Shown piece after piece: positions 1-64,000 of a stretch of DNA of 64,000 nucleotides (position 1 is its first letter; each line of letters begins with the position of its first letter). The DNA lies in contig NZ_CP012982.1 in the NCBI RefSeq assembly GCF_001411495.1, positions 1,550,001 to 1,614,000 of the forward strand, given 5' to 3'. The stretch comes from Burkholderia cepacia ATCC 25416. GTDB taxonomy: Bacteria; Pseudomonadota; Gammaproteobacteria; Burkholderiales; Burkholderiaceae. The translations under genes were made by a program, and so were the position numbers. The notes under the pieces were generated by a model, which had not been told where the DNA came from, made no database searches, and saw nothing but the letters and a program-made list of their open reading frames with translations.

Positions 1-125
1 CGCCGCTTTCGCCGCCGCCGTTGCCACCGCCTTCGCCGTTGCCGCCGTTGCCGCCGCCTCCACCGTTGCCGCCATTGCCGCCATTGCCGCCATTGCCGCC
101 GTTGCCGCCGTTGCCGCCGCCTTCA
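1..125. repeat. 9-nt coding minisatellite (Gly-Gly-Asn linker of the chitinase)
   Basis: Tandem variants of TTGCCGCCG / TTGCCGCCA, read on the minus strand as repeated Gly-Gly-Asn triplets with occasional Glu. A shorter block of the same kind lies at about 318-365 on the other side of the CBM5/12 module. The near-identical 9-nt units are prone to slippage in multiples of nine, which would change linker length without breaking the frame. Confidence 0.85.
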
Positions 126-2779
126 CCGTTGCCGAAGATCGTCCACGCATCGCTCCACGCGAAGCCCTTGCCCGGTTCGTAGGCCGCCGGTGCACCCGAG
201 CACCAGCCGCTGTACGGGAACGGCTTGCACTGGTACAGCTTGCCCTGGTTCGACACGACGTCGCCGGCCTTGTACTGCGTCCCGGCCTTGTAGGCCGGGT
301 ACTGGCCGCCTTCGCCACCGCCGCCGTTGCCGCCACCACCGTTGCCGCCGCCACCATTGCCGCCGCCCGTCTCCGTCGCCTTCACGAGCACCGTGTGCTG
401 AGCGGTGGACGACAGCTTGCCGTCGCCGACCTTGACCGAGAACGTGAACGACTGGTCCTTCGCAAGCTTCGGCGCGGTGAAGCGCAGCGTCGCGCCGGAA
501 GGCTGCACGTCGATGCCGGACGGAGCCGTCCACTGGAACGTCAGCTTGTCGCCGTCCGGATCGGTCGATTTCTCGGCCGACAGGGCCACGGCCTGACCGC
601 CTTCCGCCTGCGCCGGGCCGCTGAGTCGCGCGACCGGCGGACGGTTTTCGGCCGGCGGCGGCTCGACCGACGCTTCGGCCTGCGCGGTCACGACGACCTG
701 CGCGGCACTCTTCAGCCCGGCCGGGTCGGTCACCGTCACGCGGAACGTGTAGCGGGTGTCCTGCTTGACCGCCGGCACGTCGACCGTCGCCTTCGCACTG
801 TCCGGACTGCCGATCTTCAGCGGATCGCCGCCGATCTGTTCCCACTTGAAGGTCAGCTTGTCGCCGTCGGGATCGCGCGACTTCGACGCGTCGAGCGTCA
901 CCGTCTGCGGCCCGGTGACCGTCATGGCCGTCCCCGCGTTCGCGATCGGCGGACGATTCTCCGCGCCGCTTCCGCCGTCGCCGTGGCCAAGACCTTCGTG
1001 CATCGCGTTCAGGATGTCGCCGTTGTCCGCGTCGATTTCCCACGAGAACATGCCGCCGAGCTGGTGCTTGCGCACGTAGTCGCCCTTGGCGTTCACCGAG
1101 CGCGGATCGTCGAACGTGAGGAGTTCGCCGGTGCTCTTGTTGAACACGTACGGCGCCTCGGCCGTCTGGTCGTAGTGGTACTCGTAGCCGTTGATGCCCG
1201 CGTTGTTCGGGCCGATCATCTCCGCCTTGAGCTTCTTGTAGTCGAGAATGCCGGCTTCCCACTGCCCCTTGTGCGGCCCCTTCGCGGTGCCCGTGAACGG
1301 ATTGCCGTCGGTATAGCCCGATACGCCGTTCCAGCCGCGGGCGTATGCCGCCGCGCCGACGACGAGCTTCTTCGGATCGACGCCCTGCGCAAGCAGCGCC
1401 TTGATCGAGTTGTCGGTCGTGTACTTGGTGTCCGGTCGCCATGCGGGCGCGTGCAGTGCCGTCTGGTGACCCAGCTCCGTCAGGCTGAACGCACCGTAGT
1501 AGTCGTACGTCATGTCGAAGATGTAGTCCATGTACTTCGTGGCTTCCTTGTAGTTCACCACGTCGATCTTGTCCTTGCCCGCGCCGATCGCAGACGTCAG
1601 CTCGTAGGTCTTGCCGGTGTCCGCCGACACGCGGTCGAGCATCTGCCGCAGTTCCTTCATCAGCGTCACATACAGCGCGCCGTCCGTCTGCGGATTGCCG
1701 ATCGCGCCGTTCGCGCCCTTGCCGCCCGGGAACTCCCAGTCGATGTCGACGCCGTCGAAGAACTTCCAGGTGCGCAGCAACTGCTCGGTCGAATCGACGA
1801 ACACCTTGCGCTTGGCCGGGTCGTGCAGCTGGAAGAACGGATCGGACAGCGTCCAGCCGCCGATCGACGGCAGGATCTTGAGGTCCGGATTGCGTTTCTT
1901 CGCGGCCATCATCTGGCCAAGCACGCCCTTGAGCTTCGAGTTCGCGGTCTGGCCGGGCAGCGTCATGCCCATCTCGCCCCACGTATCGTGGATCGCCACG
2001 CTGAAGTCGGGCAGCCCCGCGCACGTCTGCTGCAGTGCGCGGAACGAATTCGGCACGTCGCGCGCGAGCGACGCGTTGATGTTCGCTCCGCCGCAGATCG
2101 GCACGAAGCCATACAGCATGTGCGTGAGGTTCTCGACCGGCACGTTGTCGACGTTGAACTTGCGGTCGTAGACCGACCACGTCGCGAAGTAGGTGCCGAC
2201 CACCGAGCCGGACGTGTTCTTGAAACGCTTGTGCGCCTTGCTCGCGTTGTCGGGCAGCGTATCGGCCAGTTCCGGAATCGTGTCGAACACGACCACGTCG
2301 ATCGGCGCGCTGTCCGTCGACGCGCCGTTCGCGTCGATCACCCGGACCTGCATCTTCTTCACGCCCGGCGTCTTGACGTTGGCGATGACGGTGCCGCTCT
2401 GGGTGCCGCCGGGCGTCAGCTTGAGTTCCGACGCGGCATCGACCGCGCCGTCGACCACGGCGACCGCCTTCACGGCCGTTCCGTTGCTCCAGATGTCGAA
2501 CGGCAGCGGCACGTCGACCTTCTTGTTGAGCTTGACGAGGTCCTTGTAGGGCGCGCTGCCCGCTCTCTGCAGATCGATCTCGACGAAACCGTGCGGCTTC
2601 GACGTGATTTCGTATTGCTTGAGACTGGGCTTGCCGGGGGCGGCGAACGCGGCGTTCGCGAAACACAGCGCGCTGGCCGTGGCGATCGTCGCGAATGCAA
2701 GCGTCTGGGTGCGGCCGGATGCAACGCCGATACGCGACGGATTGAGGTTGAGTTTATTCAGGCGCAATTTGATCGTCAT
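1..2779 (-). CDS. secreted modular GH18 chitinase (C-terminus outside window)
   Basis: Endo-type chitin hydrolase predicted to act outside the cell. The reading frame is open from an ATG at 2779 through base 1, so about 926 residues are visible and the C-terminus is missing. Order: signal peptide (about 1-46, ending ANAAFA), an N-terminal beta-rich domain with Ig-like character, a GH18 barrel carrying the catalytic signature DGVDIDWEF (D342, D345, D347, E349), two PKD/Ig-like domains that each begin ENRPP, a Gly/Asn linker, a CBM5/12 chitin-binding module with several aromatic residues, then a second long Gly/Asn linker that leaves the window, so another binding module is likely. The AAGG before the ATG directly abuts it, so a TTG at residue 5 is an alternative start. 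It diverges from the LPMO gene, a classic chitin-degrading pairing. Family assignment is firm; exact substrate range is inference. Confidence 0.93.
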   Translation of the reverse strand, partial: MTIKLRLNKLNLNPSRIGVASGRTQTLAFATIATASALCFANAAFAAPGKPSLKQYEITSKPHGFVEIDLQRAGSAPYKDLVKLNKKVDVPLPFDIWSNGTAVKAVAVVDGAVDAASELKLTPGGTQSGTVIANVKTPGVKKMQVRVIDANGASTDSAPIDVVVFDTIPELADTLPDNASKAHKRFKNTSGSVVGTYFATWSVYDRKFNVDNVPVENLTHMLYGFVPICGGANINASLARDVPNSFRALQQTCAGLPDFSVAIHDTWGEMGMTLPGQTANSKLKGVLGQMMAAKKRNPDLKILPSIGGWTLSDPFFQLHDPAKRKVFVDSTEQLLRTWKFFDGVDIDWEFPGGKGANGAIGNPQTDGALYVTLMKELRQMLDRVSADTGKTYELTSAIGAGKDKIDVVNYKEATKYMDYIFDMTYDYYGAFSLTELGHQTALHAPAWRPDTKYTTDNSIKALLAQGVDPKKLVVGAAAYARGWNGVSGYTDGNPFTGTAKGPHKGQWEAGILDYKKLKAEMIGPNNAGINGYEYHYDQTAEAPYVFNKSTGELLTFDDPRSVNAKGDYVRKHQLGGMFSWEIDADNGDILNAMHEGLGHGDGGSGAENRPPIANAGTAMTVTGPQTVTLDASKSRDPDGDKLTFKWEQIGGDPLKIGSPDSAKATVDVPAVKQDTRYTFRVTVTDPAGLKSAAQVVVTAQAEASVEPPPAENRPPVARLSGPAQAEGGQAVALSAEKSTDPDGDKLTFQWTAPSGIDVQPSGATLRFTAPKLAKDQSFTFSVKVGDGKLSSTAQHTVLVKATETGGGNGGGGNGGGGNGGGGEGGQYPAYKAGTQYKAGDVVSNQGKLYQCKPFPYSGWCSGAPAAYEPGKGFAWSDAWTIFGNGEGGGNGGNGGNGGNGGNGGNGGGGGNGGNGEGGGNGGGESG

Positions 2780-3071
2780 CCTTGAGAAATTGAAAGAGTG
2801 TCTGAATCGACCGTCGCATTGTTTTTTCCCCGCCGCCCCGCGCCAATCAATCTCAAGGATGTCTCAAGAAATGCCGGTTTTTCGGAAACCGGCAGCCGGA
2901 TTCTTGATGAATCGTTCAGGAAGATTCCCGCCCCCGCCGCGCTCGCGGAAACTGCAACCCGTGTCGCATCCCACCCGATGCACGACGCGCAAACGCCGGG
3001 CACCGTGCCGGCTTCGATCAACCGCTCTTTCGAAAGCAGTACCGACAGATACGATCCATCTCCTACACACC
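2780..3071. promoter_or_regulatory. divergent promoter region of chitinase and LPMO genes
   Basis: 292 bp separate the two divergent starts and contain no convincing gene. Two things stand out: the motif at 2851-2868 that recurs twice elsewhere in the locus, and, 3 nt after it, a perfect 9-bp inverted repeat (TGCCGGTTT at 2872-2880 and its complement at 2886-2894, 5-nt loop TTCGG) that could fold in the leader of the LPMO transcript. I cannot place a -10/-35 pair with confidence. Confidence 0.6.
2851..2868 (-). promoter_or_regulatory. candidate regulator site A (TTGAGACATCCTT core)
   Basis: On the minus strand this reads CTTGAGACATCCTTGAGA. The 13-nt core TTGAGACATCCTT is identical to site B (4624-4641) in front of the secretion operon and differs by one base from site C (15329-15346) in front of cytochrome b561. 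Its position between the divergent chitinase and LPMO genes suits a shared operator. The orphan OmpR-type regulator at 14590-15273 is the obvious candidate to bind it, but that is inference. Confidence 0.5.
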
Positions 3072-4532
3072 ATGAACAAACACACCGCGAGCCGAACGCT
3101 CTTCAAACTTTCGCCGCTGGTCGCGTGCGCATCCATGTTCTTCGCGCAACATGCGTTCGCGCACGGCTACCTCTCCGATCCGCCGTCGCGCAACCTGATG
3201 TGCAGCTCGAAGCAGGGCCCGGCGCAAAACTTCAACTGCGGCTCGGTCACATGGGAACCGCAAAGCGTCGAAGGCAAGCAGGGCTTCCCTCAGGCCGGTG
3301 CGCCCGACGGACAGTTCGCAAGCGGCGGCGTCGTGCAGTTCAGCGAACTGAACGAGCAATCCGTCGACCGCTGGAAAACCAACGACATCAAGCCGGGCGC
3401 GCAGCAGTTCAAGTGGACGTTCACAGCGCCGCACGTGACGAAGAACTTCAAGTACTACCTGACGAAGCAGGGCTGGAACCCGAACCTGCCGCTGACGCGC
3501 GACCAGTTCGACCTGACGCCGTTCTGCACGGTCGACGGCGGCATGCAGAAGGCCGACGCGATCGGGCCGCACAACTGCACGATTCCGTCGGACCGCACCG
3601 GCCATCACGTGATGCTGAGCACGTGGCACGTCGGCGACACGGCCGGCATGTTCTACAACGTGGCCGACCTCAACATCAAGGCGGACGGCGGTCCGACCGA
3701 CCCGGGCAAGCCGAGCTGGTCGTCCGTCGGCACCATCGCGCCGACCGTCGACCTGAAGGCCGGCGACAAGGTCATGAACCGCGTGTTCAAGTCGGGCGGT
3801 GAAGTACCGTCGATGAAGACGACCGTCACGATCGGCACGGCCGAACAGGGTGAACGCAACATGTGGCCGATGCTGCTCGCGAAGGAAATCAACCGCGTGC
3901 AGTCGGCCGGCCTGCTGGCGGGCATCGAGCGCGACGGGCGCATCGAGCCGGGGCTGGGCGCGAACAACGTGTTCGCCAAGAGCGGCAGCGGCATCGTGCG
4001 CACGGAGACGACGGTCGAGAAGAAGCCGGAATCGGGCATCGACGAAGGTTTCAGCGTCACGAGCAACCCGGAATTCAGGATCGAGAACGGCAAGGCCACC
4101 GCGAAGTTCTTCCTGAAGTTCAATCACGCGAAGGACACCAGCGTCACGATGAAGGTGTACGACGCGGCCAATTCGCTGGTCGGCTCGAAGTCGGCAACGA
4201 TGCGGATGCAGGGCGACCTGAGCGTCGACATCGCGAATGCGAAGGCCGGCGCGCACACGGCCGTGGCGACGTCGCAGATCGAAGGCGGCACGCTGAAGCA
4301 GGAAACCGTCACGTTCAAGCTGACCGGCGGCACGGGCGGCGGCGAAGGCGCGCAGTGCCAGGCCGCGTGGAAGCAGGGCACGGCCTATACGGGCGGCGCG
4401 AAGGTGCAGCACAACGGCCGCACCTACGAGGCGCGCTGGTGGACCCAGAACGACGTGCCGGGCTCGCCCGCGACGACCGGCGCCGATCACACCGGCAAGG
4501 TCTGGAAGGATCTCGGCGCATGCAGCAAGTAA
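3072..4532 (+). CDS. gbpA: GbpA-like AA10 lytic polysaccharide monooxygenase
   Basis: Copper enzyme that cleaves crystalline chitin oxidatively and binds chitin. 486 aa. A signal peptide (about 1-30, ending QHAFA) is followed by His31, which becomes the mature N-terminus and with a second His forms the copper-binding histidine brace; HGYLSDPPSR is the typical AA10 beginning. The AA10 domain spans about 31-200, then two GbpA middle domains (about 210-410) and a C-terminal CBM5/12 module (about 425-486) with the AxxWxxGTAYTGGxxV pattern. This is the four-domain layout of Vibrio GbpA. The ATG at 3072 is chosen because it alone gives a clean signal peptide; the frame is open far upstream but lacks coding character. 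It diverges from the chitinase and precedes a secretion operon; GbpA proteins are known type II substrates. Confidence 0.93.
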   Translation: MNKHTASRTLFKLSPLVACASMFFAQHAFAHGYLSDPPSRNLMCSSKQGPAQNFNCGSVTWEPQSVEGKQGFPQAGAPDGQFASGGVVQFSELNEQSVDRWKTNDIKPGAQQFKWTFTAPHVTKNFKYYLTKQGWNPNLPLTRDQFDLTPFCTVDGGMQKADAIGPHNCTIPSDRTGHHVMLSTWHVGDTAGMFYNVADLNIKADGGPTDPGKPSWSSVGTIAPTVDLKAGDKVMNRVFKSGGEVPSMKTTVTIGTAEQGERNMWPMLLAKEINRVQSAGLLAGIERDGRIEPGLGANNVFAKSGSGIVRTETTVEKKPESGIDEGFSVTSNPEFRIENGKATAKFFLKFNHAKDTSVTMKVYDAANSLVGSKSATMRMQGDLSVDIANAKAGAHTAVATSQIEGGTLKQETVTFKLTGGTGGGEGAQCQAAWKQGTAYTGGAKVQHNGRTYEARWWTQNDVPGSPATTGADHTGKVWKDLGACSK

Positions 4533-4553
4533 GGATTCCCGCATGAATCCCGC

Positions 4554-4596
4554 GAGCCGCGCGCCAACGGCGTGCGGCTCGCCCGTCCTCGACGGG
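4554..4596 (+). terminator. tandem hairpins after the LPMO gene
   Basis: GAGCCGCGCGCC (4554-4565) pairs with 4569-4580 across a 3-nt loop, 12 bp with one G-U pair; a second hairpin, CCCGTC/GACGGG, follows at 4582-4596. There is no U-tract, so this may be a factor-dependent end or an RNA-stabilising structure rather than a canonical terminator. Confidence 0.5.
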
Positions 4597-4623
4597 TGCA
4601 TGCGCGGCGTGTTTCGAAGTTTG

Positions 4624-4641
4624 TTGAGACATCCTTCATGA
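4624..4641 (+). promoter_or_regulatory. candidate regulator site B upstream of the secretion operon
   Basis: TTGAGACATCCTTCATGA lies about 160 nt before the first gene of the secretion block. It matches site C (15329-15346) in 17 of 18 positions, and its first 13 nt match site A exactly. The ATG inside it opens no plausible gene. Such conservation in non-coding DNA over 10 kb within one functional locus suggests an operator. Confidence 0.5.
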
Positions 4642-4802
4642 AAATTGCGGCGCCTGCATCGCGTTTGCAAAATGACGTTATCAAACGGCGCTCGGGCCCG
4701 AACAAGCCCCCTTCCCCACAGCGCGCCATTCATCAGTCGTCCGCAATACGACGACACTCCGACCCGCGAATCGCGTCGGAACTTAAACCGAGGGCATACA
4801 AC

Positions 4803-5243
4803 GTGAAATCGAACTATCCGAAATGGACGAAGAAGCGAGGCCAGCGTGGCTTCACCTTGCTCGAATTGCTGGTGGTGCTGCTGATCATCGCGCTGCTGGC
4901 AGGCTATGTCGGCCCGAAACTCTTTTCGCAGGTCGACAAGGCGAAGGTCCGCTCGACCGAATCTCAGATGAAGACGCTCGGCGACGCGGTCACGCAGTTC
5001 AGGCTCGACACGGGCCGCTATCCGAGCGCCGACGAAGGGCTCGATGCGCTGGTCAAGCAGCCGCAGAACACCGACGGGTGGAACGGCCCCTATCTCGCGA
5101 AGGCCGTGCCGAAGGACGGCTGGGGCCGGGCCTATCAGTGGAACGTGCCGGGCCGAGACGGCGAGGCGGAGATCGTGTCGCTCGGTCGGGACGGTCGTGT
5201 CGGAGGGAGCGGCAACGATGCGGACCTCGTCTACGGCATGTAA
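4803..5243 (+). CDS. GspG-like major pseudopilin
   Basis: Major subunit of a type II secretion pseudopilus. 146 aa from a GTG at 4803, with GAGGG a short distance upstream. A short basic leader ends RGQRG, followed by FTLLELLVVLLIIALLAGYV: Gly at -1, Phe at +1 and Glu at +5 are the prepilin peptidase and assembly signals, followed by one N-terminal hydrophobic helix. The C-terminal part carries the GspG pattern DTGRYPSADEGLDALV, WNGPYL and a terminal Asp-rich, calcium-loop-like segment (GSGNDADLVYGM). Of the four pseudopilins here it is the closest to canonical GspG. It overlaps the next gene by 26 nt, the first of a run of overlapping genes. No prepilin peptidase gene lies in the window, so processing must be supplied elsewhere. 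Confidence 0.87.
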   Translation: MKSNYPKWTKKRGQRGFTLLELLVVLLIIALLAGYVGPKLFSQVDKAKVRSTESQMKTLGDAVTQFRLDTGRYPSADEGLDALVKQPQNTDGWNGPYLAKAVPKDGWGRAYQWNVPGRDGEAEIVSLGRDGRVGGSGNDADLVYGM

Positions 5244-5727
5244 GGGCCTGCGTCGCTGGACCGTCGCGGCGGCGATCGCCGTCTGCGCGTCCGGCGCCGC
5301 AGCCAAGGATTGCTTTACCCAGGCAGGCGAGCGGCACGGTATCGATCCCCTCCTGCTCGTCGCGATCGCGAAAGTGGAATCGTCGCTGAATCCTCGCGCG
5401 ATCAATTACAACCGCAACGGCACCTACGACATCGGGCTGATGCAGATCAACAGCTCGCACCTGCCGCGATTGATCAAGACAGGCGTCACGCACGGGCGCC
5501 TGATCAACGAGCCCTGTACGTCGATCGACACCGGCGCGTCGATTCTCGCCGGCTTCATCGAGCGGCACGGCTACACATGGAATGCCGTCGGCGCCTACAA
5601 CGCCGGATCGTCGGCGAAGCGCGAACCGGTGCGCAAATCGTATGCGACCAAGGTCTGGCGCGAGTACCAGACGCTGACCAGCAATCGCGTCGCCAGCTCG
5701 GCGTTGCTCGACGAATGGCGGAGGTAG
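5218..5727 (+). CDS. lytic transglycosylase, SLT family (IagB/VirB1-like)
   Basis: Small periplasmic peptidoglycan lyase of the type that opens the wall for secretion machines. 169 aa. Signal peptide about 1-28 (ending ASGAAA), then the SLT domain with catalytic Glu in IAKVESSLNP, the YDIGLMQINSSH block and AVGAYNAG. It overlaps the gspG-like gene by 26 nt and ends 2 nt before the gspF-like gene, so it is translationally embedded in the operon. Specialised transglycosylases are common in type III, type IV and pilus loci but unusual as an integral part of a type II operon, which helps mark this as a variant system. Confidence 0.88.
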   Translation: MRTSSTACKGLRRWTVAAAIAVCASGAAAKDCFTQAGERHGIDPLLLVAIAKVESSLNPRAINYNRNGTYDIGLMQINSSHLPRLIKTGVTHGRLINEPCTSIDTGASILAGFIERHGYTWNAVGAYNAGSSAKREPVRKSYATKVWREYQTLTSNRVASSALLDEWRR

Positions 5728-5729
5728 CC

Positions 5730-6911
5730 ATGCAATCGTTTCAGGTTCGGGTGCTTGCCGACGGCAAGGTCGCCCTGCAGACGATCGAAGCAGCGAGCGA
5801 AGCGGACGTGCGGGCCCGGATCGCGGCGCAAGGCGGTGTCGCGCTCGACATTCGCCGCGCACGCCTCGCCAGACGCAAGCGCGCACCGAAATTTGCGCTC
5901 GCGCTGTTCCTCCAGGAACTGTCGACGCTGCTCGATGCGGGCCTCGTGCTGATCGAAGCGCTCGAGGCGCTGCGCGACAAGAACGATGCCGGCAAGGCGT
6001 CGAAGCAGGTGATCGACCGGATCCTGTCGGTGATGTATCAGGGGCAGCCGTTATCCGCGGCGCTTGCGCGACAGCCCGACGTCTTTCCGGGGCTGCTCGT
6101 CGCGACGATCGCGTCGTCGGAAGACAGCGGCCAGTTGCCCGCCGTATTGAAGCGCTACCAGCAATACGAAGTGCGGATCGAGCAGATCCGCAAGCGGGTC
6201 ACCGGCGCGCTGATTTATCCGGCGGTCGTGATCGGCGTCGGCATCGCGATCCTGCTGTTCATGGCCTTTTTCGTGATTCCGCGTTTCGCGGTGGTGTTCG
6301 AGTCGCTGACCACGCTGCCGCCGACCGCGCAGGTGATGCTCTGGTGGGCGACCCTGTTGCGCGAGAACGGCGCGGCGGTCGGCATGGCAGCCGCCGCGGC
6401 GGCCGTCGGCGCGGGGCTGGCGGTGCGCTCGGCCGCCGCGAAGCGCGCGGCACAGCGGCTGATGTGGCGGGCGCCGAAGGTGCGCGACGTTTGTGCGCTG
6501 TTCGCCCTGACCCGGTTCTATCGAACCGTCGGACTCCTGATCGCGGGCGGCACGCCCGTGATCGACGCGCTGGAATTGTCCGGCAAGGTGCTGCCCGCGC
6601 ATTTCGGGGCGCGCCTCGCGGCCGCGCTGACCGAGTTGCGTGCCGGACGATCGGTATCGACTGTCTTCGCGGCCCATGCACTGACGACCTCCGTCGCCGA
6701 GCGGCTGCTGCGCGTCGGCGAACAGAGCGGCGACCTGGGCGGAATGTGCGAGCACATCGCGCAGTTCCACGACGGCGCGCTCGACCGGTCGATCGAAATG
6801 ATCAGCAAGGTTTTCGAACCGGTGCTGATGCTCGCGGTCGGCGCAACGGTCGGCGCGGTGGTTCTGCTGCTGTACATGCCGATCTTCGAATTGGCCGGCA
6901 GCGTCGGATAG
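5730..6911 (+). CDS. GspF/PilC-like inner-membrane platform protein
   Basis: Polytopic platform protein that couples the cytoplasmic ATPase to pseudopilus assembly. 393 aa, with GGAGGT 4 nt before the ATG at 5730. A short N-terminal region (about 1-50) is followed by two T2SSF domains with three hydrophobic segments, around 160-190 (VTGALIYPAVVIGVGIAILL), 210-240 and 365-385. Conserved family features include FLQELSTLLDAGLVLIEAL at the start of the first domain and RFYRTVGLLIAGGTPVIDAL at the start of the second. Length is normal for GspF. It lies between the transglycosylase and the ATPase, in the usual close association of F and E. Confidence 0.9.
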   Translation: MQSFQVRVLADGKVALQTIEAASEADVRARIAAQGGVALDIRRARLARRKRAPKFALALFLQELSTLLDAGLVLIEALEALRDKNDAGKASKQVIDRILSVMYQGQPLSAALARQPDVFPGLLVATIASSEDSGQLPAVLKRYQQYEVRIEQIRKRVTGALIYPAVVIGVGIAILLFMAFFVIPRFAVVFESLTTLPPTAQVMLWWATLLRENGAAVGMAAAAAAVGAGLAVRSAAAKRAAQRLMWRAPKVRDVCALFALTRFYRTVGLLIAGGTPVIDALELSGKVLPAHFGARLAAALTELRAGRSVSTVFAAHALTTSVAERLLRVGEQSGDLGGMCEHIAQFHDGALDRSIEMISKVFEPVLMLAVGATVGAVVLLLYMPIFELAGSVG

Positions 6912-6965
6912 CGGCCCCGGCCGGCCAGATGCCCGCCTTCCCGCTTCCCAACTGGAGAATTCAAG

Positions 6966-8580
<1,615 letters not shown>

Positions 8581-8600
<20 letters not shown>

Positions 8601-9351
8601 CGTCACCGTGCTGATCGACGCCGATACGCTGCACGTCCGGGCGCATGAAAGCCGGCGCGCACGGCGCACCGGTGCACCGCTCGCCGTCGTCGCCCACGAG
8701 GGCCGGCCGGCCGACGCGCTCGCGCAGGTGCTCGCCGGCCTGCCGAAAGCGCGCCTGCCGATGCGCAACCGCCTCCACGTCGTCGTCGGGCATCCGTGGT
8801 CGCACGGCGTGGTGCTGCCCTGGCAGGAAGGCCTGGTGTCGGACGCCGCGTGGGATGCGTATGCCCGCATGCTGTTCGCCGCGCGCGCGCAGCGCGGTGC
8901 GTTGCGCATCCTCATCGAGGACGAACGGCGCGGCCGCGCGCGCCTTGCGGTCGCGGCCTGCGACGAACTCCTCGCGGCGCTCGTCGACGCGAGCCGCGCG
9001 GCCGGCTGGCGGCTCGCCAGCTTCCGCGACGCGCTGTCGGCGTCGCTCGCCTCGCACGCCGCCCGGCTGGTCGGCGACGATTTCCGCTTCGCGCTTCGCC
9101 AGCCGCACGTCGTGACGTGCATTTTCCGGCGTTCGGGCGAATGGGCCGACATCGTCACGTTGCCGCGCGCCGGCGACCGCCCCGACGACTGGTTCGCCGC
9201 GGCGGCGCTGATCGCCGGGCAGCCGGCCTGCGGCGACGCGCATGCATGCCGGTTCGACGGCTCGATGCTCGCCGATGGCGACGCGGCGTGCGCGCCGACG
9301 GATGGCCGCACGGCCGAACCGATGGATGTCGCGGCGGAGGATCCGGCATGA
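8581..9351 (+). CDS. PilM/GspL-N-like cytoplasmic assembly protein (divergent)
   Basis: 256 aa from a GTG at 8581 that overlaps the ATPase gene by 20 nt. No signal peptide or membrane segment is seen. The position, directly before PilN- and PilO-like genes, and the actin-like beginning (VTVLIDADTLHVRAHE) suggest the counterpart of PilM or of the cytoplasmic domain of GspL, which links the ATPase to the inner-membrane assembly complex. Sequence similarity that I can recognise is weak, and the last about 40 residues are low-complexity. The next gene begins in an ATGA overlap, so translation is probably coupled. Confidence 0.6.
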
Positions 9352-9878
9352 AGCGCCTGTCGGAACTGAACTTCGCCGCGCCGCGCACGCGCCTGACGCC
9401 GTGGGCCGGCATCGCGCTGTGCTGCGCGCTGGCTGCCGGGCTCTTCGCCGGCAGCGAATGGAACCGCGTCGAAGCACTGCGTGACGATGTCGAGCAGGTC
9501 GAGAAGCGCATCGAGCAGCGTCAGCGCGTCATCGAGCGCGAACAGCGGCGGGAGAAGGCCAAGACGCCCGAGCAGCGGCGCATCGAGCGCGTGCTGGCCG
9601 AACAGACGATGACCGACAAGGGATCCGGCCTGTCGGTGATCGACTGGATCGAGCACGCCTGGACCCCACAGATCGCGCTGAAGTCGCTGACGGTGGACAA
9701 GGCGGGCCGCGAGGCGCGCATCGAAGGCGGTGCCGCGGAGCTGTCGCACGTCTACCTGTTCGTCGACCGCCTGCACGACCGCCATCCGGACCGCATGATC
9801 GGCCTGCTCCAGCATCGGATGAAGACCGAGGACGGCAAGGCCATTTTTCACTTCAGCCTGAGCATCGAACATCCATGA
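9348..9878 (+). CDS. PilN/GspL-C-like inner-membrane protein
   Basis: 176 aa, ATG at 9348 preceded by GGAGG. A short cytoplasmic N-terminus with a PilN-like motif (LNFAAPR, compare the INLLPWR type), one membrane segment (about 18-36), a charged coiled coil (about 38-85, rich in Glu, Arg and Gln) and a ferredoxin-like periplasmic domain. This is the PilN/MshI2/GspL-C layout: a bitopic protein pairing with the PilO-like product of the next gene. ATGA overlaps at both ends show tight coupling with its neighbours. Confidence 0.72.
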   Translation: MKRLSELNFAAPRTRLTPWAGIALCCALAAGLFAGSEWNRVEALRDDVEQVEKRIEQRQRVIEREQRREKAKTPEQRRIERVLAEQTMTDKGSGLSVIDWIEHAWTPQIALKSLTVDKAGREARIEGGAAELSHVYLFVDRLHDRHPDRMIGLLQHRMKTEDGKAIFHFSLSIEHP

Positions 9879-10429
9879 CCCACCTGAATGCAATCGACAA
9901 AACGGCGCTTGCTGCGCAGTTGCGCTGGGGGCGCTATGTCGCGACCCGCAAGCTCGGCGTGCCCGGGCTGCTGGCGGCCGGCGCGGTCGTCGCCCTGCTC
10001 GGCCTGCACGCGCTTTATATCCAACCGGGCGGCGCGCGACTCGACGCGACGCGCGGCGCGCTCGCCAAGGATCTGGCCGCGCTGCCCAAGCCCGGCCCGA
10101 AGGCCGGCGACGGCGGCATGACGCTGCACGACGTCCAGCAGCTGCGCAGCCGCGAGCAGGCGTATTCGCTGTTCGAGATCCTGTCGCAGAACGGCCTGGA
10201 ACGGAAGCACGCGACCTACCGGCGCGAGGCCGAGGTGAAGGGCAAGCTGCGACGGCTCACGATCAGCATCGCGCTGAGCGGCAGCTACGCCGGATTGCGC
10301 GAAGCGATGCGGAAAATCGCCGACCAGCCGATGGTGCGTATCGAGAGCGTCACGATCGAGCGCGAAAAGATCGACAGCCCCGTCGTCAACGTCGATCTGC
10401 GGGTCAGCCTGCTGGGGCCCGACGCATGA
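9875..10429 (+). CDS. PilO/GspM-like inner-membrane protein
   Basis: 184 aa. One membrane segment (about 27-49), a periplasmic helix, then a ferredoxin-like fold with the segment SGSYAGLREAMRKIADQP that is characteristic of PilO/MshJ/GspM proteins, and a final beta strand (VVNVDLRVSLLGPDA). It probably forms a heterodimer with the PilN-like protein and contacts the secretin through the following PilP/GspC-like protein. Overlaps of 4 nt on both sides. Confidence 0.75.
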   Translation: MTHLNAIDKTALAAQLRWGRYVATRKLGVPGLLAAGAVVALLGLHALYIQPGGARLDATRGALAKDLAALPKPGPKAGDGGMTLHDVQQLRSREQAYSLFEILSQNGLERKHATYRREAEVKGKLRRLTISIALSGSYAGLREAMRKIADQPMVRIESVTIEREKIDSPVVNVDLRVSLLGPDA

Positions 10430-10896
10430 TGCGCCGCACCTTCATACGCGTCGCGGCGGCGCTGGCCGTTGCCGCCTCAGGCGGCAGCCTGGCGCACGAG
10501 TCCGTCGGCCAGCCGAGCATCGTCGACGTGTTCCCGGCCCAAAGCTGGGTGTCGCTCGGCGCGGAAGACGCGCCCCCCGCCACGCCCGCCCCTGTCGAGC
10601 CGCCCGCGGCGGAGCCGCCAGCGCTGAGCGATCCGATCGACGCCGCCGCCGCGCCGCCGATGCCGTTCGAGATTGCCGGCGAATGGCGCACGCAAGGGCA
10701 GCGCATCGTCGTGCTGGAAGGCGACGGCAAGACATTCCTGCTGTGCGGACGCCGCTGCGGCGTCCGCGATGCCGTATTGCCGGGCGGCGAGATCGCCGAC
10801 GGCTACCGGCTGAAAACGCTGGGCGAAACAGGTCCGGTCGTCATGACCCGAAACGGCTCGGACATCGAGCTGTCGCCGCCGTCGCCGACCCATTGA
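10426..10896 (+). CDS. PilP/GspC-like periplasmic connector
   Basis: 156 aa. Signal peptide (about 1-24), then a Pro/Ala-rich flexible stretch (about 48-78) and a compact C-terminal beta domain (about 82-150) resembling the homology region shared by GspC, PilP and MshK. A closely spaced Cys pair (CGRRC) could form a disulfide, an unusual detail. By position it should connect the PilN/PilO-like complex to the secretin encoded next. The family call is from order and architecture more than from sequence. Confidence 0.6.
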   Translation: MMRRTFIRVAAALAVAASGGSLAHESVGQPSIVDVFPAQSWVSLGAEDAPPATPAPVEPPAAEPPALSDPIDAAAAPPMPFEIAGEWRTQGQRIVVLEGDGKTFLLCGRRCGVRDAVLPGGEIADGYRLKTLGETGPVVMTRNGSDIELSPPSPTH

Positions 10897-10924
10897 ATTG
10901 CGAATCGAACTTCTATCGAACACC

Positions 10925-13201
10925 ATGATGAAACGAACCATCAGTCTATTGATCCTGACCTCGGCGCTGGCGCTGGCGGGATGCTCGAGCCTCCCGGCCG
11001 GCAGCCCGTCCGCCGCCGGGACATCCGCCGAACGCCTCGGCACGCTCCAGCAGCAGAAGGAAGCCGCACCGGAAGACATCCGGATCGCCACTTCCCTCGA
11101 ACTCACGCGGCAGGAATACGTGCGCGCCGAGCTGAAGGCCGCCGACCGGCAAAACGCGCAGGGCAACCACAGCGCGGCGATCGACCACCTGAACAACGTG
11201 CTGGCCGAGGACGCCGGCAATCTGCGCGCCCGCCAGGAACTCGAGCAGGTCAAGCGCCGCCAGCAAATGGCGGTCGAGCTGTCGCGCGCACAGCGCATCC
11301 GCGGCGAGCAGCCGCAGGAGGCCCTCGAGATCGCGCGGCGCATCCTTGCCGAACAGCCGAACCACGCGGAAGCCAAGCGGCTGCGCGATGCGCTGCTGCG
11401 CGCGTCGCAGGCGAGCCGTCCCGTGCGCCCGCAACTGTCCGACGCGCTGCGCAAGCCGGTTTCGCTCAATTTCAAGCAGCAGCCGATGTCGAACATCTTC
11501 GACGTGATCTCGCGCGTGTCCGGCGTGAACTTCGTGTTCGACCGCGACGTCGATACCAACCAGCCCGCCACGCTGTTCGCCGAGCGCACCACCGCCGAGG
11601 ATGCGATCAACCTGCTGCTGCGCACGAACCAGCTCGAGAAGAAGGTGCTCGACAAGCACACGCTGCTCGTCTATCCGTCGCAGCCCGAGAAAAGCCGCAC
11701 CTATACCGAGTTCGCGCTGCGCACCTTCTTCCTGTCGCACGCGGACGCGAAATCGGTGATGGCGGCCCTGCGCCAGATGATCAAGCCGAAGGACATCTAC
11801 GTGGACGAGCGCGTCAACGCGGTCGTCCTGCGCGACACGCCCGAAACGATCCAGGTGGCCGAGCGCGTCGTGATGGGGCTGGACATCCCCCAGTCCGAAG
11901 TCACGCTCGACGTGCAGGTGCTGGAGGTCAACATGAACGACAGCCTCGATCTCGGCATCCAGTACCCGGGCCGCGTGCAGTTCGGCGCGCTCGGCGGCGC
12001 GGAGGGCGCGGCGCTGACGCTCGGCGACCTGCTGCGCCTGAACCGCGACCGGATCGGCGTATCCAGCGAATCCGGCGCGCTGTCGCTCGCGATCGACACG
12101 CTGCAGAAGCAGGGCAAGACCAAGACGCTCGCGAATCCGAAGATCCGCGTACGCAACATGGAGAAGGCCAACATCAAGATCGGCGAACGCGTGCCGATCG
12201 TCACGACCACGAACGCCAACGGCGTCGTCACGGAATCCGTCAGCTACCAGGACGTCGGCCTGATGCTGAAGGTGGAGCCGCGCATCAGCCTCGACGACGA
12301 GGTCAGCGTGAAGGTCAACATGGAAGTCAGCAGCATCCTGTCGAAGGAAACGACCAAGACCGGCCTCGTCGCCTATTCGCTCGGGACGCGCAACGCGGAA
12401 ACCCTGATGACCGCGCGAAACGGCGAAACGCAGATCCTCGCCGGCCTCGTCAAGCGCAACGAGATCGAGAACGTCTCGGGTCTGCCCGGCGTGTCGGGCC
12501 TGCCCGTCGTCGGCCGCCTGTTCGGCTCGAACGGCCGCAGCAACGAGCGCTCGGAAATCGTGCTGCTGATTACCCCGCACATCGAGCGCAACCTCGACCT
12601 GCCGACGTCGGCCGTCACCACGTTCCTGTCGGGGACCGAGACGCGCGTGACGACCGAGGCGCTGACGCTCGAATCCGCATCGGCCGCGCCGGCCCCGAGG
12701 GCTTCGTCGGCTTCGTCGAACGGCCCGGATCTCGATGCGCCGATCGAACCGGCGGCACCCGTCGCGAACGCCGCGCCTGCCGCGCAACCGGGCCCGGACG
12801 AGGCCGTCGATACCGCGCAGGGCGCTGAAGCCTCCCCGGCCGAAGAATCGGGCGACGCCGGGGCCGTATCGGGCAGGCCCGCGATGAAAGGCGGCAGCAT
12901 GATGCGTGTGCGTGCGGAAGCGGCCGCGTTGCCGCTGCCTCGCGCGCATGCGATCGAGCCCGCCTCGGCCACGCGTGCCGTGCCGCCGCCGAAGGCCGAG
13001 GCCGCCGTCGTCGCGGCGGCGGACCTGCCGGCCGACGTGGCGGCGTCCGCGACCGAAAAGCGCGGGCTGCTGGCCATGGTGCGCTCGCTGATCGGCTCGC
13101 TGGTGTCGTTCATGGCGTCCGTCAACGGCGGCGCCGTGCCCGGATCGACCCTGCACGCCGACGCGTCCGGACGGCTGGCCAGCCGCTGGAGCGTCGCATG
13201 A
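10925..13201 (+). CDS. outer-membrane secretin lipoprotein (GspD/MshL type) with long C-terminal tail
   Basis: Outer-membrane channel. 758 aa. Lipoprotein signal with Cys20 (LALAGC), so it may be its own pilotin. Residues about 60-155 look like TPR-type helical repeats, an arrangement found in some MshL/PilQ-like secretins. Next come periplasmic N domains (about 175-300: PVSLNFKQQPMSNIFDVIS) and the secretin core (about 310-555), with VPIVTTT, VGLMLKVEPRI and the closing IVLLITPHI. An Ala/Pro-rich, apparently disordered tail of about 200 residues follows, ending in a hydrophobic stretch (about 715-735, LLAMVRSLIGSLVSFMASV). Canonical secretins end soon after the core or with a short pilotin-binding S-domain, so this tail is odd. 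Two adjacent ATGs (10925, 10928) are possible starts. It overlaps the next pseudopilin gene by 4 nt. Confidence 0.9.
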   Translation: MMKRTISLLILTSALALAGCSSLPAGSPSAAGTSAERLGTLQQQKEAAPEDIRIATSLELTRQEYVRAELKAADRQNAQGNHSAAIDHLNNVLAEDAGNLRARQELEQVKRRQQMAVELSRAQRIRGEQPQEALEIARRILAEQPNHAEAKRLRDALLRASQASRPVRPQLSDALRKPVSLNFKQQPMSNIFDVISRVSGVNFVFDRDVDTNQPATLFAERTTAEDAINLLLRTNQLEKKVLDKHTLLVYPSQPEKSRTYTEFALRTFFLSHADAKSVMAALRQMIKPKDIYVDERVNAVVLRDTPETIQVAERVVMGLDIPQSEVTLDVQVLEVNMNDSLDLGIQYPGRVQFGALGGAEGAALTLGDLLRLNRDRIGVSSESGALSLAIDTLQKQGKTKTLANPKIRVRNMEKANIKIGERVPIVTTTNANGVVTESVSYQDVGLMLKVEPRISLDDEVSVKVNMEVSSILSKETTKTGLVAYSLGTRNAETLMTARNGETQILAGLVKRNEIENVSGLPGVSGLPVVGRLFGSNGRSNERSEIVLLITPHIERNLDLPTSAVTTFLSGTETRVTTEALTLESASAAPAPRASSASSNGPDLDAPIEPAAPVANAAPAAQPGPDEAVDTAQGAEASPAEESGDAGAVSGRPAMKGGSMMRVRAEAAALPLPRAHAIEPASATRAVPPPKAEAAVVAAADLPADVAASATEKRGLLAMVRSLIGSLVSFMASVNGGAVPGSTLHADASGRLASRWSVA

Positions 13202-13686
13202 GCGCCGCACGGCGCCGCCGCGCGCGCGGCTTCACGCTGATCGAGATGATGGTCGCGCTGACGCTGCTTGCGCTGCTCGCCACCGTCGCCTTGCCGCTGA
13301 CCGATCTCGCCAGGCGCCGCGCCGACGAAACCGAGCTGCGCCGCGCGCTGGTCGTCATCCGGTCGGCGCTCGATGCCTACAAGGCGGCGGCCGGCGAAGG
13401 ACGGATCGAGCACAGCGCCGACGCGAGCGGCTATCCGCCGGATCTGCGCACGCTGGTCGAGGGCGTCGAGGACAAGACGTCCCCGAACGGCGCGCGGCTG
13501 TATTTCCTGCGCAAGATTCCCGCCGATCCGATGTGCGAATGCGACGGCAAGGCGCCCGACGAGATGTGGGAAACGCGCAGTTACGCGAGCGATCCGGCAT
13601 CCTTTTCGTCGGGCGATGACGTGTTCGACATCCGTTCCACCAACCGCAAGGAGGGCATCAATGGCGTCCCGTACAACCAATGGTAG
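13198..13686 (+). CDS. GspG/H-type pseudopilin
   Basis: 162 aa. Leader ending RRARG, then FTLIEMMVALTLLALLATV: Gly -1, Phe +1 and Glu +5 are intact. The rest includes an amphipathic helix (ADETELRRALVVIRSALDAYK) and a globular domain with a Cys pair (MCECDG) that could bind metal or form a disulfide. It overlaps the secretin gene by 4 nt and the next pseudopilin by 26 nt. It is one of three pseudopilins encoded after the secretin; which of the H, I or J positions it fills cannot be read from sequence alone. Confidence 0.82.
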   Translation: MSAARRRRARGFTLIEMMVALTLLALLATVALPLTDLARRRADETELRRALVVIRSALDAYKAAAGEGRIEHSADASGYPPDLRTLVEGVEDKTSPNGARLYFLRKIPADPMCECDGKAPDEMWETRSYASDPASFSSGDDVFDIRSTNRKEGINGVPYNQW

Positions 13687-14056
13687 ACGTGCGCGTCGCA
13701 CCGCCGGCTTCACGCTCGTCGAACTGCTCGTCGTCATGGCGATCATCGCGGCGCTGACCGCGTTCGTCGCACCCGGCTATCTGAAGCAGGGCGACCGCGC
13801 GAAGGAAACCGTGCTGCGCCACAACCTGAATACGCTGCGCCAGTCGATCGACGATTATCGCGCCGACCACGGCCGCGACCCGGCCTCGCTCGAGGCGCTC
13901 GTCGAAAATCGCTACCTGCGCGAAGTGCCGCTCGACCCGGTGACGGGCAAGCGCAATTCGTGGCGCCCTCTGGCCGGCGACAGCGGCGGCGTGGCCGACA
14001 TCAAGAGCGGCGCAAAGGGAAACGCGCTCGACGGAAGCAGCTATGAGACGTGGTAA
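13661..14056 (+). CDS. short GspG-like pseudopilin
   Basis: 131 aa from an ATG at 13661 with AAGGAGG upstream, inside the end of the preceding gene. Leader ending RRTAG, then FTLVELLVVMAIIAALTAFV with Glu +5. A short globular part follows with DYRADHGRDPASLEALVENRYL and LPxDPVTGK-like features typical of GspG/PilE-like minor subunits. It overlaps the next gene by 14 nt. Confidence 0.82.
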   Translation: MASRTTNGRRARRTAGFTLVELLVVMAIIAALTAFVAPGYLKQGDRAKETVLRHNLNTLRQSIDDYRADHGRDPASLEALVENRYLREVPLDPVTGKRNSWRPLAGDSGGVADIKSGAKGNALDGSSYETW

Positions 14057-14576
14057 CCTGCGGCAACGCCCGCGCACCCAACGCGGCATCGCGTATCTCG
14101 GCGTGCTGATGCTCGTCGCGGCGCTCGGCCTCGGGATGACCGAGGCAACGCGCATCTGGAGCACCGTTCAGCAACGCGACCGCGAAGCCGAGCTGCTGTT
14201 CGTCGGCGACCAGTATCGCGCGGCGATCGAACGCTACTACGGCGCAGCGGGGCAAAACCGCTATCCCGAGTCGCTCGACGCGTTGCTGGAGGATCGCCGG
14301 ACCTTGCCGACCCAGCGCCATTTGCGACGCCTGTATGCCGACCCGCTGACCGGGTCGACCCGATGGGGGCTCGTGAAGGCGCCGGACGGCGGCATCATGG
14401 GCGTGTTCAGCGAAGCGGCCGGCCGGCCGCTGAAACGCCAGGGGTTCCCGGTCCGCTACGAGTCGTTCGGCGACCGCGACACGTATGGCGAATGGATTTT
14501 CGTTTACCTGCCGCCGGCGCCCGGCGACGGTGCTGCAAACGCGGCCGGCACGTCGGCAACCGGAGCCGCACACTGA
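14043..14576 (+). CDS. minor pseudopilin lacking Glu+5 (GspK-like position)
   Basis: 177 aa. A basic leader ends RTQRG, followed by IAYLGVLMLVAALGLGM, so position +5 is Gly instead of Glu. In type II systems GspK, the tip subunit, is the pseudopilin that naturally lacks Glu+5, but GspK is about 300 aa; this protein is much shorter. A helix (REAELLFVGDQYRAAIERYY) leads into a small domain with RRLYADPLTG, the pattern of MshO/PilE-like minor pilins. It may start or cap the fibre. The end is Ala/Gly-rich. Confidence 0.72.
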   Translation: MRRGNLRQRPRTQRGIAYLGVLMLVAALGLGMTEATRIWSTVQQRDREAELLFVGDQYRAAIERYYGAAGQNRYPESLDALLEDRRTLPTQRHLRRLYADPLTGSTRWGLVKAPDGGIMGVFSEAAGRPLKRQGFPVRYESFGDRDTYGEWIFVYLPPAPGDGAANAAGTSATGAAH

Positions 14577-14589
14577 AAGCGGAAACAAC

Positions 14590-15273
14590 ATGATCGTTGC
14601 AATCCTGGAAGACATCGTGACGCAGGCGGGTGTCGTGGCCCGCTGGCTGGAGAAGGCCGGCTACGAAACCGAGGTCCGTCACGACGGCGAGAGCTTCGTC
14701 GAACTGGTACGCTCGACGCGCGTCGACGTGCTGCTGCTCGACTGGGACGTACCCGGCATGTCGGGCATCGACGTGATGCGCTGGGCGCGCGATTCGTTCG
14801 CCGACGCGCTGCCGATCATCATGATGACGCAGCACGACGGCGAGGACGACATCGTGTTCGGCCTCAACAATGGCGCCGACGATTATCTCGTCAAGCCGCT
14901 GCGCGAACGCGAACTGATCGCGCGCGTGAGCGCCCAGGCGCGGAAGTACTATCCGGAAACGCAGCGGGCGAAGATCGTCGAGGTCGGGAAATTCGCGCTC
15001 GACACCGGTACGCACGTCGCCACCGTGGACGGCGCGCCCGTCGAGCTGGCCCGGCGCGAGTTCGATCTCGCGCTGATGCTGTTCGAGAGTGTCGGCCGGA
15101 TCGTGTCGAAGGACATGATGATCAAGCACGTATGGGGCGTCGTCGACCGGAAATACGACGCGACGCTGGCGACCTACGTGAGCAAGCTGCGCAGGAGTCT
15201 CGGGCTGCGGCCGAAGAACGGGCTCGTCATCACGACGATCTACAACTACGGGTACCGGCTCGAGCGGACCTGA
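14590..15273 (+). CDS. orphan OmpR/PhoB-family response regulator
   Basis: Two-component transcription factor. 227 aa. Receiver domain (about 1-120) with acidic pocket E7/D8, phospho-acceptor D51 (LLLDWDVPG), T80 and K102 all present, followed by a winged-helix DNA-binding domain (about 128-225) ending in the typical TTIYNYGYRLE. It starts 13 nt after the last pseudopilin gene, after a purine-rich GAAAC stretch, and is clearly in the operon. No histidine kinase gene is adjacent, so its signal comes from elsewhere or it works without one. A conserved motif occurs before the chitinase/LPMO pair, before this operon and just after this gene, making it the best candidate for their regulator. Confidence 0.9.
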   Translation: MIVAILEDIVTQAGVVARWLEKAGYETEVRHDGESFVELVRSTRVDVLLLDWDVPGMSGIDVMRWARDSFADALPIIMMTQHDGEDDIVFGLNNGADDYLVKPLRERELIARVSAQARKYYPETQRAKIVEVGKFALDTGTHVATVDGAPVELARREFDLALMLFESVGRIVSKDMMIKHVWGVVDRKYDATLATYVSKLRRSLGLRPKNGLVITTIYNYGYRLERT

Positions 15274-15328
15274 TCCGTTCGCAGCCGAACGCGGCCCGCG
15301 CGGCCGTGACGGGCAGGCGCCGCGCGCG

Positions 15329-15346
15329 TTGAGAAATCCTTCATGA
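15329..15346 (+). promoter_or_regulatory. candidate regulator site C upstream of cytochrome b561
   Basis: TTGAGAAATCCTTCATGA, 17 of 18 positions identical to site B at 4624-4641. It lies about 90 nt before the cytochrome start, with an AT-rich stretch (TAATTC, then TTTAAAT) between 15374 and 15393 where a promoter could sit. Confidence 0.5.
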
Positions 15347-15435
15347 ACTTTTACGTCGCGCGGCACGGTCAAGATAATTCTCATCTTTAAATCATGTCGA
15401 TCCACCGATCGACACCCGATCAAGGATGTTGAATC

Positions 15436-15987
15436 ATGTCTTCCGTTTCCCTGCCGCACGTGCGGCACCGATCACCCCAGGTCCGCCGATACGATCGGCT
15501 CTCCCGCGCGATGCACTGGATCTTCGCGGCCATCATTCTCTACACGATGGTTGCCGGCATCTCGCTTCACTTCATCACGCAACCGGCGATCTGGGGCTTC
15601 GTGTCGACGCTCAACATGTCGCTCGCGACCTGCCTGATCGCGCTGTTTCCACTGCGGTATCTCTGGTCGTTCTTCCGCAAGGCGCCGCCGGATCTTCAGT
15701 CGATTCCGGAAAAGCAACGTGCGGTCGCGCATCTGGTGCATTCGCTGATCTATACGCTCATCGCCGTGGTCCTCGTGAGCGGCTACCTGATGGTGCCCGA
15801 AGGGTACTGGCTGTTCTGGACGGTATTCGTGAAGACGCCGTTCTCGGCAGGGCCGGTGACGGAGCACTGGTTCGCCCTCCACAAGATCGCCTGCTACACG
15901 CTGGCGGCCCTGGTGGCGGCGCATGCCGGTGCCGCGCTCAAGCATCATTTCGTGTCGAAGAACGATGTGTTGAAGCGCATGCTGTGA
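15436..15987 (+). CDS. cytochrome b561 family membrane haem protein
   Basis: Inner-membrane di-haem electron carrier, commonly oxidising quinol or handling superoxide. 183 aa with four predicted helices and the expected haem ligands: His27 in the first helix (RAMHWIF), a His in the AHLVHSLIYTLIAV helix, and His residues in HWFALHKIACYTL and near the C-terminus. AAGGA precedes the ATG by 9 nt. It follows the response regulator on the same strand but has its own upstream region carrying site C. Because LPMOs need an electron donor, co-location is suggestive, but this protein faces the periplasm from the inner membrane and a direct role is speculative. Confidence 0.88.
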   Translation: MSSVSLPHVRHRSPQVRRYDRLSRAMHWIFAAIILYTMVAGISLHFITQPAIWGFVSTLNMSLATCLIALFPLRYLWSFFRKAPPDLQSIPEKQRAVAHLVHSLIYTLIAVVLVSGYLMVPEGYWLFWTVFVKTPFSAGPVTEHWFALHKIACYTLAALVAAHAGAALKHHFVSKNDVLKRML

Positions 15988-16047
15988 TCTCGCATTGTGT
16001 CGACATACCCGCATCTCGCAGGGCGCGGCCCGCGAATCGAGCTGCCA

Positions 16048-16455
16048 TCACGGAAACGTGAACGTCAACTCGGCGGCGCCGCTACGGATGTATTGCGCGC
16101 GCAGCGGAATCGTCGCCATGTTGCCCAAGCGTTTCATCGGGTACCGCCCGGCACTCACCGGATCGCCACCGGCAATCCACTCGCCGGTCGATGCGTCGGT
16201 CATCACGAGGTTGAAACCCTGCGCCACCGCGCGGGCTGCCGGCGCGCTCAACTACAACAGCGTCTTGTCCGCGTTCGGTTGTGCGGCCTTTTCGCGCAAG
16301 CCGATGGTCGGCTTCGCGGAGGCCGCGCAATTGCCGAGCGAGATGCCGTTCGACAACACGTCGCCTTTGTCCGGAACGGTGACCGATCCGCCGCAGCCGA
16401 TGCCGAGATTGCGTGCTCCCGTATAGCTGATCGGCGGCGTGGCGGTGGCCAGCAC
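16048..16455 (-). pseudogene. fimbrial subunit remnant with internal amber stop
   Basis: Two stretches in one minus-strand frame are separated by a single TAG at 16254-16252. The first gives LGIGCGGSVTVPDKGDVLSNGISLGNC, and the second FNLVMTDASTGEWIAGG followed by ATIPLRAQYIRSGAAELTFTF, which is the C-terminal strand pattern of type 1 (FimA-like) pilus subunits that fill the chaperone/usher groove. No start codon or signal peptide is found upstream: coding character fades at about 16460-16560, next to the IS110 element. The gene is therefore truncated at its 5' end and interrupted by a stop. No chaperone or usher gene is nearby. Confidence 0.72.
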
Positions 16456-16579
16456 ATCGAATACCTGGTGAGCGAGCGATATTCGGGGACTGAGACGACG
16501 CGTCGAGCGATGCGTCGTCGACGAATCCGGATGAAATCACCGAATCCCCTGGAATAGAGGCGGTTTTAACGAAAAAGCC

Positions 16580-16866
16580 ATCATGTGAACGGACGCTCGA
16601 GGTCCTGGCGCCGTCCCTCGACGCGGCGATCGCCGCCCCCGTTACTATCTTCCCGTCCCAATAATGGGGCTTTGGCCAGCCAGGCCCGGTATGATTCCCG
16701 CCCCCAGTCGCAGTCATGATCCGGGGGGTGTTGTCGCCGGGTCTGGTGGGTGGCTGGTGATCGCTGATAGGGGTTTGGCCGGAATATTCCGACGCCGTCC
16801 GTAACGTGGATGCCGAGACTTGCCACCGTTGTTGCAGGCCAATCCGTTCACTTTGCACAAACTGCG
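16580..16866 (+). ncRNA. candidate IS110 bridge RNA region
   Basis: In the IS110 group the leader before the recombinase is known to encode a structured bridge (seeker) RNA with one loop matching the target and another matching the donor ends. This leader is non-coding, GC-rich and contains several short self-complementary runs (for example around 16590-16640 and 16665-16720). Assignment is from family knowledge and position; I have not folded it or matched guide loops to the flanks. Confidence 0.35.
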
Positions 16867-18072
16867 ATGCAAGACACTCAACAGCATGACGCCGTCGATG
16901 TTTTCGTCGGCGTTGACGTCGGTAAGGGCCAGCATCACGCTGTTGCACTCGATCGAAATGGCAAGCGTCTGTACAACAAAGCGCTGCCCAACGATGAGGC
17001 CAAGCTGCGCGCCCTCATCGCCGAACTCAAGACTCATGGTCGACTCCTGTTCGTCGTCGATCAGCCTTCCACCATCGGAGCGCTGCCAGTGGCCGTCGCT
17101 CGCGCTGAAGGCGTGCTCGTCGCCTATCTGCCGGGACTGGCCATGCGCCGCATCGCCGATCTGCACGCAGGTGAAGCCAAGACCGATGCCCGCGATGCCG
17201 CGATCATTGCCGAAGCCGCCCGCTCGATGCCGCATACGCTGCGCTCGCTTCGATTGGCTGACGAGCAACTCGCCGAGCTCACCATGCTGTGCGGCTTCGA
17301 CGATGATCTCGCCGCTCAGGTCACTCAAACCAGCAACCGCATTCGCGGCCTGCTTACCCAGATCCATCCAGCGCTCGAGCGCGTTCTCGGACCGCGCCTC
17401 GACCATCCGGCGGTGCTCGATCTGCTTGAGCGCTACCCGTCGCCCGCCGCGCTTGCCTCAACCAGCGAGAAGACGCTCGCCAACCGCCTGACTAAGCTCG
17501 CGCCGCGCATGGGCAAGAGCTTGGCGGCCGAGATCGTTCAGGCTCTGAGCGAACAAGCCGTGACCGTGCCCGGCACGCAAGCTGCCACCATCGTCATGCC
17601 TCGTTTGGCCCAGCAGCTTGCGGCCTTGCGTAAGCAGCGCGACGAGGTCGCTGCCGAAGTGGAACAGCTGGTGCTTGCTCACCCTCTTTGGCCGGTCCTG
17701 ACCAGCATGCCGGGAGTCGGCGTCAGGACCGCTGCCAGACTCCTGACCGAAGTCGCCCATAAAGCCTTCGCCTCCGCCGCGCATCTGGCGGCCTACGCAG
17801 GCCTCGCGCCGGTCACCCGGCGCTCAGGATCGTCGATCCGTGGCGAGCACCCATCTAGACGGGGCAACAAGGTGCTCAAGCGCGCCTTGTTCCTATCCGC
17901 CTTCGCGGCCTTACGAGACCCAGTCTCACGGGCCTATTACTCCCGCAAGATCCAGCAGGGCAAGCGCCACAACCAAGCGCTCATCGCGCTGGCGCGGCGA
18001 CGCTGCGACGTCCTGTTCGCCATGCTGCGTGACGGAACCATTTACCAACCCAAGTCAGCCCCTAACGCTTGA
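16867..18072 (+). CDS. IS110-family transposase (DEDD recombinase)
   Basis: 401 aa, ATG at 16867. The N-terminal DEDD RuvC-like domain begins VFVGVDVGKGQHHAVAL, with further acidic residues in LLFVVDQPS and KTDARDAAIIAEAA. The C-terminal Tnp_20 domain (about 275-375) has MPGVGVRTAARLL, AAYAGLAPVTRRSGSS, which carries the catalytic Ser region, and GNKVLKRALFLSAFAAL. Full length for the family, with no frameshift, so the element may be active. Codon use is slightly less GC-biased than in the neighbours, consistent with a mobile gene. Confidence 0.93.
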   Translation: MQDTQQHDAVDVFVGVDVGKGQHHAVALDRNGKRLYNKALPNDEAKLRALIAELKTHGRLLFVVDQPSTIGALPVAVARAEGVLVAYLPGLAMRRIADLHAGEAKTDARDAAIIAEAARSMPHTLRSLRLADEQLAELTMLCGFDDDLAAQVTQTSNRIRGLLTQIHPALERVLGPRLDHPAVLDLLERYPSPAALASTSEKTLANRLTKLAPRMGKSLAAEIVQALSEQAVTVPGTQAATIVMPRLAQQLAALRKQRDEVAAEVEQLVLAHPLWPVLTSMPGVGVRTAARLLTEVAHKAFASAAHLAAYAGLAPVTRRSGSSIRGEHPSRRGNKVLKRALFLSAFAALRDPVSRAYYSRKIQQGKRHNQALIALARRRCDVLFAMLRDGTIYQPKSAPNA

Positions 18073-18254
18073 CGAACAACATAGGGGCACCCTCCATGCA
18101 GCCCGACAGGAACGCAAAGGAAGGAAACCCAGCAGCCGCTCTATCGACGCAGCGGCGACAAGAACAAATTCATGCAAACCGCCGGTCCGGCATGCGATTG
18201 ATCGGGAACGGCGAGTCACGTACAGTGATCGCCTGTCTCCCTGCCGGAACCGCC

Positions 18255-19085
18255 ATGCCGATCGGATTTCAGAAGATGAACGCAAACGGCGATGACTTCG
18301 TCATCGTCGACCTGCGCGGTCAGGATCAGGAACACGCGCCGCGTATCGACCGCGATCTCGTGCGGCGCATGGGCGACCGGCACAGAGGCATCGGCTTCAA
18401 CCAGCTTGCCGTCGTGTCGGACTGCGACGACGCGGCGGCCCGCGTCGCGTTCTGGAACGCCGACGGCTCGCCGCTCGACACCTGCGGCAGCGCGACGCGC
18501 GGCGTCGCGCGGCAACTGATGCGGGAAACCGGCATGGCGTCGCTCGTGCTGCGGACCCGCCGCGGGTATCTCGTGTGTTCGCGGGAGACGAACGGCCTGA
18601 TCACCGTCGAGATGGGCACGCCGCTCACCGGCTGGCGGGACGTGCCGGTCGCCGACGCGCTCGACACCCTCGCGCTGCCGCTGCCCGGCGCGCCGGCCGC
18701 CTGCAACATGGGCAACCCGCATTGCACGTTCTTCGTCGACGATCTCCACACGATCGACGTCGCGGCGCTCGGCCCCGCCATCGAAACGCATCCGCTGTTT
18801 CCGCAGAAAACCAACGTGCATTTCGTTCAGGTCATCGATCGCACGCATATTCGCCTGCGCATCTGGGAGCGCGGCGGCGGCGTGCCGCTCGGTTCGGGAT
18901 CGTGTTCGTGCGGTGCGGTCGTCAACGGCATCCGGCGCGGGCTGCTCGACGATACAGTGCGGGTGACCTGCGACGGCGGCGACGTCACCGTTCGATGGGA
19001 CGGCGCCGGCAGCGTGCTCCTGGGCGGGCCGGTTTCGTTCGGGTTCGACGGGGTGTGGGTGGACGAAGAGAAGCCGGCGATCTGA
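18255..19085 (+). CDS. DapF-like diaminopimelate epimerase paralogue
   Basis: Cofactor-independent two-cysteine epimerase/racemase fold. 276 aa. It begins MPIGFQKMNANGDDFVIVD, comparable with the KMHGxGNDFVxxD start of DapF. Both catalytic cysteines are recognisable: DTCGSATRGVA (usual CGNGARC) and GSGSCSCGAVV (usual GTGAxA). The substrate-contact region MGNPHCTFFVDD is kept. Departures from canonical DapF (NANGDD for HGxGND, SATR for NGAR) and an isolated position next to an IS suggest a secondary copy or a different amino-acid substrate. A hairpin covers the stop codon. Confidence 0.78.
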   Translation: MPIGFQKMNANGDDFVIVDLRGQDQEHAPRIDRDLVRRMGDRHRGIGFNQLAVVSDCDDAAARVAFWNADGSPLDTCGSATRGVARQLMRETGMASLVLRTRRGYLVCSRETNGLITVEMGTPLTGWRDVPVADALDTLALPLPGAPAACNMGNPHCTFFVDDLHTIDVAALGPAIETHPLFPQKTNVHFVQVIDRTHIRLRIWERGGGVPLGSGSCSCGAVVNGIRRGLLDDTVRVTCDGGDVTVRWDGAGSVLLGGPVSFGFDGVWVDEEKPAI

Positions 19086-19093
19086 TCGCCGGC
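19073..19093 (+). terminator. hairpin overlapping the stop of the dapF-like gene
   Basis: GCCGGCGAT (19073-19081) pairs perfectly with ATCGCCGGC (19085-19093) over a 3-nt loop containing the stop codon. No U-tract follows, so it is a possible transcript end or stabiliser only. Confidence 0.4.
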
Positions 19094-19304
19094 ATGCGCG
19101 GCATTCACGGCGTGTGGCTGCGCACCACGCCGGTCCGCGCGCGATGCGCAGCCGCATCGTCATCGATCGTCGAGGCAATTCGCCCGGAGCCATGATGCGA
19201 CGCCGAACCCCCGCCGACTTGCGCCGACTCGCATGGTCATCGACGAACGGCGGTCGCCGGACCCGGCGCGGTGCGCGCCGGGCTGCGATACATCGAATCG
19301 ACGA

Positions 19305-19733
19305 TCAGTGCTTTTCGTCGACCTTCTTCGGCTTCGGCGGCGACGGCACCTTCGCGTACTGGAACGCCGGCGTCGCCTTCAGCGCTTCCTTCGTCGCGCC
19401 CGGCAGGTAGATGTTGCCCTTGCGCACGTCGAGCGACGCGATCGGCACCGCGACGTCGTGCGCGGCCACGCCGAGGAAGCCGCCGGCCGACACGATCGCC
19501 GCGGACACCGAGCCGTCCGGCGCGACGATCAGGTCGCGCACGGTGCCGACCTTCTGGTTGTCGTCGTTGTAGACGGCCTTGCCGAGCACACTCTTCTTCA
19601 CGCTCCAGCCTTCGAGCAGCGCCTGCGATTGCTCGACGGTGACGCTGATCGGCTGCGCACCCGCGATCTGCGCGTGCGCGCTGACGCTCGAGGCGAGGAC
19701 GGTTGCTGCGATGAGGGTTTTGTAGAAAGCCAT
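19305..19733 (-). CDS. secreted PRC-barrel domain protein
   Basis: 142 aa. Signal peptide (about 1-22, ending VSAHA), then a short region and a PRC-barrel (about 45-110): VLGKAVYNDDNQKVGTVRDLIV and LGVAAHDVAVPIASLDV. The end is Lys/Pro-rich (PSPPKPKKVDEKH). Periplasmic PRC-barrel proteins of this type are common in Burkholderia and unassigned; the fold mediates protein or RNA contacts in other contexts. The ATG at 19733 gives the only signal peptide. It stands alone on the minus strand. Function unknown. Confidence 0.82.
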   Translation of the reverse strand: MAFYKTLIAATVLASSVSAHAQIAGAQPISVTVEQSQALLEGWSVKKSVLGKAVYNDDNQKVGTVRDLIVAPDGSVSAAIVSAGGFLGVAAHDVAVPIASLDVRKGNIYLPGATKEALKATPAFQYAKVPSPPKPKKVDEKH

Positions 19734-19921
19734 GCTGTTGTGCACTCCGGTGAATTGTTGTCGGTCGCGGCGGTCGGCCGAGCCGCCGCCGTGCATGCGC
19801 CGCGCGAAGCCCGGTGGCCCGCGCGCGACACATCGCACCGGCCCATGTTAGCGCCACTCGCGCAACGCTGCATCGGACGCGATGACGCAGCACCCGTCAT
19901 CTGCCCCGCGCGACGGCGACA

Positions 19922-20878
19922 TTACGGACACCGCAGCGAATCGCGAACGCGGTCGAACTCCGGCAGATAACGCGCGTAGTTCTCCTCGCGCGCCGTGTAG
20001 ATCAGCGCGCAGGTCTTCGTGTCGCCGGCAGTCGCCACGACCGCCTGGTGGACGATTGCATCGCCGAGCGCCTCCTTGTGCTCGCAAGTCAGTGCGGGCC
20101 TGCCGGCTATCGTTTCGTTTGCCGCGTGCGACGATTCGATCGCGCTGCCGCCTTCCCCGCCCCCCTCGTCCCACCCGTCGCAGAGACTCGACAGGGCATC
20201 GTCGCTCTTGTCGCCGATGACGAACTCGATCCCGGCCGAGATCAGCCCGAACCTGAAACGCCGGATCCGGTAGGTCGCGTCGCCGCGATCCTCCGGCTGG
20301 TTCGCGACCCGCCATCCCGCAGGCAGACGCAGCTCCGCGGGCGCCGGATAGTCGCGCACGAGCCGCAGGTCGTTGTCGAAGTTCAGCACGCCCGCAACAC
20401 CCAGCACGACGATCGCCGTCGCAATCGACAGCCAGACGCCGAGCAGCGTCAGCAGGCCGATGCCCGCCGCACGCCAGTTCGATTGCAGCGCACCGCCGGC
20501 CGCCCGATGAGCGTCGACGGCCTCGCGCTGCGCGTGCCGTGCATAGACGATCGTCCCGGCGAGACCGGCAATGACGACCGCATGCACGAGCGCGTGGGGC
20601 ACCGCCGAGGTTTCCGGAACGTCCGCCGCCGCGTAAAGCACGATCGACGCGAGCGTGACGAGTGCCGTGACGAGAATCTGCCGCTGCGCGAGCGCGCGGT
20701 GGCCGAGACGCCGCGCGTTCGCCGCGAGCAGGATGCCGCCGGCGAGCGGCGAGCCGAGAAACGCCGCCCAGCCTATGCCCGCCATCGTGAACAGCTTGCC
20801 GGGCGGCGCCGTCGCCGCCCCGCCGGAAGCAGCGGGTTCGCCCGGGACAGCCGGTGCGTCGGACGGGAAATCGGTCAT
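19922..20878 (-). CDS. multi-pass membrane protein of unknown function, second gene of the aroG transcript
   Basis: 318 aa from the ATG at 20878, 16 nt after the DAHP synthase stop. An earlier ATG at 20902 would overlap that gene. A Pro/Ala-rich N-terminus is followed by about four hydrophobic segments (FTMAGIGWAAFLGSPLAGGI; ILVTALVTLASIVLYAAA; VHAVVIAGLAGTIVY; GIGLLTLLGVWLSIATAIVVLGVAGV, between about residues 35 and 165) and a soluble C-terminal domain of about 140 residues with three Cys. I do not recognise the family. Confidence 0.75.
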   Translation of the reverse strand: MTDFPSDAPAVPGEPAASGGAATAPPGKLFTMAGIGWAAFLGSPLAGGILLAANARRLGHRALAQRQILVTALVTLASIVLYAAADVPETSAVPHALVHAVVIAGLAGTIVYARHAQREAVDAHRAAGGALQSNWRAAGIGLLTLLGVWLSIATAIVVLGVAGVLNFDNDLRLVRDYPAPAELRLPAGWRVANQPEDRGDATYRIRRFRFGLISAGIEFVIGDKSDDALSSLCDGWDEGGGEGGSAIESSHAANETIAGRPALTCEHKEALGDAIVHQAVVATAGDTKTCALIYTAREENYARYLPEFDRVRDSLRCP

Positions 20879-20894
20879 GCCGGTATCGTCCGCG

Positions 20895-22025
20895 TCACGC
20901 ATTGCGCGAATACACCCTTCGATGTCGCACCGCCTCCGCCAGCACGTCGAGCACCGGCTCCGTCTGCGTCCAGCTCAGGCACGCATCCGTGATCGATACG
21001 CCGTACTTGAGCGGCACGCCCGGCTTCAGGTCCTGCCGCCCTGCCTCGAGATGGCTCTCGACCATCACGCCGACGATTCGGTGCTCGCCCTGCGACAGTT
21101 GCCGAGCGAGATCCTGCGCGACGTCGATCTGGCGGTCGTGCGACTTGTTCGAGTTCGCGTGCGAGCAGTCGACCATCACCTGCTCGCGCAACCCGGCCTT
21201 GCGCAGCACCGCACAACATGCGTCGACATGCGCGGCGTCGTAGTTCGGGCCGTTCTTGCCGCCGCGCAGGATCACGTGCGCGTCGTCGTTGCCGCGCGTC
21301 TCGAAGATCGCGGCCATCCCCATCTTCGTCATCCCCATGAACGCATGGCTCGCGGCCGCCGCGACGATCGCGTCGGACGCGACCTGCACGCCGCCGTCGG
21401 TACCGTTCTTGAACCCGATCGGGCAGCTCAGGCCCGACGCGAGCTGGCGGTGGCTCTGGCTCTCGGTCGTGCGCGCGCCGATCGCGCCCCATGCGATCAG
21501 GTCGGCGATGTACTGCGGGCTCAGCAGGTCGAGGAATTCGGTCGACGCCGGCAGGCCCAGCGCGTTGATGTCGAGCAGCAATTGCCGCGCGGCGCGCAGC
21601 CCTTCGTTGATGCGGAAGCTGCCGTCGAGGCGCGGGTCGTTGATGTAGCCCTTCCAGCCGACCGTCGTGCGCGGCTTCTCGAAGTAGACGCGCATCGTGA
21701 TCAGCAGGTCGTCCTTCAGCGCATCGGCGGCGGCCTTCAGCCGGCGTGCGTAGTCGAGCGCCTGGTCGTGATCGTGGATCGAACACGGGCCGACGACGAG
21801 CAGCAGCCGGTCGTCGCGGCCGTGCAGGATGTCGCCGATCGCGCGGCGCGTATCCTCGACGAGCGTCTGCGTGGCAGCCGGCACCGGCAGCTCGTCCAGC
21901 AGCAGCGCGGGCGAAATCAGCGGGCGCACGGCGCCGATGCGGACGTCGTCGATGCGCGTGGTGTCCTGCGTCGCGTCGGCGCTGCCTACCTCGCGATCGT
22001 GGGAAGGATTGTCGAGGTTCTGCAT
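20895..22025 (-). CDS. aroG: 3-deoxy-7-phosphoheptulonate (DAHP) synthase, class I
   Basis: First enzyme of the shikimate pathway: phosphoenolpyruvate plus erythrose 4-phosphate to DAHP. 376 aa, slightly longer than the 350-aa E. coli enzymes because of an N-terminal extension of about 20 residues. Conserved blocks are GPCSIHDHDQALDYA (PEP and metal region), FEKPRTTVGWKGYINDP, GARTTESQSHR, GFKNGTDG and VMVDCSHANSNK, all with intact metal and substrate residues. The N-terminal DDVRIGAVRPLISPALLLDELP resembles the regulatory segment of feedback-inhibited AroF/G/H; which amino acid inhibits it cannot be read here. It is followed by the membrane-protein gene on the same strand. Confidence 0.93.
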   Translation of the reverse strand: MQNLDNPSHDREVGSADATQDTTRIDDVRIGAVRPLISPALLLDELPVPAATQTLVEDTRRAIGDILHGRDDRLLLVVGPCSIHDHDQALDYARRLKAAADALKDDLLITMRVYFEKPRTTVGWKGYINDPRLDGSFRINEGLRAARQLLLDINALGLPASTEFLDLLSPQYIADLIAWGAIGARTTESQSHRQLASGLSCPIGFKNGTDGGVQVASDAIVAAAASHAFMGMTKMGMAAIFETRGNDDAHVILRGGKNGPNYDAAHVDACCAVLRKAGLREQVMVDCSHANSNKSHDRQIDVAQDLARQLSQGEHRIVGVMVESHLEAGRQDLKPGVPLKYGVSITDACLSWTQTEPVLDVLAEAVRHRRVYSRNA

Positions 22026-22159
22026 GGTGATTCTCCGGGGGACGTCTGTAATGATGAGCAGGCTCGATTATGGCACCCGGGCGGGGCGGCGAAGGGTTCC
22101 GGCGGGAGGGCGAGCGCGGCAAAGGCCGCGTTGACGCGACCAGGGTCAATTCCGGAATG

Positions 22160-22187
22160 AAAAAAGGCGACCCGTGAAGGGTCGCCC
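22160..22187 (-). terminator. rho-independent terminator of the lipase gene
   Basis: An 8-bp perfect stem (22166-22173 with 22179-22186, 5-nt loop) is followed on the minus strand by a run of six T. It lies about 60 nt after the lipase stop and 130 nt before the aroG start, so it separates the two same-strand transcripts. Confidence 0.82.
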
Positions 22188-22198
22188 GGCCATGCGCC

Positions 22199-22242
22199 GC
22201 GTCGCGTCGCGTCGCGTGGTGCGGTGCGGTGCGGTGCGGTGC
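22199..22242. repeat. pentanucleotide microsatellite between lipase stop and its terminator
   Basis: Three and a half copies of GCGTC (22199-22217) run directly into five perfect copies of GGTGC (22218-22242). The array ends 2 nt from the lipase stop codon (22245-22247). A repeat unit of five can slip out of frame, but it is non-coding here. Confidence 0.85.
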
Positions 22243-22244
22243 GG

Positions 22245-23561
22245 CTAATGCAGCGTTTCGGGCGCCAGCGAATTGCTCGGCAGCAGCGACGTCAGCCAGC
22301 AATTGCTCGGCGCGGCTTTCCCGTTGAAACGGTCGTAGAGCCACGGCAGCATGCCGGCCACCCACGGCACGATCGCGCCCGCATGCTCGAGCGGATACTC
22401 GTTGTATATGACCGGCGTGCCGCTGGCGCAGAACTTCTGCGCGAGGGCGCGCACGTCGTACGCGAGCATCACGCCGTCACCCACCTGGCTGCTGAAGGTG
22501 CCGTCCAGCGCGCCCGCGGTGCCCTGGCCGATGAACATCGGGATCGTCGGCGATGCGGCCAGCCCGGCATTCACCTTGTTGGCATACGTCACGTACGCGG
22601 GAATGCTGTTGATGTCGTTCGCGTATTGCGGCTTGAACAGCGTGCCCCAGTGCAGCCCCGTGTATTTCGGCAGGATGTACGCGAGCGACTGGCTCTGGAT
22701 GTCGTTGAACACGGCGACGCCGGTATCGCTGAGATAGGGCGTCAGGTCGAAGCCGTAGCCGCGCGACAGCCCGGCCAGCGCAGCCGCGGCCACACCGCCC
22801 CATACGATGCTGCCGTCGACATAGCGCAGGTTGTGCGCGGGGTCGACCAGCACACCGCCTTCCGCCGCGCCGACGAGCTGCCGGTTGATCTCGGGCGCAT
22901 AGCTCGGCGCGAGCTGCGCGGCCCAGTTCGTCGCGATCGCGCCGCCGGAATAGCCGATCATCGCGACCTTGCTCGACGGACTCAGGCCGGTCGACGGCGT
23001 ATTGAGCGCCGCACGGATCGAATCGAGCGTCGTCATCCCGTATTCGGGGCCGGCGGCGAAGTCGGCCGTCTGGCCTTCCGTATCGGGCACGATGACGTTG
23101 TAGCCGAGCAGCAGCAGCGTCGACAGCGGAATCGATTCCGCGCTGTAGAGCAGCGTGCCGACGTTGATGATCTTCGTGACGTCGCGATCGCCGGCGATCA
23201 CCTGCGACGGCTCGTCGTACGGGTTCAGCGAATCGTAAGCCGACTGGTACGAGATGGCCCGGCCGTTGCTGACCTGGCTCCGGATCACCGACGTCACGTT
23301 CACGACCGGCTGGTTCAGCGCGTTATTGGTGCGATACAGCAACTGCTGCGCGGTCAGCGCGGTCGGGATGCCGGCCACGTGATAGGTGACGTTGCGCGTC
23401 TTGAGCACCGTGCCCGGTGGAATCGATGCCAGCGGCGTGGTGCCGGTGTAGGTATAGAACGGATCGGACACGGCCGGTGCGCCGGCGCTGGCCGGCGATG
23501 CGGCGACCGCCAGCGCGGCGGATACGGCTGCCGCGGCCAGCATGAAACGTCTGGAGGACAT
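22245..23561 (-). CDS. secretory lipase/esterase (LIP family, alpha/beta hydrolase)
   Basis: 438 aa. Signal peptide (about 1-27, ending SPASA), then the domain of secretory lipases best known from Candida and shared by several actinobacteria and Burkholderia. The nucleophile elbow is GYSGGA (Ser205), with an Asp in the SPTIPMFIGQG...DGTF region and a His in YPLEHAGAI as likely triad partners. LLLGYNVIVPDTEGQ is the strand before the substrate pocket. Predicted exported esterase acting on acyl esters or small lipids. Monocistronic, with its own terminator. Substrate unknown. Confidence 0.83.
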   Translation of the reverse strand: MSSRRFMLAAAAVSAALAVAASPASAGAPAVSDPFYTYTGTTPLASIPPGTVLKTRNVTYHVAGIPTALTAQQLLYRTNNALNQPVVNVTSVIRSQVSNGRAISYQSAYDSLNPYDEPSQVIAGDRDVTKIINVGTLLYSAESIPLSTLLLLGYNVIVPDTEGQTADFAAGPEYGMTTLDSIRAALNTPSTGLSPSSKVAMIGYSGGAIATNWAAQLAPSYAPEINRQLVGAAEGGVLVDPAHNLRYVDGSIVWGGVAAAALAGLSRGYGFDLTPYLSDTGVAVFNDIQSQSLAYILPKYTGLHWGTLFKPQYANDINSIPAYVTYANKVNAGLAASPTIPMFIGQGTAGALDGTFSSQVGDGVMLAYDVRALAQKFCASGTPVIYNEYPLEHAGAIVPWVAGMLPWLYDRFNGKAAPSNCWLTSLLPSNSLAPETLH

Positions 23562-23966
23562 GGTTGGGGCCCCTGGGATAACCTGCTTTCATCGAAGGAA
23601 GTTCGGCGGTGTTGCAGACCATCGTGTGCGCCGCGTCAAAACCGTTTCCGTGCCATCGACTGTCTCCTGTGAAAGAATGATCCAGCTTGTTCTGAATTCG
23701 TAGTTTTAGTAGGAGTACAAACCGGATTCATTGAAGCACATCGAGAACGCGCTCGACGGGCGTTTTCCATTGTTTGAAGGTAAACGTCTAAACCCGCCGC
23801 CGCACGATGCGGAGCGCGCCGGCCGTTCGGCCGACTGTCCGCGTTTCGCGGAAGTACCGTACGATCACGGCTGTCGGGTACCGAAGCGGCCGCGTCGTGC
23901 GATGCCGGCCGCGCGGCGCACCGCCTGCCTGTGACCGATCGTTTCCTGCCCAACCGACACGCCACG
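23562..23966. other. 405-bp intergenic region between divergent genes
   Basis: No coding signal convinces. It is AT-rich by local standards around 23680-23730, where promoters for the divergent lipase and hypothetical genes would fit. No clear operator or RNA was recognised. Confidence 0.5.
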
Positions 23967-24521
23967 ATGACCGTCTCCGAACTGCTCCGCGCCATTCGCC
24001 AACCGTATGCCGACCTGCTCGCGAAAGCGGCCGCACAACCGGCCGTGATCGCCGAACCGGCCTACCGGCGTGCCGACGGCACGCTCGCCACCGAAGGGCC
24101 GCTCGCGCTGCCGTGCCGGGCCGACATCATCGCGACCGAAGGCGAATCGGCCGGCCAGCCGGCGATGGTCGATTCCGCCACGCAGCTGGATTTCGAGCCG
24201 TTCGCGTTCGATCTCGACACGGCGGCCGTGTCGATCCGCCCGTTCGTGTGGGACTGGGCCGCGATCGAGGCCGACGGTCTCGACGAAAGCGCGGCGGCCG
24301 ACGCGTTCAAGGCATGGTTCTTCGCGTGGTTCGATACCGACGACGAGAACACGCCGGCCGAAGACGGCCTGCACGGGATCGTTCACTACCTGTCGGAACC
24401 GGTTCGCGCGGAACAGGGGTGGCGCGTCCATGCGGATCTCGGCTCCGCGCCCGAAACGGCCGTGGAGGATCTGCTGTTCCGGCTCGTCGATGCGGGCGCT
24501 TCGCGGATCATCATCGGTTGA
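23967..24521 (+). CDS. conserved hypothetical soluble protein
   Basis: 184 aa from the ATG at 23967; an in-frame GTG at 23931 would add 12 residues, and neither start has a clear ribosome-binding site. The protein is acidic, with no signal peptide or membrane segment and several Trp/Phe pairs in the middle (IRPFVWDWAAIE, FKAWFFAWFD). It ends in a helix-strand unit (ETAVEDLLFRLVDAGASRIIIG). I do not recognise the family. The next two genes on the same strand encode exported proteins, at 28 nt and then a 1-nt overlap, so the three may be co-transcribed. Confidence 0.68.
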   Translation: MTVSELLRAIRQPYADLLAKAAAQPAVIAEPAYRRADGTLATEGPLALPCRADIIATEGESAGQPAMVDSATQLDFEPFAFDLDTAAVSIRPFVWDWAAIEADGLDESAAADAFKAWFFAWFDTDDENTPAEDGLHGIVHYLSEPVRAEQGWRVHADLGSAPETAVEDLLFRLVDAGASRIIIG

Positions 24522-24549
24522 CTGGCCGCTCCGTTTCCCTTACGCCATC

Positions 24550-24972
24550 ATGAAAAAAATCTTCGCAACCGTGCTGCTTTGCGTGTCGCTTCCGGCACTC
24601 GCCAAGGTATCCACCGACGTGTTCTGCTTCAGGTCGGACGGCGACAAGCCCGTGCGCTTCGAGATGCGCACCTACTATGACGATGCGGTCAAATGGTCGG
24701 GCGGCATGGTCCGGTACGCGCATTCGAAAACGGCCCTGCCGCTGGTGATCGAACATGAGGAGGATGAAGTGCTCGACGAAAGCCGTCCGCACCAGTACAC
24801 GACGACCTGGGTCGAAATGGTCGGCGGCAAGGTCAACGGGCGCTACGAAATGATGACCCAGGGCGCGATGGTCTATTCGATGACCTACACCAACGCACGC
24901 ACCGGCAAGCAGACCGCGTTCGGCCGCGCGCTGGATGTCGACGCGTCCGAACAGACCGGGTGCCGCTGGTGA
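24550..24972 (+). CDS. small secreted hypothetical protein
   Basis: 140 aa with a clear signal peptide (MKKIFATVLLCVSLPALA) and a mature beta-rich domain. Two Cys (one near the mature N-terminus in FCFRSDG, one near the end in TGCRW) could form a disulfide. Its stop overlaps the start of the next gene (TGATG). No family recognised; probably periplasmic. Confidence 0.72.
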   Translation: MKKIFATVLLCVSLPALAKVSTDVFCFRSDGDKPVRFEMRTYYDDAVKWSGGMVRYAHSKTALPLVIEHEEDEVLDESRPHQYTTTWVEMVGGKVNGRYEMMTQGAMVYSMTYTNARTGKQTAFGRALDVDASEQTGCRW

Positions 24973-26237
24973 TGCGCCCGCTGATCCGGATCGCGTGGGT
25001 GCTGGTCGCGCTGCACGCAGGCTTCGCGCATGCCGCGCCGCGCACGGTCTACGAAGGCACGCTGCAAGGCGCCGGCACCGTCGTGATGGAACTCGACGAT
25101 CGCCCGGCCGCGGACGGCTCGATCTCCGGCCGCTACTTCTATGCGCAGCACGGCGTCGATATTCCGCTGCACGGCACGCCCGCGCAACTGGTCGAACCGC
25201 TCGTGCGAACGCAGTTGCCGGACGATGCGCGCGACGCGTCGGGATTCCGCGAGCAAGCCGATTTCGATCATGCCGCGGCCACCTGGCAAGGCACGCGGGA
25301 CAAGGCCGGCTATCGCGGCCGCTGGACCGATGCGCGCTCCGGCAAGACGCGCAGCTTCACGCTGCGGCGCGTCGCTGAATACGATCCCGATGCGGTTGCG
25401 CCCGGGTCGGTCGAAGCCGTCACCAACAGCATCGCCGGCGGCGTCGGCAGCGGTATCGCAAGCGGCGTGGCCATCGACATGCGGCAGGCGCCTTATGCCG
25501 CGCTGAAGCTTGCCGGGCACGCGCAGCCGGCCGGCCCCGAGATCGGAGACGGCACCGTCGCGTACCGGATGTGGCGCGATCCGCGCACGAAGCTCATGTA
25601 TCCGCGTCTGAGCCGCCATCCCGATCCAGCGGTCATGACACGGGTCAACCGCCTGCTCGAACAGCAGCACTGGCAGATGAATCTCGCCGCGCTCGAATGC
25701 GCGTCGACCCGCTATTCCGACGACGGGCCGTCCGCCGGTTCGCTCGGCGGCTACGACGACGAACAGGTGACGGTCACGTGGCTGTCACCTGCGGCACTCG
25801 GCATCGTGGAATCGGGCAGTACGTACTGCGGCGGCGCTCATCCGAACAATCACTACGATCCGGTCACGTTCGACCTGCTGCGCGGTACGTACCTCGACTG
25901 GAATCGCGTGATCGACGCGGCTAAGGCAGGCAAGGACGGCGCCCCGGGAACGAGCCCCGCGCTGGTGAGTTTCATTACGCAGTTGCGCGACAAGGCAACA
26001 CACGGTCAGCAAGTGACGGAGGGCGAAGGCGATTCGCTGTCGTGCGCGGACGTGCTCCCCGAGTATCTGGCGTTCGAACTCGACGCACCCGGCAAGCTCT
26101 CGTTCGTCGTCTCCGGGATCGGCCACGCGATGGGCGCCTGTCTCGGTCCGCAACTCGATGTGCCGTTCGCGGCGCTCGCGCCGATCCTGAGGCCGGGCGG
26201 CGCGCGTTATCTCGTACCGGGCGTCAAGCTGAAGTAA
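24972..26237 (+). CDS. secreted protein with C-terminal DUF3298 (RsiV-like) domain
   Basis: 421 aa. Signal peptide (ending FAHAA), an N-terminal domain of about 100 residues that appears twofold beta-rich (VYEGTLQGAGTVVMELDD, SGRYFYAQHG), and a C-terminal region (about 180-421) with the DUF3298 hallmarks: a Tyr/Gly-rich core with YCGGAHPNNHYDPVTFDL and a following TYLDWNRVI. In RsiV this domain senses lysozyme; in Gram-negative proteins its role is unknown. An in-frame GTG at 24960 is a weaker alternative start. It is coupled to the preceding small secreted protein. Confidence 0.75.
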   Translation: MRPLIRIAWVLVALHAGFAHAAPRTVYEGTLQGAGTVVMELDDRPAADGSISGRYFYAQHGVDIPLHGTPAQLVEPLVRTQLPDDARDASGFREQADFDHAAATWQGTRDKAGYRGRWTDARSGKTRSFTLRRVAEYDPDAVAPGSVEAVTNSIAGGVGSGIASGVAIDMRQAPYAALKLAGHAQPAGPEIGDGTVAYRMWRDPRTKLMYPRLSRHPDPAVMTRVNRLLEQQHWQMNLAALECASTRYSDDGPSAGSLGGYDDEQVTVTWLSPAALGIVESGSTYCGGAHPNNHYDPVTFDLLRGTYLDWNRVIDAAKAGKDGAPGTSPALVSFITQLRDKATHGQQVTEGEGDSLSCADVLPEYLAFELDAPGKLSFVVSGIGHAMGACLGPQLDVPFAALAPILRPGGARYLVPGVKLK

Positions 26238-26277
26238 CGCGGCGGCGCGGGCGCTATCCGCGTCGCCGTCATTTACG

Positions 26278-26985
26278 TCAGGACGCGTCGCCTTGCGCGT
26301 CGACGTCGATGCCCAGCTCGCCGGCCATCCGCAGAACCAGCGCATTCAGCCGCGCCACTTCATCCGCGAGGCGCTTCTGTTCGGCCTTCAGCGCTTCGAA
26401 TTCCGAAGGCGGCACGGAATCCGCCCCGCCGGCATCCGCACCCGCGAAGTCGGCCACGTTCACTTCGCCGCACATCAGGTGCATCCAGCGGTTCTCGCGC
26501 GCGCCCGGCGCACGCGGCAACCGGACGACGAGCGGCTGCGCGCGCGCCGCGAGTTCGTCGAGGAACGCCTCGACCGACGAGATATCCGCGAAACCGTGCA
26601 GGCGCGCGCTGTTCAGGCGCAACTCTGCGGCCGTCTGCGGGCCGCGCAGCAGCAGGATCGTCAGCAGCGCGATCGCCTGGCTCGGGATGCCGAGCACGCG
26701 GTTCACGTTGTGCTCGAAACGCGGCACGCGGCTGCTGCTGCCTTCCATCACGAGGCTCAGGTGCTTCAGCCCGTCGAGCGCGGTCGTGACTTCGTCCTCG
26801 CTGACGTTCATCACCGGCGAGCGCGCGGTTTTCTGGTTGCAGCCCGCGGTCAGCGCATTCAGCGACAGCGGATAGGTGTCCGGCACCGTGTGCTGTTTCT
26901 CGACGAGCACACCGAGAATGCGGGCCTCGAGGGGCGTGAGTTCGCGAAGGGCGCGTGGCGTGGGCGTATCCGGCGTGGTGGTCAT
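26278..26985 (-). CDS. yceH: YceH family (DUF480) winged-helix protein
   Basis: 235 aa. Two winged-helix units: LRELTPLEARILGVLVEKQHTVPDTYPLSLNAL at the start, with CNQKTARSPVMNVSEDEV, and a second one around RGPQTAAELRLNSARLHGF. A short C-terminal coiled coil (LKAEQKRLADEVARLNALVLRMAGEL) follows. The family is widespread and conserved in proteobacteria with no settled function. The ATG at 26985 is the start that matches the family length; the frame stays open upstream without coding character. Confidence 0.9.
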   Translation of the reverse strand: MTTTPDTPTPRALRELTPLEARILGVLVEKQHTVPDTYPLSLNALTAGCNQKTARSPVMNVSEDEVTTALDGLKHLSLVMEGSSSRVPRFEHNVNRVLGIPSQAIALLTILLLRGPQTAAELRLNSARLHGFADISSVEAFLDELAARAQPLVVRLPRAPGARENRWMHLMCGEVNVADFAGADAGGADSVPPSEFEALKAEQKRLADEVARLNALVLRMAGELGIDVDAQGDAS

Positions 26986-27401
26986 GAGTGGCGTCGCAGC
27001 GTGCAGCAGGTGAAGGGAAACAGTCGCGGCCCGTCCGGCATCGCGCACGGGCGAGCCATATGATAGCTCGCGTCGCTCGGCCCGGCGCCACTCGCCAGCC
27101 GCCAGCCGCCGCGCGCACTTGCCGCAGCCGGCTTTCGTCCGGCCTGCCTGCCGGCCGGTGCCGCGCGGCGACGGATGCGCGCCGTGCCGGCGATTCCGCC
27201 GCCTCGCACGCGGCGGCGTTTGCGCGACACGCATGCCGGCGCTACGATATGCGTCACCCCGACGTCCGCGGCGCGGCGCGAGCGCTCTCGCACGCATCAC
27301 CACGCATCGCCCGTCCCGCACGCCATGCCGCCACGCATGCGCGTCGCCCGTCGACGCCGCACATCCGCTCATCCATTCACCCCTTCGACCCGCTCACCGC
27401 C
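26986..27401. other. 416-bp intergenic region between divergent yceH and SDR genes
   Basis: Very GC-rich. TATGAT at about 27058 resembles a plus-strand -10 element, but no -35 is evident. No gene, repeat or RNA recognised. Confidence 0.4.
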
Positions 27402-28166
27402 ATGACCGCATCCTCTTCCGCACCGCACGTGCGCGCCATCGTCACCGGACACACACGCGGCCTCGGCGCGTCGCTCGCCGAACAGCTGCTGCTGGAAGGC
27501 ATCGCCGTGCTGGGCGTGTCGCGCAGCCGTCATCCGACGCTCGCGTCGCAAGCCGGCGACCGATTCTCCGAAATCGAACTCGACCTGTCGGACACGCCGG
27601 CCGTCGCGACCTGGCTGGCCGGCGACACGCTGCGCCGCTTCGTCGACGGCGCGTCGATCGTGCTGCTGTTCAACAACGCGGGCATCGTCGATCCGATCGG
27701 CCCGCTCGCCGCGCAGGATCCGGCGATCGTCGCACGCGCGGTCGGCGTGAACGTCGCGGCGCCGCTGATGCTGTCGGCCGCGCTCGCGCAAGCGGCATCG
27801 GCCACGACCGAATGCCGGATCCTGCACGTGTCGAGCGGCGCGGCGCGCAACGCATACGCGGGCTGGAGCGTCTACTGCGCGACCAAGGCCGCGCTCGATC
27901 ACCATGCGCGCGCGGTCGCGCTCGACGCGAACCGCGCGTTGCGGGTCTGCAGCGTCGCGCCGGGCGTCGTCGACACGGGCATGCAGGCAACGATCCGCTC
28001 GACCAGCGAAGACAACTTCCCGATGCGCGAGAAATTCGACCAGTTGAAGTCGAGCGGCGCGCTCGCGACGCCCGAGGCAGCCGCGCGCCAGTTGATCGGC
28101 TATGCGCTGAGCGATGCGTTCGGCTCGGTACCGACCGCCGACGTGCGGGAACTGCCGAGCCACTGA
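27402..28166 (+). CDS. short-chain dehydrogenase/reductase (benzil/sepiapterin reductase-like)
   Basis: 254 aa. Rossmann fold with a cofactor motif TGHTRGLGAS (TGxxxGxG type), NNAG, catalytic Ser in HVSSGAARNAYAGWSVYCATKAAL and Tyr-x-x-x-Lys as YCATK, then PGVVDTGMQ. The Arg/Ser pattern after beta-2 (VSRSRHP) suggests NADPH. The overall sequence resembles YueD/benzil-reductase-type SDRs. Substrate unknown. It converges on the MOSC gene with only 13 nt between. Confidence 0.85.
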   Translation: MTASSSAPHVRAIVTGHTRGLGASLAEQLLLEGIAVLGVSRSRHPTLASQAGDRFSEIELDLSDTPAVATWLAGDTLRRFVDGASIVLLFNNAGIVDPIGPLAAQDPAIVARAVGVNVAAPLMLSAALAQAASATTECRILHVSSGAARNAYAGWSVYCATKAALDHHARAVALDANRALRVCSVAPGVVDTGMQATIRSTSEDNFPMREKFDQLKSSGALATPEAAARQLIGYALSDAFGSVPTADVRELPSH

Positions 28167-28179
28167 GCCACGCCGCACG

Positions 28180-28887
28180 TCAACGTCCTTCGAGCCGCTT
28201 CGTCCAGTCTTCGACTTGCCGCTCCGCCCGGCGCTTGTCGAGCATCCTGCGCCAGCCGGCCGGCAGTATCGGGACCTCGCACAGCGCCTCGAGCGCGGCC
28301 ATGTCGAGCGTGCGCCGGTACAGCACGTCGAGCACCGTCGACAACGTCCATTGCGGATAGGCGCGCCGCTGCAGCGCCAGCACGTCGCCCGGCGCCACCC
28401 AGCCCGCCTGCAGCACGCGGTAATACCAGCCGGTCCGGCCGCTTTGCTGCACGAGCGCGGCCATCCGCGGATGATCGAAGCGCGCGTTGAGCTTCCAGCA
28501 CGGCTGCCGCGACTGCGACACCTGAAGCACGGCGCCGCCCAGCGTGAACTCGTCGCCGAGACACACGTCGTGCTCGGTCACGCCGTGCGTCGACAGGTTC
28601 TCGCCGAACGCACCCGGTTGCGCGAGCACGTCGCGTGCGCCGATCTGCGCGGCCCACCATCCGTAGTGATCGTGCGCATAGTGGTGCACCGCCTTGTCGG
28701 GGCCGCCATGATGCCGCGCATCGGCCTGCTCGTCGCCGGCAAAACCGAGCGCGCCCAGCCACAAGCGCGATCCGACCGGCTGCTTGTCGATCGCGCTGGC
28801 GTGCGGCGTGCCGGCCAGCGGCCGGCTCGCGCCGATCCGCACCGCGCCGATAGGGGCCGAGATCGCCGGCCGTGCCGCGTCGCTCAT
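28180..28887 (-). CDS. MOSC-domain protein (YiiM-like)
   Basis: 235 aa. MOSC domain (about 30-170), with the conserved Cys in SQSRQPCWKLN that coordinates molybdenum cofactor in this family, HHGGPDKAVHHYAHDHY and GAFGENLSTHGVTE, followed by the C-terminal three-helix extension seen in E. coli YiiM (RTLDMAALEALCEVPILPAGWRR). YiiM reduces N-hydroxylated compounds; the same may hold here. Its ATG overlaps the stop of the DapA-family gene by 4 nt, so it is coupled to an unrelated-looking catabolic gene. Confidence 0.88.
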   Translation of the reverse strand: MSDAARPAISAPIGAVRIGASRPLAGTPHASAIDKQPVGSRLWLGALGFAGDEQADARHHGGPDKAVHHYAHDHYGWWAAQIGARDVLAQPGAFGENLSTHGVTEHDVCLGDEFTLGGAVLQVSQSRQPCWKLNARFDHPRMAALVQQSGRTGWYYRVLQAGWVAPGDVLALQRRAYPQWTLSTVLDVLYRRTLDMAALEALCEVPILPAGWRRMLDKRRAERQVEDWTKRLEGR

Positions 28888-29780
28888 GTCGTCACACCGT
28901 CAGGCAATGCCGCGAGCAGGCGTTCGAGTTCGCGCGTGCGCGCGTCGCCGAGCGGCATCAGCGGTTTCCTCGGTTCGCCGGCATCGAAGCCGCACAGGCG
29001 CAGCCCGGCCTTCACGGTCACCGGCAAGCCGCCGTTGACGATGAACTGCAGCAGCGGCAGCTGCGCCTGAAAGACCGTCCGGGCGCGCGCCAGGTCGCCC
29101 GCGCGCATCGCGTCGAACAGCGCCAGCGGCAACGCCGCATTCAGGTTCGGCGCGGCCGTGCACCATCCGGCCGCGCCGGCCGCGAGGGCGGCGAGCGCCA
29201 TCGGGTTGCTGCCGTTGTAGAACGGAATCGCGCCGTCGCTCAGTTGCGCGAGACGGTGCATCCGCCCGATGTCGCCCGTGCTCTCCTTCACCATCGTCAC
29301 GTTGTCGACGGTCCGGCAGATCGTCGCGATCAGGTCGGGCGACATGTCGACGCCGCTCGTCGCGGGGTTGTTGTACAGCATGATCGGGATGCCGATGGCG
29401 GCGCCGATCGCGCGATAGTGCGCGACGATCTCGTCGTGACCGAGCTTCCAGTACGACACCGGCAGCACCATCACCGCATCGGCGCCGGCCTGCTCGGCGA
29501 AGCGCGCGCGGCGCACCGCGCCCGCCGTGGTGAGATCGGAAATGCCGACGACGGTCGGCACCCGCCGTCGCACCGCGCGGATCGACGCGGTGGCGACCGC
29601 CTCCCATTCGGCATCGGACAGGTACGCGCTCTCGCCGGTACTGCCCAGCGGCGCGATCGCGTGGACGCCGTCGGCAATCAGGCGCTCGATCAGCGCGTCG
29701 AGCACCGTGAGGTCGACGCCGCCGTCGGCGGAGAACGGTGTAACCGGGTAGGCAATGATGCCTTTCAGCAGGATGGACAC
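28884..29780 (-). CDS. DapA-family (DHDPS/NAL) lyase or synthase
   Basis: 298 aa TIM-barrel aldolase of the dihydrodipicolinate synthase family. Active-site features: GSTGESAYL (usual GTTGE), Tyr in MLYNNPATSG and the Schiff-base Lys in TMVKESTGD. True DapA is housekeeping and usually linked to other genes; here it sits between a MOSC gene and a class II aldolase under a divergent XRE-cupin regulator, so a catabolic aldolase or dehydratase of this family is more likely than lysine biosynthesis. Substrate unknown. Confidence 0.85.
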   Translation of the reverse strand: MSILLKGIIAYPVTPFSADGGVDLTVLDALIERLIADGVHAIAPLGSTGESAYLSDAEWEAVATASIRAVRRRVPTVVGISDLTTAGAVRRARFAEQAGADAVMVLPVSYWKLGHDEIVAHYRAIGAAIGIPIMLYNNPATSGVDMSPDLIATICRTVDNVTMVKESTGDIGRMHRLAQLSDGAIPFYNGSNPMALAALAAGAAGWCTAAPNLNAALPLALFDAMRAGDLARARTVFQAQLPLLQFIVNGGLPVTVKAGLRLCGFDAGEPRKPLMPLGDARTRELERLLAALPDGVTT

Positions 29781-29829
29781 GATAGTAATCCTCAGTGATG
29801 GTCGGGCACGGCGGCGGCGAATCGCCCGC

Positions 29830-30612
29830 TCACGCGATGCAGTCCGGATGTGTGCGCAATGCCCTGCGCGCGTAGTAGTCGAAAGTCACCGCATCGCGCT
29901 TCGGCTTCGAAATCCAGTCGTGCGCTTCGCGCGCCAGCGCCGGCGGCACCGGCCTGATCTCGCCGGCCGCCATCGCGAGCAGTTGCAGCTTCGCGGCCCG
30001 CTCGATCAGCAGCGCGAGGATGCACGCTTCCTCGATCGTCTTGCCGACCACGAGCTGGCCGTGATGCGACAGCAGGATCGCGCGCTTGCTGCCGAGCGCC
30101 TTCGAGATGATCTCGCCCTCCTCGTTGCCGACCGGCACGCCGGGCCAGTCCTTCAGGAACGCGCAATCGTCGTACAGCGGGCAGGTATCCATGTGCGACA
30201 CGACGAGCGGCTGCTCGAGCATCGACAGCGCCGCGACATGCGCCGGATGCGTATGGATGATGCAGTTCACGTCCGGGCGCTCGCGATAGATCCATGTATG
30301 GAACCGGTTGGCCGGATTCGGGATGCCTTCGCCGTCGACGACGTCGAGATCCTCGTTCACGCGCAGCAGGTTCGCGGCCGAGATCTCGTCGAAACCGAGC
30401 CCGAGCCGCTGCGTGTAGTACGTGCCGGCGTCGCCCGCGCGGCAGGTGATCTGCCCGGCCAAGCCGGAATCGTGGCCGGCGTCGAACAGGATCCGGCACG
30501 TGAGCGCGAGCTTCTGCCGCGCGGACCAGCCGCTGTCGCCCACCTCGTTGTCGAGACGCCGCTCCGCCAGTGCGACCAGCGCCTCCTTCGTCAGATTCAG
30601 CGTTTCCGCCAT
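29830..30612 (-). CDS. class II aldolase/adducin family protein
   Basis: 260 aa. Zinc ligands are visible as HTHPAHVAAL (two His) and a later His in LLSHHGQLVVGKT, with an acidic residue in the AGQITCRAGDAG region near the start. Members cleave or decarboxylate small hydroxylated acids. It is first in a minus-strand set with the DapA-family and MOSC genes, and its promoter faces the XRE-cupin gene. A GGAGGT lies 8 nt before the ATG. Substrate not deducible. Confidence 0.85.
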   Translation of the reverse strand: MAETLNLTKEALVALAERRLDNEVGDSGWSARQKLALTCRILFDAGHDSGLAGQITCRAGDAGTYYTQRLGLGFDEISAANLLRVNEDLDVVDGEGIPNPANRFHTWIYRERPDVNCIIHTHPAHVAALSMLEQPLVVSHMDTCPLYDDCAFLKDWPGVPVGNEEGEIISKALGSKRAILLSHHGQLVVGKTIEEACILALLIERAAKLQLLAMAAGEIRPVPPALAREAHDWISKPKRDAVTFDYYARRALRTHPDCIA

Positions 30613-30671
30613 GTTCACCTCCTGAATGGGCCGGGTCGGTCGCGCCGTTCGCGCCGCTTTCCCGGGAATAC

Positions 30672-30715
30672 GTGACACACGATACACCACAGGAAACGTT
30701 GTGTCATGCGTTACA
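30672..30715. promoter_or_regulatory. candidate XRE-cupin operator between divergent genes
   Basis: Two direct repeats, GTGACACACGATACA (30672-30686) and GTGTCATGCGTTACA (30701-30715), agree at 11 of 15 positions and lie 29 bp apart. TGACACA (30673-30679) and TGTGTCA (30700-30706) also form an inverted pair. The site is in the 133-bp gap between the aldolase and the XRE-cupin gene, where an autoregulatory operator is expected. Confidence 0.5.
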
Positions 30716-30745
30716 ATCCGTTTTTCGAAGGACACCTGGCGCCCC

Positions 30746-31288
30746 ATGACGATTCGCCTGAAGCTGCTCAGAAAACAGAAGGGCTGGACGCTCGACGTGC
30801 TGGCCGACGAGACGGGCCTCACCAAGAGCTACCTGTCGAAAGTCGAGCGCGGCCTGAGCGTGCCGTCGATCGCGGTCGCGCTGAAGCTGTCGAAGGCACT
30901 GAATGTCGATGTCGAACAGTTGTTCTCGGAAAGCCGCAACCGCGAGCTGATCACGGTCACGCGCGCCGGCGAGCGCACGGCGATGGGCGCGGCGGCCGAC
31001 AGCCACGCGCACCGCTTCGAGAGCATCGCGGCCGGCGTCGCGCCGAAGAAGATGCTGCCGTTCGTCGTGCATCCGCCGCACGAATTCGTCGCATCGACGT
31101 TCCGCGAGCACGAAGGCGAGGAATTCCTGTTCGTGCACAAGGGGCGCGTCGAAATCGAATTCCCGAACGAGACGGTGCAACTCAAGACCGGTGATTCAGT
31201 CTATTTCAACGCACTCATCCCGCACCGCACGCGCAGCCTCGGCGCCGCGCAGGCGGAGATTCTGGTCATCGTCAGTCACGACGACTAG
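30746..31288 (+). CDS. XRE-family regulator with C-terminal cupin domain
   Basis: 180 aa. N-terminal helix-turn-helix (about 5-60: WTLDVLADETGLTKSYLSKVERG) and a C-terminal cupin_2 domain (about 105-175: EGEEFLFVHKGRVEIEFPNE, LKTGDSVYFNALIPHRTRS) that senses a small ligand. Such regulators commonly control adjacent catabolic genes; here it diverges from the aldolase/DapA-family set and precedes a HutC-type regulator by 30 nt. The ATG at 30746 is chosen over an upstream GTG because it begins at the HTH. Confidence 0.9.
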   Translation: MTIRLKLLRKQKGWTLDVLADETGLTKSYLSKVERGLSVPSIAVALKLSKALNVDVEQLFSESRNRELITVTRAGERTAMGAAADSHAHRFESIAAGVAPKKMLPFVVHPPHEFVASTFREHEGEEFLFVHKGRVEIEFPNETVQLKTGDSVYFNALIPHRTRSLGAAQAEILVIVSHDD

Positions 31289-31318
31289 CCTCGCCACCTC
31301 TTCGCGCAAGGATCCCCG

Positions 31319-32056
31319 ATGGTCACGAAGGCCACCGCACCGTTCCAGCAGATCAAGACGCTCGTTCGCCAGAACGTCGACTCGGGCGACTGGCGCCCCG
31401 GCGACCGCATTCCGTCCGAGCTCGATCTCGCCGCGCAGTTCGGCGTTGCACGCATGACGGTCAACCGCGCGCTGCGCGAGCTGACCGAGGAAGGCGTGCT
31501 GAAGCGTATCGCGGGCGTCGGCACGTTCGTCGCCGAGGCGAAGCCGCAGTCGAACCTGCTGATGATCGCGCACATCCGCGACGAAATCCGCGCGCGCGGG
31601 CACGAATACCGCTGCCGCGTGCTGAGCCAGTCGAGCGAGCCCGCGTCGTTCGACGTCGCGGCCGCGTTCGGCCTGCCGGTCAATACGCCGGTTTTTCACG
31701 TGGTGTGCGTGCACGAGGAAAACGGCCGCCCGATCCAGCTCGAGGATCGCTACGTGAACCCGGCCGCCGCGCCCGGTTTCATCGACCAGGATTTCCAGGT
31801 CGAGCCGCCGTCCGAGTACCTGTACAACAACGTGTCGCACTACGAACTGGAAATCGAGCACGTGGTCGATGCGTCGTTGCCGACCGGCGAACAGGCGCGG
31901 CTGCTCGACATGCGCGCCGACGAGCCGTGCCTCACGCTCACGCGCCGCACCTGGACGAACGGGCTGCCCGTCACGTTCGTGCATTTCCTGCATCCGGGCA
32001 ACCGCTACCGGCTCGGCTCGCGCTTCAAGCCGGGCGCCGGGCGCCACCCGACCTGA
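31319..32056 (+). CDS. GntR-family (HutC subfamily) repressor
   Basis: 245 aa. GntR winged helix (about 8-72: GDRIPSELDLAAQFGVARMTVNRALRELTEEGVL) and a UTRA ligand-binding domain (about 90-235). The end, LPVTFVHFLHPGNRYRLGSRF, is typical of HutC, the histidine-utilisation repressor that binds urocanate. No hut genes lie in the window, so either it controls hut genes elsewhere or it is a HutC paralogue for this cluster. Confidence 0.88.
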   Translation: MVTKATAPFQQIKTLVRQNVDSGDWRPGDRIPSELDLAAQFGVARMTVNRALRELTEEGVLKRIAGVGTFVAEAKPQSNLLMIAHIRDEIRARGHEYRCRVLSQSSEPASFDVAAAFGLPVNTPVFHVVCVHEENGRPIQLEDRYVNPAAAPGFIDQDFQVEPPSEYLYNNVSHYELEIEHVVDASLPTGEQARLLDMRADEPCLTLTRRTWTNGLPVTFVHFLHPGNRYRLGSRFKPGAGRHPT

Positions 32057-32089
32057 TCCTTCGTCACACACCGGCACGCACAAATGCGC

Positions 32090-32122
32090 GCGGCGGCCGT
32101 TTCGTCGAGAAACGGCCGCCGC
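32090..32122. terminator. bidirectional hairpin between convergent genes
   Basis: A perfect 14-bp stem (32090-32103 with 32109-32122) with loop GTCGA lies between the convergent hutC-like and phyH-like genes. T-tracts are poor on both sides, but the T/A run inside the top of the stem and the position make a shared terminator likely. Confidence 0.65.
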
Positions 32123-32146
32123 GTCCTTCACGCCCGCCCGCCGGCG

Positions 32147-32995
32147 TCAGAGCGCGCCGGCCTGCCCCGCGCCACGCGACCACACGACCGGAAACAGCGG
32201 ATGGTCGAGCGGCGCGCCGTCGGGCAGTTGCTCCGCGAGCCCGGGGAAATCGGGCGACGTCTTCCAGCGGCGCGGCGCGTGACGGATATCGTCGCCGACG
32301 AAGCGGATCGAGAACGCGCGCCGACGGTTCTGCGTACCGCCCGACGCGTGCAGCGTGAGCATCCGGAAGCACACCATGTCGCCGGGCTCGAGCGCCCAAT
32401 GGCGGATCGGGAAGGCCGCGCGGTCGCCTTCGATGTCGGGCAGGTCCGCGAGGCTGCCTTCCGGAAACCACTTCGCTTCCTTGTCCATGAACGTGCGCGG
32501 CATCAGCCACGGCCCGCGATGCGAGCCCGCGACGAACTCCAGCGTCGATTCGAGCGGCACCGGATCGACCGGAATCCACATGCTGACGTTGTCGTCGCCC
32601 TCGATGTTGTAGTACGGCTGGTCCTGATGCCACGGCGTGCGCTGCCGCGTGCCGGGCTCCTTCACGAGCAGGTGGTCGTGATGAAGCCGCACGTTCTCCG
32701 TGCCCATCAGCGCGGCGGCCACCGACGGCGCCGGCGAGCGCACGATGAAGTCGCGATACGCGTCGTTGTGCTGCCAGTTGCAGAAATCCTCGAAGAACCA
32801 GCCCGGATCGTCGGGCCGGCTCGCGACTTTCGCGCGCGGGCTCGGCTGCGCGAGATTCGCGTCGATGCCGGCGCGCAGCGCGGCGACTTCGTCGGGCGAG
32901 AAGATGCCCTTGATGCAGACCGCACCTTCCTCGCGGAACGCGGCGATCAGTTCGGGCGTCACGGCTTGCGCGACGCGATCCTCGATACTCGTCAT
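32147..32995 (-). CDS. phytanoyl-CoA dioxygenase (PhyH) family Fe(II)/2-oxoglutarate oxygenase
   Basis: 282 aa hydroxylase. The iron triad is complete: H123 and D125 in TPWHQDQPYYN, and H216 in LTLHASGGT, with the 2-oxoglutarate-binding Arg in RRRAFSIRF. The length and the WHQD pattern match bacterial PhyH proteins that hydroxylate small molecules such as ectoine or amino-acid derivatives. Directly upstream on the same strand (39 nt) is an amino-acid-type solute-binding protein, hinting that the substrate is an imported amino-acid-like compound. Substrate unknown. Confidence 0.87.
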   Translation of the reverse strand: MTSIEDRVAQAVTPELIAAFREEGAVCIKGIFSPDEVAALRAGIDANLAQPSPRAKVASRPDDPGWFFEDFCNWQHNDAYRDFIVRSPAPSVAAALMGTENVRLHHDHLLVKEPGTRQRTPWHQDQPYYNIEGDDNVSMWIPVDPVPLESTLEFVAGSHRGPWLMPRTFMDKEAKWFPEGSLADLPDIEGDRAAFPIRHWALEPGDMVCFRMLTLHASGGTQNRRRAFSIRFVGDDIRHAPRRWKTSPDFPGLAEQLPDGAPLDHPLFPVVWSRGAGQAGAL

Positions 32996-33034
32996 GGTGT
33001 GCCTGTCGATTGAATGAATTGCGGAGTCACCGAA

Positions 33035-33838
33035 TCACGGCGCCGAAGTCAGCTGCTGCTTCGCACCGTAGATGTCGAAGTCGAAATATTTCGCGGCGAT
33101 CTTCTGGTACGTACCGTTCGCACGGATCGCGACGATCGCGTCGTTCAGCCGCTTCTTCATCGCGTCGTCTCCCTTGCGCACGCCCATCGCGACGCCGTAG
33201 CCGGTGATCCGCACGTCGGTCACGTCGGGGCCCGCGAACGCATAGCCCTTGCCGCGCGGCGTCTTCAGGAACGAGTAGCCGGCCTGCGTCTTGTCCTGGA
33301 AGGTCGCGTCGAGGCGGCCGTTGACGAGATCCTGGTACACCTGGTCCTGGTTCTGGTACGAGACGATCGTCACGCCCCTGGTCGCCCATTCGGCCTTCGC
33401 GTACGCCTCCTGCGTCGTGCCCTGGTCGATCCCGACGCGCTTGCCCGCGAGCGACGCGGCGGTCGGCAGCAGCTTCGAGCCGACCGGCGCGACGAGCGCG
33501 CCCGGCGATGCATACAGCTTGTTCGAGAAGTCGATCTGCTTGAGCCGCTCGTCGGTGGCCGTCATCGCGGACATGATCACGTCGAACTTGCGTGCGCGCA
33601 GCGCCGGAATCATCCCGTCGAAGCCCTGCTCGACCCAGACGCACTTTGCACGCAGCTGCTCGCAGATCGCATTGCGCAGGTCGATGTCGAAGCCGGCGAG
33701 CGAGCCGTCGGGCTGCTTCGCCTCGAACGGCGGATACGTGGGGTCGATGCCCCAGCGGATCGTCGACGTGTCCTGCGCGAACGACACGAGCGGCGCGAAC
33801 GCCAGCGCGGTAACGAGAAGCCTTGCAGTGCGGTTCAT
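33035..33838 (-). CDS. ABC amino-acid solute-binding protein (HisJ/ArgT type)
   Basis: 267 aa. Signal peptide (about 1-21, ending VSFA), then the SBP_bac_3 fold: IRWGIDPTYPPFEAKQPDGS, GFDIDLRNAICEQL, DGMIPALRARKFDVIMSAM and GVAMGVRKGD. Two Cys (about residues 59 and 66) match the lysine/arginine/ornithine-binding subgroup. No permease or ATPase gene is beside it; it is paired with the PhyH gene instead. It may share a transporter encoded elsewhere or act in sensing. Confidence 0.9.
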   Translation of the reverse strand: MNRTARLLVTALAFAPLVSFAQDTSTIRWGIDPTYPPFEAKQPDGSLAGFDIDLRNAICEQLRAKCVWVEQGFDGMIPALRARKFDVIMSAMTATDERLKQIDFSNKLYASPGALVAPVGSKLLPTAASLAGKRVGIDQGTTQEAYAKAEWATRGVTIVSYQNQDQVYQDLVNGRLDATFQDKTQAGYSFLKTPRGKGYAFAGPDVTDVRITGYGVAMGVRKGDDAMKKRLNDAIVAIRANGTYQKIAAKYFDFDIYGAKQQLTSAP

Positions 33839-34157
33839 GGCGTGTCCTTGATGGTCTCGACGCGGCGCGCAAGCGCCGGCGTCCGGTGGGTGGCGTTGCG
33901 CCGGAACGCCCGGCGCGGTGCGCGAAAGACTGGGACTTCGATGGAACTGCGATGCAGTCTAGACCGCTCAAATTTCGAGCGCAAGCGGGGGGGAAGGCAG
34001 AATGCGCGGATTAAGGTCGGGAGACGGTGAGAGGCCGGAAATGACGTCCTAAACACACGCGCATAGCGGGGATTTACGAGATTTTCGGGTGTTTACCCTA
34101 CGAGACGCGCGCCCGCCACAGGGCGCGTTTTTTCGGATTTCCGTGAAATAACGATGT
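33839..34157. other. 319-bp intergenic region
   Basis: Upstream of the solute-binding gene and downstream of the ankyrin gene (both minus strand). No coding signal; the notable item is a plus-strand terminator-like hairpin at 34108-34133 with no plus-strand gene before it. Confidence 0.55.
34108..34133 (+). terminator. orphan rho-independent terminator (possible sRNA 3' end)
   Basis: CGCGCCC (34108-34114), a 6-nt loop, GGGCGCG (34121-34127), then six T. It is oriented to stop plus-strand transcription, yet the nearest plus-strand gene ends 2 kb upstream beyond another terminator and two opposing genes. A small RNA from about 33900-34133 or antisense control would explain it. Confidence 0.65.
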
Positions 34158-34817
34158 CTATACAGGCACCCGCTCGATCGCCGCATACCCGCGCCGCCGC
34201 GCATGCCGCAGCGGCGTCTCGCCGTTCGAATCCGCGAGATCGACGTTCGCGTGCCCGTCGACGAGCAGTTGCACGATCCGCACATAACGCTCGCTGCCGT
34301 CGCCGAGCATGATCGCCTCCAGCAGTGCGGTCCAGCCGAGCCGGTTCACGTGGTCGACGTTCACGCCCGCGTCGATCAGCGCGTGCACCGTCTCCACATG
34401 GCCGCGCTCCGCTGCCGGAATCAGCGCGGTGCCGCGATACCGGTTCGTGCTGCTCAGGTCGGCGCCGTGCGCGAGCGTCATCCGCAGGATGTCGAGATGG
34501 CCGCGCGCACCGGCGTACAGATACGGGCTGTCCTGGATCGCATCCTTCGCGTTGACGTCCGCACCCGCGTCGATCAGCACGCGCGCCGCCTCAACGTGAT
34601 TGCCGTGCGTCGCGAGCAGCAGCGCCGTGCGGCCCTGCCCGTCGCGCGAATCGATCGGCGCGCCGCGTTCGAGCAGCGTGCGCACTTCGCTCGCGTCGCC
34701 ACGGTCGGCCGCGCTGCGCAACCGGCCCTCGAGCGCGCCGCCGTCGGCGGCGGCCACGGCCGACGTGAGCGTGGTCAACGCAAACGAGCCGATGATCGCG
34801 ATCCGTTTGAAAAACAT
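34158..34817 (-). CDS. secreted ankyrin-repeat protein
   Basis: 219 aa. Signal peptide (about 1-23, ending AVAAA), then about five ankyrin repeats from residue 28 onward: GRLRSAADRGDASEVRTLLERGAPID, GRTALLLATHGNHVEAARVLIDAGADV, and so on to GETPLRHARRRGYAAIERV. Periplasmic ankyrin proteins of this size mediate protein contacts; partners are unknown. The start at 34817 follows a GGAGG on the minus strand. It diverges from the LysR gene with 185 bp between, a common arrangement for a regulator and its target. Confidence 0.85.
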   Translation of the reverse strand: MFFKRIAIIGSFALTTLTSAVAAADGGALEGRLRSAADRGDASEVRTLLERGAPIDSRDGQGRTALLLATHGNHVEAARVLIDAGADVNAKDAIQDSPYLYAGARGHLDILRMTLAHGADLSSTNRYRGTALIPAAERGHVETVHALIDAGVNVDHVNRLGWTALLEAIMLGDGSERYVRIVQLLVDGHANVDLADSNGETPLRHARRRGYAAIERVPV

Positions 34818-35002
34818 CCGGTGTCCTCCTTGCGTGCGGCGCACGCCGATGCCCGGTCGATGCGTTCCGTCAGGCGCCCCCGCGACGCCACCCGACGCCG
34901 CGCCGGGTCCGGCGAAACCGCGATTGCCCACGGCATCCGGCCATGTTAAAAGTCGTCGCACGCATTTGAAAACGAAATGTTCGAATCCACAGAAGTGCAG
35001 AA

Positions 35003-35863
35003 ATGAATAGACCCCTGTTCGACATCGACCTGCTGCGCGCGCTCGTGATGGTCGCCGACTGCGGCAGCTTCACGACGGCGTCCGCGCGCCTGCACTCGAC
35101 GCAGTCGACGGTCAGCCAGAAGGTGCGCCGGCTCGAGGAAATCGCCGGGCACCGCCTGCTCGACCGCGGCACGCGCGACGTGCGGCCGACCGACGCGGGT
35201 GTGACGGTGCTCAGTTATGCGCGGCGCATGCTCGCGTTGAACGACGAGATGCTGGAAGCGCTGTCGGGTGCGACGGTCGCGCTGACGATCCGGCTCGGCG
35301 TGCCCGACGATTTCGCGGCGGGCCGCACGACGCATGCGCTCGCCGCGTTCAAGCGCGAGCATCCGCAGGTGAAGCTCGAGGTGATGTGCGGGCTGAGCCG
35401 CGACATCAGCGCCGCATACGACCGCGGCGAACTCGACCTCGTACTGATCAAGCAGCGCCGCGACAGCCGCGAGGCCGTCGTGCGCTGGCCCGAGAAGCTG
35501 CGCTGGATCGACAGCGCCGCGCATCCGTCGATCGATCTCGACCCGGTGCCGATCGTCGTGTTTCCGCCGCGCGGGCTCTATCGCGACGACATGATCAAGG
35601 CGATCGAGGAGCGCGGCCGCCGCTGGCGGATCAGCTTCACGACGTCGAGCCTGAGCGGCATCCAGGCGGCCGTCGCCGACGGGCTCGGCATCAGCGTGCT
35701 GCCCGCGCGCGTGGTGACGGACGAGCACGTCGTGCTGACCGCGAAGCAGGGTTTCGCGCCGATCGAACACATGGACATCGCGATCCTGCATCGGCCGACG
35801 GCCGACCCGATGGTCAGCGAACTGACGAAGGCGCTCGCAGCCATGCTGGAGCACGAGGAGTAG
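35003..35863 (+). CDS. LysR-family transcriptional regulator
   Basis: 286 aa. N-terminal winged HTH (about 5-64: LRALVMVADCGSFTTASARLHSTQSTVSQKVRRLEE) and a LysR substrate-binding domain (about 90-285) with LPARVVTDEHVVL and an Asp/Glu-rich end. Likely targets are the divergent ankyrin gene or the following genes. The A/T-rich stretch 34940-34990 could hold its promoter; I see no clear T-N11-A operator that I would defend. Confidence 0.9.
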   Translation: MNRPLFDIDLLRALVMVADCGSFTTASARLHSTQSTVSQKVRRLEEIAGHRLLDRGTRDVRPTDAGVTVLSYARRMLALNDEMLEALSGATVALTIRLGVPDDFAAGRTTHALAAFKREHPQVKLEVMCGLSRDISAAYDRGELDLVLIKQRRDSREAVVRWPEKLRWIDSAAHPSIDLDPVPIVVFPPRGLYRDDMIKAIEERGRRWRISFTTSSLSGIQAAVADGLGISVLPARVVTDEHVVLTAKQGFAPIEHMDIAILHRPTADPMVSELTKALAAMLEHEE

Positions 35864-35981
35864 TAAGAAAGAAAACGCCGGATGCGGCAAGCGAGCAAGC
35901 GAACGACCGCCGCGACGCCGCCGGCACGGCCGATGCGACGCGATCGCGGGCGCGTCGGCACGGCCGCGCGCCCGATCCCCG

Positions 35982-36455
35982 TCAGAACATCGTGTTCCCG
36001 TTCGCGGCCTGCTCGGGCACGGGTTGATTGACGTCCCAGTGCTCGACGATCTTGCCGTTCTCGAGCCGGAAGATGTCCATGATCGCGCTGCCGCGCGTGC
36101 CGGGTTCGCGCACCGCGTGCACGTGCAGGATCACGTAGTCGCCGTCGACGAACGAGCGCTTGATCTCGCTGTGCGACCGCGGATACTTGTCGCGCAGGAA
36201 CGCGACGAATTGGCGGAAGCCGTCGCGGCCGTCGGCCGCGTTCGGGTTGTGCTGCACGTAACGATCGCCGACATACGCGAGTGCGGCGTCGGCATCCTTC
36301 TCGTTCAGGCCTTTTTCATAGAACGCGAGCACCGTGCGCCGGTTCGCTTCCTGCTGCGCGTCCGTCGGCCCGGCCGCCACCGCATGCGCGGCGCTCACGG
36401 CGAACAGGGCCGCCGCCATCCATCGTGCGGCCCGTGCCGCGGTCGTGCGTCGCAT
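35982..36455 (-). CDS. secreted SnoaL/NTF2-like protein
   Basis: 157 aa. Signal peptide (about 1-28, ending HAVAA), then a SnoaL-like alpha+beta cone: RTVLAFYEKGLNEKDADAALAYVGDRYVQHNPNAADG, FVAFLRDKYP, DIFRLENGKIVEHWDV. The pattern YVQHNP followed by DIFR and EHWDV is typical of a widespread SnoaL subgroup of unknown substrate. It converges with the LysR gene. Confidence 0.82.
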   Translation of the reverse strand: MRRTTAARAARWMAAALFAVSAAHAVAAGPTDAQQEANRRTVLAFYEKGLNEKDADAALAYVGDRYVQHNPNAADGRDGFRQFVAFLRDKYPRSHSEIKRSFVDGDYVILHVHAVREPGTRGSAIMDIFRLENGKIVEHWDVNQPVPEQAANGNTMF

Positions 36456-36522
36456 CGTCTTCTCCCGGGAAATCCGGCTGAAAACCGGATCATACCGGGG
36501 CGATGCTTCACCCGGGTTTCGC

Positions 36523-37707
36523 TCAGACCAGCGCGCCGTTACGCGCCACGATCTTCCCCGACGACACGACGAGCCGCCGCACCGGCCGTGCGACGACGGC
36601 CTCGGCGAACGTCAGCGCGTCGACCAGCACGACGTCCGCGCGGCTGCCCGGCTGCAGCCCGTAACCGTCGAAGCCGCAACCGCGCGCCGCGCCGTGCGTC
36701 ACGCAGTCGAGCGCGACCTCGAGCGCGTCGTCGCGGCGGAAATCGTTGCGCATGCCGATCAGCATCGCGCGTTCGAGCATGTCGGGCGACCCGTACGGCG
36801 TCCACGTATCGCGCACGCCGTCGTTGCCGCCGATGACCGTCACGCCCGCCGCACGGCACGCGGCCACCGGCGGCACGGGCACCGCCGCCGGCGCGGTCGT
36901 GACCAGCCCGACGCCGAGTTCCGCCATCCGGGCAAGCAGCGCATCGCGCTCGCGTTCGGCGATATCGCCCAGACAGAACCCGTGGCTGATCGTCACCTTG
37001 CCCTGCATGCCGCGCGCCGCCGTGCGCTGCAGGATCAGGTCGAGCGAATACGCGCCCATCGATCCGCGCTCGTGCAGGTGGAGATCGAGCCCGCGGCCGT
37101 GGCGTTCGGCGATCGCGAACAGCACGTCCACCGCCTCGACCGGATCGCCTTCGATCGCGCACGGGTCGAGCCCGCCGAGCAGATCGGCGCCGGCGGCGAG
37201 CGCGTCGGACAGCAGTGCGTCGGTGCCCGGCCGCTTGAGCACGCCCGATTGAGGAAACGCGACGATCTGGATTTCAACCTGCCCGCGCAGCGTCTCGCGC
37301 GTCGCGAGCACGCCGTGCAGATGCCGCAGCCCGGCTTCGGTATCGATATCGACGTGGGTGCGGATACGCGTCGTGCCGGCCGCGAGGAATGCGCGCGCCA
37401 GCGCGAGCGACGCGACGCCGGCGTCGTGGCCGCTCGTCGCGCGATAGTGGCGCTCGTTCTCGATCCGGTCGACGAGGCGCGGGCCGACCTGGTTGCGATA
37501 CCACGGCATCCCCCAGTGCGTCTTGTCGAGGTGCGTGTGGCCTTCGACGAGGCCGGGCAGCGCGAGCGCCCCCGCGCCGTCCTCGATCGCGCAGCCGGCG
37601 GGTACGTCGAGCGACGGGCCGATGCGCGCGATGCGGTCGCCTTCGATCAGGATGTCGAGCGTGGCGTCGGCGCTCGGGCGGACGTTGCGGATCAGCAGGT
37701 TCGTCAT
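36523..37707 (-). CDS. cytosine-deaminase-like amidohydrolase (second of a tandem pair)
   Basis: 394 aa metal-dependent amidohydrolase. Metal ligands appear as GHTHLDKTHWG (HxH), HLHERGS, ISHGFCLGD (His) and GGNDGVRDTW (Asp). The HLHE block replaces HCDE of E. coli CodA, so the substrate may not be cytosine; related enzymes act on hydroxy-triazines and N-substituted amides. It lies 84 nt after a related gene on the same strand, and the two differ across their length, so they arose by an old duplication. No transporter is adjacent. Confidence 0.82.
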   Translation of the reverse strand: MTNLLIRNVRPSADATLDILIEGDRIARIGPSLDVPAGCAIEDGAGALALPGLVEGHTHLDKTHWGMPWYRNQVGPRLVDRIENERHYRATSGHDAGVASLALARAFLAAGTTRIRTHVDIDTEAGLRHLHGVLATRETLRGQVEIQIVAFPQSGVLKRPGTDALLSDALAAGADLLGGLDPCAIEGDPVEAVDVLFAIAERHGRGLDLHLHERGSMGAYSLDLILQRTAARGMQGKVTISHGFCLGDIAERERDALLARMAELGVGLVTTAPAAVPVPPVAACRAAGVTVIGGNDGVRDTWTPYGSPDMLERAMLIGMRNDFRRDDALEVALDCVTHGAARGCGFDGYGLQPGSRADVVLVDALTFAEAVVARPVRRLVVSSGKIVARNGALV

Positions 37708-37791
37708 GTCGGTTCCGGTGTGGTCAGTCAGTGCGGTCGGTACAGTCGGTGCATCGGAGCACGGCGCGTGCCGTGCCGCCGGCCGGGTCGG

Positions 37792-38991
37792 TCAGCGCGT
37801 GAAGCGCAGCGCAGGGGCGAACGGCGCGCCCGTGTCGCTTTCGCCGCGGCGGAATACCCAGCGCTCGGCCGGCACGCCCGCGACGGCCGCCGCCGCATTC
37901 GGCGCGCGCACCGCGACGAACGTCGCGTCGCAGCCGACAGCGATTCCATAGTTCTCCTTGCCGATCGCGCGCGCGCCGGCATGCGTCGCCATGTCCAGCG
38001 CGATGCCGAGCGCCTCGTCGGTGTAGAAGCCCGACCGATAGCCGACCATCATCGCGCGCTGCAGCATGTCGCCGTTGCCGTACGGCCACCATGCGTCGCG
38101 GATGTTGTCGTTGCCCGCGAACACGTGCACGCCCGCGTCGCGCAGCGGCTGTACCGGCGGAAACGCGCAGTCGCCCGGCGCATTCGTCAGGATCGACACG
38201 CCGGCTTCGGCCAGTGCCGCCGCGGTGCGCCGCACGTCGTCGTCGCTCACCTGGCCGAGCGCGTATGCATGGCTCACGTTCACGCGCCCGCCGAGCCCCG
38301 CCGCGCGCGTGCGCGCCGCGATCCGCAGCAGTTGCGCGATGCCCGTCTCGCCCGGCTCGTGCAGGTGGATGTCGATCTTCGCGCCGCGCTTCTCGGCGAT
38401 GCCGAACACGATGTCGAGCTGGCCGTCCGCGTCGCCGTCGAGTGTCGTCGGGTCGATCCCGCCGACCACGTCCGCGCCTTCGCGCACCGCTGCGTCGAGG
38501 ATCTCCGCGGTGCCGGGGCACGTGACGACGCCGGCCTGCGGGAACGCGACGAGTTCGATATCGACGATGCCGCGCCATTGCTCGCGCGCGGCCATCACGG
38601 CCTGCAGGTTCGACAGGCCCGCCGTCGCATCGACGTCGACGTGGCTGCGCATCGCGACCGTGCCGAACGCGGCGGCCTGCGCGATCAGCGCATTCGCGCG
38701 CTCGACGATCGGCGGCGCGGCCGCGAGCTGGCGCTTCTCGACCGCGAGCCGCTCGCGCAGCGTGCCGACCGTTTCGTGCGGCACCCAGCGATCACCGACG
38801 AAGCTCTTGTCGAGGTGGATATGGCCATCGACGAAACCGGGCAGCACGACGCGGCCGTCGAGGTCGATCGTTTCCGCGCCGGGCGCGGCCGCACGATCGG
38901 CGCCGATCGCGGTAAAGCGGCCGTCACGGACGACGAGGTTGATGGGCTGGCCGCCGGCGTCGACGGCGTTGATGAAGATACGATCGGTCAT
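37792..38991 (-). CDS. cytosine-deaminase-like amidohydrolase (first of a tandem pair)
   Basis: 399 aa. Same family as the following gene: GHIHLDKSFVGDRW, HLHEPGE, VSHAYALGQ and AGNDNIRDAWWPYGNGDM. The start at 38991 (MTDRIFINAV) agrees with the beginning of the amidohydrolase composite domain; the open frame upstream is not coding in character. The conserved GNDNIRDxWWPYG / GNDGVRDTWTPYG block in both copies suggests related substrates. Confidence 0.83.
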   Translation of the reverse strand: MTDRIFINAVDAGGQPINLVVRDGRFTAIGADRAAAPGAETIDLDGRVVLPGFVDGHIHLDKSFVGDRWVPHETVGTLRERLAVEKRQLAAAPPIVERANALIAQAAAFGTVAMRSHVDVDATAGLSNLQAVMAAREQWRGIVDIELVAFPQAGVVTCPGTAEILDAAVREGADVVGGIDPTTLDGDADGQLDIVFGIAEKRGAKIDIHLHEPGETGIAQLLRIAARTRAAGLGGRVNVSHAYALGQVSDDDVRRTAAALAEAGVSILTNAPGDCAFPPVQPLRDAGVHVFAGNDNIRDAWWPYGNGDMLQRAMMVGYRSGFYTDEALGIALDMATHAGARAIGKENYGIAVGCDATFVAVRAPNAAAAVAGVPAERWVFRRGESDTGAPFAPALRFTR

Positions 38992-39530
38992 GGCTCGGAA
39001 TGTGGGGCCGTCGCGGCACGTCACCGGCGCGGACAGGGGAACGAACCGCAACCGGCACGGCGCGACCGTTGGCAGGGAGTCCGGCCACGATATCGGACGG
39101 CGCCGGCCGAGGCCAATTAAATGTCGCGATGCCGCGCATTCGATTTCGCGATGCGCGGCGCAAACGCCGTGCCAGCCACGTGCGGCTGCGGGGTCCGATC
39201 TCGTCGGCGACGGCCCGCATGCCGATGGCCCGTCGGGTGACGTCGCCGAAGCCGAAGTTTCGCGCGCCGGCATCGAGAGGCCGACTGCCTCGCAGGATAA
39301 GCCGCCGGACCGCTGTCGATCCGCGTCATCGCAGTTGCCGAACGGGCGCCGCCGCCCTCGCCGGGCATTGCGCGATTGCCCTGCCCGGGCGGCGATTTAC
39401 GCGGCAACAGACTTTACACGTTGTTACCCGGCCGCACCGGACGCGCCACCTGCCATTCCTTATACTCACGCCGAGTTCGCCACCCGTCCTGGAATTCGTC
39501 GGCGAACCCGTTGCCGATGCAGGAATCATC
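38992..39530. other. 539-bp region without a supported gene
   Basis: Open frames exist on both strands but have no family features. TATACT at 39461-39466 looks like a -10 element for the lipoprotein gene; an obvious -35 is missing. I see no RNA gene or repeat. Confidence 0.45.
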
Positions 39531-40178
39531 ATGATGCGCATGCCTTCCACGAAGACCGTTCTGTTCGCCTCGCTCGTCGCCGTCGCGGCGCTTCCGCTGA
39601 CCGCCTGCGTCGCGCCGGGTTACTACGGCGCGCAGCCGGGGTATCCGCAGCAACAGCAATACGCGACGCCCGGCTACGCGCAGCCCGCGTATTCGCAACC
39701 GGGCTACGTGCAGCAGCAACAGCCGTATCCGAACCAGGCGCCGCAACCGTACGATCAGTACGGCAACCAGCAGCAATACGGGTCGCAGCCGTATGACCAG
39801 TACGGCAATCAGCAGCAATACGGCAACGGCTACGGCACGCAGTACGGCACGGTCTCGAACATCCAGCCGGTCAACGGTTCGGTCGGCCCGTCGGGCGTGG
39901 CCGGCACCGTCGTCGGTGCGCTGGTCGGCGGCCTGGTGGGCAACCAGTTCGGCCGCGGCCACGGCCGCGATGCGGCGACCGTGATCGGTGCGCTCGGCGG
40001 CGCGGTGGCCGGCAACCAGATCGGCCAGCAGATGGGCGCCGCGCAAGGCCCGAGCAGCTACCGGATCGACGTGCAGGTCAGCGACGGCACGATGCGCTCG
40101 TTCGACGTGCAGTCGCCGGGCAACCTCCGGCCGGGCGATCGCGTGCAGATCAACGGCAACCAGCTGGCGCGGTATTGA
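39531..40178 (+). CDS. glycine-zipper outer-membrane lipoprotein with Gln/Tyr-rich repeats
   Basis: 215 aa. Lipoprotein signal with Cys at about 26 (LPLTAC). Residues about 30-110 are low-complexity, rich in Gln, Tyr, Pro, Gly and Asn, and contain two near-identical copies of PYDQYGNQQQYG. A glycine-zipper 2TM segment follows (about 118-165: GVAGTVVGALVGGLVGNQFGRGHGRDAATVIGALGGAVAGNQIG), then a small SH3-like end (VSDGTMRSFDVQSPGNLRPGDRVQINGNQLARY). The zipper and end match the SlyB/Rickettsia 17-kDa family; the repetitive insert is unusual. Probably a cell-envelope structural protein. Confidence 0.86.
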   Translation: MMRMPSTKTVLFASLVAVAALPLTACVAPGYYGAQPGYPQQQQYATPGYAQPAYSQPGYVQQQQPYPNQAPQPYDQYGNQQQYGSQPYDQYGNQQQYGNGYGTQYGTVSNIQPVNGSVGPSGVAGTVVGALVGGLVGNQFGRGHGRDAATVIGALGGAVAGNQIGQQMGAAQGPSSYRIDVQVSDGTMRSFDVQSPGNLRPGDRVQINGNQLARY

Positions 40179-40441
40179 TTCGGACGCGGTGCGCCTGACC
40201 TGATCGGGCGCATCTTCGCGCGTTTGACGTCGGGGCCGGTTCGGCGCGACGGCGTACCTGCTTCACCCCATCCTCATCCTTCGTGCCGGTGCGGCGCACA
40301 TGATGCGCCGCCGACATTGCCGCGACACCGTCGCCCTCAACGCCCCCGTCGCGCGATCGCTCACCCGCATCAACGCCCGCGCTCCCGCGCCTGGCCGTCA
40401 CACCCGCTCGATGCCGAGCCCGACGCGCGTCGACCGCGCGG

Positions 40442-40999
40442 CTGCGCGACGCGCGCAAGTCACGCGGCCTGACGCTCGCGCAACTGTCCGAGCGTTCCGG
40501 TATCGCGGTGTCGACGATTTCGAAGGCCGAGCGCGGCGACATTGCGCTCACCTACGACAAGTTCGCGGCGCTCACGCATGCGCTCGCGCTTGACTTCGAC
40601 ACGATGTTCGGCCGGCCCGCGCCCGCCGGCGCGATGACGCCGTCGTTCACGCCGGCCGGCCAGCAGATGGTCTACGACACGCCGAACCATGCGTACGGGA
40701 TGCTCGCGAACGACCTGACCGGCAAGCGGATGGTGCCCGTGCGCGGGCGGATCCATGCGCGCAAGCTGTCGGACTTCGCCGACTACATCCGGCACAGCGG
40801 CGAGGAGTTCGTGTTCGTGCTGAGCGGCGAACTGGAGCTGCGCTTCGAGAACGGCCACGCGTACCGGCTCGGCGCCGGCGACAGCCTGTACTTCGACAGC
40901 GCTGTCGGGCACGTGTACCTGAGCCTCGGCGACACCGATGCCGAGGTGCTCGCGTGCTGCGTCGACGGCGACGCGCGGCGGCCGCGCGACGCGATCTGA
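40442..40999 (+). CDS. XRE-cupin regulator, start unresolved (possible frameshift)
   Basis: The conserved frame encodes an XRE helix-turn-helix (LRDARKSRGLTLAQLSERSG, then IAVSTISKAERGDIALTYDKFAAL) and a C-terminal cupin (EEFVFVLSGELELRFENG, LGAGDSLYFDSAVGHVYLSLGD). Translating back, this frame is open to a TGA at 40301 but has no ATG, GTG or TTG before the HTH; the first GTG (40508) lies inside the HTH and would destroy it. The ATG at 40411 is in another frame. The given start is a CTG at the edge of conservation and is only a boundary marker. A one-base frameshift near 40411-40445 or a rare start would explain it. Confidence 0.6.
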   Translation: MRDARKSRGLTLAQLSERSGIAVSTISKAERGDIALTYDKFAALTHALALDFDTMFGRPAPAGAMTPSFTPAGQQMVYDTPNHAYGMLANDLTGKRMVPVRGRIHARKLSDFADYIRHSGEEFVFVLSGELELRFENGHAYRLGAGDSLYFDSAVGHVYLSLGDTDAEVLACCVDGDARRPRDAI

Positions 41000-41093
41000 A
41001 CGCAACGGCGCGGCCACGGCGAGCGATGCGCCGAACGCCGACACGCGCGATCCGGATTCCCGTTAGGATCAGTACGATGCATCCCGCGGCCGT

Positions 41094-41129
41094 ATCGGTC
41101 ATAGCGGCCATATCGGCCATAGCGGCCCG
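41094..41129. repeat. short 9-nt tandem repeat
   Basis: Four 9-nt units, alternating ATCGGYCAT and AGCGGCCMK, lie about 37 nt upstream of the acetyltransferase gene, where they could affect promoter or leader spacing. Confidence 0.6.
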
Positions 41130-41165
41130 CGCCGGCATGCATAACCCTCAACCGGAATCCCCTCG

Positions 41166-41675
41166 ATGACGATCACGACTCGCCTGCTCGACGCGGCCGA
41201 CGCCGCCCGTTTCCAGACCGTTCGCCTGCGTGCGGTCGACACCGCGCCCACTTCTTTCCTGCCGACGCCCGACGAAGAATCGCAGGTGCCGGTCGACGAA
41301 TTCGCGATACGCATCACGCCGACCCACGAACGTGCCGTGTTCGGCGCATTCGACGGCGATACGCTCGTCGGCATCACCGGCGTGCGCCGCGATGCGCGCG
41401 CGAAGATCGCGCACAAGGCGACGATCTGGGGCGTGTTCGTCGATCCCGCCTATCGCGGGCAGGGCATCGCGCAGACGCTGCTCGAAAACGCGACCGCGCA
41501 TGCGGCGCAGGCGTGGGGCTGCAAGCAACTGATGCTGTGCGTGAACGAGGTCAACGCCAACGCGGAGCGGTTGTACGCCTCGCAAGGGTTCGTCCGGTTC
41601 GGCACGGAACCGCGCTCGCTGTTCGTCGACGGGCGGTTCTACGACGAACACCACATGATCAAGACGCTGGCTTGA
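41166..41675 (+). CDS. GNAT-family N-acetyltransferase
   Basis: 169 aa, full-length GNAT fold. The acetyl-CoA binding segment is visible as GVFVDPAYRGQGIAQTLLENATAHA (R/Q-x-x-G-x-G/A type), with LMLCVNEVNANAERLYASQGFVRFGTEPRS as the C-terminal strand and helix typical of RimI-like enzymes acting on small molecules or proteins. It stands alone; substrate unknown. Confidence 0.87.
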   Translation: MTITTRLLDAADAARFQTVRLRAVDTAPTSFLPTPDEESQVPVDEFAIRITPTHERAVFGAFDGDTLVGITGVRRDARAKIAHKATIWGVFVDPAYRGQGIAQTLLENATAHAAQAWGCKQLMLCVNEVNANAERLYASQGFVRFGTEPRSLFVDGRFYDEHHMIKTLA

Positions 41676-41890
41676 CGCGTCCGGTCTGGCGATCGCGTTT
41701 GCCGGCCGCGCCCGGACGCAAACGCTCGCCCCCTCTCGCCCATGCGCATGCCGGCACGCCTGCCCGGCAATCGTCTCGTTCGTCGGCGCCGACTACTGGC
41801 GGCGCCTCCCCGACGAGATGTTGTGAATATTTATGCGCAAAAACTTTTATTGAAAAACGCGCGCCAAGCGATGCCCACCGGGTCGATTGC

Positions 41891-42466
41891 TCACTCACCC
41901 GTCGCCGCGATCGTTCCCGTCGCCGGCTCGCGCCCTGCGGAGGCGGCCGGCTCGAAGATCAGCACCATGTCGCCACGGTAACGTCCATTGGCTGGCGCCG
42001 CGTCGCCGGCAGCCCGCGCTTGCGCGCTGACCTTCACCTGACGGGTTTCGTCATAACCGTCGAAGCCGTCGTGCCCACGCTTTCCCAGCGTGAGCACGCG
42101 AGCGGCGTCGACAGTAATTTCGGCGTCGGCCGCGCTGCCCGCCAGCACGACCTTCGCGTTGGTCAGGTCGTCGCGGCCATTCGACAGCCTTAGCGGCTGC
42201 AGCAATGTGACGTTGATGTCTGGATTCGTCGTCCGTACGCGAATCGGCAGCGTTGCGCCGAGGGCCCGCTGGTCGCGATCCGTCGCGGTCAGTTCGACCA
42301 CGTCGTATGCGGCGTTGTCCGGCCTCGAAACGAACAGGCTGTCACCAATGTGCGCGGTCAACGTGATCCGCTTGACGACGGCTTGCGGCGACGTCGGGCC
42401 GGCGTGGGCAATGCCGGCCAATACGCCGCATGCGACGAGTGCGGTGAGATGTGTTCCGATCTTCAT
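41891..42466 (-). CDS. CS1/CFA-I (cable-pilus CblA) type fimbrial subunit, orphan
   Basis: 191 aa. Signal peptide (about 1-22, ending AHAG), then the pattern of alpha-class (CS1-type) pilins: VVKRITLTAHIGDSLFV at the mature start, a long middle with LPIRVRTTNPDINVTLLQPLRLSNG, and the closing AAPANGRYRGDMVLIFEP, matching the APTAGNYSGxVSLVM end of the family. Burkholderia cable pili belong here. GGAG precedes the ATG by 8 nt. The chaperone, usher and tip genes normally found beside it are absent, so it is either a remnant or relies on machinery elsewhere. Confidence 0.75.
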   Translation of the reverse strand: MKIGTHLTALVACGVLAGIAHAGPTSPQAVVKRITLTAHIGDSLFVSRPDNAAYDVVELTATDRDQRALGATLPIRVRTTNPDINVTLLQPLRLSNGRDDLTNAKVVLAGSAADAEITVDAARVLTLGKRGHDGFDGYDETRQVKVSAQARAAGDAAPANGRYRGDMVLIFEPAASAGREPATGTIAATGE

Positions 42467-42917
42467 TGGAGTGCTCCGTTTTCCGGATGGTTGTCGTTCG
42501 GGCACCTGATTCCGTCATCGCAGGAAAATCCGGGATTCATTTATCCCAAAATTAGCCGGCAATATCCCCGTGGAATTCGATATACCCAGCCGCATACGCG
42601 AACGCGCCGAGTCGGCGGATGCCGTCTCGTACGCCGCCAGGATACGATCGCCAGCCTTTACCGGCAGGCTCCGACGCGCTCCTCTCGTCACGGCATGCAA
42701 TAACGATAGGTCACGGAACGTCCACTAAAAATCCATGGAAACCTGCACGGTTCTTTCAGGATTCCATTCACCAATGCCATCTCGGAATCAAATAGGACAC
42801 GGGAGTCGATCGCACCAATTTCCGCCCGCCCCCAACCCGCCTCGGTAATTCCGCCTCTGTTCAGCCCCCTGCCGGCCGCGCTATCGTTTCTCCTTCTTCA
42901 CAGCCCAGGAGCTGCCT
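42467..42917. other. 451-bp intergenic region
   Basis: Locally less GC-rich than its surroundings (42530-42560 and 42720-42790), as expected for divergent promoters of the fimbrin and aminotransferase genes. No further feature recognised. Confidence 0.4.
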
Positions 42918-44276
42918 TTGCCTTCCCGCCACGGAGTCGACCTCATCCGCGCCCGCGCGCTGTTCGAGCGCGAGCGCCAAGCGTTCACCGAAGCCATGCC
43001 GGTCTCCCGCGCCCTGTCCGCGGAAGCGTCCGAGCACTTGCTGTTCGGCGTGCCGTTGCACTGGATGCAGGACTGGTCGACGCCGTTCTCGCTGTATGTG
43101 AAGGAGGCGCGCGGCGCGACGTTCACCGACGTCGACGGCCATCGCTATGTCGATTTCTGCCTCGGCGATACGGGCGCGATGTTCGGCCACGCGCCCGAAC
43201 CGGTCGCGCGCGCGCTCGTCGAACAGGCCACGCGCGGTTATACGACGATGCTGCCGAGCGAAGACGCCGCATGGGTGTCGCGCGAACTCGCGCGCCGCTT
43301 CAAGCTGCCGGTCTGGCAATTTGCGCTGAGCGCCAGCGACGCGAACCGCTTCGTGCTGCGCTGGGCGCGCGCGGCCACCGGCCGCAACACGATCGTCGTG
43401 TTCAACGGCTGCTATCACGGCACGGTCGACGACGTATTCGTCGATCTCGTCGACGGCCGCCCGGTGCAGCGCGACAGCCTGCTCGGGCAAGCCTACGACC
43501 TGCTCGCGAACACGCGCGTCGTCGAATTCAACGACCTGGGCGCGCTCGAAGCCGCGCTGAAGGATGGCGACGTGGCATGCGTGCTGGCCGAGCCCGCGAT
43601 GACGAACATCGGGATGGTGCTGCCTGACCCGGGCTTCTGGGCGGCCGCGCGCGAGCTGACGCGCCGCTACGGCACGCTGCTCGTGATCGACGAGACGCAC
43701 ACGATCAGCAGCGGCCCGGGCGGCTACGCGGTCGCGCACGATCTCGACGCGGACATGCTGGTGGTCGGCAAGCCGATCGCGGGCGGCGTGCCGTGCGCGG
43801 TGTACGGGTTCAGCGCCGAATTCGCGGAACGCGCGAAGCAGGCGAAGCTGAACGCGCCGCCCGGCCATTCGGGCATCGGCACGACGCTCACCGCGAACAT
43901 GCTCGCGATGCATGCGATGCGTGCGACGCTCGCCGAAGTCGCGACCGACGCCGCGTATGCACACATGTTCGAACTCGCCGCGCGGCTGGCGACGGGGCTC
44001 GAACAGGCGATCGCGAAACACGGGCTGCCGTGGTGCGTGACGCGTATCGGCGCGCGCACCGAGTTCCAGTTCGCACCCGTGCCGCCGCGCAACGGCACGA
44101 TCGCGGGCGCGCAGCTCGACAGCGAACTCGAGCACATCGTGCACCTGTACCTGCTGAATCGCGGCGTGCTGATCACGCCGTTCCACAACATGATGCTCGT
44201 GTGTCCGCAGACTACCGCCGAGGACGTCGATCGGCTGGTCGCGCAGTTCGATGCGTGCCTGGGGGAACTGGTGTGA
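42918..44276 (+). CDS. class III PLP aminotransferase (glutamate-1-semialdehyde aminomutase-like)
   Basis: 452 aa from a TTG at 42918 with AGGAG 7 nt upstream. PLP-binding features: FNGCYHGTVDD, LLVIDETHTI (Asp contacting the pyridine) and the Schiff-base Lys285 in MLVVGKPIAGGVPCAVYG. TFTDVDGHRYVDFCLGDTGAMFGHAPEPVA is the class III beginning. It is similar to HemL but with a longer N-terminus, and housekeeping HemL is usually encoded elsewhere, so a catabolic omega-aminotransferase or aminomutase is likely. It converges on the M20 hydrolase gene. Confidence 0.85.
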   Translation: MPSRHGVDLIRARALFERERQAFTEAMPVSRALSAEASEHLLFGVPLHWMQDWSTPFSLYVKEARGATFTDVDGHRYVDFCLGDTGAMFGHAPEPVARALVEQATRGYTTMLPSEDAAWVSRELARRFKLPVWQFALSASDANRFVLRWARAATGRNTIVVFNGCYHGTVDDVFVDLVDGRPVQRDSLLGQAYDLLANTRVVEFNDLGALEAALKDGDVACVLAEPAMTNIGMVLPDPGFWAAARELTRRYGTLLVIDETHTISSGPGGYAVAHDLDADMLVVGKPIAGGVPCAVYGFSAEFAERAKQAKLNAPPGHSGIGTTLTANMLAMHAMRATLAEVATDAAYAHMFELAARLATGLEQAIAKHGLPWCVTRIGARTEFQFAPVPPRNGTIAGAQLDSELEHIVHLYLLNRGVLITPFHNMMLVCPQTTAEDVDRLVAQFDACLGELV

Positions 44277-44359
44277 CGCGGTGACGTTCGCGGCGGATGC
44301 GCATCGTGCGGGCACGGCGCTGTCGGTGTGCTCGCGATGCGCTGCCGCGTTGCGGAGCC

Positions 44360-44404
44360 GCTCGTGTCGCTCGTGTCGCTCGTGTCGCTCGTGTCGCTCG
44401 TGTC
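44360..44404. repeat. five perfect tandem copies of a 9-mer (GCTCGTGTC)
   Basis: Five identical 9-nt units in tandem lie in the 197-bp gap between the convergent aminotransferase and M20 genes. The unit does not resemble a terminator stem. Confidence 0.9.
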
Positions 44405-44473
44405 GCCGAACGGCAAAGCGGCCCGCCATCAAGCGAGCCGCTTCCCCTGATACGTCAATCGCGCGACGACACG

Positions 44474-45649
44474 TTACGCCGCCCGCAACGCCCGCCGCGC
44501 CACGTCCGCGAAATACCGCGCGCCCACCGGCAGGATCGCGTCGTTGAAGTCGTACGTCGCGTTGTGCAGCGGCACGCCGCCGAGGCCACCCGCTTCACCG
44601 TTGCCGATGAACACGAAATTGCCGGGCACCGCCTGCAGGAACGCGCCGAAATCCTCGGAGATCATCATCGGCTGCACGTCGGCATTCACCGCCTCCGCGC
44701 CCGCGACCTGCGCCGCGGCCCGCACCGCCGTGTCGACCCACTCCGGCGAATTCACCGTCGGCGCGAACTCGTGCGTGTACTCGAACGTGCACGCCGCGCC
44801 GTGCGTGCGGCAGATCCCTTCGCTGATCTCGCGCATCCGCGTTTCCAGCAGCGCCTGCACGTCGCGCGAATAGCTGCGCGTGTCGCCCTTGATCGTCACC
44901 GTCGACGGCAGGACGTTGCGCAGCCCGTCGGTGATGAACTCCGTGCACGAGATCACCGCCTGCTGACCCGGATCGAGATTGCGCGACACGATCGTCTGCA
45001 GCGCGAGCACGACCTGCGCGCCGATCACGATCGGATCGATGCCCATGTGCGGGCGCGCCGCATGCGTGCCGCGCCCGTCGATCCGGATCACGAAGTTGTC
45101 CTCGCTCGCCATGATGCCGCCCGCGCGCGTCGAGAAGGTGCCCGCGCGCATGCCCGGCATGTTGTGCGCACCAAAGATCGCGTCGACCGGGAAGCGCTCG
45201 AACAGCCCGTCGGCCATCATCGCCTTCGCGCCGCGGCCATGCTCCTCGGCCGGCTGGAAAATGAAACGCACGGTCCCGTCGAAATCCTTGCGCTCGGCCA
45301 GCAGTCGTGCCGCACCGAGCACCATCGACATGTGGCCGTCGTGCCCGCACGCATGCATCTTGCCCGGCGTGCGCGACGCATGTTCGCGGCCCGGCGCGTG
45401 CTCGGCGATGTTCAGCGCGTCCATGTCCGCGCGGATGCCGATCGCGCGCTTGCCGGTGCCGGCCGTCAGGTTCGCGACGAGCCCCGTGCCGCCGATCCCG
45501 CGATGCACGTCGAGCCCGAGCGTCGTCAGGATGCGCGCGACGTAGTCCGACGTGTTCACCTCCTCGAAACCCGTCTCCGGATGCTGGTGCAGGTGGCGGC
45601 GCCAGGTCTTCAGTTGCCCTTGCAGCGTGCTTTCGTCGATTGTGTCCAT
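44474..45649 (-). CDS. M20 family amidohydrolase (hippurate hydrolase-like)
   Basis: 391 aa zinc/manganese-dependent hydrolase that removes acyl groups from amino acids. Metal ligands: KMHACGHDGHMSM, FQPAEEHGRGAKAMM and HNMPGM; the dimerisation-domain insert lies at about 180-295. The sequence is of the HipO/AbgA/IAA-amino-acid-hydrolase group. It lies 29 nt after the diaminopropionate-ammonia-lyase-like gene on the same strand, so the pair probably deacylates and then deaminates one compound. Confidence 0.88.
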   Translation of the reverse strand: MDTIDESTLQGQLKTWRRHLHQHPETGFEEVNTSDYVARILTTLGLDVHRGIGGTGLVANLTAGTGKRAIGIRADMDALNIAEHAPGREHASRTPGKMHACGHDGHMSMVLGAARLLAERKDFDGTVRFIFQPAEEHGRGAKAMMADGLFERFPVDAIFGAHNMPGMRAGTFSTRAGGIMASEDNFVIRIDGRGTHAARPHMGIDPIVIGAQVVLALQTIVSRNLDPGQQAVISCTEFITDGLRNVLPSTVTIKGDTRSYSRDVQALLETRMREISEGICRTHGAACTFEYTHEFAPTVNSPEWVDTAVRAAAQVAGAEAVNADVQPMMISEDFGAFLQAVPGNFVFIGNGEAGGLGGVPLHNATYDFNDAILPVGARYFADVARRALRAA

Positions 45650-45678
45650 TGCGTTTGCCTCGTCGGTCGTGATGTCGT

Positions 45679-46911
45679 TCAGGCCGCCACCGTCGCGCGG
45701 TCCAGCCAGTCGCGCTGCCGCGCGAGCACGGCGTCGGCCGACTCGCCGACGCAGCTCCGGTACACGGACGGTGCCGTCGCGCCTTCCGTATTGATCGCCA
45801 GCACACGCGAATGCGCGTCGAGCCCAACCTGCCGCGCGCGTGCCGGGTCGCGCATCAGCACGTCCAGCCCCGCGACGCCGGCCGCGCCCGATTCGCCGGC
45901 CACGACCGGCACGTCGCGTTCGCTGCCGGCCGCGAGGCCGCGCATCGCCTGCACCGCGTCTTCGTCGTCGATCAGCATGAAATGGTCGATGCACATCTCG
46001 AGGAAATCCCACGCCAGCGGCGACGCCTCGCCGCACGCGAGCCCGGCCATCACCGAGTCGACGCTGCCGGTCGCCTTGGTGGCGCGCCCGGCCAGTGCAC
46101 TCTGGTATAGGCAGTCGGCCTGGCGCGGCTCGACGACGATGAAATGCGGCCGCTCCACGCCGTCGCGCTCCCACAGATAACTCGCGACGCCCGCGGCGAG
46201 GCCGCCCACGCCGCCCTGCAGCAGCACATGCGTGAACGGCCGCCCGTCGTCCTGCGCCGCCTGCGCGGCGGCCTCGGCGGCGATCACGCCGTAGCCCTGC
46301 ATCACGTCGCGCGGAATCGCTTCGTAGCCGTCGTACGACGTATCCGACACGACATACCAGCCGTTCGCCTGCGCGAGCTGTGCCGCGCAGACCACCGATT
46401 CGTCGTAGTTCCCCGCGATGCGCACGATCCGCGCGCCGTACGCGGAGATCGCGCGCTCACGCTCCGCATCGACGTTCGCGTGCAGCACGATCACGCACCC
46501 GCAGCCGATCGCGCGCGCGGCGGCGGCGAGCGCGCGGCCGTGATTGCCGTCGGTCGCGCTGATCACCGTCAGGTCGGCCAGTTCGGACGCATAGCGGCCG
46601 GTGACGAGCCCTTGCGGATCGAGATCCTGCTGGCGGCGCAGCCGCTTCACGAGCCGCACCAGCGCGATCGGCGCGCCAAGCGCCTTGAAGCTGCCGAGCG
46701 GCGAGCGGCACGACTCGTCCTTCACGCTGACGCTCGCGACGCCGAGCCGCGCGGCGAGATCCGGCAACACGCGAAGCGGCGTGCGCGCGTGGCCGACGAG
46801 CGGCCAGTGCGACAACCACGCGCCGCTTTCGTCGGCCGACGCGATGTTCATCACGCGGCGCAGCGCGTGGGGATAGGCAGCGCGCGATGCGCGGGGGTTG
46901 GCGATCAGCAT
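45679..46911 (-). CDS. diaminopropionate ammonia-lyase-like PLP enzyme
   Basis: 410 aa fold-type II PLP enzyme. Schiff-base Lys76 in SPLGSFKALGAPIAL, a TDGNHGRALA block after beta-4 and the phosphate-binding glycine loop LLQGGVGGLAAGVA all match DpaL (YgeX), which converts 2,3-diaminopropionate to pyruvate and ammonia; threonine dehydratase-like activity is the alternative. The ATG at 46911 was chosen for fit with the family; the frame extends upstream without coding character. It is divergent from an Lrp-family regulator and followed by an M20 hydrolase. Confidence 0.83.
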   Translation of the reverse strand: MLIANPRASRAAYPHALRRVMNIASADESGAWLSHWPLVGHARTPLRVLPDLAARLGVASVSVKDESCRSPLGSFKALGAPIALVRLVKRLRRQQDLDPQGLVTGRYASELADLTVISATDGNHGRALAAAARAIGCGCVIVLHANVDAERERAISAYGARIVRIAGNYDESVVCAAQLAQANGWYVVSDTSYDGYEAIPRDVMQGYGVIAAEAAAQAAQDDGRPFTHVLLQGGVGGLAAGVASYLWERDGVERPHFIVVEPRQADCLYQSALAGRATKATGSVDSVMAGLACGEASPLAWDFLEMCIDHFMLIDDEDAVQAMRGLAAGSERDVPVVAGESGAAGVAGLDVLMRDPARARQVGLDAHSRVLAINTEGATAPSVYRSCVGESADAVLARQRDWLDRATVAA

Positions 46912-47091
46912 GGCGAAAGGCTCGGGAACAGGGCCGCGCCGGCGGCCCGTCGGGTGGATCGGATCGGGCAAGCGCGGGTTGCGTTCGCCGTCGGTCCGAA
47001 AAATAATATTGCGCATCCCGGTCAATAAAATCGCCGAATCGACCGCTCATACGCAAAAATTTCTCATTCTTTCGAGGTTTCAAGCGCCATC
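46912..47091. promoter_or_regulatory. divergent promoter region, Lrp regulator / ammonia-lyase
   Basis: 180 bp that become strikingly AT-rich near the regulator (46999-47085), including AATAATATTGCGCA and TACGCAAAAATTTCTC, loosely inverted around their GCGCA/ACGCA cores. Lrp-family proteins favour such AT-rich degenerate sites. No exact operator assigned. Confidence 0.5.
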
Positions 47092-47568
47092 ATGACCACC
47101 CCACTCGATGCGTTCGATCGCAAGCTGCTGATGGAAATCCAGCGCGACGCGCAGACGCCGCAGAGCGAACTCGGCGCGCGCGTCAACCTGTCGACCGCGG
47201 CCGTGAACCGGCGCCTGAAACGTCTCGCGGACGACGGCGTGATCGAGCGCTACACCGCCGTCGTCGCACCGGACAAGGTCGATCATCCGCTGACGATCGT
47301 CGTCAACGTCGAGGTCGAAAGCGAGCAGATCGACCAGCTCGACGCGATGAAACGTGCGTTCGAGCGCTGCCCGCAGATCCAGCAGTGCTACTACGTGACG
47401 GGGGAATGGGATTTCGTGCTGATCGTCGCGGTGCGCAACATGGATCAGTACAACGCGCTCACGCGCGAGCTGTTCTTCGCGAACAACAACGTGAAGCGGT
47501 TCAAGACGCTGGTGAGCATGAGCCGCGTGAAGGTCGGGCTCGAGGTGCCGGTCGATCCGGGCGAATGA
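47092..47568 (+). CDS. Lrp/AsnC-family regulator
   Basis: 158 aa. HTH_AsnC (about 5-50: LDAFDRKLLMEIQRDAQTPQSELGARVNLSTAAVNRRLKRL) and RAM ligand-binding domain (about 68-145: CYYVTGEWDFVLIVAVRNMDQY). Its position divergent from the ammonia-lyase/M20 pair suggests it controls them in response to an amino acid. A weak CGGCCG hairpin (47603-47632) lies in the gap to the convergent esterase gene. Confidence 0.91.
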   Translation: MTTPLDAFDRKLLMEIQRDAQTPQSELGARVNLSTAAVNRRLKRLADDGVIERYTAVVAPDKVDHPLTIVVNVEVESEQIDQLDAMKRAFERCPQIQQCYYVTGEWDFVLIVAVRNMDQYNALTRELFFANNNVKRFKTLVSMSRVKVGLEVPVDPGE

Positions 47569-47651
47569 GTGAGTGAACGAGTGAGCGATTGCACACATGA
47601 AGCGGCCGACACGCGATCGCGCGCGCCGGCCGTTTCCCATCGACGGCTACG

Positions 47652-49376
47652 TCAGCGGCAACTGAAGCTCGCCGCCGAATTCACGTCGCCTGAACCGTTG
47701 TAGCGCGCCACCTGCGGATACGGGCACAGCGGGCGCGTGCGACCCGCGCCCCATGACGCCGGCACATCCGCACTCGGCACCGCGTTCGTCGCGTCGCGCG
47801 CGGCGGCCACCACCGTAGCGGGCGCCTGCCCCTGCTCGACCCACGCGACGAGCGGCGTCAGCAGGTCGAACTGGTCGGCCGCCGGCCCGCCCGAACAGTG
47901 GTTCATCCCCGGCACCGGATAAAGGCGCGCGAAATCCGACGCATCGCCGCCGTTCGCCTGTGCGAGCCGCGCATACCAGTCACGCGTGTCGTCGAACGAG
48001 AACACCGGGTCGCCGGTGCCGTGATAGACGAGCAGCTTCGCGCCGCGCGCCTTCAGCGCGGACAGGTTCGTCTCGTCGGGCGGCGTCATGAACGTCCACG
48101 CGGATTGCGTGTACGCACCGTTCGTCGCGAAGATCGCCGGTGCGTCGTTGTCCATGTCGAAGCCGAGCGCGAAACCGGGCAGGTTCGCGAGCGTCGCGGC
48201 GCTTTTTGGCGGCGTCGTGAACGTGAACGCCATCGCGGCCGGATCGAGCGTGATCGAATTCGACTGCTTCCACGCGGCCCAGCCGCCACCGGCGATGCCC
48301 GGGTCGTACGGAAAACCCGCGTAGAGTGCCGTGCCCGCGCTGTTGCGTGCGCCCGTGAACACGTTCTCGAGCGCGGTCTTCTGTGCGGGCGTCAGGCAGG
48401 CGCCCGTGCGCGTGCCGTTCGCGCAAGTCGGGACGTCCGACTCGACGCTGAAATGCGCCTGGCACGCGGCCACGTCCTGCACCATCCCGTCGGCCGTGCC
48501 GTCCAGCGCATCGCATTTCTCGAGGATCTTCGCGCCGACGAACTGCCGCTCCGCATCGGTGAAGCCGCTGCGGATGTCCGGCAGCCCGTTCGTCCCGGTC
48601 GCCGAGGCGATCTTCGCGAACTGTTGCGCGCCGTACATCTCGCCGATCGCCGCCTTCGGCAGATGAAAACCCGGATCGCCCGCGATGATGCCGTCGTAGT
48701 CGGCCGGGTTGCGCACGGCGGTAACCATCGCGTGACGGCCGCCGTTCGAGCAGCCGCCGAAATAGCTGCGGTCGGGCGCCTTGCCGTAAGCGAGCCGGAT
48801 CACCTGCTTCGCCATCGGCGTGAGCGCGTCGACCGCGCCGTAGCCGTAGTCGATGCGCGCCTGCGGATCGAGGCCGAACAGCGGATTCTGCGCGGCACTG
48901 TGCCCGGAATCCGAACTGATCACGGCGAACCCCATGTTCAGCGCATCGTTCAACGGCCCGCCGCCGCCGATCTCGCCGGTCGCGGTCACGACATTGCCGT
49001 CGAGCCCGCCGTTCGCCTGGTAGAAGAAGCGGCCGTTCCACGCCTTCGGCAAGCGCATCTCGAAGCCGATTGCGTAGGTCTTGCCGTCCACCGCGCTCAC
49101 GCGCTCGTTCATCTTCCCTTCGATCACGCAGTGCTCGGCGACAGGCTTGCCAGCCACCTTCAGCGCGCCCGCGGCCGCGGTCGTCACCGACGTGAACGAC
49201 GTGTTCGCATACGCGAGCTTCGCGGCGAGCGCGTCGCAGGTCTGCGTCATCGCGGCCGGCGTCGCGGCGCTCATATGTGTCGGCGTGGCGTTGACCGAAT
49301 CGTCGCCGCCGCACCCGGCGAGCATCGCCGCCGCGGACAGCGGCGCAATGTAAAGGAATGCAGATTTTCTGTTCAA
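47652..49376 (-). CDS. tannase/feruloyl esterase family lipoprotein
   Basis: 574 aa alpha/beta hydrolase that frees hydroxycinnamates from plant esters such as chlorogenate or feruloyl sugars. Lipoprotein signal with Cys22 (AMLAGC), a GCSNGGRHAM nucleophile motif with the Cys-Ser pair typical of the family, lid-domain features (CDALDGTADGMVQD, a calcium loop), Asp in KLLVYHGTGDPVFS and the catalytic His with its partner Cys in PGMNHCSGG. Last gene of the importer-porin-esterase transcript, 28 nt after the porin. It corresponds by role to HcaG (chlorogenate esterase) of Acinetobacter. Confidence 0.9.
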   Translation of the reverse strand: MNRKSAFLYIAPLSAAAMLAGCGGDDSVNATPTHMSAATPAAMTQTCDALAAKLAYANTSFTSVTTAAAGALKVAGKPVAEHCVIEGKMNERVSAVDGKTYAIGFEMRLPKAWNGRFFYQANGGLDGNVVTATGEIGGGGPLNDALNMGFAVISSDSGHSAAQNPLFGLDPQARIDYGYGAVDALTPMAKQVIRLAYGKAPDRSYFGGCSNGGRHAMVTAVRNPADYDGIIAGDPGFHLPKAAIGEMYGAQQFAKIASATGTNGLPDIRSGFTDAERQFVGAKILEKCDALDGTADGMVQDVAACQAHFSVESDVPTCANGTRTGACLTPAQKTALENVFTGARNSAGTALYAGFPYDPGIAGGGWAAWKQSNSITLDPAAMAFTFTTPPKSAATLANLPGFALGFDMDNDAPAIFATNGAYTQSAWTFMTPPDETNLSALKARGAKLLVYHGTGDPVFSFDDTRDWYARLAQANGGDASDFARLYPVPGMNHCSGGPAADQFDLLTPLVAWVEQGQAPATVVAAARDATNAVPSADVPASWGAGRTRPLCPYPQVARYNGSGDVNSAASFSCR

Positions 49377-49404
49377 GATATCCCTCGTTCGTCAGGCTGC
49401 CGAA

Positions 49405-50544
49405 TCAGAACATGTGCCGTACGCCGACCATCGCGCCGAGCTGCCCCATCCCTTCGCCGGGCGTCGTGCCCGGCCCGCCGCCGCTGACCGCGTAGCGTGC
49501 ATGCGCGCTGTTCCACAGATACGACGACTGCGCGTAGACGGCCGTGCGCTTGGTCAGCAGATAGGTCGCGCGCAGCGTGGCCATCGTCGCGCGCGTGTCG
49601 TGCGCGCTGTTGACGATCCGGTAGCCTTCGCCGTCGACGACGAAATCCGGCTTCACCGCATACGACGCGCCGACGAAGAACAGGTCGGAATGCGCGCCCG
49701 GCGCGGCCGGCGAACCGGTCGACACGCGCCGCCCGATCCAGCCCGCGCCGATCCGCGCGCCGGCCGCCTGCGCATACGCGCTCACGTGCGTGCGCGCGTC
49801 CTTGCCGCCGCTGCTCGTGAAAGGAACGGGCGCCACGCCATCGAAGAAGTTGGCGGCCGCGCCGGTGCCGCCGCGCTGCTCCTCGTACGACGCCGCCGCG
49901 CCGAAATACGCGCTGTCGTACTTGAGCATCACCGACCAGTTGCGGCACTGCGTGGCGTCGCCCGGCACCTGGCCCGCGCACGTGCCCTGCCCCGGCGAGT
50001 TGCCGGTGCCCGCGCCGTCCCGGCCGAACGAGTACGCGGCGCCGAGCGTCACGCCGCGATACGTGCCGACGTAGGTCACCGCGTTGTCGGAGCGGCCGTT
50101 CGGCACGTACGCGTCGAACGAACCGAGGCCGTAGATGTCGGGGCCGATGATGTCCGCGCCCTGCAGCGCGAGATAGGTCATCGTGTACTGGCGGCCGAAC
50201 GCGAGCGTGCCGAAGCCGCCCTTCAGCCCGACGAACGCCTGCCGCCCGAACAGCCGGCCGCCCTGCCCGAGATCGCCGCCGCGCACGTTGAAGCCGCTTT
50301 CGAGCGTGAACACCGCCTGGTAGCCGCCGCCGAGATCCTCGGTGCCGCGCAGGCCCCAGCGCGACGGCAGCTCGCCCGTCACGCCCGGCATGCGCACCAC
50401 GTGGTCGCCGGCCGCGTTCGCGTGCGACACGAACTCGACGCCCGTGTCGATGATCCCGTACAGCGTCACGCTCGACTGCGCGTGCGCGCCGGTCGCGGCC
50501 AGCGCGCATGCGCCGGCCGCCAGCAAGGCTTTGGTGTGCTTCAT
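49405..50544 (-). CDS. Gram-negative outer-membrane porin (OmpC/Burkholderia porin family)
   Basis: 379 aa. Signal peptide (about 1-22, ending GAHAQ), then a 16-strand trimeric porin: SSVTLYGIIDTGVEFVSHA at the mature start, SRWGLRGTEDLGGGYQAVFTLESGF, GRQAFVGLKGGFGTLAFGRQYT and a terminal Phe (VGVRHMF), the outer-membrane insertion signal. It lies between the MFS transporter and the esterase, and so probably admits phenolic acids or their esters, like HcaE/VanP-type porins. Confidence 0.93.
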   Translation of the reverse strand: MKHTKALLAAGACALAATGAHAQSSVTLYGIIDTGVEFVSHANAAGDHVVRMPGVTGELPSRWGLRGTEDLGGGYQAVFTLESGFNVRGGDLGQGGRLFGRQAFVGLKGGFGTLAFGRQYTMTYLALQGADIIGPDIYGLGSFDAYVPNGRSDNAVTYVGTYRGVTLGAAYSFGRDGAGTGNSPGQGTCAGQVPGDATQCRNWSVMLKYDSAYFGAAASYEEQRGGTGAAANFFDGVAPVPFTSSGGKDARTHVSAYAQAAGARIGAGWIGRRVSTGSPAAPGAHSDLFFVGASYAVKPDFVVDGEGYRIVNSAHDTRATMATLRATYLLTKRTAVYAQSSYLWNSAHARYAVSGGGPGTTPGEGMGQLGAMVGVRHMF

Positions 50545-50611
50545 GGTGTTCGTCTCCAGACCTGTGTCGTAATCGCGCTCTACCGGCGCTCGTGGTTGAA
50601 ATGGGAAGAAA

Positions 50612-51817
50612 TCAGTCGTGCGCCTGCGGGCGCCGGATCAGCATCAGCGCAGCGACGGCGGCGACGAGCGTGACGGGAATGCTCGCGCCGATCACGACCG
50701 ACGCGCTGCGGCCCATTGCGAGCAGTTCGGCGGCGGCGAGCGGCCCGACCACCGAGCCGAGGCGGCCGACGGCAACGGCGGAGCCGACGCCGGTACCGCG
50801 CATCGCGGTCGGGTAATAGATCGCGGCCAGCGCATACAGCACCGACTGGCCGCCGACGACGAACATCCCGGCCGCGAACGCGGCGGCGGACAGCCACAGG
50901 AGTCCGGGCGCGATCGCCAGCGCGGCAAGCGACAGCACGATCCCCGCGTACATGCCGCCGACCACGCGCGACGGACGCAAGCGGTCCATCGACATGCCGA
51001 TGCCGAGCACGCCGAGGCCGCTGCCGATGTTGAAGAAGATCTGCACGATCCCGGCCTGGCTGCGCGCGAGCCCCTTCGCGGCCATCAGCGACGGCAGCCA
51101 GTTCAGCAGGAAATACAGCACGATCAGCGTGCAGAAGTAGCTGAGCCACAACGCCAGCGTCGTGCCGGTGCGCGAGCCGCCGAACAGCGTCTGTCCGACG
51201 CCGGGGCGCGCCGCGCCCGATGCGCTGACGTCGAGGAACGCACGCGATTCGGGCAGCAGTGCGAGCAGCAGCGGCGCGAGCAGCAGCGGGCCGACGCCCC
51301 CGACATAGAAAATGTGCCGCCATTCGGTGTCGCCTGCGAGCAGCACGCCGATCAGCGACGCGATCACGCCGCCGAACGGAATCCCGCAGTACATCACGGC
51401 CACCGCGCTGCTGCGCGAGCGTGCGTCGACCGCTTCCGACGACAAGGCAATGAGGTTCGGCATCGCGCCGCCGAGGCCGAGGCCGGTCAGCGCGCGAACG
51501 GCGACCAGCATCGCGAAGCTCGACACCTGCGCGGTCGCGATCGACAGCAGCCCGAACAGGCAGACCGACGCGATCAGCACGTGCTTGCGGCCGACCCGGT
51601 CGGCGAGCCAGCCGCCGAGCATCGCGCCCGGCAGCAGGCCGAACGTGCCCGCGCTGAACGCGAGCCCCATCTGTGAAACCGAGAGCCCGAATTCGTGGGC
51701 CATGCGCGGTGCCGCGACGCCGACCGACTGCAGGTCGAGCCCCTCGAGCAATGCGATCGCGAAACACAGGCCGAGCGTCGTCGCGACGGCCGGCCTTGCG
51801 GCAACGGAAGTGTCCAT
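50612..51817 (-). CDS. MFS aromatic-acid importer (AAHS family, HcaK/PcaK-like)
   Basis: 401 aa, 12 predicted membrane helices. The AAHS signature DRVGRK occurs in the first cytoplasmic loop (GGWLADRVGRKHVLIAS), and the first helix carries the acidic LLEGLDLQSVGVAAPRM motif typical of proton-coupled aromatic-acid importers. The ATG at 51817 is preceded by GGAGA; an earlier frame start at 51847 is less likely. It is the first gene of the importer-porin-esterase operon, behind two copies of the palindromic operator. Confidence 0.92.
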   Translation of the reverse strand: MDTSVAARPAVATTLGLCFAIALLEGLDLQSVGVAAPRMAHEFGLSVSQMGLAFSAGTFGLLPGAMLGGWLADRVGRKHVLIASVCLFGLLSIATAQVSSFAMLVAVRALTGLGLGGAMPNLIALSSEAVDARSRSSAVAVMYCGIPFGGVIASLIGVLLAGDTEWRHIFYVGGVGPLLLAPLLLALLPESRAFLDVSASGAARPGVGQTLFGGSRTGTTLALWLSYFCTLIVLYFLLNWLPSLMAAKGLARSQAGIVQIFFNIGSGLGVLGIGMSMDRLRPSRVVGGMYAGIVLSLAALAIAPGLLWLSAAAFAAGMFVVGGQSVLYALAAIYYPTAMRGTGVGSAVAVGRLGSVVGPLAAAELLAMGRSASVVIGASIPVTLVAAVAALMLIRRPQAHD

Positions 51818-51902
51818 GTCGTCTCCTAACCGTGACTCGCGCGGCATACGCCGAACGCATGCGCGGTGTCCTTGCTTTATCGTGATCGGGTCTCGTCTAT
51901 TT

Positions 51903-51917
51903 ATCAGGTAACCTGAT
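51903..51917. promoter_or_regulatory. MarR operator 1 (ATCAGGT-A-ACCTGAT)
   Basis: A perfect palindrome with 7-bp arms and one central base, 86 nt before the importer start. The same 15 nt recur exactly at 58884-58898 before the hydratase-lyase gene and with one change at 51963-51977. The arrangement matches hydroxycinnamoyl-CoA-responsive MarR repressors (FerR/CouR/HcaR). Confidence 0.8.
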
Positions 51918-51962
51918 TAAGAACCCGAAAGAAAATCCCGTCGAGGGACGGGATGATTTAAT

Positions 51963-51977
51963 AACAGGTAACCTGAT
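51963..51977. promoter_or_regulatory. MarR operator 2 (AACAGGT-A-ACCTGAT)
   Basis: Second copy, one mismatch in the left arm, 60 bp from operator 1 centre to centre, about six helical turns, so both could be held on one face of the DNA. Between the two lies a hairpin (AATCCCGTC and its GGACGGGAT partner, 51934-51955). Confidence 0.75.
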
Positions 51978-52090
51978 ATTTCAAGTGTCGCGAGCGCGGT
52001 GTTAACCCGCAACCCGTTCGCGACCCGCGCCATGCCGCGGCGTGGCCCGGCGCGGCCGGAGAAACCGGAACGAAAGACGCGGCGGCGTGC

Positions 52091-52615
52091 TCAGTCGCGC
52101 AGGTTGCGCACGAACAGCTCGAGCGTGCGGTGAACCTGCGCGACGTCGTCGGCGCTCACGTCGTCGCCGAGCATCCGGCGTTCGAGCGGCCGCAGCACCT
52201 GCTCGCATTCGCGCAGGATTGCCGAGCCCTCGTCGGTCAGGCGCAGCAGGATCACGCGGCCATGGCTGGGATCGGCCTCGCGCGTCACGAAACCGCGAGC
52301 GGCCATCGCAACCATCACTTCGTTCGCGGATTGCGGCGTGATGAACGAGCGCACCGCGAGTTGCGCATTGGACAGCGCGCCGCGCGCCTCGAGCACCGAC
52401 AGCGCCGTGTACTGCGCAAGCGTCACACCGAGCGGCGCGAGCGCATCGCTCATCTGGCGGCGCAGCAGCCGGTCGAGATTGCCGATCAGGTAGGTAAGCC
52501 GCTGCTGCGAACGCATGCGCGGCCTGGCTTCGCTGGCGCGGGCCGTGCGTTTCGTGCCGGCCGGTTTGACGGGTGTCGAACTCATGAACGTGTCGGAAGG
52601 AGGATCGCGGGCCAT
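52091..52615 (-). CDS. MarR-family repressor of hydroxycinnamate genes (FerR/HcaR-like)
   Basis: 174 aa from an ATG at 52615 with GAGGT just upstream; an internal ATG at 52585 is possible. Winged HTH MarR fold: LTYLIGNLDRLLRRQMSDALAPLGVTLAQYTALSVLE, then FITPQSANEVMVAMAARGFVTREADPSHGRVILLRLTDEG. Regulators of this subgroup bind the CoA thioester made by the synthetase encoded in the same cluster. It lies between the catabolic operon and the uptake operon, with a direct repeat holding an operator half-site just upstream. Confidence 0.9.
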   Translation of the reverse strand: MARDPPSDTFMSSTPVKPAGTKRTARASEARPRMRSQQRLTYLIGNLDRLLRRQMSDALAPLGVTLAQYTALSVLEARGALSNAQLAVRSFITPQSANEVMVAMAARGFVTREADPSHGRVILLRLTDEGSAILRECEQVLRPLERRMLGDDVSADDVAQVHRTLELFVRNLRD

Positions 52616-52630
52616 CTTACCTCACGCGGT

Positions 52631-52676
52631 CCGTATATCAGGTCGTAATCAGCCCGTATATCGGCCCGTAATCGGC
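52631..52676. repeat. 23-bp direct repeat upstream of the marR gene
   Basis: Two adjacent 23-nt copies (52631-52653 and 52654-52676), each beginning CCGTATATC and containing CGTAATC, differ at four positions. The first copy contains ATCAGGT (52637-52643), one arm of the MarR operator, 22 nt before the start codon, so it may serve in autoregulation. Confidence 0.65.
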
Positions 52677-52741
52677 CCGCACGGCGGCTCGTGCCGGCCG
52701 GCGAGCCGCCCCGGGCCGTCTACGCCCGGCTCGGACGAACC

Positions 52742-54493
52742 TTATGCCGCGACGACCGGCAACGCCGCGCGGCAGCCCGCGTCCACCAGCACGAGCCGGT
52801 GTGCGAATGCCGCGAGCGGATAGTCGAAGAAGTAGGTGCCGACCGCCCGCTTGCCCGCACGGAACGAATCGTCTCCCGGCGCATCGCCGACGATGCGCAG
52901 CGTGCGCGCCCACGCGAACGCGAGCAGCAGCCAGCCGACCAGCGCGAGATAGTCGTCCGCGACCCGGTAGGGCAGATCCGGATCGTGCTCGCTCGCGCGG
53001 ATCACGCCGGCCGTCACGCGCTCGAGCTCCGCGCACAGCGTGGCGACGCGCGCCCCGGCGTCCCTCGCCCGCTCGTCCGCTGCCGCCTGGACGCTCTGCG
53101 CGGCTTCCGCGCGAACCAGCTCGAGCAGCGCATGCAGCGCCTCGCCGCGATCCCCCAGCACCTTGCGCACCAGCAGATCGATCGCCTGGATCTCGTTGGT
53201 CCCTTCGTACAGCATCGACACGCGGCAATCGCGCACCGTCTGTTCGATCCCGTATTCGTGAACGTAGCCGTAGCCGCCGAATACCTGCAGCGCGTTCGAC
53301 GCGGCCGCGAAGCCGTTCGCGGTGAAGAACGCCTTGGCGACCGGCGTGAGCAACGATGCCAGCCGCGACGCCGCGAGCCGTGCCGGCGGCTGCGGATCGT
53401 GCGCGGCGACGTCGAGCCAGTGCGCGATCCAGTAGCCGATCGCGCGCTCGCCTTCGACGATCGCCTGCGCATCGAGCAGGATGCGGCGGATCGCGGCGTG
53501 TTGCGCGATCGGCGCCGCCCTGCCCTGCACGCGCTCACGCGCATAGGCCGACGCGGCCTGCCAAGCGCTCTGCGCATGCCCGACACCCTGCATGGCGACC
53601 TGCAGGCGCGCCGCGTTCATCATCACGAACATCGATGCGAGCCCGCGATGCGGCTCGCCGACGAGCCAGCCCGCGGCCGCGTCGAAACGCATCGTGCAGG
53701 TCGGGCTCGCCTTCAGCCCCATCTTCTTCTCGATGCCGTCGCACCAGACGCCGTTGCGCACGCGGCCGCCCGGCGCGTCGAGCCACTTCGGCACGACGAA
53801 CAGCGACAGCCCCTTCGTTCCCGCCGGCGCATCGGGCAGCCGCGCGAGCACGAGATGCACGATGTTGTCGGTCAGGTCGTGCTCGCCGCCGGTGATGAAC
53901 AGCTTGCTGCCGCTGATCCGGTAGCCGTCGGCGGCCGGGTCCGGCACTGCCTGCGTGCGCAGCAGGCCGAGATCGCTGCCCGCCTGCGGCTCGGTGATGC
54001 ACATCGTCGTCAGCCACTCGCCGCTCGCGATCTTCGGCAGCACGTCGCGCTTCAGGCGCTCGCCGCCGTGCGCGCGCAGGCACGCCACCGCGCCGTGCGT
54101 GAGCCCCGGCGACATCAGCCACGCATGGTTCGCCCCCGCGAGCATCTCCTGCAGCGCGACGTCGAGCAGATGCGGCAGCCCCTGGCCGCCGCAATCGGCG
54201 TCGAGCGCCAGCGTCGGCCAGCCGGCGTCGACGTAGTCGCGGTACGCATCGCGAAAGCCCGCCGGCATCGTCACGCCGGCACCGTCGAACCGGCAGCCCT
54301 CGAGATCGCCGGTCGAATCGAGCGGCGCGATGCGTTCGACCACGAAGCGGGCGGCTTCGTCGAGCACCTGCCCGGCGGTCGACAGGTCGAGCTCCGCCCA
54401 GTCGGGCACGCGGCGCCACAGCGCCGGCGCATCGAGCCATTCGCCGATCACGAACAGCATGTCGCGCAACGGCGCGCAATACGCGTTGCTCAT
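52742..54493 (-). CDS. acyl-CoA dehydrogenase of the hydroxycinnamate cluster (HcaD-like)
   Basis: 583 aa from the ATG at 54493, which has GAGG 8 nt upstream (a GTG at 54502 is the alternative). FAD-dependent dehydrogenase with the N domain, CITEPQAGSDLGLLRT (FAD and substrate region), KLFITGGEHDLTDNIVHLVLA and the catalytic Glu region QVFGGYGYVHEYGIEQTVRDCRV. It belongs to the longer 580-600 aa type with an extra C-terminal domain. In Acinetobacter HcaD oxidises phenylpropanoyl-CoA to cinnamoyl-CoA, allowing dihydro-hydroxycinnamates to enter the same route; the same role fits here. It follows the CoA-synthetase gene by 10 nt. Confidence 0.88.
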   Translation of the reverse strand: MSNAYCAPLRDMLFVIGEWLDAPALWRRVPDWAELDLSTAGQVLDEAARFVVERIAPLDSTGDLEGCRFDGAGVTMPAGFRDAYRDYVDAGWPTLALDADCGGQGLPHLLDVALQEMLAGANHAWLMSPGLTHGAVACLRAHGGERLKRDVLPKIASGEWLTTMCITEPQAGSDLGLLRTQAVPDPAADGYRISGSKLFITGGEHDLTDNIVHLVLARLPDAPAGTKGLSLFVVPKWLDAPGGRVRNGVWCDGIEKKMGLKASPTCTMRFDAAAGWLVGEPHRGLASMFVMMNAARLQVAMQGVGHAQSAWQAASAYARERVQGRAAPIAQHAAIRRILLDAQAIVEGERAIGYWIAHWLDVAAHDPQPPARLAASRLASLLTPVAKAFFTANGFAAASNALQVFGGYGYVHEYGIEQTVRDCRVSMLYEGTNEIQAIDLLVRKVLGDRGEALHALLELVRAEAAQSVQAAADERARDAGARVATLCAELERVTAGVIRASEHDPDLPYRVADDYLALVGWLLLAFAWARTLRIVGDAPGDDSFRAGKRAVGTYFFDYPLAAFAHRLVLVDAGCRAALPVVAA

Positions 54494-54503
54494 CGCACGC
54501 ACC

Positions 54504-56408
54504 TCATGCCCGGCGCGCCGTGCCGGCGACGATCACGCCGGCGTCGGCCGCGCCCGGTTCGTACATCGCGTCGACCACCGCCGCACGGTGCATGAGCACC
54601 GCACGCTGGTTGATCGAGCCCTTGTCGGTGACTTCGCCGAGATCGAGCGAAGGCGGCGTATCGAGCACGCACAGCCGCGTGACGAACGTCGCGCTGCCGG
54701 TCGCATCGCGGTTCAGGCGCTCGAGCAGGTCCGCGAAGAACGCCCGTACCGCGGGCGCCTGCAGGACGGTGCGCACGTCGGCATCCGGTGCCGCGCCGGC
54801 CAGGCGACGGCAATCGTCGACGCGCGGGAAGATCATCACGCCGACGTCGTCGCGGTTCATCCCCGTGACGACCGCGTCCTGCACGTACGGCGCGCCGTTC
54901 GACACGATCCGCGCGCGCATGGGCCCGACGCTCACGAAGGTGCCTGACGACAGCTTGAAATCCTCCGCGATGCGCCCGTCGAACATCAGGCCGATCTCCG
55001 GCCGCGCGGGATCGACGAAACGCACCGCATCGCCGCTGCGGTAGTAGCCCTCCTCGTCGAATACCTCGCGCGCGTCGTCGCCGCTCGCGCGCCAATAACC
55101 GGCCATCACGTTCGGCCCGCGAAAGCGCGCCTCGAGCTTGCCGTCGACCGGCACCAGCTTCGCGTCGCAGCCGGGCGCGGGCAGGCCGATGTAGCCGGCT
55201 CCCGACATCGGCCCGGTGGTGAACATGCACGATGGCGCGGCCTCGGTCATCCCGAGGCCCGCCATGATCCGGATGCGCTCGCCGCAGTGCGCGAGCGTCA
55301 CGCGCTCGAGCCGGTCCCACGCGGCCTGCGACAGCCCGGCGCCCGCGAAGAAATACATCTTCACGCGCGAGAAGAAGGTTTCGCGCAGCGCGGCATCCGT
55401 TTCGAGCGCCGCGGTCAGCTCTTCCCAGCCCTTCGGCACGTTGAAATACACGGTGGGCGCGATCTCGCGCAGGTTGCGCAGCGTCTCGCCGAACTTGCCG
55501 GCGACCGGCTTGCCGTCGTCGATGTACAGCGTGCCGCCGTTGTACAGCGCGATGCCGACGTTATGGCTGCCGCCGAACGTGTGATTCCACGGCAGCCAGT
55601 CGACCAGCACCGGCGGCTCCAGGCCGAACTGCGGAAACGTCTCGAGCAGCATCTGCTGGTTGCTGCACAGCATCCGGTGCGTGGTCGGCACCGCCTTGGG
55701 CAGCCGTGTCGACCCAGACGTGAACAGGAATTTCGCGATCGTGTCGCCGGTGATCGCATCGTGCGCGGCATCGACGCTGCCCGGTGTCGTGTCGAGCAGC
55801 GACGAGAAACGCGTGACGCCATCCATCCCGTCGGGTGCCGACACGACCACGCGCTCGACATCAGGCGGCACCGACGCGTCGAGCGCGGCACGAAACGCCG
55901 CGCCGTCCGACGCGAAGACCAGCCCCGGCGTGAGCACGGCGAGCGCGTGGCGCAGCTTGCCGTAATCGCTCGACACGAGCGAATACGCGGGCGACAGCGG
56001 CGCATGCGGAATGCCGGCCCACATCGCGCCGAACGCGAGTTGCAGATGTTCGAGGTCGTTGCCCGACAGGATCGCGACGGGCCGCTCGGCCGACAGCCCG
56101 CGATCGAGCAGCGCCTGGCCGATCGCGCGGGCGCGCTCGAGCATCTGCGCATACGTGATGCCGATCCACGTACCGTCGGGCCCGCGCCGCGCGACCAGCC
56201 AGCGGTCCGGATGCGCGCGCGCGCCGCTCGCGAGCCGGTCGGTCAGCCGATGTGGGTACGCGCCGAGCGGGGTCGTCGCGCGCAAGGTCCAGCAGCCGTC
56301 GCGTTGCACGATCTCCGGCGGTGCCGTGCCGATCGCCACGGGGCGATAGCCGGCGGGAACGCGCTGTGCGGCAGCCGCGTCGCGCAGTTGGGTCGGATCC
56401 GCATCCAA
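54504..56408 (-). CDS. fcs: feruloyl-CoA synthetase
   Basis: 634 aa AMP-forming ligase that activates ferulate, p-coumarate or caffeate. It starts at a TTG (56408) with GGAG 8 nt upstream. AMP-binding signature KFLFTSGSTRLPKAVPTTHRM, then LPWNHTFGGSHNVGIALYNGGTLYIDDGKP, GLGMTEAAPSC and FDGRIAEDFKLSSGTFVSVG (adenylation core and hinge Asp). The distinctive beginning and length place it with feruloyl-CoA synthetases of the Fcs/FerA/HcaC group rather than with plant 4CL. The penultimate-domain Lys (TDKGSINQ) is kept. Third gene of the hydratase-lyase operon. Confidence 0.92.
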   Translation of the reverse strand: MDADPTQLRDAAAAQRVPAGYRPVAIGTAPPEIVQRDGCWTLRATTPLGAYPHRLTDRLASGARAHPDRWLVARRGPDGTWIGITYAQMLERARAIGQALLDRGLSAERPVAILSGNDLEHLQLAFGAMWAGIPHAPLSPAYSLVSSDYGKLRHALAVLTPGLVFASDGAAFRAALDASVPPDVERVVVSAPDGMDGVTRFSSLLDTTPGSVDAAHDAITGDTIAKFLFTSGSTRLPKAVPTTHRMLCSNQQMLLETFPQFGLEPPVLVDWLPWNHTFGGSHNVGIALYNGGTLYIDDGKPVAGKFGETLRNLREIAPTVYFNVPKGWEELTAALETDAALRETFFSRVKMYFFAGAGLSQAAWDRLERVTLAHCGERIRIMAGLGMTEAAPSCMFTTGPMSGAGYIGLPAPGCDAKLVPVDGKLEARFRGPNVMAGYWRASGDDAREVFDEEGYYRSGDAVRFVDPARPEIGLMFDGRIAEDFKLSSGTFVSVGPMRARIVSNGAPYVQDAVVTGMNRDDVGVMIFPRVDDCRRLAGAAPDADVRTVLQAPAVRAFFADLLERLNRDATGSATFVTRLCVLDTPPSLDLGEVTDKGSINQRAVLMHRAAVVDAMYEPGAADAGVIVAGTARRA

Positions 56409-56509
56409 GTTCTGTCTCCGGTCGGTTCCGCCCCGCGCGCGTGCGCGCGCCGGGCGGGGACTTCATTGTGTCGTTGTCTCAACTGGGGCGCCGCGGCGCC
56501 CGGGACTGC

Positions 56510-57961
56510 TCAGATCGGGTAGTGACGCGGCGTGGTCTGGACCGTGATCCAGCGCAGGTCGGTAAACTCGGCGATCGACGCCTTGCTGCCGAACCGGCCG
56601 TAGCCGCTTGCCTTCACGCCGCCGAACGGCATCTGCGCCTCGTCGTGCACCGTCGGCCCGTTGATGTGGCAGATGCCCGATTCGATCTGCTTCGCGACCT
56701 GCATCGCGCGCGCGATATCGCGGCTGAACACCGCCGCCGACAGCCCGTACTCGCTGTCGTTCGCGGCCGCGAGCGCGGCGGCGTCGCCGTCGACGCGCTG
56801 CACGGTCACCACCGGCCCGAACGATTCGTCCGCATACAGCTGCATGTCGCGCGTGACTCCGTCGACGATCGTCGGCTGCATCACCGCGCCGTCGACTTCA
56901 CAGCCGAGCGGCAGCGCGGCGCCGTGTGCGCGCGCGTCGTCCACCATCGCCGCGATCCGCTGCGCGGCGGCCGCGCTTTCGAGCGTGCCCAGCACGACAC
57001 CCGGCGCGGCCGGGTTGCCGGCCTTCAGCGTGCGTGCCTTCGCGACGAGCCGTTCGACGAACGCATCGGCGACCTTGCGATCGACGATCACGCGCTCGGT
57101 CGACATGCAGATCTGCCCCTGGTTGAAGAACGCGCCGAATGCGACCGCCTCGACCGCCGCGTCGAGATCGGCGTCGTCGAGCACGAGCACCGGCGCCTTG
57201 CCGCCGAGTTCAAGCAGCGCCGGCTTCAGGTGCTGCGCGGCGAGCGTCGCGACGATGCGGCCGACGCGTGTCGAACCGGTGAAGTTCACGCGGCGCACCG
57301 CCGGGTTCGCGATCAGCCGCTCGACGATCGCCGGCGCGTCCTGCGGCGCATGCGTGATCACGTTGACCACGCCGTCGCCGAGCCCTGCGTCGTGCAGCAC
57401 GCTGCCGATCAGCCGGTGCACGCCCGGACAACCCTCGGACGCCTTCAGCACCACCGTGTTGCCGCATGCGAGCGGCATCGCGAGCGCACGGGTCGCGAGA
57501 ATCACCGGCGCATTCCACGGCGCGATCCCGAGCACGACACCGCACGGCTGGCGCACGGCCATCGCGAGGCTGCCGGGCACGTCCGACGGGATCACCGCGC
57601 CGTCGATCTGCGTGGTCATCGCGGCTGCCTCGCGCAGCATGTTCGCCGCGAGCATCACGTTGAAGCCGTACCAGTTCGCCATCGCACCGGTTTCCGCGCG
57701 GCCGGTTTCGATGAATTCGCCCGCGCGCGCGTCCATCCGGTCGGCCGCCGCGAGCAGCCGCCGACGGCGCTCGGTCGGCGCGAGCGCGGCCCACGCGGGG
57801 AATGCGCGCGCCGCTGCCGCGACCGCGGCGTCCGCGTCGGCAAGCGTCGCCGCGGCGGCGCGCGACGCCACCCGTCCCGTCGCCGGATCGATCCGGTCGA
57901 AGGTCCCGCCGTCCGACGCGCCGCGCGACACGCCGTCGATCAACAAACTCACTTCGTGCAT
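56510..57961 (-). CDS. vdh: vanillin (hydroxybenzaldehyde) dehydrogenase
   Basis: 483 aa NAD(P)-dependent aldehyde dehydrogenase. Catalytic Glu in LELGGKAPVLVLDDADLDAAV, catalytic Cys in FFNQGQICMSTERVIV, cofactor motif NFTGSTRVGR and Asn in GIAPWNAPVIL. It oxidises vanillin and 4-hydroxybenzaldehyde, products of the hydratase-lyase, to vanillate and 4-hydroxybenzoate. It lies 43 nt after the hydratase-lyase gene, with a 101-nt gap before the CoA synthetase. Confidence 0.92.
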   Translation of the reverse strand: MHEVSLLIDGVSRGASDGGTFDRIDPATGRVASRAAAATLADADAAVAAAARAFPAWAALAPTERRRRLLAAADRMDARAGEFIETGRAETGAMANWYGFNVMLAANMLREAAAMTTQIDGAVIPSDVPGSLAMAVRQPCGVVLGIAPWNAPVILATRALAMPLACGNTVVLKASEGCPGVHRLIGSVLHDAGLGDGVVNVITHAPQDAPAIVERLIANPAVRRVNFTGSTRVGRIVATLAAQHLKPALLELGGKAPVLVLDDADLDAAVEAVAFGAFFNQGQICMSTERVIVDRKVADAFVERLVAKARTLKAGNPAAPGVVLGTLESAAAAQRIAAMVDDARAHGAALPLGCEVDGAVMQPTIVDGVTRDMQLYADESFGPVVTVQRVDGDAAALAAANDSEYGLSAAVFSRDIARAMQVAKQIESGICHINGPTVHDEAQMPFGGVKASGYGRFGSKASIAEFTDLRWITVQTTPRHYPI

Positions 57962-58004
57962 TTCCGTGTCTCCACTCGGATCCGGTTGCGTGCGGCGGCG
58001 CGCG

Positions 58005-58832
58005 TCAGCGCTTGTACGCCTGCAGGCCCGGCTTGATGCTCTTGTCGTCGAGGAACTGCTTGAGGCCCTGCTCGCGCCCGCCTTCCGGATCGCGGTAGTT
58101 CGCCTGGTCGAGCTTCGCGTACAGGTAGTCCTCGTTCTGCTCCCAGGTCAGCTCGCGGCAACGCTTGAAGCCGTGCTTCGCGTTACGGATCACGACCGGG
58201 TTCTTGTCGAGCAGCTTCGCGGCCAGCGCGCGCACCTCGTCGCGCAGCTGCGCGCGCGGCACGCTCTTGTTGACGAGCCCCATCTGCGCGGCCTGCGGGC
58301 CGGTGAAGGTGTCGCCGGTCATGATGTAGTAGAGCGCCTGGCGATGGCCCACGGTGTCGGCCATCGCCTTGCTGACGAGGTTGCCCGGCGGGATGCCCCA
58401 GTTGATTTCCGACAGGCCGAACACCGCTTCGTCGGCCGCGATCGCGAGGTCGCACGCGACGAGCGGCGAGAAGCCGCCGCCGAAGCACCAGCCGTTGACC
58501 ATCGCGATCGTCGGCTTCGCATACATGCGCAGCAATTGCCACTGCCAGCGGCTCGCGTCGCGGCGAATCTTTTCCTGCAGGATTTCCGGGCCCGCGTCGA
58601 CTTCGCGGAAATATTCCTTCAGGTCCATCCCGGCCGTCCAGGCGTCGCCCTCGCCGGTCAGCACGAGCACCTGCGCCTCGGCATCGAGTTCGATCGCCTC
58701 CAGCACGTCGATCATCTCCGCGTTCAGCGTCGGGCTCATTGCGTTGCGCTTGTCCGGACGGTTCAGCGTCACCCATGCGATCCCGCCCTCGACCTCGACC
58801 TTCACCGTTTTCCAGCGCCCTTCGTAACCCAT
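58005..58832 (-). CDS. ech: feruloyl-CoA / p-hydroxycinnamoyl-CoA hydratase-lyase
   Basis: 275 aa crotonase-fold enzyme that hydrates feruloyl-CoA and cleaves it to vanillin plus acetyl-CoA. Features of this subgroup: GRWKTVKVEVEGGIAWVTLNRPDKRNAMSP, oxyanion loops AGMDLKEYFREVD and GWCFGGGFSPLVACDLAIA, the catalytic Glu in GLSEINWGIPPG and the C-terminal YLYAKLDQANYRDPEGGREQGLKQFLDDKS. The start is the ATG at 58832; the upstream extension lacks coding character. First gene of the catabolic operon, with the perfect MarR palindrome 51 nt upstream. Confidence 0.95.
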   Translation of the reverse strand: MGYEGRWKTVKVEVEGGIAWVTLNRPDKRNAMSPTLNAEMIDVLEAIELDAEAQVLVLTGEGDAWTAGMDLKEYFREVDAGPEILQEKIRRDASRWQWQLLRMYAKPTIAMVNGWCFGGGFSPLVACDLAIAADEAVFGLSEINWGIPPGNLVSKAMADTVGHRQALYYIMTGDTFTGPQAAQMGLVNKSVPRAQLRDEVRALAAKLLDKNPVVIRNAKHGFKRCRELTWEQNEDYLYAKLDQANYRDPEGGREQGLKQFLDDKSIKPGLQAYKR

Positions 58833-58883
58833 TTTCGTTCTCCAATGACGATGCCGCCCTGTGCGACTCGCGACCAATTTACT

Positions 58884-58898
58884 ATCAGGTAACCTGAT
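58884..58898. promoter_or_regulatory. MarR operator 3 (ATCAGGT-A-ACCTGAT)
   Basis: Exact copy of operator 1, in the 169-bp gap between the hydratase-lyase gene (minus) and the amidohydrolase gene (plus), so one repressor site may serve both divergent promoters. Confidence 0.8.
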
Positions 58899-59001
58899 AT
58901 GTAAAGTAGAATGGAAGCGGCTCCGGACAAACCCCTAAACGGGCCCGGACAGCCGATTTCGCGCCGTGCCGGCCGACGCATCACGACATGAGGAGACACG
59001 C

Positions 59002-59892
59002 TTGGACATCGACAACCTGATCGCCATCGACACGCACGTGCACGCCGAAGTGTCGTGCTGCCAGCCGCCGGACCTGTTCGCGAAGGCATTCGACGATGCG
59101 GCCGACAAGTACTTCGGCACCGTGCTGAAGCAGGGCCGTCGGCCGACCATTCCGGAGACGATCGCGCATTACCGCGAGCGCCGGATCGGCTTCGTGATGT
59201 TCACCGTCGACTGCGAGACGAACATCGGCCGGCGGCGCATTCCGAACGAGGAAATCGCGCAATTCGCGCAGGACAACGCCGACGTGATGATCGCGTTCGC
59301 GAGCATCGACCCGCACAAGGGCCGCTTCGGCGCGCGCGAGGTGCGCCGCCTGATCGACGAGCACGGCGTGAAGGGCTTCAAGTTCCACCCGACGATGCAG
59401 GGATGCTTCCCGAACGACAGGCTCGCCTATCCGATCTACGAGGTGATCGCGGAATACGGGTTGCCGGCCGTCTTCCACAGCGGGCATTCGGGGATGGGAT
59501 CGGGGATGCGCGGCGGCGGCGGGCTGCGTCTGAAGTATTCCGAACCGATTCACCTCGACGACGTCGCGGCCGACTTCCCGGACATGAAGATCGTGATCGC
59601 GCACCCTTCATGGCCGTGGCAGGAGCAGGCGCTGTCGATCGCGCTGCACAAGCCGAACGTCTACATCGACCTGTCGGGATGGTCGCCGAAGTACTTCTCG
59701 CCCGAGCTCGTGAAATACGCGAACACGCTGCTCAGGCACAAGGTGCTGTTCGCGTCCGATTTTCCGCTGATCCGGCCGGACCGCTGGCTCGAGGATTTTC
59801 AGGGCGCCGGGTTCCGGCCCGACGTGCATTCGCTGATTCTGAAAGACAACGCGGTCGCGTTGCTGGGGCTGCAGGCCGCGCAGCAGTCGTGA
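59002..59892 (+). CDS. amidohydrolase_2 family metal-dependent hydrolase in the hydroxycinnamate regulon
   Basis: 296 aa from a TTG at 59002 with GAGGAG 6 nt upstream; a GTG at 58966 would add 12 residues but lacks such a site. TIM-barrel hydrolase with IDTHVHAEV (HxH), FKFHPTMQGCFPND, VFHSGHSGMGSGMRGGGG, IVIAHPSWPWQEQAL and the catalytic Asp in LFASDFPLIRPDRWL. Related enzymes decarboxylate or hydrolyse aromatic-pathway intermediates; in Rhodococcus p-coumarate degradation an amidohydrolase-superfamily enzyme hydrolyses a beta-ketoacyl-CoA. Divergence from the hydratase-lyase gene over a shared operator implies a role in the same pathway. Exact reaction unknown. Confidence 0.83.
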   Translation: MDIDNLIAIDTHVHAEVSCCQPPDLFAKAFDDAADKYFGTVLKQGRRPTIPETIAHYRERRIGFVMFTVDCETNIGRRRIPNEEIAQFAQDNADVMIAFASIDPHKGRFGAREVRRLIDEHGVKGFKFHPTMQGCFPNDRLAYPIYEVIAEYGLPAVFHSGHSGMGSGMRGGGGLRLKYSEPIHLDDVAADFPDMKIVIAHPSWPWQEQALSIALHKPNVYIDLSGWSPKYFSPELVKYANTLLRHKVLFASDFPLIRPDRWLEDFQGAGFRPDVHSLILKDNAVALLGLQAAQQS

Positions 59893-59944
59893 CCCGTCCG
59901 GCCGTGACGGCGCCGGCAGCGCGCCGCCGCACGCACCGGCGCGC

Positions 59945-60844
59945 TCAGTTCGCGGGCTTGCCCGCGAACCGCGCGGTCGGCCGCCCCGCGTAGCGCGTAC
60001 GGGCGACGAACACGCCGCCGGCGTCGGCATCGCTCGCCAGCGCGTTGTCGCTCAGCCCGACGCGCGCGCTCGTCACGTACAGCCGGCCTTCGCCGTCGAG
60101 CGCCACGCAGCTCGGCTGCGCGGTCGGCACTTCGACGCGCTCCGTTTCAACGCCGTCAGGCCCGTAGCGCACCACCCGCCGGCCGCCCCACTGCGCATTC
60201 CACAGGCCGCCGTCGCGATCGACCGTCGAGCCGTCCGGATCGCCGTCCGCATCGGTCAGCCGCGCGAACGGCCGCACATTCGCGACATCGCCGCCCGCGC
60301 GGTAATCGCACACGAAAATCTCGCGCACCAGCGAATCGCAGAAATACATCTTCGACCCATCCGGCGAGAACGCGATGCTGTTCGCGATCGCGGCCGGCGG
60401 CAACGCGAGCCGCTCGAGCGTGAGATCCGGATTGAGCCGATGGAACCCGCCGACCGCTTGCGGCGGTTCGCTGCCTTCGTCCTTCATCCCGAACACGAAT
60501 GCGCCGGCCCCATCGCAACGCCCGTCGTTCAGCCGCGTCGGCAGATCGGGTTCGACGTCGACGATCCGCGTGAACGCACCGCTGCGCAGGTCGAAGAACG
60601 CGAGATGCGTCGCGAGCCCGACGAGCAGCACGTCCGGATCGTGCGTCAGCGCGAAGCACGCGAGCCGTTCCGGCATCGGCCACTGCGCGAGGCCCGAGCC
60701 GTCCGCGCGGCAGCGCCACAGCCGCGCCCCTTCGATGTCCGTCCAGTACAGCGCGTGCGCCGCGTCGCACCACGTCGCGCCTTCGCCGAGCGTGTTGCGG
60801 CTGTCCACGAGCAGCGCCGCCGCGCCCGGATGAATCTGTTGCAT
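59945..60844 (-). CDS. SMP-30/gluconolactonase family sugar lactonase (probable L-arabinolactonase)
   Basis: 299 aa six-bladed beta-propeller. Metal ligands: Glu in NTLGEGATWC, Asn in PTRLNDGRCD, Asn in AIANSIAFSPDGSKMYFCDS and Asp in the same segment. It follows the AraH permease gene on the same strand by 51 nt. Lactonases of this family open L-arabino-1,4-lactone in the oxidative (non-phosphorylating) arabinose pathway known from Burkholderia, Azospirillum and relatives, which suits the transporter. The dehydrogenase and dehydratases of that pathway would lie outside the window. Confidence 0.86.
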   Translation of the reverse strand: MQQIHPGAAALLVDSRNTLGEGATWCDAAHALYWTDIEGARLWRCRADGSGLAQWPMPERLACFALTHDPDVLLVGLATHLAFFDLRSGAFTRIVDVEPDLPTRLNDGRCDGAGAFVFGMKDEGSEPPQAVGGFHRLNPDLTLERLALPPAAIANSIAFSPDGSKMYFCDSLVREIFVCDYRAGGDVANVRPFARLTDADGDPDGSTVDRDGGLWNAQWGGRRVVRYGPDGVETERVEVPTAQPSCVALDGEGRLYVTSARVGLSDNALASDADAGGVFVARTRYAGRPTARFAGKPAN

Positions 60845-60895
60845 GCCGTCTCCCGATGTCTGTCGCCTTCGCAGGCGGCCGCGCGTTCGTCAGGG

Positions 60896-61915
60896 TCAGA
60901 TCTTCATCGCGCGCCGCTGGTTGCGACGATACTGGTCGAACAGCACCGCGAGCAACAGAATTCCGCCGCGTATCAGATATTGGTAAAACGTCGGCACGTT
61001 CAAGAGGCTCATCGCGTCCTGCACGGAGCCCATGATCAGCACGCCGACCAGCACGCCGGAGATCGTCGCGACGCCGCCCGTCAGCGACACGCCGCCGAGC
61101 ACGCACGCGGAGATCACGCCGAGCTCGAGGCCGACCGACGTCTTCGGATCGCCGAGGCTCATCCGCGACGCGAGCATCACGCCGGCGAAGCCGGTCACGA
61201 GCCCCTGCAGCACGAACACGGTGATCTTGATGCGCATCACCGGCAGCCCCGCGAGCAGCGCCGCCTCGCCGTTGCCGCCGACGGCCAGCACGTTCTTGCC
61301 GAACACCGTCCGGCGCAGCAGGAAGCCGAACACGACGAAGCCGACGATGTTGCTCCAGATCGGATACGAGATGCCGAGGAACGACCCGCCGCCGAGATCG
61401 AAGAAGCGCTCCTCGGAGATCATCACCGCGTCGCCGTTCGACGTGATGAACGCGAGCCCGCGCACGACTTCCATCATCGCGAGCGTGACGATCAGCGAGT
61501 TGATCCGCCAGCGCGCGATCAGCACGCCGTTGACGAGCCCGACCGCGCCGCCCGCGAGCACGCCGCCGGCGATGCCGAGCACGACGCTGTGCGTCGCGGT
61601 GATCAGCGTCGACGCGACGACGCCCGAGAACGCGACGATCGACGCGACCGACAGGTCGACCTCGCCGAGCGCGAGCACGAACATCATCGTCACCGCGATC
61701 GAGCCGATCAGCGTGACCGACAGCAGCAGGCCCTGGATGTTGCGCGGCGTGAGGAAGTCCGGCACCGTCAGCGACAGCGTCGCGAACAGCACGAGAAACA
61801 CCATCACGATGCCGGAGCGGTTGATCAATTGCCACACGCCGCCGCGCGCTCGCGCGGGCGTGGCCGCGGCATCGGGGGACGGGGAAGTGCGTTGGGGTTG
61901 CATTGCCTGGCTCAT
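60896..61915 (-). CDS. araH: L-arabinose ABC permease
   Basis: 339 aa BPD_transp_2 permease with about ten membrane helices, including GIVMVFLVLFATLSLTVPDF, VTMMFVLALGEVDLSVASIVAFSGV (the conserved GxxDLSVG-like motif), and GGVSLTGGVATISGVLVGVLIMGSVQDAMSLLNV near the end, which is typical of RbsC/AraH. A Pro/Arg-rich N-terminal tail (1-30) is cytoplasmic. It ends 51 nt before the lactonase gene and starts 30 nt after the ATPase stop. Confidence 0.91.
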   Translation of the reverse strand: MSQAMQPQRTSPSPDAAATPARARGGVWQLINRSGIVMVFLVLFATLSLTVPDFLTPRNIQGLLLSVTLIGSIAVTMMFVLALGEVDLSVASIVAFSGVVASTLITATHSVVLGIAGGVLAGGAVGLVNGVLIARWRINSLIVTLAMMEVVRGLAFITSNGDAVMISEERFFDLGGGSFLGISYPIWSNIVGFVVFGFLLRRTVFGKNVLAVGGNGEAALLAGLPVMRIKITVFVLQGLVTGFAGVMLASRMSLGDPKTSVGLELGVISACVLGGVSLTGGVATISGVLVGVLIMGSVQDAMSLLNVPTFYQYLIRGGILLLAVLFDQYRRNQRRAMKI

Positions 61916-61945
61916 ATCAGTTGCTTTCCGGTTGACTGCAGGCCG

Positions 61946-63505
<1,560 letters not shown>

Positions 63506-63525
63506 CGCTTGCTCGCCCCGCACGC

Positions 63526-64000
63526 TCAGATGCCGAGTTCGGCGCGCACGGCCTGCCAGTTCGCGCGCGTCATCAGCTTGCCGCTCGTCTGCGTGTCGGC
63601 CGGCGGCGTCTTGCCGTTGCGAATCCAGTCGACGAGGTTCTGCGTGCTGTCCTTGCCGTGGTTCGTCGAGCTGACGGCGATCGTCCCATAGAAGCCGGTC
63701 GGCTCCTTCTTCTGGAATTCGGCGAACGCCTCGCCGGCACCGTTGATGCCGACGCCGATCACGTCGGCGGCCGGAATATGCAGCTGTTCGGTCGCGCGCA
63801 CCGCGCCGAGCACGGTTTCCTCGTTCAGCGCGTAGACCACCCACTTCTTGATGTTCGGATGCCGCGCGAGCACCGGCGCGGCCGCGCTGAAGCCGCCTTC
63901 GTCGTCGGTCGTCTTCTGCGGTGCATCGAAGATGTTCTCCTGGCGGAAGCCGTTCGCGAGCAGCGCCTGCGTCGCGCCGTCGGTGCGCAGCTTCGCGGTC
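63526..64000 (-). CDS. araF: L-arabinose-binding periplasmic protein (N-terminus outside window)
   Basis: The last 157 residues of a type I sugar-binding protein; the frame is open to the window edge. [55 protein letters not shown] and the closing [16 protein letters not shown] correspond closely to the C-terminal part of E. coli AraF (KWVLFGMNDETVLGGVRATE, GIGINGVDAVSEL, TGFYGSLLPS). Gene order araF-araG-araH is the E. coli one. The operon promoter lies beyond base 64000. Confidence 0.9.

Follow-up and report, generated by a model that had tools for sequence, protein, structure and literature searches.

An operon of 13 genes in Burkholderia cepacia ATCC 25416 quite probably encodes a dedicated T2SS-like machine that exports the LPMO and the chitinase encoded beside it. 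The operon occupies positions 4803-15273 of the window, the whole stretch of 64,000 nucleotides that was analysed. The grounds for this reading are the gene content of the locus, the predicted folds of two of its proteins (M and P), the placement of its ATPase (E) and secretin (D) in trees, the linkage of such loci to AA10 and GH18 genes, and the presence of the machine in genomes in which no GspE or GspD scores above the canonical cut-offs. From sequence we infer secretion itself, the identity of the cargo, the regulation of the locus and the roles of N, O, P, the lytic transglycosylase and a cytochrome b561-like protein.

Composition of the locus

All 13 genes lie on the plus strand in the order G, LT, F, E, M, N, O, P, D, pp1, pp2, pp3 and RR, with junctions of -26, 2, 54, -20, -4, -4, -4, 28, -4, -26, -14 and 13 bp. 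Gene calls and Pfam/NCBIfam matches agree with a first-pass annotation of this DNA on genes, order and strand, and also on an order unlike that of gsp or msh operons; its count of twelve genes becomes 13, response regulator included. The operon is adjoined by two chitin-enzyme genes. A GbpA-like AA10 LPMO (3072-4532, plus strand) matches LPMO_10, GbpA_2 and CBM5/12 in Pfam and was recovered in a search of the genus; its LPMO_10 domain starts at His31, behind a signal-peptide-like N-terminus. A GH18 chitinase (2-2779, minus strand), identified by Pfam and by a GH18 search of the genus, combines ChitinaseA_N, GH18, PKD repeats and a CBM5/12 module that falls just below the Pfam cut-off in the portion inside the window. 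Its gene runs past the window start, to position -181, and its catalytic motif reads DGVDIDWE.

The pseudopilus components open and nearly close the operon. G (4803-5243) is a GspG-type major pseudopilin, passing the GspG equivalog model TIGR01710 with 151.4 bits against a cut-off of 88.85. Its C-terminal loop SLGRDGRVGGSGNDAD, which we take to be the GspG calcium loop, is kept in most relatives, with L062 and L192 as exceptions. Two minor pseudopilins, pp1 (13198-13686; GFTLIE) and pp2 (13661-14056; GFTLVE), carry the N_methyl domain PF07963, and pp1, the one submitted to the NCBIfam run, matches the GspH, GspI and GspJ models, each below cut-off. The pseudopilin-like pp3 (14043-14576) was recognised from its sequence, which starts with GIAYLG and lacks Glu5; a Pfam scan gave no match, and homologues occur at 27 of 28 A1, 25 of 26 A2 and 39 of 40 B/C loci. 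It may represent a GspK-like tip subunit. Among the operon genes, Pfam and NCBIfam revealed neither an adhesin-like gene nor a separate PilT-type gene.

LT (5218-5727) has a signal-peptide-like N-terminus and an SLT domain (PF01464), in keeping with the built-in lytic transglycosylase already proposed for the operon; tblastn matches are found at 27 of 28 A1 loci, none of 26 A2 loci and four of 40 B/C loci. The GspG-, GspF- and GspE-like proteins of the first-pass annotation are likewise recovered, the latter two through T2SSF and T2SSE matches. F (5730-6911), a GspF/PilC-type inner-membrane platform protein, stays below the canonical GspF cut-off (TIGR02120; 232 against 424 bits). E (6966-8600), the assembly ATPase, couples an MshEN N-terminus to the T2SSE domain and displays a Walker A motif (GPTGSGKS) and CATC/CDTC pairs; it is below the canonical GspE cut-off (TIGR02533; 474 against 630, the canonical copy in the same genome reaching 757) and below that of PilB (442 against 676). 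The secretin D (10925-13201), with STN, Secretin_N and Secretin domains, behaves similarly towards canonical GspD (TIGR02517; 157 against 351, with 692 for the canonical copy of the same genome), PilQ (152 against 284) and MshL (TIGR02519; 103 against 250). It had been described as a lipoprotein secretin with helical repeats: the secretin domains stand, the lipoprotein-like N-terminus is a judgement by eye, and the TPR matches are all sub-threshold.

A predicted split inner-membrane complex

Between E and D lie four genes whose products match no Pfam family above cut-off. M (8581-9351) is predicted to be a free-standing actin-like protein, the counterpart of PilM and of the cytoplasmic domain of GspL: its AlphaFold model (pLDDT 86, pTM 0.82) matches the PilM, FtsA and GspL folds in Foldseek. 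P (10426-10896) is predicted to consist of a linker and an HR-like beta domain, as would a GspC/PilP counterpart; the best PDB match of its model is the GspC HR domain 3oss_C at a Foldseek E-value of 0.13, with none at or below 0.001, and the alignment reveals an invariant cysteine pair (C107/C111). N (9348-9878) has a single N-terminal hydrophobic stretch followed by a coiled coil and matches the GspM model weakly (22 against a cut-off of 60). Together with its position, length and weak family matches, these traits suggest a counterpart of PilN and of the periplasmic part of GspL. O (9875-10429) would be the PilO/GspM counterpart, judging from its position, its length and a sub-threshold PilO match. 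The view that separate M, N, O and P proteins replace a fused GspL together with GspM and GspC, in line with the PilM/N/O/P-like set of the first-pass annotation, is thus supported by predicted folds for M and P, and suggested by position, length and weak matches for N and O.

Phylogenetic position of the ATPase and secretin

In both ATPase and secretin trees, which are quick searches run without bootstraps, E and D belong to a branch separate from canonical T2SS and MSHA. The family containing E forms a group of its own (100), distinct from PilB rows and from MshL-linked rows; its nearest neighbours are PilB-type rows, with weak support (83) and under a midpoint root. MshL-type secretins also form their own group (100), from which D is absent, and the ATPases of MshL-linked loci are not members of E's family. 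Separate small membrane proteins stand in place of GspC, GspL and GspM in the MSHA pilus, and the MshEN domain of E is a further likeness; E and D nevertheless group apart from MshL-linked loci, and D misses the TIGR02519 cut-off. The description of the operon as an MSHA hybrid was rejected on these profile scores and on both trees. A combination of ordinary T2SS or T4P phylogeny with a second full gsp operon had been named as evidence that would count against a dedicated machine. Its second half is found, the host genome holding a full canonical gsp cluster (L047), and its first is not, E and D lying outside those groups.

The chitin-linked loci cluster together. In the first ATPase tree, labelled with linkage already known, the 39 chitin-linked rows form one group (SH-aLRT 100). 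The enlarged ATPase tree gathers 46 chitin-linked rows and L192 into one set, hereafter the operon's subclade; it drops 11 rows of the first tree (eight near-identical Burkholderia loci and the long branches L158, L097 and L045) as well as five family loci from genomes already represented. The secretin tree, which omits the same eight near-identical Burkholderia loci and any locus lacking a usable secretin ORF, recovers the chitin-linked group with 29 linked loci and L192 (100). A contig titled Ralstonia sp. (L069) falls inside the clade of the operon's ATPase.

Linkage to chitin-degrading enzymes

AA10 and/or GH18 genes are found near 46 of the 47 loci of the subclade, against none of 38 other loci of the family, some of these loci lying on short contigs. 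This supports the dedicated chitinolytic secretion machine suggested at first, and does not bear out the earlier reservation that such loci might occur mostly without chitinase or LPMO neighbours. Within the genus, the ATPase is present in 16 of 65 genomes (at least 66% identity), the LPMO in 14 (at least 76%) and the chitinase in 15 (at least 71%). All LPMO- and chitinase-bearing genomes fall among the 16 and hold these genes in the same stretch, and the remaining 49 have neither enzyme at those identities; the AA10 of G005 is divergent, and of the two enzymes G047 has just the GH18. Outside the genus, sampling was independent of linkage and took all 34 genomes with an ATPase match at E <= 1e-143. 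A GH18 or AA10 gene lies no more than about 8.5 kb from the ATPase in 28 of them, and L192 is the only one of the six unlinked cases inside the operon's subclade; there the machine is kept in a genome (G220) with no AA10 or GH18 match at all. Fisher p-values of 2e-12, 8e-14 and 2e-23 are blind to relatedness and are given no weight.

The enzymes themselves vary. Over 39 rows, enzyme type changes three times for AA10 and twice for GH18, and the chitin gene may be placed upstream, downstream or divergently. Since linkage persists through these changes of type and placement, selection appears to act on the linkage. The same variation bears on the reading that the operon is an ordinary T2SS, merely diverged, with chitin genes travelling as a frozen, co-inherited island. 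The well-conserved neighbourhood inside the genus fits such an island, and a single origin on the tree suffices for the chitin linkage. An island of this kind would, however, retain one enzyme, whereas loci differ in the family of their linked enzyme, in its orientation and in the flank on which it lies, and E, D and F score far under canonical T2SS cut-offs; we regard it as very improbable. Still harder to sustain is a machine exporting another product, such as a surface protein, beside chitin genes that are only co-regulated neighbours. Other clades of the family do have other neighbours (a large PPC/TIG/RHS-repeat protein, a MauG-like peroxidase), but in the gene lists inspected no cargo-like gene other than AA10/GH18 recurs in all branches. 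Two details concern individual loci. The motif DxxDxDxE is absent from GH18 in four of 42 GH18-bearing loci (L065, L069, L141 and L188), and the neighbour of L028, taken for a chitinase from BLAST, was reassigned since Pfam shows an AA10 with PKD-CBM modules.

A more serious alternative, though an unlikely one, assigns export of the enzymes to the canonical gsp T2SS and makes the neighbouring, co-regulated machine a chitin-binding or DNA-uptake pilus. Canonical T2SSs of Mycetohabitans (B. rhizoxinica) and Janthinobacterium secrete chitinases (PMC4166002, PMC10470514), and the gsp cluster of the operon's own genome could do likewise. The MshEN domain of E and the PilB-type neighbours of its family, weakly supported as they are, also point towards a pilus. 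Against this, in five genomes that combine the machine with a linked chitin gene, neither a GspE nor a GspD scores above canonical cut-offs, two of the five (G649 and G652) standing without completeness figures. Herbaspirillum sp. SJZ106, with a linked GH18, and Pseudomonas laurylsulfatiphila AP3_16, with a linked LPMO, are strains of this sort, whereas Trinickia mobilis has both the machine and a canonical system. Lower-scoring ATPases and secretins do occur in the five (519 bits in G649, 526 in G126, for example), and in G126 and G649 the genome yields no AA10/GH18 match besides the linked AA10, nor in G652 any besides the linked GH18. A pilus also sits poorly with a G protein above the GspG equivalog cut-off, with operon genes among which no adhesin or separate PilT was recognised, and with an ATPase/secretin family set apart (100) from PilB and MshL-linked rows. 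The pilus is therefore less likely than a secretion machine.

Proposed mechanism and regulation

As a secretion machine, the locus would be turned on by a two-component pair. RR (14590-15273) is an OmpR-type response regulator (Pfam Response_reg and Trans_reg_C), called an orphan from the window alone. That label was rejected because a CHASE2 histidine kinase, probably its partner, is encoded just outside (G000:C2:1547367-1549679, window positions -2633 to -321). The AA10 LPMO and the GH18 chitinase would be directed across the inner membrane by their signal peptides and reach their folded state in the periplasm. ATPase E, coupled through actin-like M to N/O and F, would build a GspG-type pseudopilus capped by pp1-pp3, while the HR-like P would bridge the inner-membrane complex and the secretin, the lytic transglycosylase would open the cell wall for the machine, and the cargo would exit via D. 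The locus has no recognised prepilin peptidase, as noted at first, but the genome encodes one elsewhere (L048:6958-7806; PF01478 and PF06750), beside PilC/PilB-like genes, and it could process the prepilins.

Relation to known systems

The closest described relatives may be the unorthodox T2SSs of Ralstonia solanacearum, whose two clusters each span ~9-10 kb and contain seven core genes (PMC5080846). By that description, about seven gsp-like core genes are shared with the operon, and where the operon has M, N, O and P the chromosomal cluster has four hypothetical genes, flanked by gspE and gspD. What sets the operon's subclade apart from the R. solanacearum systems is its lytic transglycosylase, its regulator and its presumed chitin cargo. 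Paraburkholderia nodosa has what was called 'secretion system X' (PMC5095457), probably of the same kind. The passages of PMC5080846 and PMC5095457 drawn on here give no cargo or function, and both are now proposed for part of this class. The operon, which has an ATPase, platform, major pilin and secretin yet misses the T2SS (E, F, D), PilB/PilQ and MshL cut-offs, resembles by description the type IV filament systems that Denise et al. 2019 call 'Generic', a residual class and not a functional family (PMC6668835).

A broader and more tentative proposal, which we hold with somewhat less than even confidence, is that the members of the family, as a branch of their own within the type IV filament superfamily, are secretion machines that each serve a single cargo and have a split GspL. 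The operon's subclade would be specialised for chitin and able to replace the canonical T2SS (Pandoraea, Herbaspirillum, Pseudomonas), its cargo switching between AA10 and GH18 under a constant machine, and other clades would serve other private cargos. If the operon does encode a dedicated exporter of chitin enzymes, Burkholderia, Pandoraea and some pseudomonads would attack chitin via a machine of their own, and the few linked, interchangeable cargos would offer a simple system for T2SS-like substrate recognition. No description of a chitin-linked machine of this type was recognised among the literature matches listed, and a review from 2026 on secretion in Burkholderia mentions, in the sections consulted, only a canonical T2SS (PMC13391677). 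Two chitinase 'biosynthesis and transport' loci of Collimonas, cited in PMC4690342 from a 2008 paper (doi 10.1111/j.1574-6941.2008.00547.x), could overlap with the chitin-linked machine.

Chitinolytic export by T2SSs has precedents. Mycetohabitans rhizoxinica, also of the Burkholderiaceae, secretes a chitinase, a chitosanase and a chitin-binding protein through its T2SS, which differs from the operon in being encoded by a canonical gsp cluster of 12 kb that includes gspC and gspD (PMC4166002). The Yersinia Yts1 T2SS is linked to the GbpA-like chitin-binding protein ChiY and secretes it, a tie also seen in the operon; Yts1 is a gsp-type yts1C-S cluster, whereas the operon has E and D of another branch, a split GspL and a lytic transglycosylase (PMC3521999). 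The cytochrome b561-like gene downstream of the operon (15436-15987, plus strand; Pfam) might, speculatively, supply electrons to the LPMO; linkage is loose, with b561 matches near eight of 28 A1 loci. A b561 gene occurs in Pseudomonas counterparts of the operon, and a cytochrome b-type gene lies near Yersinia Yts1 (PMC3521999).

Organization of the operon

The window spans C2:1550001-1614000 of genome G000, which measures 8.6 Mb. Thirteen genes follow one another on its plus strand (4803-15273) in the order G, LT, F, E, M, N, O, P, D, pp1, pp2, pp3 and RR, that is, a GspG-type major pseudopilin, a lytic transglycosylase, the platform protein, the ATPase, four small genes, the secretin, three pseudopilins and a response regulator, with junctions of -26 to +54 bp. 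The end of an AA10 LPMO gene lies 270 bp ahead of G. Oriented oppositely to the operon, a GH18 chitinase gene extends from 2779 past the window start. Pfam and NCBIfam back G, F, E, D, LT, pp1, pp2, RR, the LPMO and the chitinase; E, F and D score far under the canonical T2SS cut-offs, and G scores over its own. The putative filament is read as a pseudopilus, not a surface pilus, because of two sequence features, the GspG scoring and the C-terminal loop.

Downstream of RR lies a cytochrome b561-like gene (15436-15987), matched also at 8 of the 28 loci of group A1, and between it and a dapF-like gene is an IS110-type transposase look-alike, judged by eye (16867-18072). PMC3521999 also reports a cytochrome gene, b-type or b561, next to T2SS and GbpA-like genes.

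The M, N, O and P proteins

No Pfam family passes its cut-off for M, N or P, and O gives a sub-threshold PilO match. In a set of 5.8 billion proteins, those relatives of M and P that carry a name are annotated as hypothetical or uncharacterised, except one 'lipoprotein' (protein entry P0060). The AlphaFold model of M (29 sequences; pLDDT 86, pTM 0.82) matches actin-like proteins, namely FtsA, PilM and the GspL cytoplasmic domains of V. cholerae and V. vulnificus, with E-values to 6e-9 and TM-scores of ∼0.3-0.5. In the model of P (23 sequences), the N-terminal part is of low confidence and a beta domain (residues ∼81-150) is confident. Its top PDB match is the HR domain of ETEC GspC (3oss_C; probability 1.00, TM 0.75 by target length, E-value 0.13), and PilP (2ivw) ranks fourth with a probability of 0.91, none of the structural matches of P reaching an E-value of 0.001. 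A Cx2-3C cysteine pair is invariant in the HR-like domain of P (gene at 10426-10896; 23/23 sequences); such a pair is not known from GspC or PilP. Taken together, M, N, O and P resemble a GspL divided into two proteins (M and N), with GspM- and GspC-like parts alongside, the roles of N and O as counterparts of periplasmic GspL and GspM being inferred.

Phylogenetic position

In a midpoint-rooted ATPase tree of 105 rows (quick IQ-TREE, SH-aLRT only), the window's system, clade B (a second Burkholderia system) and clade C (loci from other genomes, mostly betaproteobacterial) form one family of 75 rows with a support of 100, outside of which fall canonical GspE and the MshL-linked ATPases. This family probably corresponds to 'secretion system X', a SEED subsystem. 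The nearest neighbour of the family, weakly supported (83) and on a very short branch, is a set of six PilB-type rows, and the MshL-linked, canonical and PilB labels do not each form a single clade. The secretin tree (82 rows) again gathers the family into one group (63 rows, support 100) and places the 12 MshL-type secretins in a separate group of their own (support 100). Because of long branches in both trees, the order of deep branches is not to be trusted in either; what holds up is that the family stands apart.

Clade B systems of the genus (loci L032, L033 and L038-L044) have 45-49% ATPase identity, and chitin genes were not found beside them; at L032, the system lies near an SCO1/SenC-like protein and a histidine kinase. 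The clade C loci L144, L186 and L197 adjoin a large protein, of 1,727 aa with PPC, TIG and RHS-type repeats in L144 and of at least 1,772 aa in L197, where the stretch ends within the gene; in L186, a di-haem CCP/MauG peroxidase is a further neighbour of the system. These neighbours are possibly another private cargo.

Linkage to chitin genes

Among 65 genomes of the genus searched, the ATPase (at least 66% identity) was found in 16, the LPMO (at least 76%) in 14 and GH18 (at least 71%) in 15, and all LPMO- and GH18-bearing genomes lie within the 16, with the genes on the same stretch. Genome G005 has a divergent AA10 instead, and G047 has GH18 only. A family search in 398 genomes, sampled from a larger group, turned up an ATPase match at E <= 1e-143 in 34 genomes outside the genus. 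All 34 of their loci were retrieved, and 28 of them have AA10 or GH18 within ∼8.5 kb. Five of the six others fall outside the window's subclade and one inside it (L192, from Pandoraea G220). In an enlarged ATPase tree (114 rows), a set of 47 consists of 46 chitin-linked rows and L192, the sole exception inside the subclade. AA10 and GH18 were not found for the other 38 family rows, several of which are on short contigs (e.g., L061 and L071, < 8 kb); the profiles used draw on seven AA10 sequences and four of GH18, all taken from these loci, and would overlook further types of chitin enzyme, GH19 among them. G220 has the machine and no AA10 or GH18 match anywhere in its genome; it likely lost its chitin gene, since L062, a close relative of L192, has b561 and LPMO genes at the corresponding place. 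The lytic transglycosylase occurs at 27/28 A1 loci and 0/26 loci of group A2, and is therefore dispensable for some chitin-linked machines.

The linked enzyme itself changes. AA10 and GH18 occur together in 14 of the 16 Burkholderia genomes. AA10 lies directly upstream of G in Trinickia, Pandoraea, Pseudomonas and G005, and at L133 instead ∼8 kb from E; GH18 lies behind pp3 in Herbaspirillum and upstream in Lysobacter, Caballeronia, Cupriavidus and a Sphingomonas MAG. Assignments come from Pfam for the window, L052, L054, L055, L058, L075, L086, L091, L129, L028, L062, L069, L133 and L065, and from profiles for other loci. On the ATPase tree, 39 of its rows imply three changes for AA10 and two for GH18. 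Of 54 loci examined, 42 bear a GH18; the DxxDxDxE motif is intact in 38 of these and missing from four (L065, L069, L141 and L188), which include Cupriavidus and Ralstonia. The GH18-like neighbours in L065 (5320-8154) and L069 (5355-8132), of ∼930 aa, are probably chitin-binding rather than hydrolytic, since DGINLQWL/DGINLEWL replaces the motif.

Genomes without canonical GspE

Export of the linked AA10 and GH18 enzymes by this machine is quite probable. Among 39 machine-bearing genomes, GspE passes the canonical cut-off in 33 and not in G242, G126, G195 (Pandoraea), G649 (P. laurylsulfatiphila), G652 (Herbaspirillum sp. SJZ106) and G659, a 2.3-Mb Sphingomonas MAG that is probably incomplete. 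GspD over the cut-off is also absent from the first five (completeness given for the Pandoraea genomes only, 100) and present in G000 (the window's genome), G047 and G112. All five carry further lower-scoring ATPases and secretins, and to judge by length some of these are PilB-like. The sole genome-wide AA10/GH18 match is the linked AA10 in G126 and G649 and the linked GH18 in G652; G195 and G242 each have one unlinked GH18 besides the linked gene. Should the linked enzymes leave the cell through a T2SS-like route in the genomes without canonical GspE/GspD, this machine is their candidate exporter.

PMC5080846 describes R. solanacearum as having two unorthodox T2SSs of seven core genes, one of them with four hypothetical genes separating gspE from gspD. 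In PMC5095457, 'Secretion system X' is named for P. nodosa and likened to R. solanacearum. The linkage of a canonical T2SS to a GbpA-like cargo was already known from Yersinia Yts1 (PMC3521999). The apparent novelty lies in one subclade's dedication to chitin, in the switches of cargo type and in the genomes that lack canonical GspE/GspD.

Histidine kinase and response regulator

A CHASE2-HisKA-HATPase histidine kinase is encoded beyond the window start. By tblastn (32-99% identity), 16 other genomes have a homologue close to the system: G062, G046, G010, G021, G053, G011, G045, G007, G012, G013, G075, G014, G328, Trinickia (G112), G047 and Pandoraea commovens, the last a weak match. No match at E <= 1e-30 was found in the DNA examined for G005 and the Herbaspirillum and Pseudomonas loci, and in G078 the contig stops just beyond the chitinase. 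The kinase and the response regulator are a probable pair, since in G047 the kinase gene stands directly 3′ of the regulator gene.
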